Assembly: GCA_003194445.1 (NCBI GenBank)
Contig: PQXF01000014.1
Location: 36,108-72,683, forward strand
DNA from: Candidatus Methanogaster sp.
GTDB taxonomy: Archaea > Halobacteriota > Methanosarcinia > Methanosarcinales > Methanogasteraceae
DNA: 36,576 nucleotides
Direction of reading: 5' to 3'
Positions within the stretch are counted from its first letter, which is position 1, and each line of letters opens with the position of its first letter. A program made the position numbers and the translations under genes. Positions 1-36,576 of this stretch are shown here, piece by piece. Under the pieces are notes generated by a model. That model worked only from the letters and a program-made list of their open reading frames with translations, had not been told where the DNA came from and did not search any database.

Positions 1-1
1 G

Positions 2-974
2 AAGATTCTCGAATCTATCTTTGAGCAGGACTTTATAGATACATCGTACGGTTTCCGCCCGAATCGCAGCTGCCACGATGCTCTGAAAAAGTTGGACAAA
101 ATCATCATGAACGGTCTGGTCAACTTCGTAGTGGACATGGATATCTCGAAGTTTTTTGACACAGTGGATCACAAGAAATTGATGGAATGTCTGAAGCAGA
201 GGGTCGTGGATCCGTCGCTTTTGCAGTTGATCGGTCGTTTCCTAAAGTCTGGCATAATGGAAGAAGGAAAATACTTTGATACGGAAATGGGTACCCCACA
301 AGGTGGGATTCTAAGCCCGGTTCTCGCCAATGTATATCTCCATTATGCGCTCGACAAATGGTTTGAAGATGTGGTTAAGCAACAGCTACCCAGGTATCGG
401 CACAGCTTATTCGATATGCGGATGCGTGTGTAGTTTGTTTCGAGAAAGAAGTCGAAGCCAGAGTATTTGGGGAAGAACTGAGACGGCGTATGGGCAAATT
501 TGGACTTACGATATCTGAGAGAATTGAGTAAGATTATCAAGTTCGGACGATGCCCCTGCATGGGAGCGAAGAAATATGGCCTGAAATGTGAGACCTTTGA
601 TTTCTTAGGGTTTACACATTTCTGCGATACGACCAGAAAAGGCAAGTTTAAGCTTGGGCGGAAGACTTCGCGCAAGAAGTTCAGACAGAAGATGACGGAG
701 ATGAATATTTGGCTGAAGCGTATCCGAAATCTTGTCCAACTGAAAGAATGGTGGAAGGTGCTGGAACTAAAGCTGCTCGGACATTACCGCTACTACGGAA
801 TGAGCGGGAACATACGATCGTTGCAGAACTTCTACCACCATGTCGTGAGACTTGCTTTCAAATGGATCAATCGTCGCAGCCAGAGGAAAAGCTACAACTG
901 GGCTTTAGTTCAATCGTTTTCTGCAATTTAATCCGCTCCCGAAGCCGAAGATATATCAATCGCTATACACCTGA
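2..974 (+). pseudogene. Group II intron reverse transcriptase/maturase, frameshifted
   Basis: The frame open from the left edge encodes RT blocks (SYGFRPNRSCHDAL, then VDMDISKFFDTVDH, then GTPQGGILSPVLANVYLH). It is lost near 400-430. The next block continues in another frame from about 403 with RYADACVVCFEKE, so the catalytic YADD box reads YADA. The frame shifts back near 520 into the maturase (domain X) part, with FLGFTHF and the GHYRYYGMSGN region, to 931. The last residues (NPLPKPKIYQSLY) are in the third frame and stop at 974. At least three frameshifts plus loss of a catalytic Asp show a dead gene. It is a bacterial-type intron-encoded protein, commonly acquired by methanogenic archaea. 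The N-terminus is off the window. Confidence 0.85.
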
Positions 975-998
975 ATCTGTAGAGGATGTGCTTCTGAA

Positions 999-1031
999 GA
1001 GCCGGATGAGGGAAATCTTCAAGTCCGGTTC
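999..1031 (+). ncRNA. Group II intron domain V
   Basis: The 33-nt element begins GAGCCGGATGAGGGAAA and ends AAGTCCGGTTC. The outer GAGCCGGA/TCCGGTTC strands pair, and a GAAA tetraloop sits in the middle. The AGC catalytic triad is present at 1000-1002. It lies 25 nt after the maturase stop, as expected. Domain V is the catalytic core of group II RNA, so the ribozyme 3' part seems better preserved than the protein. Confidence 0.7.
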
Positions 1032-1100
1032 TGTGAGGGGGCGCATAGTAACCTCGGGGCTATTACCCCGGAAAGAGGTGCGCTATGTGCCCTACTTGAC

Positions 1101-1947
1101 AATGTAGGGGAATTTAAAAACCCAGGTAGAACATGGAGGAAGACCGGACAACCCACGGAAGTGAATGTTTATGACTTTGCATCGCTCTGGAGTTGGAAAG
1201 GCGATTCCTTATGGAATCTATGACGTCAACAGAAACGAAGGGATGGTTAACGTTGGTACAAGCTATGATACGTCGGAATTTGCAGTCGAAAGCATCCGGC
1301 GGTGGTGGCTAATGTTTGGAAAAGGTAACTACTCATGTCTATTGAAACACTATCAAGAGGCTTTGCTTGTACTCTAAACTTTGCTGCTGTTCGGTCTTGT
1401 GATTTGGTGAAATCGACTGCGGGAGACTGCGGCGGTCAATGCTTCTCAAAAAGCAAGCAAACGACTTTTCGCTATCGGCATCCCCGATTAGAGGGGGTGA
1501 GTAGTTACTGGAAAAGATAGTTATCCTGACGCTAGTGGGTTGTTGATCTGTGCCGATGGTGGCGGAAGTAATGGTAGTCGTAATAAAGGCTGGAAATTCT
1601 TTTTGCAGGAATTATCTGACCAGATAGGAATACCTATAACGGTTTGTCACTACCCTCCCGGGACCAGTAAATGGAACAAGATAGAGCATTGCATGTTCTC
1701 ATTTATCAGTATAAACTGGAGAGGACGGCCCCTGGTCAGTTATGAAACTGTCATTAAACTGATTGGTGGCACGACAACAAACAAAGGTCTGAGCGTGGCA
1801 GCACACATAGATGAGCGAGAATATGAGAAAGGAATCAAGTTTTCGGATGACGATATGGCGCAACTACAACTACAACCACACTCATTACATCCTAAATGGA
1901 ATTATTCTATATTATCAAGAGATGTCAGTGTGTATGAGACAAGCTAA
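1101..1947 (+). pseudogene. ISAzo13-family transposase, C-terminal half, interrupted
   Basis: Reading begins after the intron with GEFKNPGRTW and runs through VNVYDFASL. It shifts frame near 1185 to GKAIPYGIYDVNRNEG and continues to AVESIRRWWLMFGK at 1323. A 184-bp MITE then breaks the gene. After it the frame resumes as DSYPDASGLLICADGGGSNG, then ITVCHYPPGTSKWNKIEH, and stops at 1947. These are typical blocks of the DDE transposases of the ISAzo13 (Rhodopirellula-type) family. Deleting the MITE plus one target copy restores the frame exactly. The gene is dead through three separate lesions: intron, frameshift and MITE. The N-terminal part is left of the window, upstream of the intron. Confidence 0.85.
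1325..1508. mobile_element. MITE (184 bp) with 8-bp target duplication
   Basis: The left end GTAACTACTCA (1325-1335) is the exact reverse complement of the right end TGAGTAGTTAC (1498-1508). TGGAAAAG stands directly outside both ends (1317-1324 and 1509-1516), a perfect 8-bp duplication. No transposase is encoded inside. GTAA-starting ends and 8-bp duplications are typical of the IS66 family, so mobilisation in trans by an IS66-type transposase is inferred. The same end sequence recurs at 35080-35304. Confidence 0.88.
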
Positions 1948-1957
1948 TTTCGATAGG

Positions 1958-1978
1958 TTATTTTTCGGCAGCCCCTTA
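1958..1978 (+). repeat. Probable right end of the ISAzo13-type element
   Basis: TTATTTTTCGG followed by CAGCCCC lies just after the transposase stop. Its reverse complement shares CCGAAAAATAA with a site at 36377-36387, upstream of the transposase that starts at the right edge. An end-repeat role is inferred from this match and from position. Confidence 0.4.
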
Positions 1979-2292
1979 GTGTGGTTGTCCATACCATCGT
2001 CCTCAGACAACCATGATTGTAGTTATTATATATTAAGATAGTGCTAACTCAGAGTGGATTCTTGCGTCTTAACCGAACACCAATGCACCAGTATGATCTT
2101 TAGCCCGGGTGCCATGATGCGTGTTTCGAGGTATCTTATCCGAGAATTAATTCTTAAAGGTAAAGGGCACCAGCATCCACTTCAAAAAGCGGTAAAACTG
2201 TAGTGGTCCCCCCGGATGGTATCCACACAAGCCCCCTTTCCCATTCATCTGGAGATGGGGCGTCCAACCCCTATTGAGGGGTATCATTAAAT

Positions 2293-2763
2293 TCAGGAAT
2301 TTCCGACCCCGATCCGCACATCGATGCCCATCCCGTGCTCGAATGCAAGCAGTTCGGATGCGCATAGTTTTGCCTGCCCTGTTGCAAGCAGGAGATCGCC
2401 CTCATCCACTACGAGCACCTCATCGCCGCTCCGGATCATCGGATCCACTTCGGTGATGTGCCGTGCAAACGCGGTTCTGCCATCTCGAACGAAGGGCGCA
2501 GCATCGCTGTTCACAACGACGCGCATCCCTGGTGGCGGCAGGAATGCGTGCAGCCGGGAGCCCCCTAGTTTTCCGAGCGTGAACAGGTTATCGCTTGCAC
2601 GGAGTGTTGCGATGCGCTCTTTACCCTGCAGTACCTGCCTGATCCTGCCAGTAGTGGACAAGCGGAATGTCACGTCGTCAGGGAAGAGTGCGTATCCTGC
2701 GCCGCGTCCGAACTGGTAGTCAGCAACGATTCGTGCTTTTATGAGTTGCATATCCATGGTCAT
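2293..2763 (-). CDS. PUA-domain RNA-binding protein
   Basis: This 156-residue archaeal protein carries a C-terminal PUA domain (about residues 75-150, with RVVVNSDAAPFVRDGRTAFA and SGDEVLVVDEGDLLLATGQA). The N-terminal segment has the conserved DYQFGRGAGYALFPDD motif of the archaeal family of stand-alone PUA proteins. PUA domains bind RNA and occur in tRNA/rRNA-modifying enzymes; no catalytic domain is seen here. The start at 2763 is chosen because its ATGA overlaps the purQ stop, which indicates translational coupling. In-frame ATGs at 2757 and 2751 are alternatives. It is last in the purS-purQ operon. Its target RNA is unknown. Confidence 0.85.
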   Translation of the reverse strand: MTMDMQLIKARIVADYQFGRGAGYALFPDDVTFRLSTTGRIRQVLQGKERIATLRASDNLFTLGKLGGSRLHAFLPPPGMRVVVNSDAAPFVRDGRTAFARHITEVDPMIRSGDEVLVVDEGDLLLATGQAKLCASELLAFEHGMGIDVRIGVGNS

Positions 2764-3452
2764 CCCTGCTCCGCATACCAAACCATCGACTCAAATATCC
2801 TGCGTCCGTCATCAGACCCGAGTATCGACTCAGATGCACGCTCCGGATGCGGCATCATCCCGAGGACATTTCCTGACCCGTTAACGATTCCAGCAATGTT
2901 TTCGACTGAGCCGTTTGGGTTGGCGTAATCCGCGACATCTCCGTCCGGACTTACGTACCTGAACACGATCTGGCGGTGCGAATTCATATCATGGAGCGCG
3001 GCATCGTCCGCGAAGAAATTACCTTCTTTGTGCGCAACCGGCATCCTCACGATCTCGCCTTTCTTAAAACCCGATGTGAATGCGGTGTCTATGTTTTCGA
3101 CGCGCAGGTCCACCCACTTGCAGCAGAATTTCGGATAAACGTTTGTGCGAAGCGCACCCGGGAGAAGCCCTGATTCAGCAAGGATTTGAAATCCATTGCA
3201 GATTCCGATGACCGGCTTTCCACTGTCAGCGAGACGCCTCACCGAGTTCATGATCGGTGTTCGTGCCGCAATCGCGCCTGCACGTAGATAATCGCCATAA
3301 GAGAACCCTCCAGGGATCACGACGCCGTCATATCCCTCGATCGAGTCTTTGTACCACACCATATCAGTAGATACGTCGAGAAGATCATTTAAGATATGAT
3401 GTACGTCTGAATCACAATTGCTGCCGCCAAACCTGATTACTGCAAACTTCAT
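2760..3452 (-). CDS. purQ: Phosphoribosylformylglycinamidine synthase subunit PurQ
   Basis: PurQ is the glutaminase subunit of FGAM synthase. It releases ammonia from glutamine for the PurL subunit in purine synthesis, in the cytoplasm. The 230-residue class I amidotransferase shows PGGFSYGDYLRAG, the nucleophile elbow GICNGFQ (Cys85) and the C-terminal PHPERA with His202 and Glu204, so the triad is complete. The start at 3452 (MKFAVIRFGGSNCD) is preferred to upstream codons because it overlaps the purS stop by ATGA and matches the normal N-terminus. PurL is not in the window. Confidence 0.97.
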   Translation of the reverse strand: MKFAVIRFGGSNCDSDVHHILNDLLDVSTDMVWYKDSIEGYDGVVIPGGFSYGDYLRAGAIAARTPIMNSVRRLADSGKPVIGICNGFQILAESGLLPGALRTNVYPKFCCKWVDLRVENIDTAFTSGFKKGEIVRMPVAHKEGNFFADDAALHDMNSHRQIVFRYVSPDGDVADYANPNGSVENIAGIVNGSGNVLGMMPHPERASESILGSDDGRRIFESMVWYAEQG

Positions 3453-3691
3453 CGTATCACGATTGAGTAGTTGTGGATCACAGGATTTGCAAGCATCTTC
3501 CTGCACATCTCATCCACCATTCCGGCAGCGTCGTCGGCATCATCTGCTTCCAGTTCAATCAGCAATCTCTTCGCTGCATGAGCGCTCTTGACCGCATAGT
3601 CCAGATGTGTAAGTGCACGCTGTATCGTCTCCCCTTCCGGATCGAGCATGCCCTGCTTCAGTTGTATCGTTATCTCGGCACAATATCTCAT
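3449..3691 (-). CDS. purS: Phosphoribosylformylglycinamidine synthase subunit PurS
   Basis: PurS is the small structural subunit that bridges PurQ and PurL in the three-subunit FGAM synthase of archaea and Gram-positive bacteria. The 80-residue product has the typical N-terminus (AEITIQLKQGMLDPEGETIQRAL), the LIELEADD segment and a C-terminus ending NPVIHNYSI. The length is normal for the family. It is first in the operon, with a 4-bp overlap with purQ. A TATA-like box about 27 bp before the ATG suggests a leaderless or nearly leaderless transcript. Confidence 0.95.
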   Translation of the reverse strand: MRYCAEITIQLKQGMLDPEGETIQRALTHLDYAVKSAHAAKRLLIELEADDADDAAGMVDEMCRKMLANPVIHNYSIVIR

Positions 3692-3713
3692 TGTGTATCA
3701 GATCAAACCGAAA

Positions 3714-3723
3714 CGATAAAAAT
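3714..3723 (-). promoter_or_regulatory. Putative TATA box of purS operon
   Basis: On the minus strand the site reads ATTTTTATCG, centred about 27 bp upstream of the purS ATG. That is the standard archaeal TATA-to-start distance and leaves almost no 5' UTR. Confidence 0.5.
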
Positions 3724-3756
3724 GTATGGGTTCGCAGGTGGCTGCCTTGGCACTCA

Positions 3757-3770
3757 ATACCTTTATATAG
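3757..3770 (+). promoter_or_regulatory. BRE/TATA box for the 3868 gene
   Basis: ATACCTTTATATAG is a strong archaeal BRE/TATA match. The same ATACCTTTATA core precedes the genes at 11044 and 12597. The predicted leader of about 75 nt contains a hairpin (ATAACA/TGTTAT, 3782-3796) and a 5-codon ORF (MSKKT) with its ATG at 3812-3814. Confidence 0.6.
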
Positions 3771-3867
3771 CAGCTTATGCCATAACATAGTGTTATAGAA
3801 CCAAGGTATCCATGAGTAAAAAGACATAATACTACAAAGTCCATAGCAAAGTACTACACCTGATGAG

Positions 3868-4992
3868 ATGATATGTATGTGCACAAACAAAATACGCCGT
3901 AAAAAACCAGGATCGGTGGTGCCGATCGCAGTACTGGTTCTATTGATATCCACAGTCTTCGTGGTACCGGTTTTCGCTGCCACAAAACCGGACAATCCGA
4001 TTTTCAGAGATGGAATTGTGATGACGGCAGCAGCAGGAAAGGACACTATGGACCTCGACAATGGAATCTACAGCGTTTCGGTGCTGGATGTGCGCGGTTG
4101 TTCTGGCGAAGGTACATACACCATCGCAACTGGTAGCGGGCATCCAGTGCCAAACGAGAACGTGCTTTGGAGTGATGCCAATCACGAGTTCTGGAGTACG
4201 TACTTGACAGTCCGGGTGTATGAGACCGGTAAAGAATATGTTTCAACAACAACCGGACCCACACAATCTTCAGGGTACACAGTGGTTGACCTGGATGATT
4301 GTTCTCCTGATACCACACTGAGCGGTAATGAGATACATACGACATGGACAACCGGAGAAGGTCTGTTGATCAACCAGATCATTGCCATTGAAGGATCCAT
4401 GCCGACAGATTCAAGGGTCCGGGTCACGACACACATCACAAATAATAACGATACGGCAAACATGAGCGTAGGTATCAGATATGTGTGGGACCTGGCGATA
4501 GGTGGTGAGGACGGTTCGTGGTTTGCGGAAAGGCGTCCGGACAGTGATTGGATCGACACGGAATGTGAATGGGTTACGCTAGGATTCAGAAATTATGCCA
4601 CCACCAATGACCCGAACAGTTCGATATTCATAGTTTGGGGAAACCTGACAGTGTATGACGCGCTGGTTCCACCAGCAACCACCCCTGACAGATTACAGTT
4701 TGTCGCATGGGGGTCGTCGGGCGATGGTGTCTTCGATCACGCATTCGACTACACCCCAACCGGACAGACTCTTGCCGGATCCGGTTCGGATAGCGCTATA
4801 GCGTACTACTGGGGTGACGATGAAACGAATGCGATAACATTGAGTCCTGGCGAGTCCGACAGTGTAACGCAGTACCTGTATGTCACGCCACCGCCACCGC
4901 TCCCGGTCCCGAATCTGACCCCGATCGGGATTGTAACGCTCATCGGACTGCTTACATTCATCGGCGCGGGAGTGATTGCGAGGAGAAGGTAA
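3868..4992 (+). CDS. Secreted protein with VPxxxP-CTERM sorting signal
   Basis: The 374-residue product begins with basic residues (NKIRRKKPG) and a hydrophobic signal segment ending in FVVPVFAA. The body is rich in Thr, Ser, Asp and Gly with N-glycosylation sequons, predicted beta-rich, and not a family I recognise. The C-terminus has a proline run, then VPNLTP, a hydrophobic helix (GIVTLIGLLTFIGAGVIA) and RRR. This is the tripartite layout of VPXXXP-CTERM proteins, which archaeosortase B cuts and anchors. A probable archaeosortase gene starts 80 bp downstream, beyond a terminator. An in-frame ATG at 3877 is an alternative start. The protein is expected on the cell surface; its function is unknown. 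Confidence 0.85.
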   Translation: MICMCTNKIRRKKPGSVVPIAVLVLLISTVFVVPVFAATKPDNPIFRDGIVMTAAAGKDTMDLDNGIYSVSVLDVRGCSGEGTYTIATGSGHPVPNENVLWSDANHEFWSTYLTVRVYETGKEYVSTTTGPTQSSGYTVVDLDDCSPDTTLSGNEIHTTWTTGEGLLINQIIAIEGSMPTDSRVRVTTHITNNNDTANMSVGIRYVWDLAIGGEDGSWFAERRPDSDWIDTECEWVTLGFRNYATTNDPNSSIFIVWGNLTVYDALVPPATTPDRLQFVAWGSSGDGVFDHAFDYTPTGQTLAGSGSDSAIAYYWGDDETNAITLSPGESDSVTQYLYVTPPPPLPVPNLTPIGIVTLIGLLTFIGAGVIARRR

Positions 4993-5016
4993 CTTCTCTT
5001 CTTTCTCTTTTTTTTA
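4983..5016 (+). terminator. Hairpin plus T-run after the 3868 gene
   Basis: GAGAAG (4983-4988), a GTAA loop and CTTCTC (4993-4998) are followed by a T-rich tract with eight consecutive Ts. The stop codon lies in the loop region. This probably separates the substrate gene from the archaeosortase gene. Confidence 0.6.
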
Positions 5017-5071
5017 AACGCACAATACCGTACTCACAGGTCTGTTGTGTGGCATCGACACAGGAATTATT

Positions 5072-5620
5072 ATGAGGGATGGAATCGCCCATATATCCAT
5101 GAAAGCCGATGCCACAAAAGATGATTTGATGAAGCTCATCAATCAGAATAAAGAGGTCATACAATTCATCGCTTTGTTCATCATTTTCTGCATCGTTTTG
5201 TACCTCCCGTATTACTATTTTATGGATCGTTTCGCCTTCCTCGAAAACATCACCGCATCTATTCTTGGATTCTTGCTCCGCATATTCGGTATGAATATCC
5301 TCGTAGATGGAAACAACGTAACCATCGTTGGCCATATTATATTCAATATCATTGATGAGTGCACCGCCATGTTCGGATCGATCGTATACATCTCCTGCGT
5401 ATTGGCATACCCTGCCGACATCCGGAAGAAAGCTATAGGAATCGTTCTCGGTATTCCGTGCCTGTATGCGATCAATATGGTGCGGCTTATCATCCTCGCT
5501 TTTGTTAAGGTATTATATCCGGGGATATTTGAGTTTGTGCACACATATCTGTGGCAGACGATCTTCATCATATTCGTGATCCTCATCTGGCTGATCTGGG
5601 TGGACAAGGTGGTTAAATGA
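5072..5620 (+). CDS. Archaeosortase/exosortase family protein, ArtB-like
   Basis: This predicted polytopic membrane transpeptidase processes C-terminal sorting signals. It has several hydrophobic helices and the three hallmark residues of the family: Cys in DECTA (Cys97 from this start), Arg in NMVRL (Arg138) and His in VHTYLWQ (His157). The start at 5072 is chosen because AGGAA lies just upstream; 5045 and 5099 are alternatives. The VPxxxP-CTERM proteins at 3868 and 11044 are the natural substrates, which points to archaeosortase B. The family call is firm and the B subtype is inference from substrates. The next gene overlaps it by 4 bp (ATGA), so the two are co-translated. Confidence 0.85.
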   Translation: MRDGIAHISMKADATKDDLMKLINQNKEVIQFIALFIIFCIVLYLPYYYFMDRFAFLENITASILGFLLRIFGMNILVDGNNVTIVGHIIFNIIDECTAMFGSIVYISCVLAYPADIRKKAIGIVLGIPCLYAINMVRLIILAFVKVLYPGIFEFVHTYLWQTIFIIFVILIWLIWVDKVVK

Positions 5621-6096
5621 AGGACAAGGTCAATTTCCTGATCAAATTTTTAATCCTGACCATTGTACTTTTCATAATCTGGATTCCGCTCGGCAAGATA
5701 TATCTGCTGTTGCTGGCAGGGGTATCCAAGTATGTGCTCCTGGTTATAGGCTATCATGCGACGCCGTATGTGGCTGATGCGCCCGCATTCATCTGCCGCG
5801 GATACCTGATCGGCATGGAAGAGTATGCGCATCTGGTAAATTATAATAGCATCCCGCTCGTTGCTTTGATTATTGCAACGTCCAATATCGAGTTAAACAG
5901 GCGGATAAAGATGTTGTTAATCGGTGTATCGGTACTCTTCTGTATGCACGTCATCGACTTTGTTGCTCATTTTCCGCTGGTCTGCAACGGTTCATGGATT
6001 GCAGAGACTATTGTGATCTTCATGGCGGTTGGCAAGGTCGCGGTCCCATTCGTGCTGTGGTTTGTGCTGGCGTATAAGGAGATACTTGGAGGTTGA
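5617..6096 (+). CDS. Archaeosortase-linked integral membrane protein
   Basis: The 159-residue protein has about four hydrophobic segments: near 7-25, 28-45, 79-115 as two helices, and 127-153. It overlaps the archaeosortase gene by ATGA. I recognise no catalytic family. The segment ADAPAFICRG contains a Cys, and another Cys lies in HFPLVCNGSW; either could face the outer side. The operon position and overlap suggest a partner or accessory subunit for sorting, analogous to the membrane proteins that accompany some exosortases. The function is inferred from context only. Confidence 0.75.
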   Translation: MKDKVNFLIKFLILTIVLFIIWIPLGKIYLLLLAGVSKYVLLVIGYHATPYVADAPAFICRGYLIGMEEYAHLVNYNSIPLVALIIATSNIELNRRIKMLLIGVSVLFCMHVIDFVAHFPLVCNGSWIAETIVIFMAVGKVAVPFVLWFVLAYKEILGG

Positions 6097-6154
6097 AAGT
6101 TGAGCGTTACTTGCATGTCTTGTCTTAAGTAGTTGAAACGCGATTATCATAACC

Positions 6155-7534
6155 ATGTTTCAACAGTTCGTGAACCGGGAAGATGAGTTACAACTACTGG
6201 AGGAGACCTACAAACAGAACAAATCCTCGCTTATCATCATCTATGGGCGAAGAAGGATCGGAAAGACCGAGCTTGTGAAGCAATTCATAAAAGAAAAGGC
6301 GCATATCTATTTTCTCGCCGATACGAGGATAGATAAAGACAATATAAGAGAGATGCAGCGAGCAATCTCTTCGCAGATACAAAATCCACTTTTTGAGATG
6401 GTGGAATTCTCTGATTGGATAGAGTTATTTCGGGAATCCGAGAGATTGTTAGAAGAGCGTGTTATAATAGTTGTTGATGAGTTTCCATATCTAATAGAGT
6501 CAAATAAGGCAATACCATCGATATTTCAGAAGATATGGGATTCGATTCTATCGGAAAAAGATATTTGTCTCATTTTACTCGGCTCTTCCATTTCGATGAT
6601 GGAAGACCACACGTTAGATTACATGTCCCCACTCTACGGAAGAAGAACCGCGCAGCTTCAATTGCAGCCGCTTAAATTCAAGCATCTTGGGCGATTTTTA
6701 CCATATTCGATGGAAGACCTTGTCAAGGTCTACGGAGTGACGGATGGCGTCCCGCTCTATCTCTTAAAATTTAATCCGAGGTTGGATTTTGAGGGGAACT
6801 TAAAGGAGAGTGTATTTGGGGTTGGGAAGTTCCTTTATCAGGAGGCAGAGATCTTATTAAAACAGGAGTTACGGGAAACTGCAAGATACTTCTCAATACT
6901 GAAGGCGATCGCTTATGGAAAGCACCGGTTTGGCGAGGTTGCAAATTTCACGGAATTGGATAAGAGCATTATATCCAAATATCTCAATAATCTTGCAGTA
7001 CTCCGGTTGATAAGGAAGGAATACTCAGTAACACAAAAAAAAGAGATAAGAAATGCGAGATACGTCTTCAGCGACAATTATCTTAACTTCTGGTTCAGAT
7101 ATGTTTATCCATACAGATCCGTAATAGAAGAAGGAAAAATAGAGCGATTATTTGACTCGATCAAAGACGATTTCAACTCGTATCTTGGGTTTGTATTCGA
7201 AAAGGTTTGCAAAGAATTTCTATGGGATCAAGAGCTGCCTTTTGGGTTTACCAGACTTGGAAGATGGTGGCATAAGGATAAAGAGATTGATATAGTTGCA
7301 TTAAACGAAGAGACAAAAGAAATAGCGTTTTTTGAAGTGAAATGGAGTAATCTGGATTTAAATGGTACGAAGAGAGTTTTGAAAGATTTGGAAAGAAAAT
7401 CCGGATTCGTTGATTGGAATGGTGGGATGCGAGTCGAGTATTTTGGGCTAATTGCAAAGAGATTGGAAGGAAAGGGGAGTTTAATAGAGCAAGGGTACCT
7501 CTGTTACGATCTTGAGGATATGCCGGGGGCATGA
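6155..7534 (+). CDS. Archaeal ATPase (ATPase_2 / DUF234)
   Basis: The 459-residue protein begins with an AAA-like ATPase_2 domain. Its Walker A is GRRRIGKT (residues 31-38) and its Walker B is VIIVVDEF (Asp108-Glu109). A middle segment looks like a winged helix (LDKSIISKYLNNLAVLRLI). The C-terminal DUF234 region contains KEIDIVAL...FFEVKW, a PD-(D/E)XK nuclease-like pattern. The family is abundant and paralogous in archaea, and its role is still unclear; defence or mobile-element roles have been suggested. The gene stands alone, 58 bp after the sorting operon. Lys/Ile-rich codons with more A+T than its neighbours hint at transfer. Confidence 0.9.
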   Translation: MFQQFVNREDELQLLEETYKQNKSSLIIIYGRRRIGKTELVKQFIKEKAHIYFLADTRIDKDNIREMQRAISSQIQNPLFEMVEFSDWIELFRESERLLEERVIIVVDEFPYLIESNKAIPSIFQKIWDSILSEKDICLILLGSSISMMEDHTLDYMSPLYGRRTAQLQLQPLKFKHLGRFLPYSMEDLVKVYGVTDGVPLYLLKFNPRLDFEGNLKESVFGVGKFLYQEAEILLKQELRETARYFSILKAIAYGKHRFGEVANFTELDKSIISKYLNNLAVLRLIRKEYSVTQKKEIRNARYVFSDNYLNFWFRYVYPYRSVIEEGKIERLFDSIKDDFNSYLGFVFEKVCKEFLWDQELPFGFTRLGRWWHKDKEIDIVALNEETKEIAFFEVKWSNLDLNGTKRVLKDLERKSGFVDWNGGMRVEYFGLIAKRLEGKGSLIEQGYLCYDLEDMPGA

Positions 7535-7701
7535 CGCGGAAAAATGGTTCTGTTTCTGCTTGTGTCGGGGCTGTAAATTGTATACGCTCTCTGCAAATCA
7601 TGTTAATTTACCCAAAGCGTATTAATTTACCCTAATAACTGCCATATAAATATTTCAAAATAGACTAAATATGTATTTTGAACCGGAGTGGGAATGAAAA
7701 C

Positions 7702-7710
7702 ATTTATATC
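7702..7710 (+). promoter_or_regulatory. TATA box for the 7734/7845 transcript
   Basis: ATTTATATC lies in an A+T-rich gap. A start about 25 bp downstream would fall near the ATG of the 32-codon ORF at 7734. Upstream, AATTTACCC occurs twice about 20 bp apart, a possible regulator site. Confidence 0.5.
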
Positions 7711-7733
7711 CTATGAGGACCACCACCACCATC

Positions 7734-7832
7734 ATGAAATATGAAAAGCGCTTCTTACTGAGACATGGCAGTGACATGAAGAAACTGACGTGGATACAGT
7801 ATTACATAGCGTTAATCAAGGTAACCAAATAG
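7734..7832 (+). CDS. Possible 32-residue leader ORF upstream of the NosD-like gene
   Basis: An ATG about 25 bp after the TATA box opens 32 codons (MKYEKRFLLRHGSDMKKL...), basic and without a signal peptide, ending 12 bp before the next start. Its MKY..R opening loosely resembles the short ORFs in the leaders of the 11044 and 12597 genes. It could be a leader peptide, or merely open 5' UTR. Confidence 0.35.
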   Translation: MKYEKRFLLRHGSDMKKLTWIQYYIALIKVTK

Positions 7833-7844
7833 GAGAGCTGATAT

Positions 7845-10409
7845 ATGAACCTGAATAATACAATGTTTACACTCATGCTGATAGTTATAGTTTGCGGCAC
7901 GGCGAGCGCGGCACAAATAAATGTCAATCAGACTGGCTGGTGGAATGAGGCTGGCGATACAACATTTCATGAAATAAGTCCCGGTCAAATACAAGCGGCT
8001 GTAGATCACGCAAACGCGGGAGATACGATTCATGTATATGGCGGCAATTACACAGAGAATGTGGACGTAGATATAAAGCTCACTCTGATTGGAGCTGGTG
8101 CTGATGTGGTGACCGTGACTGCTAGAGCGACAGACGATAGTATATTTGATGTAGGGGCTGATTATATAAACCTCAGTGGATTTGCGGTGACCGGTGCTAC
8201 CGGAGCAGTCGGAATTCGCCTTCCTGATGTGAATCACTGCGATATTTCCGGTAACAACGTCTCGAACAACGATTATGGTATCTACCTGCTTGCTTCGAAC
8301 AACAACGTGCTGACATGCAACATGGCATCGAACAATACTCATGGTGTCTGGTTGTGCGATGCAGACAATAACACGCTTGCGGGCAATATAGCGTCGGACA
8401 ATGAAAACGGCATCCGGTTATACGATGCAGGCAACAACACGCTTACGGACAACACGGCATCGAACAATACCTACGGCATCTGGTTGTGCGATGCAAGCAA
8501 CAACACGCTTACGGACAATACCGGACTGAACAACACAGAGGGCATATACCTATCTTCTTCGGATGATAACGACCTCATGGACAACACTGTAATGGGCAAC
8601 AACTATGGTATCCATCTGTATTCTTCGGGCAACAACACATTGCAGGACAATGATGCGGTTTCAAACGACGGGTACGGCGTCTATCTGAATTCGTCGAGCA
8701 ACAACACGCTTACGAGCAACACTGCAACGGATAACTGGTACGGCATCAACCTGTGCCATTTGAGCAACGAAAACACATTGGTAAACAACATAGTCTCTAA
8801 CAACGGCTATGGTATCTGGCTGGAATATTCGAGCAACGATAACGAACTTCTGGACAACACCGCAACTGGCAACTACTATGGTATGTATCTGGATTCTTCA
8901 GATGATAATATACTTGTGGACAACACCCTCTCGAACAATGAGCATGGCATTGACCTGCACCACTTGAGCAACACTACATTACAGAACAACAATGCATCCG
9001 ATAACAACGGATACGGCATATACCTGGATTCTTCGGATGACAATAAGCTCATAAGCAATGGTGCATCACGCAACAACTACGGCATATACCTGGATTCTTC
9101 GGGTGAGAATATACTTATGAACAATACCCTCGTGGACAACGAGTATGGTATTAACCTGTACCACTTGAGTAACAATAACAACCTTACGGACAACACCGCA
9201 ACGGACAACTACTACGGCATATACCTGGATTCTTCGGATGACAACAAGCTCATAAGCAGTGGTGCATCACGCAACAACTACGGCATATATCTGGATTCTT
9301 CGGATGGCACTGTACTTATGAACAGTATCATCATAGACAACAGCTACTGTGGCATCTATGGGAAATGGTTAGTTGACAACGATATTATGGGCAACATCGC
9401 AAACTCGAACGGTAAATATGGTATCCATCTATCGTCTTCGACTGGCAACAGACTCACGAACAACACCATGTCAGACAATGAATATGGCATCTGGTCTCAT
9501 TTATCAAGCTGCAATATACTGACAGATAACGCCATGTCAGCTAATGAATGCGGTATCTGGTTACATTCATCAACCGATAACAGACTCACGAATAACACCG
9601 CGTCGGCTAATGACTGTAATGGTATTGTGTTGTATGATTCGGCACGTAACCACCTTGTGAACAATACAGCATCAGATAACGACTACGGAATCCACCTCTC
9701 TTCTTCGACCAGCAACCGGCTCACCGGCAACATCGTGTCGGGCAATACCTATTATGGAATCCACCTCTCTTCTTCGACCAGCAACCGGCTCACCGGCAAT
9801 ATCGTGTCGGGTAATGGCTATGGAATATATATGCACAGCGCAGACGGCAACATCATCACGTACAACAGTGTGCGCAACAATGGACGGCAAGGATTCCACT
9901 TAACGGACGGGAGTGCGGGCAACACGATCGGATACAACGACATCGTATCAAACGGCATGCAGGTGGGTGTTGGCGAGTATCACTGGAATTTCTATAACAA
10001 CCAAACAGACGATGTGCAGGCGAAGAACAATTACTGGGGCGCGACTGACGACAGCATGATCGATGCCGGCATCTATGATGGCGATGCTGGTGAGGGGGAA
10101 GGAGAAGTAGGCGAAGTAGCGTTCCATCCATTTGCGACTGAGCCACACGTATACGAACCGATTCCGGAACTACCCGGCGATGTCAATTATGATGGAGAAC
10201 TCTCGGTTGCGGACGCGGTACTTGTTTTACAGATGGCTGCTGGCAACATCGATATCGACTATATTGCAGATATGAATTCGGACTGTGTAGTTACCTCGCT
10301 TGACGCGCTCATAATTATGCAAGCGTCGGCGGATGGGGTCGGTTCATCAGGTACTGCATCGTACACCGGTTTTCCATATCCAAAGGTTATTGGATCCGGC
10401 TCAAGGTGA
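7845..10409 (+). CDS. Secreted NosD-like parallel beta-helix protein with dockerin
   Basis: The 854-residue protein has a signal peptide (about 1-22, ending in CGTASA). Next comes an IQAAVDHANAGDTIHVYGG start typical of carbohydrate-binding/sugar-hydrolase (CASH) beta-helices. About 25 PbH1-type turns follow (GIYLDSSDDNxLxxN), as in the NosD family. Near residues 776-830 there is a dockerin-like pair of calcium loops (DVNYDGELSVAD and DMNSDCVVTSLD). The fold suggests polysaccharide or glycan binding outside the cell, and the dockerin implies docking to a cohesin such as those at 15338 and 19376. No C-terminal anchor is present in frame; a decayed sorting-signal remnant lies just downstream. 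An ATATATG start with GGAG 8 nt upstream supports this start. Confidence 0.9.
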   Translation: MNLNNTMFTLMLIVIVCGTASAAQINVNQTGWWNEAGDTTFHEISPGQIQAAVDHANAGDTIHVYGGNYTENVDVDIKLTLIGAGADVVTVTARATDDSIFDVGADYINLSGFAVTGATGAVGIRLPDVNHCDISGNNVSNNDYGIYLLASNNNVLTCNMASNNTHGVWLCDADNNTLAGNIASDNENGIRLYDAGNNTLTDNTASNNTYGIWLCDASNNTLTDNTGLNNTEGIYLSSSDDNDLMDNTVMGNNYGIHLYSSGNNTLQDNDAVSNDGYGVYLNSSSNNTLTSNTATDNWYGINLCHLSNENTLVNNIVSNNGYGIWLEYSSNDNELLDNTATGNYYGMYLDSSDDNILVDNTLSNNEHGIDLHHLSNTTLQNNNASDNNGYGIYLDSSDDNKLISNGASRNNYGIYLDSSGENILMNNTLVDNEYGINLYHLSNNNNLTDNTATDNYYGIYLDSSDDNKLISSGASRNNYGIYLDSSDGTVLMNSIIIDNSYCGIYGKWLVDNDIMGNIANSNGKYGIHLSSSTGNRLTNNTMSDNEYGIWSHLSSCNILTDNAMSANECGIWLHSSTDNRLTNNTASANDCNGIVLYDSARNHLVNNTASDNDYGIHLSSSTSNRLTGNIVSGNTYYGIHLSSSTSNRLTGNIVSGNGYGIYMHSADGNIITYNSVRNNGRQGFHLTDGSAGNTIGYNDIVSNGMQVGVGEYHWNFYNNQTDDVQAKNNYWGATDDSMIDAGIYDGDAGEGEGEVGEVAFHPFATEPHVYEPIPELPGDVNYDGELSVADAVLVLQMAAGNIDIDYIADMNSDCVVTSLDALIIMQASADGVGSSGTASYTGFPYPKVIGSGSR

Positions 10410-10656
10410 CTGGTGACTGGTGTCCTTGCGCGCCTGACCCCGCGAGAAAGCAGGTATCACTGACTGATGATCCGAAAGCGGTTGCAAGCGGATGGCGACA
10501 ACAGTTTAACTTTTCGGGTGTGACGATGGCAGGACTGTAACGTTCTGCGGCTGCCGCCAACCGGGGGTGCCAATTCTGATGCCAGCTGGGGTGTTTGTGC
10601 TCATCAGTATGTTGCGCATCATAGGTAGACAGGATCGTAAAAAAGGAAGGGGATCA
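10385..10656 (+). pseudogene. Decayed C-terminal fragment with VPxxxP-CTERM tail
   Basis: In a frame different from that of the preceding gene, codons from about 10385 read LKVTGDWCPCAPDPARKQ and continue to about 10520. After another frame change they read DGRTVTFCGCRQPG, then VPILMP (10567-10584), a hydrophobic stretch with ISMLRIIG, and the basic RQDRKKG. This tail closely parallels the sorting signal of the 11044 protein (VPLLTP). No start codon or single open frame connects the pieces. It may be the lost end of the NosD-like protein or of a deleted gene. Confidence 0.5.
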
Positions 10657-10687
10657 TGGAGTATAGTTATAACTTATGTAAGTATAA

Positions 10688-10740
10688 TTACAATGTGCTA
10701 TAGTTTTGGCGATTCCAAAGATCGACCGATACCTTTATAG
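10688..10740 (+). promoter_or_regulatory. Promoter of the 11044 gene, duplicated type
   Basis: A 27-bp upstream element (10688-10714, beginning TTACAATGTGC and ending GGCGATT) lies exactly 16 bp before ACCTTTATA (10731-10739). The same element, spacing and TATA core occur at 12335-12386 before the 12597 gene. A start near 10765 would leave a leader of about 280 nt. Confidence 0.65.
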
Positions 10741-10833
10741 TGTATGAAGTGGTGTATTATCGATACGCACAACAGAGTTTGACAAACTCGGTAGTACGTA
10801 TAATAGAGCGACCGTGGAGGTGCAAACAAAAAA

Positions 10834-10878
10834 ATGGTAAAATACACACGGAACTGTAAAATAATCATTACCACATGA
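10834..10878 (+). CDS. Upstream ORF (14 codons) in the leader of the 11044 gene
   Basis: MVKYTRNCKIIITT is preceded by a strong GGAGGTG 11 nt before its ATG. A similar 14-codon ORF (MKFTRTVKQTTNNT) with GGAGG upstream lies in the leader of the 12597 gene. The common ribosome site, equal length and shared K-(Y/F)-T-R-x-x-K suggest a translated leader peptide rather than chance. Confidence 0.45.
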   Translation: MVKYTRNCKIIITT

Positions 10879-10974
10879 TGCGTGGAGGCGCGTTGGTGTT
10901 TATGCCGCGTCTATGTGCGGTGGTGTTTTTCATATACATTCGATGTATGTGTGTATAGAAGTATGAACAGTATG

Positions 10975-11023
10975 CAGGTTGCAACAACCTGTATGCGCGC
11001 GGTGATGTGATAAAAACCGCGCG
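10975..11023 (+). promoter_or_regulatory. Two tandem hairpins before the ribosome site of the 11044 gene
   Basis: Hairpin 1 is CAGGTTG (10975-10981)/CAACCTG (10985-10991). Hairpin 2 is CGCGCGGT (10996-11003)/ACCGCGCG (11016-11023). AAAGGAGG follows within 20 nt, then the ATG at 11044. The leader at 12530-12571 has the same order of an AGGTT/AACCT hairpin and then a GCGCG/CGCGC hairpin. Confidence 0.55.
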
Positions 11024-11043
11024 ATAAGAAGAAAGGAGGCTAT

Positions 11044-12309
11044 ATGAATCTGAAAGAAATGGTAGTATTCATCGCAACAGTGACGATGTTTATGGTCATC
11101 TTCACATCGACTGCGGTGGCGATAGTCGTGGATGGTGATGGAAGCGATTGGGATCCATCTGACCAGCTGTGCGACGATCCTACTGGTGATACGTGCAGTA
11201 CCGGATATGACATAGAGTCGCTATGGACGTGTGTCGAAGGCAATACCGTGTACTTCCGGATAGATGTTCTTGAAGTGGCAGGCGATGCCGATAACGATGG
11301 CCATCCGGACACGCATACGCCAGGAATGAGTTGTAGTTGCGATTGGGATTATCCTGGTGTTGGCGTTGGTGCGACCTATGAGAAAGAACAGTACTATATC
11401 GGAATAGATGGTGATCACGATGGCACTATAGACTATAACCTCAAGTACTGTTCAGGCGATTCCTCTCTTCGGTACCCCAGCGAGGCGGTAATCCCTGCAG
11501 CGATCACTGATGCAAATCATAGTGGCAAGACTGTCGAGTTTAGCTTAGTGATTGATTCGTACCTCGATCCCACAGACTACTGCGTAACAGGAACTGCAGA
11601 TACGCATTGCAATGGAAATGAGGATGACACCAATCCGGAGTGCCGTATCGACGATGACCCTAATGCCGAATTCAGCTACACTGGTACTGGATGTAAGATA
11701 GTTACACTGGATGCATCAGCATCATGGGATTCGGAAGGGCCGATAGCCAGGTTTGAATGGGATCTTGATAACGATGGAGTCTACGAGGTAGATAATGGGG
11801 CTTCCCCCACATACGTAGCAGATGTTGCGACAACCGGTCTTCAGGTGGGTGCCAACACTATCAGACTCCGGGTGACCGACAGTATGGGGCAGACTGATTC
11901 GACAGATGTGCCACAGGTAATCGTGACTGGCGACCCGACTGCAGTCGCAAAGGCGAACGGACATACGGGGTCCATCCAGCTTCCGGTTGGAGGCATGGAC
12001 ATAACCTTCGATGGAACCGGATCATTTGCAGATTCGCCGGCTACCCTCGATCTTGGTAAGTGCCAGTGGATTATAGACGGTACGCTCTACGCAGGATTGG
12101 GGCCACACACGGTCTCCATAGATCATGCTACCCCGGCAAGTCTGAAAGTAGAAGACAACTACGGCTGCATAAGCTATGGTTATGTCACTATACGGGAACC
12201 ACCATCTGCGCCGGTACCACTCCTGACGCCAGCCGGAATACTTGCACTCATCGGTATGCTGTGCATAGTCGGCGCGGGCAGGGTCATTACGAAGGGTAGG
12301 AGGTTGTAA
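11044..12309 (+). CDS. Secreted PKD-domain protein with VPxxxP-CTERM signal
   Basis: The 421-residue product has a signal peptide (about 1-26). Asp-rich sequence follows, with calcium-loop-like stretches such as DADNDGHPDTH and DGDHDGTIDYN. Near 220-300 is a PKD-type Ig fold (LDASASWDSEGPIARFEWDLDNDG). The C-terminus has VPLLTP, a hydrophobic helix with ILALIGMLCIVGAG, and basic residues (TKGRRL). This is the VPXXXP-CTERM layout, so ArtB-type processing and surface anchoring are expected, probably by the enzyme at 5072. AAAGGAGG 8 nt before the ATG fixes the start. Many Cys residues suggest disulfides. The ligand is unknown. Confidence 0.88.
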   Translation: MNLKEMVVFIATVTMFMVIFTSTAVAIVVDGDGSDWDPSDQLCDDPTGDTCSTGYDIESLWTCVEGNTVYFRIDVLEVAGDADNDGHPDTHTPGMSCSCDWDYPGVGVGATYEKEQYYIGIDGDHDGTIDYNLKYCSGDSSLRYPSEAVIPAAITDANHSGKTVEFSLVIDSYLDPTDYCVTGTADTHCNGNEDDTNPECRIDDDPNAEFSYTGTGCKIVTLDASASWDSEGPIARFEWDLDNDGVYEVDNGASPTYVADVATTGLQVGANTIRLRVTDSMGQTDSTDVPQVIVTGDPTAVAKANGHTGSIQLPVGGMDITFDGTGSFADSPATLDLGKCQWIIDGTLYAGLGPHTVSIDHATPASLKVEDNYGCISYGYVTIREPPSAPVPLLTPAGILALIGMLCIVGAGRVITKGRRL

Positions 12310-12334
12310 ATCGCCATGAATTATGCAGACATAG

Positions 12335-12388
12335 TTACAATCTGCCATAATTTTAACGATTATGCAGACAGCACGATACCTTTATATA
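12335..12388 (+). promoter_or_regulatory. Promoter of the 12597 gene, duplicated type
   Basis: The element at 12335-12361 (TTACAATCTGCC... to AACGATT) matches 10688-10714 at most positions. It has the same 16-bp gap to ACCTTTATA (12378-12386). It begins 26 bp after the stop of the 11044 gene, so the 12597 gene has its own promoter. Confidence 0.65.
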
Positions 12389-12484
12389 AGATGGAGTAAC
12401 TGAATGACAGTAATGCTTCTCGGTTTGTTCGAGCCCGGGAGCATACACAAGAATACAAAATGGAGGTTATGGACGAAAAACCCC

Positions 12485-12529
12485 ATGAAATTCACGCGAA
12501 CCGTGAAACAAACAACGAACAACACGTAA
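12485..12529 (+). CDS. Upstream ORF (14 codons) in the leader of the 12597 gene
   Basis: MKFTRTVKQTTNNT parallels the 14-codon ORF at 10834. GGAGG lies 18 nt upstream. An overlapping 23-codon ORF from 12469 is an alternative, but its ATG is only 2 nt from GGAGG. The ORF ends at the foot of the first leader hairpin. Confidence 0.4.
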   Translation: MKFTRTVKQTTNNT

Positions 12530-12571
12530 ACAGGTTGTAAAAAACCTGTGATTTGCGCGAGTAATTCGCGC
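12530..12571 (+). promoter_or_regulatory. Two tandem hairpins before the 12597 gene
   Basis: ACAGGTT (12530-12536)/AACCTGT (12543-12549) is followed by GCGCGA (12555-12560)/TCGCGC (12566-12571). AAAGGAG and the ATG at 12597 come next. The architecture matches 10975-11023 although loops and spacers differ, which suggests that the pairing is conserved. Confidence 0.55.
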
Positions 12572-12596
12572 ATAACACACAAAGGAGAATACGAAC

Positions 12597-15260
12597 ATGA
12601 ATACGAAGAAAACGGCAATAACCATTGTATTAGCTATAATGGCTGTTGCTATGATAACGACTGTCGCAATGGCTACAAATTGCTTTGAGCCATGCGGCAC
12701 AAAAATCGAGCAGTGCACCAATGATGCACCGACAAAGGACGCGGTATATGCGCTTGTGATTCCAGGAGTCACCGGAGCCACATCAGCAAATGCCGCAGTT
12801 CCTGCAATGGCATTTGCATTTGCTGATGGTAACGGGAACGGTGTATTCGAACTAGGCGAATGTGCATACGTCGATACAAACGCTGCTGTAGGTCCCGCTT
12901 GGGTTGAACAAGGAGATATTCGACTATGCGGTCACTGCGGCAATGATCCAAATACACCAGTACTGGTGTGTGATCCACTCGAAATGGGTAACGCGCTTGT
13001 ATATCCTAACAACTTTGGCGTCCAGAACATAGTAGGGTATTACGACATTAATGCCAATGGCTACTATGACATAGCCGACCCACTATATCTAGATGTTTCA
13101 GCGGTTACAGTTGCACCCGGTGCCCCATCCGGTATTAGTGTTGTGTCGGTTGGAGATATAAGGCTATCCGCTAGCGCTTATGGCGCTGCATACAGTTTCG
13201 TGAACGCGTCAGACCTGGATACGCTCTTTGGTGGTTTCCAGCTGTTTGATCCTGCACCAGCAGTCCCCGGTGCGCAAACTCCGTTAGTCAATGACTTCAA
13301 CGACTTCCTTGGCTTCGTTGATACGGCTTGCGACAATGAATGGGACGTAAAGGGCGCGGATAAACTCTACCTGCAACAAATAGTTATAGGCGAGCCTGCA
13401 AATGCACCACTCCCACTTGTTCAGAATACACTCTATGCATTCGAGGGATTTGTGACAATAGGCGACTTCAGGCTGTACATGCCGCTAAATGAGCCATGCT
13501 GGCCTGACTGCGGAACAAAGGTCGAACAGTGCAACGGTGATGCGGTGTACCCGCTTCTGATACCGGGCGTAGACGTACCACTGACTGGAGTAGCAAATCC
13601 ACTCATGCGGTTGAGATGGGTTGATGCAACGCCCGGCGGTCCATTCGATCCTGCGTTCGACGATGTATACATAGAGACAAACCCACTCAGCGCTAACCCT
13701 AACCGGGTTGAGGTTGGTGACGTTCGATTGACCTCTGTGTGCGGATGCGATCCGAACACATTGGTTGGTCAATGCAGCCTGTGTGACGTCAATGCGCAGT
13801 ATGCACCTCTGGTAGTAGCGGATCAACTTATATTAGGATACGTCGATGCGAACGGCAACAACAGATATGATCTGGATGACCCACTATATCTGGACACAAG
13901 CACACTTGGTGTTGGCGCTGTAGGCGCTGGCGTTGTGTCGATCAATGATATAAGGCTGACAGCCAGATATTCTTATGACAACTACTCCATTGTTGCGGGT
14001 GGTGACGACGACCTATTAGGGGATAGAACTCTTCGAGATATCGCTACAGTAGGTCATCCACAAATACCATCGGTTGATCCGATAAACAGCTATCTGGGAT
14101 TCGTGGACTCAGGCTGTGATGGTGAATGGGATCCGCTGGGTGCAGACAAACTCTATCTGCAACAGGTGGTCTTCACACTCGTCGGCGCTCCTGGTGCTCC
14201 TGCTATGAATCAGCTTGACAGGTTTGCATCGATCGGTGACTTCAGACTGTACATGCCGATAGATGAGCAGTGCTGGCCTGACTGCGGTACAAAGGTAGTC
14301 GAGTGTGATGTGGATGCGGTCTATGGACTCCTGCTTGGTGCCGGTCATCTACCAGCTCCAGTCCCTGGTGGAGTGATCAATGGAGCAGTCCCTGCAATGA
14401 ACATCGTGAGAACGTCGCGTGGTTGCTACTATGTCAACGTATACAATCATCCAGCAGGCGCTCCAGTTGGTCCTGGTGCGGTGCGATTGTGCGACTGCTG
14501 CGATACCGAGAGCAACACCGTGGTGAAAGACTGTGACGACGACGCCAATGATCCGATTATCCTAATCCCACAGACTATAGTGGGATATGTCGATGTGAAC
14601 AGCAACGGCTTGTATGATCTTGGCGACCCGCTGTATCTGGATACGGGCAGAACCGGTGTGTTTGATACCAACGCCGTATCGGATGGCGACGTGCGACTGA
14701 CTCCAAGAGATGTTCAGGGACATCATTATAAAGCATACTCCATTGTTGATGCCGCTGATTGGGATGCCGGACATGGTAGTGGCGTCGGCGATATACTATA
14801 CTCTCCAAAGCGTGGCGGAGCTGTTCTAGCGAACACAGTGCCCAATGTAAACTGGTATCTCGGATTCATCGATTCCAACTGCGATGGCATGTGGGATGTT
14901 AATGGTGAGGACGAGCTGTATCTGCAGCAGATGGTGCCAGCACCCGCATGGATTGCGTTCAACGAGCCACAGTTCAACTTGTTCTCGACGATTGGAGATG
15001 ACAGGCTGTACATGCCACCAAGCACAACACCTGTGTGTCCGCAACTCGAGGGCGATGTCAACAACGATGGTAACATCGATGGTGCGGATGCACTACTGAT
15101 TGCTCGGCACATCGTTGGACTAACAACATTGACTGGTAACGATTACGATGCAGCAGACGTCAATGATGATGGTAACATCGATGGCGCAGATGCATTGTTG
15201 ATCGCTCGGTACATTGTAGGACTCATAACGACCTTCCCAGGTGGAGTCTGTATCCCGTGA
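12597..15260 (+). CDS. Secreted three-module Cys-rich protein with C-terminal dockerin
   Basis: The 887-residue protein has a signal peptide (about 1-25). Three homologous modules follow, near 29-300, 301-558 and 559-816. Each opens with a Cys cluster (C-x-x-C-G-T-K-x-x-x-C), contains VGYVDxNGNxxYDxxDPLYLD and closes with IGDxRLYMP. The module is not one I recognise; its Asp/Asn-rich motif may bind calcium. Residues about 819-884 form a textbook type I dockerin with two loops (DVNNDGNIDGAD and DVNDDGNIDGAD), each followed by ALLIAR(H/Y)IVG. The protein should therefore dock onto a cohesin, and the cohesin gene follows directly. There is no transmembrane anchor. Its own promoter and structured leader lie upstream. 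Confidence 0.92.
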   Translation: MNTKKTAITIVLAIMAVAMITTVAMATNCFEPCGTKIEQCTNDAPTKDAVYALVIPGVTGATSANAAVPAMAFAFADGNGNGVFELGECAYVDTNAAVGPAWVEQGDIRLCGHCGNDPNTPVLVCDPLEMGNALVYPNNFGVQNIVGYYDINANGYYDIADPLYLDVSAVTVAPGAPSGISVVSVGDIRLSASAYGAAYSFVNASDLDTLFGGFQLFDPAPAVPGAQTPLVNDFNDFLGFVDTACDNEWDVKGADKLYLQQIVIGEPANAPLPLVQNTLYAFEGFVTIGDFRLYMPLNEPCWPDCGTKVEQCNGDAVYPLLIPGVDVPLTGVANPLMRLRWVDATPGGPFDPAFDDVYIETNPLSANPNRVEVGDVRLTSVCGCDPNTLVGQCSLCDVNAQYAPLVVADQLILGYVDANGNNRYDLDDPLYLDTSTLGVGAVGAGVVSINDIRLTARYSYDNYSIVAGGDDDLLGDRTLRDIATVGHPQIPSVDPINSYLGFVDSGCDGEWDPLGADKLYLQQVVFTLVGAPGAPAMNQLDRFASIGDFRLYMPIDEQCWPDCGTKVVECDVDAVYGLLLGAGHLPAPVPGGVINGAVPAMNIVRTSRGCYYVNVYNHPAGAPVGPGAVRLCDCCDTESNTVVKDCDDDANDPIILIPQTIVGYVDVNSNGLYDLGDPLYLDTGRTGVFDTNAVSDGDVRLTPRDVQGHHYKAYSIVDAADWDAGHGSGVGDILYSPKRGGAVLANTVPNVNWYLGFIDSNCDGMWDVNGEDELYLQQMVPAPAWIAFNEPQFNLFSTIGDDRLYMPPSTTPVCPQLEGDVNNDGNIDGADALLIARHIVGLTTLTGNDYDAADVNDDGNIDGADALLIARYIVGLITTFPGGVCIP

Positions 15261-15300
15261 TATCGCAAGATATCACCCCCTTTCTTTTTTATTGAAAGGG
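15257..15300 (+). terminator. Two hairpins between dockerin and cohesin genes
   Basis: GTGATATC-GCAA-GATATCAC (15257-15276) is an 8-bp stem with a GNRA tetraloop that contains the stop codon. It is followed by CCCTTTC (15278-15284)/GAAAGGG (15294-15300) with T-rich sequence in the loop. This could terminate, process or stabilise the mRNA between the two genes. Confidence 0.45.
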
Positions 15301-15337
15301 TGGGATACAAAATATAACCCACAGGAGTGATGAACAC

Positions 15338-17017
15338 ATGAAAATGACAACAACAATGGTTGTGTGCTTAATAGCATTGGCAGTGTTTGGCATGGTCCTA
15401 CCGGCTGGGGCAGCTACTTCAGCATCGATCGGATCTGCAACGAGCAGCACATGCGACACTGTCGCTATAACGATAGACACTGATGAGACTGCAGGCATAG
15501 GGTCTGCAACGTTCACAGTGGTCTATGATACGTCAAAGGTTAGCCTGAACAGTGTGTCAAGTGGTGCTCTTGGTACAGTTACATGGGCTGATGCCAGTGG
15601 AACCGTTACGATGACGGCTACAGACGCGCTAACCTGCCCGACAGGCAACGGTATAACATTTGCAGACCTTGAGTTCTGTCCTGTGACCGGAGCATCTGGT
15701 TGCAGCGACCTGAATCTTGAGGTAACATCGCTCTATGACTGCGATGTCAGCTCGATCACACCGGATTCTGTCAACGATGGGCAGTTCTGCATAAGCGGAG
15801 GAGGCCCTGCCGCTACCACAGTATCGATCGGATCTGCAACGAGCAGCACATGCGACACTGTCGCTATAACGATAGACACTGATGAGACTGCAGGCATAGG
15901 GTCTGCAACGTTCACAGTGGTCTATGATACGTCAAAGGTTAGCCTGAACAGTGTGTCAAGTGGTGCTCTTGGTACAGTTACATGGGCTGATGCCAGTGGA
16001 ACCGTTACGATGACGGCTACAGACGCGCTAACCTGCCCGACAGGCAACGGTATAACATTTGCAGACCTTGAGTTCTGTCCTGTGACCGGAGCATCTGGTT
16101 GCAGCGACCTGAATCTTGAGGTAACATCGCTCTATGACTGCGATGTCAGCTCGATCACACCGGATTCTGTCAACGATGGGCAGTTCTGCATTGGGGCGCC
16201 AAACGACCCCCCAACCGTAACCGTCACATACCCCACCAGTGGTACAGTTAAAGGTCCGATAGACGTGACCGCAACTGCGACAGACACCGATGGAACAGTG
16301 ACGCAGGTAGCGTTCTATCTGATGCCAGCAGGAACCCTGATCAACACACCAGATACCAATGGCGCTGACGGGTGGAGTGTCTCTCTTGACACGACCACTG
16401 CCGCCGACGGAGATTACCAGATCAAGGCAGTGGCAACAGATGACGGCGGTGCGACAGACGATGACACCGGCGGCGTGTTCGAAATCGACAACTCGTGTCC
16501 ATGCGACTTCTGCTACGACCTCGTAGCCGGATTGAACTTTGTCTCAATCCCGAAGACGCTTGACAGTCCGAAGGACACAACGACGGTATTTGACGTAGAC
16601 TACTACTCTGGTGAGTTCTGTCTCTACTATGACGCATCGGCAGGATCATTTTATCTTAATGCAGATGTAAAGCCGTGCCGAGGTTACTTGGTGTACAAGA
16701 ACGCCGCAAAGACGGTATGCGTGGACTTTGATGATGCTGCACCTGCCCCATCTCAGCAACTCTATGAGGGCTGGAACATGATCGGTCACATAAAGACGGT
16801 AGCGATGCCAATCAACGACGGCACCACTGCAGACTTCGTATCGATCACCGGTCTCGAAGAGCCTGAGGGCTATGAACTGTTCAGACTGATGGCTACATAC
16901 ACAGCAGGCACAGGATGGTCCGAGTACCCATCTGGCAGTCTTACAGAGGCGACTCCAGGTACAGGATACTGGATCTACATGGACCAGGGCGCCACGATGT
17001 CCGGAGGCTTTGAATAA
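15338..17017 (+). CDS. Scaffoldin-like protein with two identical cohesin domains
   Basis: The 559-residue protein has a signal peptide (1-25). Two cohesin domains (about 28-152 and 161-285) carry the family pattern: IGSATSSTCDTVAITID, GIGSATFTVVYDTSKVSLNSV, GALGTVTW and ITFADLEF. They come from a 369-bp stretch that is identical in both copies. An Ig-like domain follows (about 290-385, VTVTYPTSGTVKGPIDVTA). The C-terminal region (395-559, Cys-rich, with LVAGLNFVSIP and EGWNMIGHI) resembles the end of the 20137 protein. Cohesins bind dockerins through calcium-dependent contacts, so this is the likely scaffold for the dockerin proteins at 7845 and 12597. No anchor is visible, so attachment to the cell may go through another partner. 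AGGAGTG lies before the ATG. Confidence 0.9.
   Translation: MKMTTTMVVCLIALAVFGMVLPAGAATSASIGSATSSTCDTVAITIDTDETAGIGSATFTVVYDTSKVSLNSVSSGALGTVTWADASGTVTMTATDALTCPTGNGITFADLEFCPVTGASGCSDLNLEVTSLYDCDVSSITPDSVNDGQFCISGGGPAATTVSIGSATSSTCDTVAITIDTDETAGIGSATFTVVYDTSKVSLNSVSSGALGTVTWADASGTVTMTATDALTCPTGNGITFADLEFCPVTGASGCSDLNLEVTSLYDCDVSSITPDSVNDGQFCIGAPNDPPTVTVTYPTSGTVKGPIDVTATATDTDGTVTQVAFYLMPAGTLINTPDTNGADGWSVSLDTTTAADGDYQIKAVATDDGGATDDDTGGVFEIDNSCPCDFCYDLVAGLNFVSIPKTLDSPKDTTTVFDVDYYSGEFCLYYDASAGSFYLNADVKPCRGYLVYKNAAKTVCVDFDDAAPAPSQQLYEGWNMIGHIKTVAMPINDGTTADFVSITGLEEPEGYELFRLMATYTAGTGWSEYPSGSLTEATPGTGYWIYMDQGATMSGGFE
15424..15792 (+). repeat. 369-bp exact direct repeat, copy 1 (cohesin)
   Basis: The sequence is identical to 15823-16191 (offset 399 bp) by direct reading. 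It encodes a whole cohesin domain. Identity at third codon positions implies recent duplication or ongoing gene conversion. Confidence 0.9.
15823..16191 (+). repeat. 369-bp exact direct repeat, copy 2 (cohesin)
   Basis: This is the second copy of 15424-15792, separated from it by a 30-bp linker that codes for about 10 residues. Confidence 0.9.
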
Positions 17018-17030
17018 GAAAGTGAATAGA

Positions 17031-17070
17031 GAAAGGATTTATCCTTTCTTTATTTTTTTATTTTATATTT
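17031..17070 (+). terminator. Hairpin and T-rich tract after the cohesin gene
   Basis: GAAAGGAT (17031-17038), a TT loop and ATCCTTTC (17041-17048) are followed by about 20 nt of nearly all T. The end of the tract (TTTTATATTT) could also act as a TATA box for the gene at 17095. Confidence 0.65.
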
Positions 17071-17094
17071 ACCAATCATCGGGTGGTAATAATT

Positions 17095-17760
17095 ATGAAG
17101 AAAATCAGAAGCAAAATAGCAAGATCTATCAGGATATTGATCATCTTTTCGACTCTTCTGGCACTATCCGGAATGGCGGCAATCGTGTCGGCGGATGAGG
17201 AGATGCCGATAGTAAATATATTCTACGGAAATGTAGCGGTTGATGGCGACTATGTTGACTCCGGAACGATCAGAACTTACATCAATGGAGAATTCAGCGA
17301 GAGTTCTGAGATTGTGAATGGTTACTACTATATGGGTGTTGAAGGCAGCACATCAGATGATGTTATAACCTTCGAAATAAACGGCGATACGGCAGATCAA
17401 ACTGTTACATGGAAGGCAAGCACTCAATCGCAAGCACTCAATCTACGTATAGGCGATCAGCCTGCGGGGGATCCGCCTGCTCAACCATCCACTGGTGACA
17501 ACACACCGAACGGAGGCAAAACTTCAGGTGGGTATGTATCGCCCGCAGCAACGCCAACCGGAACGGATGCGCAGCCAGTATCCGGAGAGATAGTAACATC
17601 TGATCTATCAGCGGCATCGGCAGAATCTACGGCATCGGCAGAAACTTCGACAAAAAAACTTGCCGAAAAGCCGGAGACGAAAGGATTACTTCCAGGGTTT
17701 GAAGCGCTGTTTGCGATTGCCGGGTTGCTTGCAGTTGCGTATCTGATCAGGAGGAGATGA
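17095..17760 (+). CDS. PGF-CTERM surface protein
   Basis: The 221-residue protein has a signal peptide (ending MAAIVSA). A small beta domain (about 31-120, EEMPIVNIFYGNVAVDG) is shared with the N-terminus of the next protein. A low-complexity Ser/Thr/Ala/Pro linker follows. It ends in LLPGFEALFAIAGLLAVAYL with RRR, a canonical PGF-CTERM signal. Such proteins are processed by archaeosortase A and lipid-anchored; ArtA is not in the window. The ATG at 17095 is chosen with GGTGG upstream; a GTG at 17083 is possible. The linker is likely O-glycosylated (inference). It may be a cell-surface anchor for the neighbouring cohesin/dockerin proteins. Confidence 0.9.
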   Translation: MKKIRSKIARSIRILIIFSTLLALSGMAAIVSADEEMPIVNIFYGNVAVDGDYVDSGTIRTYINGEFSESSEIVNGYYYMGVEGSTSDDVITFEINGDTADQTVTWKASTQSQALNLRIGDQPAGDPPAQPSTGDNTPNGGKTSGGYVSPAATPTGTDAQPVSGEIVTSDLSAASAESTASAETSTKKLAEKPETKGLLPGFEALFAIAGLLAVAYLIRRR

Positions 17761-17841
17761 TGGTTATTGGATTTCGAAAATGCCAAGTTCACTAATCAAA
17801 CGTAAGACTTATATGGATAATAACACAGGAGGTAAATGTAC

Positions 17842-19308
17842 ATGAACAATAATATGAAGATGGGGTTGTTCAAGGTGATAACCCTTTTCTCGATCCTTAT
17901 AGCGCTGTCCGGAATGGCAGCAATCGCGTCTGCGGATGAGGAGATGCCGATAGTAAATATATTCCGTGGCAATGTGACACTCAATGGCGCGGACGCGCCT
18001 CTCGAAACCGTCGTCAACGCCTACATCGATGAAGAGCTCCGCGGGAGTCATACGATTGAGAGCGGTGGCAAATACTACATAGCTGTTGTGGGCAATGGGT
18101 CGGTGGATGGCGACAAGGTTATAACTTTCACAGTATGCGGTGCTGCCGCAGATCAGAGTGATATTGAATGGCATGCAAGCTATCAATCACGACTGCTCGA
18201 TCTCACCGCAGTGGACGATGAAGCCCCGGCGGTCACGAACGCGACCGCAACCCTCTCCTCGATCGTTGCGGATGGGGTAGAGACGACCAAACTGAACGTG
18301 ACGGTCATCGACGGGTGCGGAGTTGGCACCGTCACCGTGGATCTGTCCGATATCGGCGGATCAGCCGTGCAGACGATGACTCGCATCGAAGGTACCGATG
18401 TGTATTCGGCGACAGTGACTGCGGATGCGAACACTGCGCCCGGGGCGTACTGCTTGTATGTCAATGCGAGCGATGTGTTCGGGAACTGTAATACGAGTGT
18501 TTGCATCGATCTGGTGATAAAGGATGTAGAAGCGCCAGTCGTTTCGAACCCGGATGCGGACCCTGAATCGATCGTTGCCGACGGGACTGAGACATCTCAG
18601 CTGAGTGTGACGGTCGTGGATGACAGTGACATCGATTTCGTTACTGTGGATCTGTCCGATATCGGCGGAGATGCAGCGCAGGAGATGAGTCGCATCGGTG
18701 ATACCGATGTGTATTCTGTGACAGTGACTGTGGATGCGAACACTCTGCCCGGGGCGTACTGCTTGTACGTCAATGCGAGCGATGTGTTCGGGAACTATGA
18801 GGATGGTGTTTGCATCGATCTGGAGATAGAGGATGTAGAAGCGCCAGTCGTTTCGAACCCGGATGCGGACCCTGCATCGATCGTTGCCGACGGGACTGAG
18901 ACATCTCAGCTGAGTGTGACGGTCGTGGATGACAGTGACATCGATTTCGTTACCGTGGATCTGTCCGCAATCGGCGGATCAGCCGTGCAGGTGATTGAGT
19001 CCAGCGGCGGTGATACGTACTCTACGGATACCAACGCTTCTGTAGACACTCTGCCAGGAACGTACTGCTTGCAGGTCAATGCGAGCGATGTGTTTGGGAA
19101 CTATGACGACACGAGTGTTTGCATTGGGTTGGAGGTGACGGAAGCACCAACATCCGAATATGATTCCGCAGACACCAACCAGGACTGCGTTGTGAGCATG
19201 CCAGAACTGATGACACAGATCGGTAAATGGAAGCTTCAAGAGATTGGAATGCCAGAACTGATGACTTCTATTGGCAGATGGAAATTGGGGTCTGGAGGAT
19301 ACTGTTGA
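17842..19308 (+). CDS. Secreted Ig-repeat protein with EF-hand (dockerin-like) C-terminus
   Basis: The 488-residue protein has a signal peptide and N-terminal domain (about 1-122) that are paralogous to the 17095 protein. Three Ig-like repeats of about 103 residues follow (APVVSNPDADPxSIVADGTE ... YCLYVNASDVFGN). Repeats 2 and 3 are nearly identical in DNA over about 130 bp. The C-terminal 50 residues hold one good EF-hand loop (DTNQDCVVSMPE) and a second half-repeat (GMPELMTSIGRWK) that lacks the Asp ligands. This resembles a degenerate dockerin and is identical to the tail of the 19376 protein. The start at 17842 is favoured by GGAGGT 8 nt upstream over an ATG at 17836. Confidence 0.85.
   Translation: MNNNMKMGLFKVITLFSILIALSGMAAIASADEEMPIVNIFRGNVTLNGADAPLETVVNAYIDEELRGSHTIESGGKYYIAVVGNGSVDGDKVITFTVCGAAADQSDIEWHASYQSRLLDLTAVDDEAPAVTNATATLSSIVADGVETTKLNVTVIDGCGVGTVTVDLSDIGGSAVQTMTRIEGTDVYSATVTADANTAPGAYCLYVNASDVFGNCNTSVCIDLVIKDVEAPVVSNPDADPESIVADGTETSQLSVTVVDDSDIDFVTVDLSDIGGDAAQEMSRIGDTDVYSVTVTVDANTLPGAYCLYVNASDVFGNYEDGVCIDLEIEDVEAPVVSNPDADPASIVADGTETSQLSVTVVDDSDIDFVTVDLSAIGGSAVQVIESSGGDTYSTDTNASVDTLPGTYCLQVNASDVFGNYDDTSVCIGLEVTEAPTSEYDSADTNQDCVVSMPELMTQIGKWKLQEIGMPELMTSIGRWKLGSGGYC
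19156..19306 (+). repeat. 151-bp exact repeat, copy 1 (EF-hand tail)
   Basis: The sequence is identical to 19964-20114 (offset 808 bp). It encodes the C-terminal EF-hand cassette of the 17842 protein, and the identity ends inside the stop codon (TGA against TAA). Confidence 0.9.
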
Positions 19309-19375
19309 TGAAGCTACTTACCACATTATCCTCTGTTCTTATTTCCGAAAATGATGTATTATGGAGGGAAAGACT

Positions 19376-20116
19376 ATGAAGACACCATATATTTTAGTAC
19401 TAACTACGATGATGCTATTTGGCATACCGGCATTAGCATCTGCAGCGACGGTGAGTGTAGGAGATCCGACAACAAATGGCTCTATTGTATCGGTACCGAT
19501 AAACGTGTCTGGGGCCCCGGACATAGGGGCAATGACTATCACACTCACCTACAATTCCAGCGTTATCAGCGCTACTAATGTTTCCAAGGGATCGGTAACT
19601 TTTGATGCACTCCTCGTTGCCGAGGACACCATAATAGACAATCCACCTCTTGGATCGTATGAGAATGATACTATCAGTGATGCTGACAATGACACAGTAT
19701 GGAATCATGGTGCCATAATCGGCAATACTACTGATGGCATGGTAAACATCAGCATGATAAGTACGGATGGCTTCCGCGACGATGGTACGCTTACAGTCAT
19801 AACCTTTGATATAGTTGGCAGTGGGACCACTCCGCTGAACCTGAGTGATGTTTCGGCAAACGAAACTGCAACATGCGATCCATGCACGAATGAGACGGTT
19901 TTTGATCCGGCTTCATATCCAGCGATACCGATAACCCGGGTGAACAGTTCGTATACTAGCGAAGAATATGATTCCGCAGACACCAACCAGGACTGCGTTG
20001 TGAGCATGCCAGAACTGATGACACAGATCGGTAAATGGAAGCTTCAAGAGATTGGAATGCCAGAACTGATGACTTCTATTGGCAGATGGAAATTGGGGTC
20101 TGGAGGATACTGTTAA
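19376..20116 (+). CDS. Secreted cohesin protein with EF-hand (dockerin-like) tail
   Basis: The 246-residue protein has a signal peptide (about 1-22). One cohesin-like domain (about 23-190) shows VSVGDPTTNGSIVSVPINVSG, IGAMTITLTYNSSVIS and DGTLTVITFDIVG. The final 50 residues are the same DTNQDCVVSMPEL cassette as in the 17842 protein. Combining a cohesin with a dockerin-like module on one chain would allow it to act as an adaptor between scaffold and cargo (inference). The ATG at 19376 follows GGAGGG by about 8 nt; 19361 is an upstream alternative. Confidence 0.87.
   Translation: MKTPYILVLTTMMLFGIPALASAATVSVGDPTTNGSIVSVPINVSGAPDIGAMTITLTYNSSVISATNVSKGSVTFDALLVAEDTIIDNPPLGSYENDTISDADNDTVWNHGAIIGNTTDGMVNISMISTDGFRDDGTLTVITFDIVGSGTTPLNLSDVSANETATCDPCTNETVFDPASYPAIPITRVNSSYTSEEYDSADTNQDCVVSMPELMTQIGKWKLQEIGMPELMTSIGRWKLGSGGYC
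19964..20114 (+). repeat. 151-bp exact repeat, copy 2 (EF-hand tail)
   Basis: This is the second copy of 19156-19306, at the 3' end of the cohesin gene. The cassette boundaries coincide with a module boundary, as in domain shuffling. Confidence 0.9.
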
Positions 20117-20136
20117 TAAAATAGGAGGTTTGATAA

Positions 20137-23004
20137 ATGAAGAAAACATTTATCTTCGGAATGGTGCTGATTGTGATGATGATTTGTGTATCATCTGCAG
20201 CAGCACAGGATACTGTTACCAGAGATCTACCGGACAGCGCAGATGCCGATACGACGATTACAGTCAATTTGGCTGTTGATGTTGAGACGACTGCGGGTAG
20301 TCTTCTCATAGATGAAGTGGTGCCATCCGGTTGGACTGTTGTCAGTGCAACAAACGACGGTGATTACGCAACCCTTGCTGGACATATATACTGGACGAAA
20401 CTCAGCAGTGTTACGGATGCAACATATTCGTACACCATACAGATTCCAGCAGATGCATCTGGCACGCATATGTTTGGCGGCACGTACATGTTTGACACGA
20501 TGGCAGCAGACGCAATCATTCATGGCGATACCGAGATTACGGTCGGCACCGAGCTACCTACGCCTGAACTTACATCCTGCGTCATAGACCCAACTTCACC
20601 GGTCGTGCAGGGCACCAACATAACGGTTGACTGTCTGTTCTCGGAGAAGGTAACGTATGAAATCCGTATCGAGAATGCCACGGGATACCTGGTCGAAGAG
20701 CTTGGTAGCGGCACTGCAAAGGATCCACAGAAGAAGTGGTGGAACACAACCACTGAAACCCCGGTTGGAATCTATACCGTGAACGTGACCATGGACAACT
20801 CCACATCAGGAATGTCATCGTATAACAACACGAACACGATTGAGGTCACTCCTGCAGGGGATCCCACACCGCCAGTCATCACCGATGTTACATGTGACAC
20901 GCCAACAACCGACTCGGTAAACATCACATGGACTACGGATGAGGGCAGTGACAGTCTTGTCAAGTATGGCACAGTGTCCGGAACTTACACGGTTGAGGTA
21001 TCTGATGCCACTATGACAACATCGCACAGCATCATGCTGACCGGACTTGATGCAGATACGGACTACTACTTCGTTGTGAACAGCACGGATGCGAGTGACA
21101 ATTCGGCTGAGAGTGTAGAATCCAGTTTCAAGACTGCAATAGTTGTTGCAGTACAGGATACTGTTACCAGAGATCTACCGGACAGCGCAGATGCCGATAC
21201 GACGATTACAGTCAATTTGGCTGTTGATGTTGAGACGACTGCGGGTAGTCTTCTCATAGATGAAGTGGTGCCATCCGGTTGGACTGTTGTCAGTGCAACA
21301 AACGACGGTGATTACGCAACCCTTGCTGGACATATATACTGGACGAAACTCAGCAGTGTTACGGATGCAACATATTCGTACACCATACAGATTCCAGCAG
21401 ATGCATCTGGCACGCATATGTTTGGCGGCACGTACATGTTTGACACGATGGCAGCAGACGCAATCATTCATGGCGATACCGAGATTACGGTCGGCACCGA
21501 GCTACCTACGCCTGAACTTACATCCTGCGTCATAGACCCAACTTCACCGGTCGTGCAGGGCACCAACATAACGGTTGACTGTCTGTTCTCGGAGAAGGTA
21601 ACGTATGAAATCCGTATCGAGAATGCCACGGGATACCTGGTCGAAGAGCTTGGTAGCGGCACTGCAAAGGATCCACAGAAGAAGTGGTGGAACACAACCA
21701 CTGAAACCCCGGTTGGAATCTATACCGTGAACGTGACCATGGACAACTCCACATCAGGAATGTCATCGTATAACAACACGAACACGATTGAGGTCACTGC
21801 TGAAGGCGTCATGACCACGTACTACGGCGATGCTGACGGAGATGGTTACGGCGATCCAGAAAACACCACAGAGGCATACTCTGCACCGACTGGCTACGTC
21901 ACAGACAACACAGACTGCGATGACACCAACGCGGATGTCAATCCGGGAGCAACAGAAGTCTGCGGCAACGGAATCGATGACAACTGTGATGGACAGATCG
22001 ATGAAGGCTGCACCCTAACAACGTACTACGGCGATGCTGACGGAGATGGTTACGGCGATCCGACAAACACCACAGAGGCATACTCTGCACCAGCGGGCTA
22101 TGTTGCGGACAACACGGACTGTGATGACACCAACGCGGCTGTAAATCCGGGAGCAACAGAAGTCTGCAACGGTATCGATGACAACTGTGATGGGCAGGTC
22201 GATGAAGGCGTCATGACCACGTACTACGGCGATGCTGATGGTGATGGTTACGGCGATCCGACAAACACCACAGATGCATGTTCTGCACCAGATGGCTACG
22301 TCACAGACAACACAGACTGCGATGACACCAACGCGGATGTCAATCCGGGAGCAACAGAAGTCCGAAATGGCATCGATGACAACTGTGATGGACAGATCGA
22401 CGAAGGCTGCCCAATCATCTGGTCTGCAACATTGTCTCCGAATGTTATCCAATCTGATGGAACCGACAGCACCACTCTGACGGTTTTGGCAAGCGACGAT
22501 GTTGGCATTGCAAGCGTTATTGTGAACCTGTCAGCGATTGGCGGACCGGATAAGCAAACACTGACTCAGCAGGGTGAGATAGTGGCGAACGTCGGCACAT
22601 GGACAACAACCATCAACACCACTCGTGCTGGAACGTTTGAGTTACCAGTCACTGCTATAGATGACGATGATAGTTCGGCTACAACATACGTCACATTGAC
22701 AGCAGGTCCTAACACGTACACTCTCTCTCTCAAGCAGGGATGGAATGTGATCTCACTGCCTTACAATGTTACCGCAGTTGGGATCGATACCACCCAGAAA
22801 CTTGGTGACCTGATCATCGGTGCTGGAGAGGATTGTTACTATGTAGCATGGTTCAATGCAACATCGCAGACGATGGTGTCTGATATCATTATCCCACCAG
22901 AAGGTGTGCCGCAGGACACCACCTATCCAATCATGGGAGGGCTGGGATACTTTGTGTTTGTAGAGGGCGATTTGGACGTTGTCGTGGCTGGAACGCCATG
23001 GTGA
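20137..23004 (+). CDS. Large secreted repeat protein with Fn3 and MopE-like metal-binding repeats
   Basis: The 955-residue protein has a signal peptide (ending SSAAA). A domain of about 215 residues (DTVTRDLPDSADADTTITVN...) is encoded twice by identical 646-bp DNA. A fibronectin type III domain lies between the copies (about 245-332, VITDVTCDTPTTDSVNITW). Three Asp-rich repeats run from about residue 559 to 755 (YYGDADGDGYGDP ... DCDDTN ... NPGATEVC ... GIDDNCDGQIDEG). They match the putative metal-binding motif named after copper-binding MopE; copy 3 has Arg in place of the first Cys. An Ig-like domain and a C-terminal domain (LKQGWNVISLPYN) similar to the end of the 15338 protein complete it. 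AGGAGG precedes the ATG. Confidence 0.88.
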   Translation: MKKTFIFGMVLIVMMICVSSAAAQDTVTRDLPDSADADTTITVNLAVDVETTAGSLLIDEVVPSGWTVVSATNDGDYATLAGHIYWTKLSSVTDATYSYTIQIPADASGTHMFGGTYMFDTMAADAIIHGDTEITVGTELPTPELTSCVIDPTSPVVQGTNITVDCLFSEKVTYEIRIENATGYLVEELGSGTAKDPQKKWWNTTTETPVGIYTVNVTMDNSTSGMSSYNNTNTIEVTPAGDPTPPVITDVTCDTPTTDSVNITWTTDEGSDSLVKYGTVSGTYTVEVSDATMTTSHSIMLTGLDADTDYYFVVNSTDASDNSAESVESSFKTAIVVAVQDTVTRDLPDSADADTTITVNLAVDVETTAGSLLIDEVVPSGWTVVSATNDGDYATLAGHIYWTKLSSVTDATYSYTIQIPADASGTHMFGGTYMFDTMAADAIIHGDTEITVGTELPTPELTSCVIDPTSPVVQGTNITVDCLFSEKVTYEIRIENATGYLVEELGSGTAKDPQKKWWNTTTETPVGIYTVNVTMDNSTSGMSSYNNTNTIEVTAEGVMTTYYGDADGDGYGDPENTTEAYSAPTGYVTDNTDCDDTNADVNPGATEVCGNGIDDNCDGQIDEGCTLTTYYGDADGDGYGDPTNTTEAYSAPAGYVADNTDCDDTNAAVNPGATEVCNGIDDNCDGQVDEGVMTTYYGDADGDGYGDPTNTTDACSAPDGYVTDNTDCDDTNADVNPGATEVRNGIDDNCDGQIDEGCPIIWSATLSPNVIQSDGTDSTTLTVLASDDVGIASVIVNLSAIGGPDKQTLTQQGEIVANVGTWTTTINTTRAGTFELPVTAIDDDDSSATTYVTLTAGPNTYTLSLKQGWNVISLPYNVTAVGIDTTQKLGDLIIGAGEDCYYVAWFNATSQTMVSDIIIPPEGVPQDTTYPIMGGLGYFVFVEGDLDVVVAGTPW
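20205..20850 (+). repeat. 646-bp exact direct repeat, copy 1
   Basis: The sequence reads identical to 21153-21798 (offset 948 bp), with no difference seen at synonymous sites. It encodes about 215 residues. Confidence 0.88.
21153..21798 (+). repeat. 646-bp exact direct repeat, copy 2
   Basis: This is the second copy of 20205-20850. The copies diverge abruptly at both ends, as in a recent tandem duplication interrupted by the Fn3 segment. Confidence 0.88.
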
Positions 23005-23014
23005 GGTGATACAG

Positions 23015-23707
23015 ATGAAAAGTATATCAGTAACTGTGAGCATTCTTATACTCACAGTTTTTTTATCGCTATCCGCACCTGCATACGCTGGGACTGCTAA
23101 CCCTTATCCGGTCTATGGCTATGTGAACTACACTGATGGCACGCCTGCAGATGGTGAATTGGTCACGATCTACAAAGCCGGAGATCCTTCAAACAAGATC
23201 ACAGCCGTGGTAGGATCAAGTTATGGTGTTCCTGGATGGTGGAAGGCTGATCTGTACAACATACCCGTAGATGTGGGCAATGACACTATCGTAGTCCATG
23301 TCCGCGATAAGTCTATAACATTTGTTGTTAACACTGCCACAAGTACGGGAGGTCAGTGGGTTTCTGACGTAATATCGGTAACCAAAAATGGCGGCGACGG
23401 CAGCAGAAGCGGCGGCAGCAGCGGCGGCAGCGGCACATACCCACCAGGATGGAATGAGGATGCACCGACATCGACAGCAACTCCGGCACCGACTACAGCA
23501 GCAACTTCGGAACCGACCGTGGCACCGACTGAGGCGCCAACTTCGGCATCAGATGGGGCACCAACTGAAGCCCTGACCGAGGCACCCACAGAAACCCCAA
23601 TCACAAAGGTGAAGACCAAACCCACTCCCGGGTTCGGAGCAATGTCAACGGTGTTTGTGATCGCTGGACTGCTTGCTACCTATCTGATAATGCGGCGCAG
23701 AGAGTAA
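23015..23707 (+). CDS. PGF-CTERM surface protein
   Basis: The 230-residue protein has a signal peptide (MKSISVTVSILILTVFLSLS...). A transthyretin-like beta domain follows (about 26-115, YPVYGYVNYTDGTPADGELVTIYK). A Gly/Ser then Pro/Thr/Ala/Glu stalk (about 120-200) comes next, and then TPGFGAMSTVFVIAGLLATY with RRRE, a PGF-CTERM signal. Archaeosortase A would be the processing enzyme. GGTGAGGTGAT precedes the ATG at 23015, 10 bp after the previous stop, so it is co-transcribed with the 20137 gene. It could anchor the assembly to the cell. Confidence 0.9.
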   Translation: MKSISVTVSILILTVFLSLSAPAYAGTANPYPVYGYVNYTDGTPADGELVTIYKAGDPSNKITAVVGSSYGVPGWWKADLYNIPVDVGNDTIVVHVRDKSITFVVNTATSTGGQWVSDVISVTKNGGDGSRSGGSSGGSGTYPPGWNEDAPTSTATPAPTTAATSEPTVAPTEAPTSASDGAPTEALTEAPTETPITKVKTKPTPGFGAMSTVFVIAGLLATYLIMRRRE

Positions 23708-23725
23708 GCGAACACGCGAATAAAC

Positions 23726-23763
23726 GAAGGGAGGCTATCTCCCTTCACCGCTTTTCTTTTTTC
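23726..23763 (+). terminator. Terminator after the surface-protein cluster
   Basis: GAAGGGAG (23726-23733) pairs with CTCCCTTC (23739-23746) and is followed by a T-rich tract at 23752-23763. It marks the end of the cluster. Confidence 0.7.
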
Positions 23764-23786
23764 CGGTATTACTCGGGAAGCATACA

Positions 23787-23796
23787 TTTTTATATT
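23787..23796 (+). promoter_or_regulatory. TATA box of the acylphosphatase-like gene
   Basis: TTTTTATATT is centred 25 bp before the ATG at 23817, so the transcript is probably leaderless. No ribosome site is visible. Confidence 0.55.
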
Positions 23797-23816
23797 CTGC
23801 CCTGTAAGTACGATGC

Positions 23817-24608
23817 ATGGACGGCAGGTACTACAATGTCACTGTAACCGGCGATGTGCAGGACATTGGGTTTCGCAGATTCATCGAGAGTACCGCAAAT
23901 TCATATCATGTACGCGGTTATGTATTCAATGATCTTGATGGTAGCGTGAAGATGCTTTGCGGTGGTTCGGTTGAGTCAGTGAATGAATTATTCCATGCGA
24001 TACAGACGCGAGCACCACCCGGCATCAGCATCGGACAGTTTGTGAAGGACGAGATCATCACCGATATCGATCTGAATATGCCTTCGGAGTTCTTGAAACT
24101 CGGAACTGATGAAATATCAGACATCGGCAGAAAACTGGACAAAGGTGTTAAACTACTGGAAGCGCTGCCTGATATCAAGGAGAGTGTAAGCATACTCCCA
24201 GATATCAAGGAGAGTGTAAGCATACTCCCAGATATCAAGGAGAGTGTAAGCATACTCCCAGATATCAAGGAGAGTGTAAGCATACTCCCAGATATCAAGG
24301 AGAGTGTAAGCATACTCCCAGATATCAAGGAGAGTGTAAGCATACTCCCAGATATCAAGGAGAGTGTAAGCATACTCCCAGATATCAAGGAGAGTGTAAG
24401 CATACTCCCAGATATCAAGATCGGTATTGATGCGATGAACATGAAATTCGATGCATTCACAGACGAACAAAGAACTTTCAATCAGAACGTGGGATCGCAC
24501 ACCAAACGCCTCGATGGTTATATCGAGGAACAGAGGGAGCATAACAAACTTATGGGTGCGCACAACCTCCGTCTGGAGCAGATCCTGCAAAAACTCGTAG
24601 AAAAGTAA
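23817..24608 (+). CDS. Acylphosphatase-domain protein with eight 10-residue repeats
   Basis: Residues 1-90 are an acylphosphatase domain. GDVQDIGFRRF carries the phosphate-binding Arg and VFNDLDGSV the catalytic Asn, so hydrolysis of acyl phosphates is possible. Residues about 119-198 are eight identical copies of DIKESVSILP, from a perfect 30-bp tandem repeat. The last 60 residues are charged and helical (EQREHNKLMGAHNLRLEQIL), probably a coiled coil. The fusion far exceeds a stand-alone acylphosphatase of about 90 residues. There is no signal peptide, so it is cytoplasmic. The gene is probably monocistronic. Its function is unknown. Confidence 0.85.
   Translation: MDGRYYNVTVTGDVQDIGFRRFIESTANSYHVRGYVFNDLDGSVKMLCGGSVESVNELFHAIQTRAPPGISIGQFVKDEIITDIDLNMPSEFLKLGTDEISDIGRKLDKGVKLLEALPDIKESVSILPDIKESVSILPDIKESVSILPDIKESVSILPDIKESVSILPDIKESVSILPDIKESVSILPDIKESVSILPDIKIGIDAMNMKFDAFTDEQRTFNQNVGSHTKRLDGYIEEQREHNKLMGAHNLRLEQILQKLVEK
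24171..24410 (+). repeat. 30-bp tandem repeat, 8 perfect copies
   Basis: The unit GATATCAAGGAGAGTGTAAG plus CATACTCCCA occurs eight times without a mismatch, and a ninth partial copy (GATATCAAG) follows. The length is a multiple of three, so copy-number change would keep the frame. Confidence 0.97.
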
Positions 24609-24651
24609 CCTGTTCGCTAAAAGATCATTCTCCCGAATGCCCCAACCACAA

Positions 24652-24660
24652 CCTTTATAA
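24652..24660 (+). promoter_or_regulatory. TATA box of the DUF2162-ExbB-DUF2149 operon
   Basis: CCTTTATAA lies about 45 bp before the ATG at 24700, and the leader would be about 15-20 nt. Confidence 0.5.
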
Positions 24661-24699
24661 ACCAGACTTGTTCTAAATTAACTAAACACAGGATGAACA

Positions 24700-25377
24700 A
24701 TGAGTCTGATAAGCGTTGCAGTGATAGGCGTTCTGACAAGTATCGCAATATTTGGGATCAAGACCGGAGCCGGATGCGGGCTATCAAGCATTCGGAAGAG
24801 AGATGTTCTGTATGTTGCAGCAAGTTACCTTATGATCTCGATCTTCATCGGCTACCTTATCACGCTATTCTCGATCGATCTTATGGAGGGTTTACTCAAT
24901 CTCGGTCTTGCATTCCACACGATGCTCGCGCTCGCTCTGATCGCTGCGGGTGTGTACACGACACGGAAGTGGAACTCCGGCTGCGATGTCTCGAAGCACA
25001 CCTTTGTGATCCTGTCGCTGCCGTGTCCGGTCTGTCTTGCCGCCATATTCATCGCGTGCAGCATCCTTGCATCGAACATCGGACTGGGCGGCATCGCAAT
25101 CGGCATCATCGTCGGAGTGACATTCTCCGTATTCGTGATCGCATCTTCACTCTTCTTCAGGCGGCTTGGCAAGACCCCGGCTGCACTCGGCGATGCGATG
25201 ATCTTCATCGGAATCTTCTACATTCTTGGAGCGCTTTTAATGCCTGCATACATGAAAACAAAACAATTGGAGATAACCCCCGGGAACTTTGATCTCGTGG
25301 GAACTGTAGTGCCACTCATCGCACTGCTACTTGTCATAGCGATCGGATTTGCCATCAACAGGGCAGAGAGGCAGTGA
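24700..25377 (+). CDS. DUF2162 family predicted transporter
   Basis: The 225-residue integral membrane protein has about six or seven hydrophobic helices and a conserved-looking LPCPVCLAA motif with two Cys residues in the middle. The family is known from methanogens, where it is typically encoded beside a MotA/TolQ/ExbB protein and a DUF2149 protein, as here. The three probably form one membrane complex in which the ExbB-like channel supplies proton- or sodium-driven energy. The substrate is unknown. It is first in the operon, 10 bp before the ExbB gene. Confidence 0.85.
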   Translation: MSLISVAVIGVLTSIAIFGIKTGAGCGLSSIRKRDVLYVAASYLMISIFIGYLITLFSIDLMEGLLNLGLAFHTMLALALIAAGVYTTRKWNSGCDVSKHTFVILSLPCPVCLAAIFIACSILASNIGLGGIAIGIIVGVTFSVFVIASSLFFRRLGKTPAALGDAMIFIGIFYILGALLMPAYMKTKQLEITPGNFDLVGTVVPLIALLLVIAIGFAINRAERQ

Positions 25378-25386
25378 GGCACCAAC

Positions 25387-25983
25387 ATGGATGCATCGAC
25401 AGTAATATTTGAGACGCTGTACTGGATATCGTATGCGCTCAAGTATCCGGTAATCCTTCTCCTCATGGCATTTGTGGTCTGGTCGCTTGCGCTTGCTGGT
25501 GAGTTTATCTCCGAATACACAAGGAGATATCGAGATGTGGCAGGGCTGGACGAGTTGTGCAGGAAAACAGATGTTTCCGACCTTCGAAACGGCAAACAGA
25601 CATTCTTTGTATCTGCATTCATGCGCGATCTTGCAGACCAGACCGAGAGAAAGGTCTTTAATTTCGACAGACTGTTTGGTGATTGTGAGATTGCGATGGC
25701 AAAGAGACTCGAAACGACGAGGATATTAGCCACAGTCGGTCCGATGTTAGGTCTCATGGGCACACTGATCCCGCTTGGTCCTGCGCTGATGGGGCTTGCC
25801 GAGGGAAATGTGGAGCAACTCGCAACTAATCTGGTGATCGCATTCGCAACCACCGTACTCGGACTTTTTTCAGGCGCCATCGGATTTAGTCTCACAATGA
25901 TCCGTCGAAGATGGTATCAGCAGGACATAAACGACATCGAATGCATTCTCGATGCTTTTGAGGAGAGCTATGCCGAGAAGTAA
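25387..25983 (+). CDS. MotA/TolQ/ExbB proton channel family protein
   Basis: The 198-residue protein has the expected topology. One N-terminal helix (about 18-38) is followed by a cytoplasmic loop, then two helices with the family signature (LATVGPMLGLMGTLIPLG near 115-132 and VIAFATTVLGLFSGAIGF near 148-165). ExbB-like proteins form ion channels that energise a partner. Its gene overlaps the next by 14 bp, and the DUF2149 product has an ExbD-like shape. Confidence 0.92.
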   Translation: MDASTVIFETLYWISYALKYPVILLLMAFVVWSLALAGEFISEYTRRYRDVAGLDELCRKTDVSDLRNGKQTFFVSAFMRDLADQTERKVFNFDRLFGDCEIAMAKRLETTRILATVGPMLGLMGTLIPLGPALMGLAEGNVEQLATNLVIAFATTVLGLFSGAIGFSLTMIRRRWYQQDINDIECILDAFEESYAEK

Positions 25984-26329
25984 GCGCACACGGCGAAAAG
26001 GATTGCTGGACGAAGATTCCGAACGGAGTCCGCTCTCCGGCGTGGCAAACATATTCGATGTTGCGATGGTCTTCTCGGTCGCGCTGATCGTGATGCTTGT
26101 GGTATCGTACAATATGCCGCAACTGCTCGACCCTGACGCCGATCTCACTGTAGTCACAAATCCGGGACAGCCGGATATGCAGATCATTATAAAGGAAGGG
26201 CAGACGATCGAGGTGATGAACATGACAAACGAGATCGCTGGCGGAGAGGGCGAGGTGCTCGGGACGGCGTACAAGCTTGCCAATGGAAAGGTGATCTATG
26301 TGCCAAAGGATGGTAATGAATCGTCATGA
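25970..26329 (+). CDS. DUF2149 protein, ExbD-like partner
   Basis: The 119-residue protein has a very basic N-terminus (MPRSKRTRRKG), one transmembrane helix (about 29-48, VAMVFSVALIVMLVVSY) and a periplasm-side domain that ends near VIYVPKDGNESS. This ExbD/TolR-like layout and the overlap with the ExbB-type gene suggest the second half of an energising pair. The start at 25970 has GAGGAG upstream; 25952 is an alternative. Confidence 0.87.
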   Translation: MPRSKRTRRKGLLDEDSERSPLSGVANIFDVAMVFSVALIVMLVVSYNMPQLLDPDADLTVVTNPGQPDMQIIIKEGQTIEVMNMTNEIAGGEGEVLGTAYKLANGKVIYVPKDGNESS

Positions 26330-26424
26330 GCAGTTCCGCCGATACCACCGCCAGCAGGGCTTGGCTGGACATTACCAATTACCGGCTGATGCCCCGGTAG
26401 AATTGTTGATGTGGACTATCAGGA

Positions 26425-27177
26425 TCAGGCGGAATCGAGTACAATAGTCTCCATATCCTTCCCGATCGTGACATCGCAGCCGCAGTACTCGTGCACCGTC
26501 GCAACCATTGTATCCTCTAGTCCGATCGTGTGCGGATACAGGTGTGTCAGGACGATCTGCCCAACCGCGACCCCAATCATCATCTCACCGAGCATCCGCG
26601 GCGTCGTGTGATTTGTGACATCAGGCACCGAGTCAGGAAACGAGCACTCATGGATCAGGAGGTCTGCGCCGCTTGCGAGCGTAGCAATGCTCTTTACTGG
26701 CTCGGTGTCGCCGGAGTACACGACTCGCACACGTCCCTCTTTGTCAGCGATGCCGTAGCCAAGCGAGGGCATCCCGTGCGCGGTTCTAGCGCAGATGATC
26801 TCATATCTTCCGACCGGGATGCGATCCTGATCGGCCATCTCAAAGACCTCGACATTCATCTTGCCTATCATATATGGATATGCATCGAAAACCCGCGAAA
26901 GCCACTCTTTGGTTCCGGATGGTCCGTATATCTGAAGATCGTGGCTTCCGCATAGCCACTTCGCCTTTATAAGGCTCATGACATCTGCAACATGATCAAG
27001 ATGCAGATGTGTGAGAAATACGTGCCCGATCGATGCATAGTCCAGAAGGCGCGGAAGAACTCCGCTTCCACAGTCGAATAATATTGGCGAATCGAGATTT
27101 ACAAGAATGCCTGACTGCACCCGGTGCGGCTGGGGCATGGCAACTCCGGTCCCGATCAAGGTTATCTCAATGGTCAT
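26425..27177 (-). CDS. MBL-fold metallo-hydrolase, RNase Z-like
   Basis: The 250-residue protein opens with ITLIGTG and carries the zinc motif THLHLDH (His57, His59, Asp61, His62). YSGDTEP (the metal-bridging Asp) and HECSF come later, with a final His in the TTPRM...LTHLYPH region. This is the RNase Z/ElaC-like branch of the fold. It lacks an obvious exosite arm, so tRNA 3' processing is possible but not certain; an arylsulfatase- or phosphodiesterase-type function is an alternative. It converges on the DUF2149 gene. Confidence 0.88.
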   Translation of the reverse strand: MTIEITLIGTGVAMPQPHRVQSGILVNLDSPILFDCGSGVLPRLLDYASIGHVFLTHLHLDHVADVMSLIKAKWLCGSHDLQIYGPSGTKEWLSRVFDAYPYMIGKMNVEVFEMADQDRIPVGRYEIICARTAHGMPSLGYGIADKEGRVRVVYSGDTEPVKSIATLASGADLLIHECSFPDSVPDVTNHTTPRMLGEMMIGVAVGQIVLTHLYPHTIGLEDTMVATVHEYCGCDVTIGKDMETIVLDSA

Positions 27178-27383
27178 GGTTTACCAGAGGGGCACACGAT
27201 TCAAAAGATTTCCGCAATGTTTGTATGGTCAGTTGGATGCACAACACCGCGACTGACATAAATAACATCAGTAGGAAATACAATCCAGTGACTTTTACCG
27301 CTTGTGTGGGATTGATTTGACACAACAGACCTCCGTAAAGTTGTGCAGTCTACCCGGTTGCACAAGTTGCCCGGGTGTGTTAG

Positions 27384-27611
27384 TCACCTGGGTTTATCCC
27401 GGGCAGAAAGCCATGTAATGTCTGCCAATCCACAAACAACGAGGGCAACCGTTGCCGCAATCAGTGCCAGATGGACTGGAGGAAAGCCCACAAAACTCCC
27501 TATTCCTGCCACCACGCCACCGCTAACGCCACCTATAATTCCGGCGATCACATCTCTTTGCCCATCCACTGATTGCTGCTTCGGTCCGGCCTGGTCGATT
27601 AATAAACTCAT
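27384..27611 (-). CDS. Small two-helix membrane protein
   Basis: The 75-residue protein has two hydrophobic segments. The first is Gly-rich (DVIAGIIGGVSGGVVAGIGSFVGF) and the second is ALIAATVALVVCGLADI. Gly-zipper-like spacing in the first helix suggests tight packing or an oligomer. A TATA-like stretch and a palindrome lie just upstream, which supports a real gene. No family is recognised. Confidence 0.55.
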   Translation of the reverse strand: MSLLIDQAGPKQQSVDGQRDVIAGIIGGVSGGVVAGIGSFVGFPPVHLALIAATVALVVCGLADITWLSARDKPR

Positions 27612-27647
27612 CGGATGATATGTATGTAACTAACAGTACTTAAACCC

Positions 27648-27661
27648 TTCGATTAATCGAA
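27648..27661. promoter_or_regulatory. 14-bp palindrome at the promoter of the small membrane protein
   Basis: TTCGATTAATCGAA is a perfect palindrome about 37 bp before the ATG. On the minus strand it lies directly upstream of a TTTAAG TATA-like box. It is a candidate operator for a dimeric regulator. Confidence 0.45.
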
Positions 27662-27764
27662 AGATTTAATGATGAACTGCGAAACATCGGAATGCGTTAG
27701 CAAAGCCGTTGGCAGCACGAGAGCGCGCGGAGTGAAAAAACTCCAGGAGTAACGGTAACCATAG

Positions 27765-29543
27765 TTATAGCACGATCACAAACGCACTCCCGTGTCCAAC
27801 CTCGCTCTCAGCCCTGATGCTGCCGCCGTGGCCCTCGATGATCCCTCTACAGATCGCAAGCCCGAGGCCAGTGCCGCCAGCCTCGCGCGTCAATCCGGAA
27901 TCCACTTGATGGAATTTGTCAAAGATCCGGTCCAGTTCCTCTGGCGGGATTCCGATCCCTGTGTCGCTGACCCGGATCTCGGGATGTCCCGCCACCATCT
28001 GTACATGAATACGAATCTCACCTTTCTCAGTAAATTTAAGCGCATTTCCGATGAGATTTACAAAAACCTGTACCAACCGGTCACGATCTCCGGTGATCGC
28101 AAGTGTTTCGCCTTCCGGATCGGTGTGAATGGAAATACCCTTCCTATCTGCGATATCTCTCATGCTTCTGACCGATTCCCTGATGATATCGTACAGATCT
28201 ACAGGTTCAAGATTGAATTTCAGAGTTCCGGTCTCGATTCTTGATATATCGAGGAGATCGGTTACAAGCCTGTTCTGTCTCTCAATATTGCGGTCGACGA
28301 TCTCTAACAACTCGTCTTTAGTGCGGATGTCTTTCTCTGATCCGGAAAGTGATCTCAGGACGTCCATTGAAAGTTTTATCGCGGTGAGCGGCGTCTTCAG
28401 TTCATGTGATGCTATAGAGACGAACTCGGATTTTAGCCGGTCCAGTTCCTTTAATTTAGTGTTTGCAGACTCAAGTTCCGTATTCGACTTTTTCAAGTCC
28501 TCTGTCGTCTTTTCTACCTCGTTCTCCAGCTCCCTGTTCCATCTGGAGAAGATCAGAACTATGCTTCCGCCTCCGGCAAGGATGATTGCGATGACGATCG
28601 TGATGAACAGGATCTGCTTTCTGTAGACTGAATGCACCAGCGCGCCCACCTCTCTTGCAGGAACACTTGTGGCAACAGACCAGATGTGGTTATGCCAGAC
28701 AATGGGTGTGTATGCAACGATCCGCCACTCTCCGGAAGATTCGTCGAAATAATAGCCAGTCCCCTCCGTTTCCTGCATCTGCTCCGATAAAATCTCTGCG
28801 TACGATGAATTATTGGTGCAAAAACTCCCGATATACTTTTTGCCGATCATCTCCTTGTGCGCACTATCGTACAGGGATCGCCCGATCATGGTGATCATAT
28901 AGACATGCCCATGCCCTTCAGGAATTACATCGGCGAGGTATCGATCAGAGAGCGTGGATATATCGATGGTTGCAAAGACGACACCCTTGAATTCGTTGTC
29001 CGAATAGACCGGCACTCCGATGTGCGATCCGATCCCGCCCTGAACCAGCAGCATCGGGTTGGTGGTGTAGGTCTCTCCGGTATCTCTGGCGCGGTCGAAT
29101 GATACGTTCTTCTTTGTTGCGTAGAGATCGAGACCGATTGCCACATCTTCTACCGGATAGCCAGTCACTATCACACCTTCGCTGTTCGCAAACCCGATCG
29201 ATGAAATGCCTTTGGATCTACTATAAACCGTCCTAAAATACGCGGTCATGTTCTCAGGAGACTCATCTGCGATCTCATCTGCCAGCACCTCGATAAGAGC
29301 AGTCCTTTCATCGAGAAAGCCCTCGATTCCGACAGCCGCCTGTCGCGTGAGCAGCAATTGCTGCTGGGTGAATTGCTGCTGCACAATATCTCCCACCTCC
29401 TGATTGGTGACTTGCCCAAACCACGCTACCACAACGATGAGGAGTGCAGCAACGGCAAGGGTGATGAATTTTTTGTGAGACATGACGGGTGCACCGGATA
29501 CAGGCTGCTGGCTTTCGATGCCGTTTTGTAAGCTCCGCACCAT
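27765..29543 (-). CDS. Membrane sensor histidine kinase with dCache-type domain
   Basis: The 592-residue protein has TM1 (about 27-44), a large extracellular dCache-like sensor (about 45-305), TM2 (310-332) and a coiled coil (335-372). The HisKA domain has SHELKTPL with phospho-acceptor His380. The HATPase_c domain has its N box (NLIGNALKFTEKG), DTGIGIP and GGTGLGLAI. It should autophosphorylate in response to an extracellular small ligand. No HAMP domain and no adjacent response regulator are seen, so its partner is elsewhere. An in-frame ATG at 29483 (MSHKKF) would drop 20 residues and place TM1 nearer the N-terminus. Confidence 0.92.
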   Translation of the reverse strand: MVRSLQNGIESQQPVSGAPVMSHKKFITLAVAALLIVVVAWFGQVTNQEVGDIVQQQFTQQQLLLTRQAAVGIEGFLDERTALIEVLADEIADESPENMTAYFRTVYSRSKGISSIGFANSEGVIVTGYPVEDVAIGLDLYATKKNVSFDRARDTGETYTTNPMLLVQGGIGSHIGVPVYSDNEFKGVVFATIDISTLSDRYLADVIPEGHGHVYMITMIGRSLYDSAHKEMIGKKYIGSFCTNNSSYAEILSEQMQETEGTGYYFDESSGEWRIVAYTPIVWHNHIWSVATSVPAREVGALVHSVYRKQILFITIVIAIILAGGGSIVLIFSRWNRELENEVEKTTEDLKKSNTELESANTKLKELDRLKSEFVSIASHELKTPLTAIKLSMDVLRSLSGSEKDIRTKDELLEIVDRNIERQNRLVTDLLDISRIETGTLKFNLEPVDLYDIIRESVRSMRDIADRKGISIHTDPEGETLAITGDRDRLVQVFVNLIGNALKFTEKGEIRIHVQMVAGHPEIRVSDTGIGIPPEELDRIFDKFHQVDSGLTREAGGTGLGLAICRGIIEGHGGSIRAESEVGHGSAFVIVL

Positions 29544-29566
29544 CAGAGTGAGATCTATAGCTTAAA

Positions 29567-29640
29567 TGGGCCCGCTGAGATTCGAACTCAGGACCTCCGC
29601 CATGTCAAGGCGACGTCATAACCGACTAGACCACGAGCCC
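29567..29640 (-). tRNA. tRNA-Val (GAC)
   Basis: The RNA folds into a complete cloverleaf. The acceptor GGGCTCG pairs with CGGGCCC (one G-U) and the discriminator is A. The D stem is GTC/GAC. The anticodon stem TCGCC/GGCGG encloses the loop TTGACAT with anticodon GAC, and the T arm is CTGAG-TTCGAAT-CTCAG. No intron and no encoded CCA are present. The kinase gene starts 24 bp downstream on the same strand. Confidence 0.96.
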
Positions 29641-29674
29641 ATGAGCCGCAGTGAATCATAAGTGGATGGATAGC

Positions 29675-29682
29675 AATATAAA
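29675..29682. promoter_or_regulatory. Shared TATA-like box between tRNA-Val and endA
   Basis: AATATAAA is about 28 bp before the endA ATG (leaderless arrangement). Its reverse complement TTTATATT is about 38 bp before the tRNA 5' end. It may serve both divergent transcripts. Confidence 0.5.
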
Positions 29683-29705
29683 CATTACGCGAACAAAACC
29701 AGACG

Positions 29706-30761
29706 ATGGAATGCGAACTACGTGATGATGTGCTGACAGCAGGAAGTGACGCGGTCGAAGAACTGTACGATAGTGGATTCTACGGGCGCGTAAAGGACGG
29801 AAAACTCGAACTGTCCCTTATCGAGGGAGCATATCTGCTTTCCCGCGGAAAGATAGAGATATTTTCGGACAAAAAAACTCTCGACTTCAAATCGTTCTTT
29901 GAGATAGCATCAGAGCGTGTCAAGGACTTCGAACTCGGGTACATCGTCTTTAAGGACCTGCGCGAGCGCGGGTACTATACGAAGATGAGCCCGATCGGAT
30001 TCCGGATCTACCCAAGGGGCGGGCACCCCGGAAAGGCGCCGGCTCATGTCTTCGTCTATGTGATCTCAGAGCGGGCATATCTGCCGCTGCAACGCATGAT
30101 CTCGGAACTTAACAAGGCAGAGAACGCAAGAAAACGGTTGATACTCGCGATAGTCGATGAAGAGAGTGATATAACATTTTATGAACTGAAGAGAATAATT
30201 ATGTCAGGCGGGCAAGCCGAACCGGATGTTAGTGGCGCGGGAACGCCTGCGGCTGCAAGTCTGATCAACGACCGCACGATCGTCTGGGAGCCTGCGATTG
30301 CCGATTTTCTCCACCAGAATTACTTTTTTGGGAAGAAACTCGATGAACTGCGCCTCCAATTATCACTTGTCGAGTCAGGATACCTCCTTTCCAGGAAATG
30401 GATCACGATCGAGCATAAGAACGCAGCCGAGTTCAATGAATACGCTGAAAGGGTCGAACCCGGATATTCGCTGAAATATCTGATTTATTCGAACCTTCGG
30501 GACCGTGGATTCGTGGTCAAGACCGGATTTAAGTTCGGGACTCATTTCCGGGTATATAAGCAATTTAAAACCGATGCGCACTCAGAATACCTTGTGCACA
30601 CCATCGCGTCCGATTACATCTTCGCTCTGCCCGAACTCTCGCGCGCTGTGCGCATCGCAAACACTGTCCACAAGCGTATGGTCTTTGGCTATCCTGATGA
30701 TGGGGCCGGAGATGAAACAGGAGGGGTTGGATATGTCGAGATTGGTTGGATCAGGCTATGA
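29706..30761 (+). CDS. endA: tRNA-splicing endonuclease EndA (two-repeat type)
   Basis: EndA cuts tRNA and rRNA precursors at bulge-helix-bulge motifs. The 351-residue length is that of the alpha2 form in which two endonuclease repeats are fused (about 1-165 and 195-351). The C-terminal repeat holds the catalytic triad: Tyr284 in FRVY, His292 in AHSEYLVH and Lys323 in HKRMVFG. The N-terminal repeat keeps IY, H and KR at the matching places but is presumably structural. The gene is divergent from an intron-less tRNA-Val. It forms an operon with mtxX (11-bp gap). Confidence 0.95.
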   Translation: MECELRDDVLTAGSDAVEELYDSGFYGRVKDGKLELSLIEGAYLLSRGKIEIFSDKKTLDFKSFFEIASERVKDFELGYIVFKDLRERGYYTKMSPIGFRIYPRGGHPGKAPAHVFVYVISERAYLPLQRMISELNKAENARKRLILAIVDEESDITFYELKRIIMSGGQAEPDVSGAGTPAAASLINDRTIVWEPAIADFLHQNYFFGKKLDELRLQLSLVESGYLLSRKWITIEHKNAAEFNEYAERVEPGYSLKYLIYSNLRDRGFVVKTGFKFGTHFRVYKQFKTDAHSEYLVHTIASDYIFALPELSRAVRIANTVHKRMVFGYPDDGAGDETGGVGYVEIGWIRL

Positions 30762-30772
30762 CCCTATAAATT

Positions 30773-31627
30773 ATGGTTGATGTGGTGGATATGGCCGACA
30801 TGACCGACATGATAGAGACGATTCGGAACCGTGCGAATGCGTGCAGAGCGCGCGTCGGAATCGGCATCGCAGGTGGCACGGCGAGCAAGTCCGTGATTGC
30901 GGACATCGAAAGCGCATGCGGGTTCGCAGATGTTGTACTGATCGGGGATGAGAAGGAGCTTTCCGCAACCGGAACCGATCTTGAGATCATTCATTCGGAT
31001 AATCCGGAAGTTGAACTGGTGGACCGACTGGTGGGCGGGCGGATCGATGCCGCTGTCCGCGGCACGCTTGGCGCCACAAAGACACTTGGATGCCTGAAAA
31101 GCGTGCTTGGGGTTTCGAGACTTGCGAGACTTGCTCTCCTTACAACGGCAGATGGCGTCCCGTTCTTCCTTGTGCCGGTTGGGATCGATGAAGGAAATTC
31201 GGTGGTAGACCGGGTCGATCTGGTCTCTAAAAGCGTAAATGCCATCAGGAGATTTGGGATAATGGAAAAGGTGGCTGTTCTTTCAGGCGGTAGATTCGAG
31301 GACGCGGGCAGGAGTGAGATCGTGGATCAGAGTCTTGCTGATGGCGAAGTTGTCACAGGGATGCTTTGCGAACGTGGGATCGATGCGAAACATTACGGGA
31401 TTTTGATCGAGGATGCGATCAGGGATGCAAACGTCATCGTCGCGCCTGACGGGATCACGGGGAACCTGATCTTTCGCACACTGACATTTCTTGGTGGTGG
31501 CGGCGGATTTGGCGCGCCTGTGCTTGTGGATCTGGTCTTTGTGGACACGTCACGGGTGAAGGTGAAGTTCTCGGATGCGATCATGCTTGCAAGCGCGCTT
31601 GTGTGGGATGTGGATGCAGAGTTGTGA
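30773..31627 (+). CDS. mtxX: Methanogenesis marker protein 4 (MtxX)
   Basis: The 284-residue protein resembles phosphate acyltransferases of the PlsX/Pta fold (VGIGIAGGT near residue 27, DAAVRGTLGATKTL near 82, VAPDGITGN near 222). It matches the methanogen-specific MtxX family, once annotated as a methyltransferase subunit. Its function is unproven, but the family is nearly confined to methanogens and related methane/alkane oxidisers, which makes it a taxonomic marker here. Near the N-terminus Met-Asp repeats (VDMADMTDM) give several possible starts. It is downstream of endA. Confidence 0.88.
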   Translation: MVDVVDMADMTDMIETIRNRANACRARVGIGIAGGTASKSVIADIESACGFADVVLIGDEKELSATGTDLEIIHSDNPEVELVDRLVGGRIDAAVRGTLGATKTLGCLKSVLGVSRLARLALLTTADGVPFFLVPVGIDEGNSVVDRVDLVSKSVNAIRRFGIMEKVAVLSGGRFEDAGRSEIVDQSLADGEVVTGMLCERGIDAKHYGILIEDAIRDANVIVAPDGITGNLIFRTLTFLGGGGGFGAPVLVDLVFVDTSRVKVKFSDAIMLASALVWDVDAEL

Positions 31628-31931
31628 TTATTTGTTGTAGCCCCGGGTCTTTGGGCAAGTACTGTGTAGGAAACCGCGGACAGATGCCCGGGTGTTGGAG
31701 AGACGACCTAGATTGGGGGATGTGTCTGGTAGTCAGGCAGTCTCAAATATCTGGCACACTACAATATTTCGGCGTTTCCGAAGTCGGGTGAGCGTCTTCG
31801 TTAATGGTGGTTGTGGTGCCATCTGGAGAAGCTATGAAGATCAGCTCCAACTTCACCTAAAGCAGGTATGCGGCTCGTTTCGTAGCTCCAAAAACGTGTG
31901 AAAAGATATTATCAGGACAGTTACAGGTTTA
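31628..31931. other. Intergenic region without recognised gene
   Basis: Short overlapping frames have no credible start, ribosome site or composition, and no RNA structure stands out. It lies between mtxX and the duplicated promoter region. Confidence 0.5.
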
Positions 31932-31982
31932 TTCGATGATTATACTAATGTTCTATGATTGAACTACGCGTTATTTAAAGAA
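31932..31982 (+). promoter_or_regulatory. Duplicated promoter, copy 1
   Basis: This 51-bp stretch matches 32484-32534 with about three differences. It contains ACTAATGTTCTATGATTG and the TATA-like TTATTTAAAG, about 55 bp before the ATG at 32031. Confidence 0.65.
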
Positions 31983-32030
31983 CACCGATTAAACAACGTT
32001 TTACCAAATCAAAAAGGAGGTGAGAAAAAA

Positions 32031-32353
32031 ATGCGGAAATGGCCGATCACCGTAGGAGTCGGCGGCGTGCTGGTCGTGGCACTGCTGTTGGGCAGTATCG
32101 TGATGCCTGCCTTCGCTCATGAGACGTCAGTTCGGCACGATGCCACCATCACACCGGAACCCAAGCAAAAGCGGCGGCTCTGAAGGATAATCCCGATGCA
32201 ACCGTTACCGAGATAGAACTTGAGAACGAGAACGGAGTATTGGTCTACGACGTCGAACTGAGCAACGGCATGGGCGCGGAGGTTGATGCCGGTACTGGCG
32301 TGGTGTTGCACACAGAAGTCGATGGTGACGGCGAAGACGAAGTCGGGGACTAA
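32031..32353 (+). pseudogene. Secreted PepSY-domain protein, frameshifted
   Basis: A start at 32031 with AAAAAGGAGGTGAG upstream opens a signal peptide (VLVVALLLGSIVMPAFA) and about 20 mature residues, then stops at 32183. In another frame the expected continuation follows: AKAAALKDNPDATVTEIELE, then LVYDVELSNG and TGVVLHTEVDGDGEDE, stopping at 32353. The joined product (about 107 residues) is a typical small PepSY protein, a domain linked to protease inhibition. A one-base slip near 32160 (CGGAACCCAAGC) accounts for the break. It could be a sequencing error rather than real decay. Confidence 0.75.
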
Positions 32354-32365
32354 AACAGTGACCAG

Positions 32366-32397
32366 AGGGGATCAACACCAGAAACCCCTTCCTTTTT
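32366..32397 (+). terminator. Terminator after the PepSY gene
   Basis: AGGGG (32366-32370) pairs with CCCCT (32385-32389), and five Ts follow. The loop (TCAACACCAGAAA) resembles that of the terminator at 34334. Confidence 0.55.
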
Positions 32398-32483
32398 GAC
32401 AACATGGTTAATATCTTATGTTATAATTTTTATATTTAAAAAAATTACTTTCTTTTATCGAATTTTTAGCTGATTAGCGTTAA

Positions 32484-32534
32484 TTCGATGGTTGTACTAA
32501 TGTTCTATGATTGAACTACGAGTTATTTAAAGAA
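32484..32534 (+). promoter_or_regulatory. Duplicated promoter, copy 2
   Basis: This near-identical copy of 31932-31982 stands before the two-gene unit at 32578-34322, with the TATA-like TTATTTAAAG about 50 bp from the ATG. Confidence 0.65.
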
Positions 32535-32577
32535 TAGTTGGACAATGTCTTAAATAGCACTAAAAGGAGGTGCTAAA

Positions 32578-32796
32578 ATGGTAAAAGAAACAGAAGAAAG
32601 AATCTATGGGATGCCGATGGTGTTTGCTCGCAAAATCGGCAGAGTCGGTGTATCCGCTGCAGTTACAACTGCAAACCCTTTAACTTCGTCAGGAAGGGTT
32701 TCTGATACACCAGATGGAACTGCAAACGTACGTGTTGCAGAAGAGTTGGCGCAATTGGATCCTTCTGCCATATTTCCAGGAGGTAGATGGCAATGA
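32578..32796 (+). CDS. Small hypothetical protein
   Basis: This 72-residue ORF has an excellent ribosome site (AAAGGAGGTG) and its own promoter. There is no signal peptide or recognised motif. It ends with PSAIFPGGRWQ, and its last codons contain the ribosome site and ATGA overlap for the lipoprotein gene. It may be a translational leader for that gene, or a true small protein. Confidence 0.6.
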   Translation: MVKETEERIYGMPMVFARKIGRVGVSAAVTTANPLTSSGRVSDTPDGTANVRVAEELAQLDPSAIFPGGRWQ

Positions 32797-34322
32797 GAAC
32801 AATGAGAACAATGGGTTTTCTGTTGATATTGCTGCTGGTGGGTTCGGCGGCATTATCCGGTTGCACAAACCCCGATAAAAATGCCGGTTTGCAACAGATT
32901 CAGGCAAAGACTCAGATTACGTCGGATTCGACTGTTGATGCTGTGGCTGGCGAAGGTTCTGCCGAAATCTCCCTCCCGGTCGCACCGGCGAGTGAACGGG
33001 TCGATCTCTATGAGCCGTCGTTCTCAGACCCCACCAACGCGACCAACCCACTCCTCCCCGTAAGCGAGCTCGACCAGGTCATCTTGCTCGGCAGGGTGGA
33101 CGGTTTCCCGTTTCGGGTCGTGGCTACCCTTCTCCCTGGCACCAAGACCATCGAATGGAACGGTCAACAGGTCGAGACGCTTGAATCCCAGTACGTGGCA
33201 TTTCTCGACGGACGCATCCACGAGGTCGCGCTCGACTGGTACGCCCAGGACGACAAAGGAGCCGTCTGGTACCTCGGTGAGGACGTGTTCAACTACGAAG
33301 ACGGCGTCATCGCCGACACCGATGGCACATGGCTCGCCGGTAGGGACGGCCCGGTCGCAATGATCATGCCCGGCGACCCCCGGGTCGGCGACGTTTACAG
33401 ACCCGAGAATATCCCGGGCACCGCCTTTGAAGAAGTCACTGTCAGGTCCATCAACGAGACGATGCACGGACCGCGAGGGCATGTCAACGGCTCGATTATT
33501 GTAGAGGAGCTCCACATGGACGGTACCTACGAGGACAAGATCTTCGCGCCCGGCTATGGTGAGTTCCTTGTATGCGTCGAAGGCGAACTCGAAGCCGTCG
33601 CGCTCGCTGTACCCACCGACGCACTCTCAGGCACAACACCTGCCGAGCTTGTGATCCTCTCGACCGGCGCAGCAGATACCTTCGATGCATCTCAGTCCGG
33701 GGACTGGAACGCGGCGTCTGCTAGCGTCGATGCGATGATTGCTGCATGGGATATGTATCAGGCGGGAGACGTACCCAGAATGCTCGACGCCCAGATGAGC
33801 AATGCTCTCGTCGTACTTGTCGCAGCTGTCGACGCCCGCCAACCGGAAGAGGCACGCCAGGCTGCTATCGATGTTGCTCGCGCCTGCCTCGACCTCCAGC
33901 TACAGTATCGACCTCCTGCTGAGATCGACCTCGCCCGCTTTGACCTCTGTATCCGTCAGATTATGGTCGACATAGCTGCCGACGACCCGGGCGCGGTCAA
34001 AGGCGATATCGCTACCCTCGGGTGGATATGGGACCGGATCGCATATACTCCTGACAGCGGACTGAGTGGTAAGCTGAGTAGAGGCTGGTGCGGCATTTCC
34101 GATACCGGTCGGACCGATACTCAACCCGGACCGGGCGGTAAGCTGAGTAGGGGATGGTGCGACAGTTCCGATATCAGTCGGATCGACACCCGGCTCGACG
34201 ACCTCCGTGCCGCAGCCGATGTCGGTGATCTTACCGCAGCAGCCGACCGCGCCGCGAAACTCCGGGACGCTCTCACCGGATTCGAAGTCGAGAACGGAGA
34301 TGAGGGCGAAGACAAAGACTGA
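32793..34322 (+). CDS. Lipoprotein of a bacterial-like family
   Basis: The protein is about 509 residues. It begins with a lipoprotein signal (MGFLLILLLVGSAALSGC, Cys in the lipobox). Residues about 70-280 form a conserved domain (PTNATNPLLPVSELDQVILLG, then TLLPGTKTIEWNGQQ, LDWYAQDDKGAVWYLGEDV and PGDPRVGDVYRPENIPG), a type I associate with secreted proteins of Actinobacteria and Chloroflexi. The C-terminal part is helical and Asp/Ala-rich, with a duplicated GKLSRGWC segment (nt 34071 and 34138). The gene is visibly more GC-rich than its neighbours, which suggests transfer from bacteria. The start at 32793 is favoured by AGGAGGT and ATGA overlap; 32787 is possible. Confidence 0.8.
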   Translation: MRTMRTMGFLLILLLVGSAALSGCTNPDKNAGLQQIQAKTQITSDSTVDAVAGEGSAEISLPVAPASERVDLYEPSFSDPTNATNPLLPVSELDQVILLGRVDGFPFRVVATLLPGTKTIEWNGQQVETLESQYVAFLDGRIHEVALDWYAQDDKGAVWYLGEDVFNYEDGVIADTDGTWLAGRDGPVAMIMPGDPRVGDVYRPENIPGTAFEEVTVRSINETMHGPRGHVNGSIIVEELHMDGTYEDKIFAPGYGEFLVCVEGELEAVALAVPTDALSGTTPAELVILSTGAADTFDASQSGDWNAASASVDAMIAAWDMYQAGDVPRMLDAQMSNALVVLVAAVDARQPEEARQAAIDVARACLDLQLQYRPPAEIDLARFDLCIRQIMVDIAADDPGAVKGDIATLGWIWDRIAYTPDSGLSGKLSRGWCGISDTGRTDTQPGPGGKLSRGWCDSSDISRIDTRLDDLRAAADVGDLTAAADRAAKLRDALTGFEVENGDEGEDKD

Positions 34323-34333
34323 ACAATGACTGA

Positions 34334-34368
34334 AGGGGGTTCAAACACCGGACACCCCCTCTTTTTTT
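34334..34368 (+). terminator. Terminator after the lipoprotein gene
   Basis: AGGGGGT (34334-34340) pairs with ACCCCCT (34354-34360), and seven Ts follow. Confidence 0.7.
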
Positions 34369-34411
34369 CGAAGAAAAATAGTTACTAAGTGAAGAAAGGT
34401 GAAATAACATT

Positions 34412-34579
34412 ATGAAACTAACTGATGAAAACAAAGTATCGATAGTGGCTGCGCTTAGTCTCTTTTGTCCAGCAATTCCCGTTGCACCTATAAACGCATA
34501 CGGACGAAGGGTCGATTGTTCATACTTTCGTAAACATTTACGTACAATGTTGAGACACAAAAAGGATAATTCCAAATAG
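34412..34579 (+). CDS. Possible 55-residue hypothetical protein
   Basis: An ATG with GAAAGGTG upstream opens MKLTDENKVSIVAALSLFCP and a basic C-terminal half (RKHLRTMLRHKKDNSK). It has no recognisable family. It could be a relic of a transposon or phage gene, since the surrounding kilobase is gene-poor. Confidence 0.3.
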   Translation: MKLTDENKVSIVAALSLFCPAIPVAPINAYGRRVDCSYFRKHLRTMLRHKKDNSK

Positions 34580-35079
34580 TGCTTAGTAAATTTGGAACTC
34601 AAAAGAGGGTAGTTCACATGAGTAAAACAGAAACAAAACTTCGGGAGCGTCTGAATGTGACGCGCTATTCAGTCTCGTTCACTCAGGTTTTAAGAGAATA
34701 AAAGACCATCGGTCAAAAAACATCAAAATATTCAAGCAATTCACGCCACCCCACATTCACCTCATTCCAACTGTTTGAGATTATACTATCGCCTGTGGCT
34801 GGTTTATATTGTGAAGAGATGATGTAGATGTTTACGAAACGGCAAAGAAACAGTCCCTCGCTTGTATGCGTTTACAATCATAGCGGGAATTGCTGGACAT
34901 TGGACATGATTAGAAGGGGATTTTCCAAGCCATTTCCGTTAATATTCTATCTAAAGCTATGAATAGTCATGATCGACTGCATTAAATAGTAGTGGCACGT
35001 GCCACTACATCATAACTGATAAAGTGGGATCCACACGGGTTGGAAAATGGTTATTTTGCGATATAATCATTCATAGGCA
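34580..35079. other. Gene-poor stretch
   Basis: Only very short frames occur, such as 27 codons at 34618-34701. There is one perfect palindrome (34989-35008), and no recognised gene or RNA. It is probably degraded DNA next to the MITE. Confidence 0.5.
34989..35008. repeat. 20-bp perfect palindrome
   Basis: The half-site GTAGTGGCAC is followed directly by its reverse complement GTGCCACTAC. With no loop it is more likely a protein-binding site or a resolution-type site than an RNA hairpin. Confidence 0.6.
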
Positions 35080-35304
35080 GTAACTACTCAGGTACCTAAA
35101 CCACTATCGGGGGACTTCACACCGGGGACATGGGGCATACTGTAACCAAACCGGGAATTTAACCGCAGAGTGCGCAGAGGGGCGCGGAGGGGGAATAAAT
35201 GGTTAAATGCTTCTATCATTCCTCCGCGTCCTCTGCGGTTATTTTTCTTGCCAGAAAGTACAGGATCGCAATCGGGAGACCAATCAGCATACCTGAGTAG
35301 TTAC
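35080..35304. mobile_element. MITE (225 bp) with 15-bp TIRs and 8-bp target duplication
   Basis: The ends GTAACTACTCAGGTA (35080-35094) and its exact reverse complement (35290-35304) are flanked directly by CATAGGCA on both sides (35072-35079 and 35305-35312). The interior has an imperfect inverted repeat (TAACCGCAGAG ... CTCTGCGGTTA) of a widespread GC-rich type and no transposase. The outer 11 bp equal those of the MITE at 1325-1508, so the two belong to one family with unrelated interiors. IS66-type mobilisation is inferred from the GTAA ends and 8-bp duplications. Confidence 0.9.
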
Positions 35305-35442
35305 CATAGGCACCGATTTAAACTCATGAAATCCAACCTCAAAATGACGCCATAGGTTTAAAGACAGATCAGGAGCGATCATGTATAACACCGTTGTAGG
35401 GATTCGCATTAAAAACAAAGTAGTTTCATGAGGTGGATAAAA

Positions 35443-35814
35443 ATGGTCAACAAAAGCGATGCAGCACTATTCATCATTCTGTTTTTATTTTTGATATTAG
35501 TATCATCACCATCGGCTTTTGCATACGAAGAAGACGATATAATAATTTATCCGGGAATAGAGGCAGATGATCTCGTAACATTTTGCAGCAGTATTCTGGC
35601 ATCAGTTCTCTTCGTTATTACACTGATAGCATATAAGAGAGATAAACGAAAAAGATTATTGTACGTCAGCATAGCATTCTTCTTGTTTGCTGTAAAAGGG
35701 TTCTTGTCGACTGCAGAGATGTTTTTCCCGCAGGCTGGCTGGACTGACTTGATCGCATCACTACTTGACTTTGCAATCCTTTCAAGCTTTTTCGCGGGAT
35801 TATTAAAAAAATGA
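35443..35814 (+). CDS. Small membrane protein paired with a regulator
   Basis: The 123-residue protein has a signal-like N-terminus (LFIILFLFLILVSSPSAFA). A short acidic segment (YEEDDIIIYPG) and three hydrophobic helices (about 40-60, 72-86, 100-118) follow. Basic residues (YKRDKRKR) form the turn after the first of these helices. The start at 35443 has GAGGTGG upstream; 35428 is an alternative. The downstream regulator gene begins 9 bp after the stop. Such pairs of a membrane protein and a winged-helix protein are common in methanogens and may form a simple sensory unit. The signal is unknown. Confidence 0.75.
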   Translation: MVNKSDAALFIILFLFLILVSSPSAFAYEEDDIIIYPGIEADDLVTFCSSILASVLFVITLIAYKRDKRKRLLYVSIAFFLFAVKGFLSTAEMFFPQAGWTDLIASLLDFAILSSFFAGLLKK

Positions 35815-35823
35815 GGGATGAAA

Positions 35824-36369
35824 ATGTCCCCCGTCATCTTAGATGAAAAAAAGGAAAAAATGCTTGAATTAGATGTTAGAAGAAAAATATATGAAATTGT
35901 AAAAAAATTTGCAGGTTGTCATTTCAGGGAGATCGAGAGAAAAAGCGGATTATCGACAGGTTCCGTGAGTTATCATCTACATTATTTAGCAAGATATGGT
36001 ATTATTAAAGAAGAAAAAGAAGGTAATAAGTCACACTATTTCCCTGTAGACTTCAAAGCAAAAAATATCAAATTATTAGCATTATTGAGGCAAAAGAGCG
36101 TCAGAAAAATTCTGTTATTCATATTAACCCATGATAATTGCGGTCATAAAGAGGTAGTGCAATCTGTTGGTTTATCTCCCTCTACAGTGTCATGGCATCT
36201 GAAAAAATTAGAAGAGAATAACATAGTAGGGTTTACCAAACATGGAAGAAAAACCTTCTACCACATCTTGATCGATGAAGAAGAGATTATAAACCTGCTG
36301 ATAACATACAAAGGAAGCTTTTTAGATACGATGGTTGATAGAGTAATCGAGATGTGGGAAATTGATTAA
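35824..36369 (+). CDS. Transcriptional regulator with two winged-helix domains
   Basis: The 181-residue protein has two consecutive ArsR/MarR-like winged helices. The first (about 14-85) has the recognition helix in LSTGSVSYHLHYLARYGII. The second (about 95-160) has LSPSTVSWHLKKLEENNIV. A C-terminal helical tail follows (ITYKGSFLDTMVDRVIEMW). Two wHTH domains per chain are typical of a family found in methanogenic archaea. GAGGG 6 nt upstream supports the ATG at 35824 over 35818. It probably regulates its own operon. An ISAzo13-type element starts directly after it. Confidence 0.88.
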   Translation: MSPVILDEKKEKMLELDVRRKIYEIVKKFAGCHFREIERKSGLSTGSVSYHLHYLARYGIIKEEKEGNKSHYFPVDFKAKNIKLLALLRQKSVRKILLFILTHDNCGHKEVVQSVGLSPSTVSWHLKKLEENNIVGFTKHGRKTFYHILIDEEEIINLLITYKGSFLDTMVDRVIEMWEID

Positions 36370-36376
36370 GTCGTTA

Positions 36377-36387
36377 CCGAAAAATAA
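36377..36387 (+). repeat. Possible left end of an ISAzo13-type element
   Basis: CCGAAAAATAA lies 41 bp before the transposase ATG and matches the reverse complement of 1958-1968, near the right end of the other copy. Confidence 0.4.
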
Positions 36388-36427
36388 AGTAGCAAAGTTT
36401 ATTAGACAAACCCTCGTATATACAAGC

Positions 36428-36576
36428 ATGGATGATCACGCACAACCCACATCATGGTTGAAAGCCTTGTCCGGAGCGGATGAAGTTCAAGCACGGCGGT
36501 TTGCAGCGGCTAAAGCGCTTGAACTTGGGTGGGGCGGAATCACGAAAGTTGTAAAACTTACAGGCATGTCCCATAC
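36428..36576 (+). CDS. ISAzo13-family transposase, N-terminal part
   Basis: The frame runs off the window after about 49 residues (MDDHAQPTSWLKALSGADEV...RRFAAAKALELGWGGITKVV). The ARRFAAAKALELGWGGI segment and the following helix-turn-helix start (KLTGMS) match the N-terminus of ISAzo13-type transposases. Its state further on cannot be judged. This copy lies in the same orientation as the broken copy at the left edge. Confidence 0.75.
   Translation, partial: MDDHAQPTSWLKALSGADEVQARRFAAAKALELGWGGITKVVKLTGMSH

Follow-up and report, generated by a model that had tools for sequence, protein, structure and literature searches.

Introduction

Cohesin and dockerin form a plug-and-socket pair whose modularity few other protein pairs match. 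The closest described systems come from ANME and Methanosarcinales archaea, for which the relevant sections of two studies report proteins in which a dockerin is accompanied by as many as five cohesins, and put forward the idea of a surface scaffold (Chadwick 2022, PMC9012536; Timmers 2017, PMC5244752); the first of these accounts leaves open what is joined by the archaeal versions. As presented there, these systems resemble the locus analysed here in their secreted cohesin and dockerin proteins, in scaffoldin-like proteins that combine a dockerin with several cohesins, in their S-layer links and in having no clear link to cellulose. The view of a first-pass annotation of this DNA, that a complete system of this layout was undescribed, was therefore too strong.

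Here we analyse a window of 36,576 nucleotides (the whole stretch of DNA under study), which is part of a 72.7-kb contig in the 3.6-Mb, 92%-complete genome of Candidatus Methanogaster sp. The genome belongs to the Methanosarcinales, the order of Methanosarcina, Methanohalophilus, Methanococcoides and Methanosalsum, and is probably of an ANME-2 lineage. Genes are named by their first position in the window. Cohesins and dockerins are encoded there beside a tail with a single calcium loop and a domain, hereafter X, that we consider candidate partners.

Results

Cohesins, dockerins and anchors of the locus

Domain calls were judged against the curated Pfam cut-offs (cohesin PF00963, 24.1 bits; Dockerin_1 PF00404, 22.9 bits; PGF-CTERM PF18204, 18.8 bits). 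All of the genes previously noted as encoding cohesins or dockerins scored above them in searches with PF00963 and PF00404: the cohesin profile matched two stretches of 15338 (39.2 bits) and one of 19376, and two-calcium-loop dockerins were found in 12597 and in the tail of 7845 (Table 1). Signal peptides had been proposed for these four proteins and for 17842, and N-terminal signal-like segments are indeed visible by eye in all five. Of two proposed PGF-CTERM anchors, that of 17095 was significant, but that of 23015, although visible, was sub-threshold (10.8 bits). An exosortase-family gene, absent from the first-pass annotation, lies upstream at 5045, close to the PGF signal of 17095, consistent with archaeosortase-dependent anchoring. 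The locus also extends beyond the end first assigned to it, to ~23.7 kb, taking in 20137 with its two X domains, a gene missed at first, and then 23015. A contig scan found no relatives of 19376 in viral contigs.

Table 1. Positions of the genes and domains of the locus within the window.
Feature	Position	Strand	Evidence
Exosortase/archaeosortase-family membrane protein; candidate CTERM-anchor processor (putative role)	5045..5620	+	PF09721, 41.2 bits
Secreted NosD/beta-helix protein, C-terminal dockerin of cargo class	7845..10409	+	Pfam; dockerin-class comparison
Dockerin of 7845	10176..10322	+	Dockerin_1, 25.1 bits (cut-off 22.9)
Cassette 1 gene A: three repeats of an uncharacterised Cys-/Asp-rich module, C-terminal scaffoldin-class dockerin	12597..15260	+	
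Dockerin of 12597	15051..15209	+	45.8 bits; PDB dockerin matches
Cassette 1 gene B: two cohesins, Ig-like domain, C-terminal WN module	15338..17017	+	
Cohesin 1 of 15338	15422..15787	+	Pfam
Cohesin 2 of 15338	15818..16186	+	Pfam
Cassette 1 gene C: small secreted protein, PGF-CTERM anchor	17095..17760	+	PF18204, 39.2 bits
Cassette 2: Ig-repeat protein with single-loop tail	17842..19308	+	
Single-loop tail of 17842	19156..19305	+	
Cassette 2: cohesin and single-loop tail; candidate adaptor between two docking systems	19376..20116	+	
Cohesin of 19376	19448..19873	+	34.0 bits
Single-loop tail of 19376	19964..20113	+	
Cassette 2 gene B: two X domains, MopE-type metal-binding repeats, C-terminal WN module	20137..23004	+	
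X domain 1, candidate tail receptor, cohesin-like predicted fold	20212..20544	+	
X domain 2	21160..21492	+	
Cassette 2 gene C: small secreted protein, PGF-CTERM-like C-terminus	23015..23707	+	Sub-threshold in Pfam, though motif and C-terminal helix can be seen

The two cohesins of 15338 are near-identical (99-100% over 300 nt, at a spacing of 399 nt), as are the X domains of 20137 (100% over 300 nt, spacing 948 nt), and Methanohalophilus sp. RSK likewise has near-identical tandem cohesins in its B gene. The internal repeats of 15338 and 20137 probably reflect recent duplication or homogenisation. Elsewhere in the window, positions 2-931 hold a broken reverse transcriptase of the group II intron type, split over two frames; a similar fragment lies on contig C28, which also bears a gene for a cohesin with a PGF-CTERM. 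At 23817-24608 an acylphosphatase domain is joined to a run of some nine near-identical repeats of 30 nt, (ILPDIKESVS)n, and at 24700-26329 a gene for a DUF2162 predicted transporter adjoins MotA/ExbB-like and DUF2149 genes.

Cohesins and dockerins in the rest of the genome

A profile scan of the host genome returned 28 cohesin and 84 dockerin matches, and recovered the same cohesin and dockerin places in the window as the Pfam scan of the window proteins. Contig C81 bears a gene cluster for multi-cohesin proteins, among them a scaffoldin of 937 residues in which four cohesins are combined with a dockerin, and proteins that join a cohesin to a PGF-type C-terminus, that is, membrane-anchored cohesins, occur on contigs C81, C28 and C96, the same genome thus holding both kinds. 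The domains found in 43 scanned dockerin proteins were NosD/beta-helix (16), PKD (10), subtilase (3), S-layer (2) and glucoamylase (1). As the first-pass annotation had stated, there was no glycoside hydrolase among the window proteins scanned; with hydrolase cargo absent there and that single glucoamylase domain among the dockerin proteins, identity with a cellulosome was rejected.

Two classes of dockerin can be told apart in this genome, a 'TSLDALMILQ' type carried by most cargo proteins and an 'ADALYLAKH' type carried by scaffoldins and by 12597. The dockerin of 7845 is of the former, common cargo class, so the cohesins of the locus are not necessarily what it docks onto, and we set 7845 aside as a specific member of the local scaffold. 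An extracellular cohesin-dockerin scaffold, at the locus and genome-wide, is well supported at the level of sequence. The cohesin-dockerin part of the scaffold cluster proposed earlier is thus borne out by the profiles and by what the genome encodes elsewhere, but the inclusion of the EF-hand tail in that same system is not.

A tail with one calcium loop in the place of a dockerin

The proteins 17842 and 19376 share one C-terminal tail of ~50 residues, as had been noticed earlier, and the DNA encoding it is 99% identical over 157 nt. Its description as an EF-hand tail holds in so far as there is one canonical loop, DTNQDCVVSMPE, the second half keeping its helix but being loopless; it is not, however, a Pfam dockerin (no match at E up to 5), and comparative evidence suggests that it belongs to a second docking pair. 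With no Pfam match and one loop instead of two F-hand calcium loops, membership of Dockerin_1 was rejected. Profile comparison gave matches to EF-hand loops, with dockerins matched weakly. The predicted fold comprises one loop and two helices (pLDDT 91); a Foldseek search of the PDB with the 52-residue model gave no significant match and was uninformative.

The gene pair of Ig-repeat and cohesin proteins has a counterpart on contig C93 of this genome, where ordinary two-loop dockerins replace both tails. A similar pair in another genome (G028) ends in another single-loop tail, and the Methanosarcinaceae relatives of 12597 carry a single-loop tail where 12597 has its dockerin. Judged by these sequence comparisons, the tail is evolutionarily exchangeable with a dockerin at the same position of a protein.

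Such replacement in homologous proteins, the likeness of the single loop and helix to half a dockerin, and the wealth of cohesins in this genome might also mean that the tail is a degenerate dockerin which binds ordinary cohesins, the whole locus being one cohesin-dockerin system and X an unrelated structural domain. We consider this unlikely, though a contender to be taken seriously, since the neighbouring repeat protein in tailed A-B-C cassettes always has X and never cohesins, and since the survey of genomes described below also argues against it.

Two cassettes and a paired swap

The window holds one type of cassette twice, first as 12597 (dockerin), 15338 (two cohesins) and 17095, and then as 17842 and 19376 (tails), 20137 (two X) and 23015. 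The same gene order is found in Methanosarcinaceae, where gene A is a relative of 12597 with a tail, gene B has two to four X, usually with a WN module, and gene C, which follows, encodes a small membrane-anchored protein. Methanohalophilus has both versions: strain RSK (G084) carries a dockerin and two cohesins, whereas three genomes of the same genus (G009, G041 and G045) carry a tail and three X. Compared with G084, the body of A is 83% identical in G009 and 54-55% in G041 and G045, and across the three the end of B is 82-95% and C 83-88% identical. Because the tail of A and the repeats of B differ in kind and the rest is homologous, plug and socket appear to have been exchanged together. 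Among the A-B-C cassettes with both ends readable, none breaks the pairing of dockerin with cohesin and of tail with X.

At two Methanosalsum loci (L167 and L171, in G004 and G098) the tail of the A protein is without a calcium loop and the X of the next gene is strongly diverged; in another Methanosalsum (L192), tail and X are both typical.

Domain X may have a cohesin-like fold

X is a domain of ~115 residues, present in 20137 as two identical copies and predicted as a beta-sandwich at pLDDT 93. When the model was compared with the PDB, the cohesin of A. fulgidus (2xdh) was the third-best match (E 4.5e-5, TM 0.72, 12% identity) and a cohesin-like module of C. perfringens (2jh2) the sixth-best, with the adhesin domain CLIPPER and YcnI equally close. 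As a cohesin by sequence X was rejected, as it had no match to the Pfam cohesin profile and an hhalign probability of about 1%. The fold predicted for X may thus be cohesin-like, a likeness that does not imply homology to cohesin.

Tail and X across genomes

Among 150 genomes of the order, X was found in 18 of the 20 with a tail versus 46 of the 130 without (p=4e-6), and cohesins, which showed no excess, in 14 of 20 versus 83 of 130 (p=0.8), counts and p-values that are not phylogenetically independent because the sampled cassettes are related. Tails and X, with no cohesin match, are present in three genomes of 99% completeness (G041, G045 and G014). Both the missing tail-cohesin association and these three genomes speak against the tail being a degenerate dockerin. 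Tails with no X match were seen in G028 (56% complete), and in G084 tail genes remain elsewhere, the typical X being gone and one diverged X-like domain left.

Outside the order, genomes of two families carry tails on proteins unrelated to A, and in each the next gene has X. In G320 the tail gene is followed by a gene with two X; in G310 (L256, 4459-14466) six X lie in one membrane-helix protein adjoining a tail protein of 2310 residues, and a cohesin gene and a cohesin-dockerin gene lie beside these two. No X neighbour was found for distant relatives of the tail in G188, G241 and G440.

The distances among tails and among X correlate when A-body distance is controlled (partial r 0.75, p=2e-4, n=14 linked pairs), but since the correlation with tails at other loci is weak (r 0.38, p=0.06, n=7), we do not count it as proof of binding. 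Part of the co-variation may be linkage, because the tail, at the 3' end of A, and X, at the 5' end of B, are adjacent in the DNA; one contiguous segment replacement could swap the two, or let them co-diverge, without any binding. On such an account tail and X would be non-partners replaced as one DNA block, the tail serving as a calcium-binding stability or sorting signal and X as an adhesive beta-sandwich repeat. The contiguity of the tail end of A with the B repeats and the weak co-variation of unlinked tails agree with it, as do the distant tail relatives without an X neighbour and the retention of tails in G084 despite the loss of typical X. Nevertheless, we regard it as distinctly unlikely, given that tail and X are again neighbours in other families (G310, G320), where the tail proteins are unrelated, and that the exchanged blocks are matched pairs, dockerin with cohesin and tail with X.

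Discussion

The explanation that we prefer, if by a narrow balance of belief over doubt, is that the locus encodes a cell-surface assembly built from two parallel docking pairs, dockerin with cohesin and tail with X, with CTERM proteins as its membrane ends. We favour two pairs because they swap as matched pairs in Methanohalophilus and in the window, because the tail associates with X and not with cohesins across the 150 genomes, because tail and X neighbours recur outside the order on unrelated proteins, because the gene pair on C93 shows dockerins in the place of tails, and because cohesin (2xdh) and a cohesin-like module (2jh2) are among the best matches of the predicted fold of X, if no closer than CLIPPER and YcnI. 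In cassette 1, the dockerin of 12597 would dock onto the two cohesins of 15338, a known chemistry in a presumptive pairing. For cassette 2, we propose that the X domains of 20137, two in number, receive the tails of 17842 and 19376, each with its single calcium loop; as a protein with both a cohesin and a tail, 19376 may act as an adaptor through which dockerin proteins are coupled to the X scaffold. Attachment to the membrane would be through the small CTERM proteins 17095 and 23015, with an archaeosortase such as 5045 as their candidate processing enzyme.

More broadly, tail and X may be an undescribed, calcium-dependent docking pair, parallel to and evolutionarily exchangeable with dockerin and cohesin, through which methanogens (some without a recognised cohesin) and other archaeal families assemble surface proteins and which adaptors of the 19376 type bridge to the dockerin-cohesin pair; our belief in this proposal is evenly poised. 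Cassette 1 and the genome-wide cohesin-dockerin system are already known in kind, whereas the tail-X pair would be new; literature searches on dockerins with DUF11, on Methanohalophilus and on EF-hand surface proteins yielded no description of it. If true, it would be a second and possibly orthogonal coupling pair, and would show how scaffolds could be built in methanogens that lack recognised cohesins. The question can be tested in Methanohalophilus, which is culturable and in which the two versions occupy one and the same locus in closely related genomes.

It is very improbable indeed that the locus reflects published archaeal cohesin-dockerin adhesion systems only, its extra domains being ordinary adhesin modules with no docking role. 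Such systems are described for ANME in the sections cited (PMC9012536, PMC5244752) and DUF11/bMG10-like domains are common in surface proteins, but both the swap of matched pairs seen in Methanohalophilus and in the window and the co-occurrence of tail and X would be left unexplained. The same sections of these accounts of ANME and Methanosarcinales make no mention of the single-loop tail and X pair, of the A-B-C cassette or of the paired swap.

Among other known systems, the non-cellulosomal A. fulgidus cohesin 2xdh is a weak sequence match to the cohesin of 19376 and among the best structural matches of X; it differs from X in the low identity given above and in that X fails the cohesin profiles. 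The DUF11/bMG10/BatD Ig-like domains resemble X in that some X-bearing B proteins score above the Pfam cut-offs of these families; the families are broad and, to our knowledge, have not been described as receptors of EF-hand tails. With the bacterial cellulosome (type I/II) the archaeal system shares a plug-and-socket logic, separate scaffoldin and cargo dockerin classes and anchored cohesins. Unlike that of the cellulosome, however, the archaeal cargo is almost without glycoside hydrolases (one glucoamylase domain in 43 proteins), and anchoring is by PGF-CTERM.

Follow-up and report, generated by a model that had tools for sequence, protein, structure and literature searches.

A candidate structured leader RNA with a shared promoter upstream of exported-protein genes in an ANME-2 family

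Two leaders within a cluster of exported-protein genes

The window analyzed here, a stretch of 36,576 nucleotides from the genome of Candidatus Methanogaster sp., carries two genes that are preceded by similar leaders, all features of which lie on the + strand, as do the genes. Gene A (11044–12309) encodes an exported PKD-domain protein of 421 amino acids, as judged from protein-domain and homolog comparison, and gene B (12597–15260) encodes an exported protein of 887 amino acids with a C-terminal dockerin, as judged from protein-domain comparison. The two proteins are unrelated to each other. A first-pass annotation had described a common order of parts before the two genes, and each of these parts was recovered in its place. 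In front of gene A, a 27-bp upstream promoter element (TTACAATGTGCTATAGTTTTGGCGATT, 10688–10714) is followed by a BRE/TATA box, ACCTTTATA (10731–10739), which fits the archaeal TATA consensus; in front of gene B, the element (12335–12361), which was matched in genome and family searches, is followed by the same box (12378–12386). The spacer between element and box is exactly 16 bp in both cases, as the annotation had it.

Leader A has a 5' hairpin, H0 (10763–10801), and then contains the 14-codon ORF MVKYTRNCKIIITT (10834–10878), within which comparison with other leaders reveals ACACGGAAC (10846–10854), a diverged copy of the motif ACGCGAAC. Next comes a stem with its loop, P1 (10867–10927, where 10867–10874 pairs with 10919–10927), recognized by covariation, followed by the stem H2 (CAUAUACAU/AUGUAUGUG with a GU bulge, 10930–10953) and, directly 3' of H2, a single-stranded UAUAGAA (10954–10960) that is conserved among the leaders compared. 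The AGGTT/AACCT hairpin H3 (10972–10994), the GCGCG/CGCGC hairpin H4 (10997–11022), which was found by folding, and a GGAGG ribosome site seen on inspection of the sequence (11035–11039) complete the leader. Leader B retains H0 (12410–12446, from folding and leader comparison), one exact ACGCGAAC (12494–12501) within its 14-codon ORF MKFTRTVKQTTNNT (12485–12529, from the small-ORF comparison), H3 (12530–12549) and H4 (12554–12572), the latter two placed by folding and by comparison with a leader from another genome of the family, G002. A GGAG at 12584 precedes the ATG of gene B at 12597. P1 and H2, which would be expected 3' of the motif, are absent from leader B, which has lost them; this conserved structure of ~95 nt in leader A was also missing from the first-pass list of parts. 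Both leaders are roughly 195–290 nt long, with hairpins close to the start codon, and both fold better than all of 200 dinucleotide-preserving shuffles (z = -3.1 for A and -4.1 for B). Their length had been taken as long for an archaeon with leaderless genes nearby, but such lengths are frequent among related methanogens: in Methanolobus psychrophilus, 24% of the 5' UTRs exceed 150 nt (PMC5378194).

The surroundings are rich in genes of a similar kind. Positions 7845–17017 of the window hold a cluster of genes for exported proteins with beta-helix/NosD, PKD, dockerin and cohesin domains, which looks like one extracellular-matrix locus. Within the cohesin-domain protein at 15338–17017, two copies of 399 bp (15413–16191) are 99% identical, and the cohesin domain is, on this reading of the DNA, recently duplicated. 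Further downstream, a 955-aa protein (20137–23004) has MopE-type metal-binding repeats, in a region with 198-bp DNA repeats and ORFs recurring at a spacing of 948 bp. The ORF at 23817–24608 contains 8.3 perfectly identical 30-bp units (GATATCAAGGAGAGTGTAAGCATACTCCCA, 24171–24419); because these units are in frame, at 10 residues per unit, and carry zero substitutions, a very recent expansion is suggested. At the other end of the window, a match to the group II intron domain of Rfam (RF00029; E = 2.9e-7, 50.7 bits) lies at 997–1100 (+).

Recurrence and covariation of the leader

When 60 relatives were searched at the DNA level with leader B, and all 17 genomes of the window's family (ANME-2 cluster, probably ANME-2c/Methanogasteraceae) with a related leader, further leaders came to light. 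Together with the matches of the models described below, they delineate a leader family of ten copies in six of the 17 genomes. No further convincing copies were found among the 185 genomes of the order and the 237 genomes of the class that were searched. The core common to leader A and most of its relatives consists of P1, H2, the unpaired UAUAGAA and H3. H2 takes the form CCAUAUAC...GUAUAUGUGG, interrupted by a bulge of two bases, most copies (although not A) have a second ACGCGAAC inside the P1 loop, and H4 is optional, being found in some copies and not in others. The place of H0, close to where the transcript is expected to start, is taken by a hairpin in seven of the eight complete leaders, and the sequence of this hairpin differs among them.

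Since MAFFT alone misaligned the stems, a covariance model (R1) was built from seven copies whose structural alignment was made by hand, with a few insertion residues trimmed and uncertain parts masked with N. In the 17 family genomes, R1 recovered all of its training copies, with E-values (rough for both models, owing to short calibration) down to 1.2e-25, as well as the related copy on G012:C6 and a new copy outside the training set (G008:C69:2941–3049, E = 0.009, hereafter G008b), which has the promoter element at the matching spacing, outside the modelled region. As a check on circularity, a second model (R2) excluded all sequence of the window together with the copies G009b, G008b and G012b. 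In the 3.6-Mb genome from which the window derives, leader A was the only clear match of R2 (E = 3.6e-8), and the other three held-out copies were located at their expected places, the weakest being G009b (E = 0.024). Weak model matches in G000:C138 and G010:C145 were rejected because no promoter element was apparent on reading, and a match in G077 (E = 0.04 among 185 genomes) was taken as chance. H2-like DNA matches in G000 (C147 and C42) were set aside, as they lie in almost identical stretches that look like coding sequence, and a match in G047 (L007) was set aside as a 22-bp chance match. At the Rfam gathering threshold there was no match in the window's leaders, and relaxing the threshold for six leader loci brought up one chance-level microRNA match (E = 2.8), outside the leaders.

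Covariation was assessed on nine aligned copies from draft genomes of one family. In this alignment, 87.4% of the cells in paired columns are paired, and two-sided changes occur in 19 of the 27 pairs (4/9 in P1, 7/10 in H2 and 8/8 in H3), counts that are inflated to some extent by fitting the alignment to the structure by hand. None of 500 shuffles, which ignore the relatedness of the copies, reached the observed value on any of five pair measures, and sliding the partners by 1–3 columns lowered the pairing to 26–60%. Moreover, when single leaders were folded without guidance, the stems of P1, H2 and H3 were recovered in most copies. Compensatory changes are thus seen in all three helices, and covarying structure upstream of coding genes is what is generally looked for in a structured cis-regulatory leader. 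The search of related genomes with covariance models, a kind of test that the annotation had proposed, turned up both homologs and compensatory changes, the opposite of one half of the outcome that it had named as fatal to its idea, the other half being about transcript starts.

It might be argued that the likeness of the leaders reflects nothing but common descent after a recent duplication of a cassette of promoter, leader and signal peptide. Genes A and B are adjacent, and leader B is 85% identical to the G002 leader across the region from H3 and H4 to the start and up to the signal peptide, although the proteins that follow are unrelated. The helices, however, persist although different copies and genera build them from different letters, which descent alone does not explain. 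Duplication can therefore account for the spread of the leader but not for its conservation, and we regard it as a most improbable explanation of the whole.

Equally improbable is that P1 acts as a transcription attenuator, in which the stem and a U run would terminate transcription unless refolded. In leader A a TTTTT (10926–10930) does follow P1, but in the G002, G013, G009b and G008b copies this run is interrupted or missing, so that the hairpin with a U run in every member by which an intrinsic terminator is recognized was not found.

Genes, promoters and small ORFs associated with the leader

The leaders precede exported-looking proteins that are mutually unrelated, with PKD, dockerin or dockerin-like, and subtilase domains, and the earlier label of surface proteins is broadly right in this sense. 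A homolog of gene A in G013 (45% identity) carries a leader of the same type as A. The genes behind the G002 and G008a leaders form a related pair (29%) with C-terminal dockerin-like repeats that were seen by eye and not called by Pfam, and G008b lies before a subtilase gene whose signal peptide was likewise seen by eye. As unrelated proteins stand behind similar leaders, leader and promoter travel independently of the protein body. Not all copies appear intact: G009b looks decayed, and on G012:C2 (L014, 36–1079) the gene behind the leader reads for 67 codons and a transposase-like ORF lies shortly beyond, so that the gene is probably interrupted there. The promoter-leader copies on G012:C2 and G012:C6 (L062 and L063), in one genome, are 91% identical; in the second of them the similarity ends inside H2, and no evident gene lies 3' of the leader.

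The 27-bp element is likely an activator site. It occurs twice in the window's 3.6-Mb genome, where the reversed control pattern is absent, and the pattern of element, 20 bp and TATA box occurs five times in the 17 family genomes (control, zero), with strict matches only in G000, G008 and G009. Element, 20-bp stretch and (C)CTTTATA box have identical spacing in seven promoters, whereas the two G012 copies are more diverged. In a scan of 84,980 genomes, the only two archaeal matches to the promoter pattern were family copies already known, from isolate AUK006 (Methanosarcinales) and WYZ-LMO14 (ANME-2 cluster), and the remaining matches were single bacterial ones. The two archaeal matches, like the cohesin/dockerin genes, agree with a placement of the family in ANME-2c/Methanogasteraceae (PMC9012536), which is therefore its probable name. 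A promoter of the A/B type also stands at G008:C69:4648 (L061, 4648–4750), before an exported C39-peptidase-like gene, a call that depends on a weak, sub-threshold Pfam match. This gene adjoins the core-bearing subtilase gene, and its own leader comprises a few tens of nucleotides and lacks the RNA core. Given this promoter with a short leader on the one hand and leader B without P1 and H2 on the other, promoter and RNA are separable modules. The genes look like a regulon that is apparently co-regulated by the shared promoter, with an RNA layer added on some members.

The annotation had left it open whether control runs through RNA or through a leader peptide encoded by the 14-codon ORFs, whose translation would regulate the downstream gene. 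The RNA half of this proposal has gained ground from the homologs, the held-out copies and the compensatory changes, while the peptide half has lost it. In seven of the nine copies compared, an AUG does precede the first ACGCGAAC-like motif by 9–15 nt, a frequency above that expected for one trinucleotide in a 7-nt interval, and its position is therefore a recurrent feature; initiation at this AUG may conceivably have a role. What follows the AUG, in contrast, differs from copy to copy, as lengths span 1 to 44 codons and neither frame nor stop nor peptide is constant: the G012a copy has ATG-TAA, a start codon followed immediately by a stop, and G009b and G008b have no such ORF. No conserved short peptide or stalling sequence was found among the nine copies, and a conserved peptide in the 14-codon ORFs was accordingly rejected. 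The likeness of MVKYTRNCK and MKFTRTVK is attributable to the nucleotide motif underneath, since ACGCGAAC is read as T-R-T in some copies and as H-A-N in others. In addition, although both 14-codon ORFs are present and preceded by GGAGG as first described, the distance of ~13 nt in A and ~18 nt in B is too great for an ordinary ribosome site. The trp and erm leader-peptide attenuators resemble the present leaders in having a short ORF and hairpins upstream of a gene, but differ in what is missing here, namely a conserved peptide and frame, a stalling sequence and a conserved terminator. We therefore consider control by a leader peptide quite improbable, and control by RNA instead, by a structured RNA family that was previously undescribed, very probable.

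Possible roles of the leader

We propose that the leader is a cis-acting structured RNA which, together with a shared and apparently co-regulated promoter, controls the protein output of exported-protein genes in the ANME-2 family studied, a reading to which we assign a probability of about 0.68 on comparative grounds. Sequence comparison shows its parts in the order of the fixed-spacing element, the 5' hairpin H0, ACGCGAAC, P1, H2, H3, the optional H4 and the ribosome site, and the leader would influence the translation or the stability of the mRNAs. The motif ACGCGAAC and the conserved unpaired stretches around H2 (UUUUCC and UAUAGAA) may bind a protein, a small molecule or an RNA. The set of leader-bearing genes suggests no ligand, and the long-range partners sought for ACGCGAAC differ in position from one copy to another and are seldom better than those of shuffles. 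A more specific idea, which we find doubtful, is that when the base of H2 opens, the pyrimidine stretch UUUUCC could pair with the GGAG ribosome site and lower translation, whereas with H2 closed the ribosome site would be free. Among possible partners of the ribosome site, UUUUCC ranks first or close to first in five of eight leaders and is a weak one in leader A, but this pairing shows no covariation in these eight leaders, where own and swapped pairs are equally strong.

In bacteria, ompA and S-layer mRNAs have long leaders that stabilise the message or enhance its translation, and a comparable role has been suggested for mRNAs of cold-adapted methanogens. The ompA and S-layer leaders, too, are structured leaders on genes for exported proteins, and the main rival to our proposal is that the present leader is a constitutive 5' structure of this kind, stabilising or enhancing the mRNAs of highly expressed exported proteins without any sensing. 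The 5'-terminal hairpin H0 in nearly all complete leaders and the exported, structural nature of the downstream products are in keeping with this, as is the link between long leaders and transcript stability in a related methanogen (PMC5378194). On the other hand, the ANME-2 leader differs from the ompA and S-layer leaders in its conserved core of several helices and its repeated motif, and the conserved unpaired ACGCGAAC and UAUAGAA, together with three covarying helices, exceed what a simple stabiliser needs. A purely constitutive role thus appears unlikely to us, and a regulatory leader RNA remains the reading that we favor.

The long 5' UTRs of the Methanosarcinales Methanosarcina mazei and Methanolobus psychrophilus, which are linked to mRNA stability and cold response, are similar in length and come from the same clade, but, unlike the ANME-2 leader, they are not known as one covarying structure that recurs across genes (PMC5378194). 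Another parallel may be found among the orphan structured 5'-leader motifs of a comparative-genomic study that reported 104 candidate structured RNAs, which likewise combine covarying helices and conserved unpaired stretches before functionally related genes (Weinberg et al. 2010, PMC2864571). The present leader differs from them in sequence and structure, has no Rfam match and is confined to one ANME-2 family. In the literature that we searched, no structured cis-regulatory RNA was found described for ANME lineages.

To our knowledge, archaea have so far yielded few structured cis-regulatory RNAs. It is tempting to speculate that the leader represents a new archaeal class of sensing RNA, akin to riboswitches or binding a protein, by which ANME-2 archaea in contact with partner bacteria would adjust the amounts of cell-surface and extracellular-matrix proteins (dockerin, PKD and protease), and that leader B is a natural version without the sensing domain; this idea is tentative. 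For ANME-2c, it has been proposed that proteins are anchored to the outer layer through dockerin/cohesin pairing, which might also serve interactions with bacteria (PMC9012536). The leader-bearing genes include those of extracellular-layer dockerin and PKD proteins, and a defined RNA together with its promoter element would provide a handle on the regulation of the extracellular layer in uncultured ANME-2.
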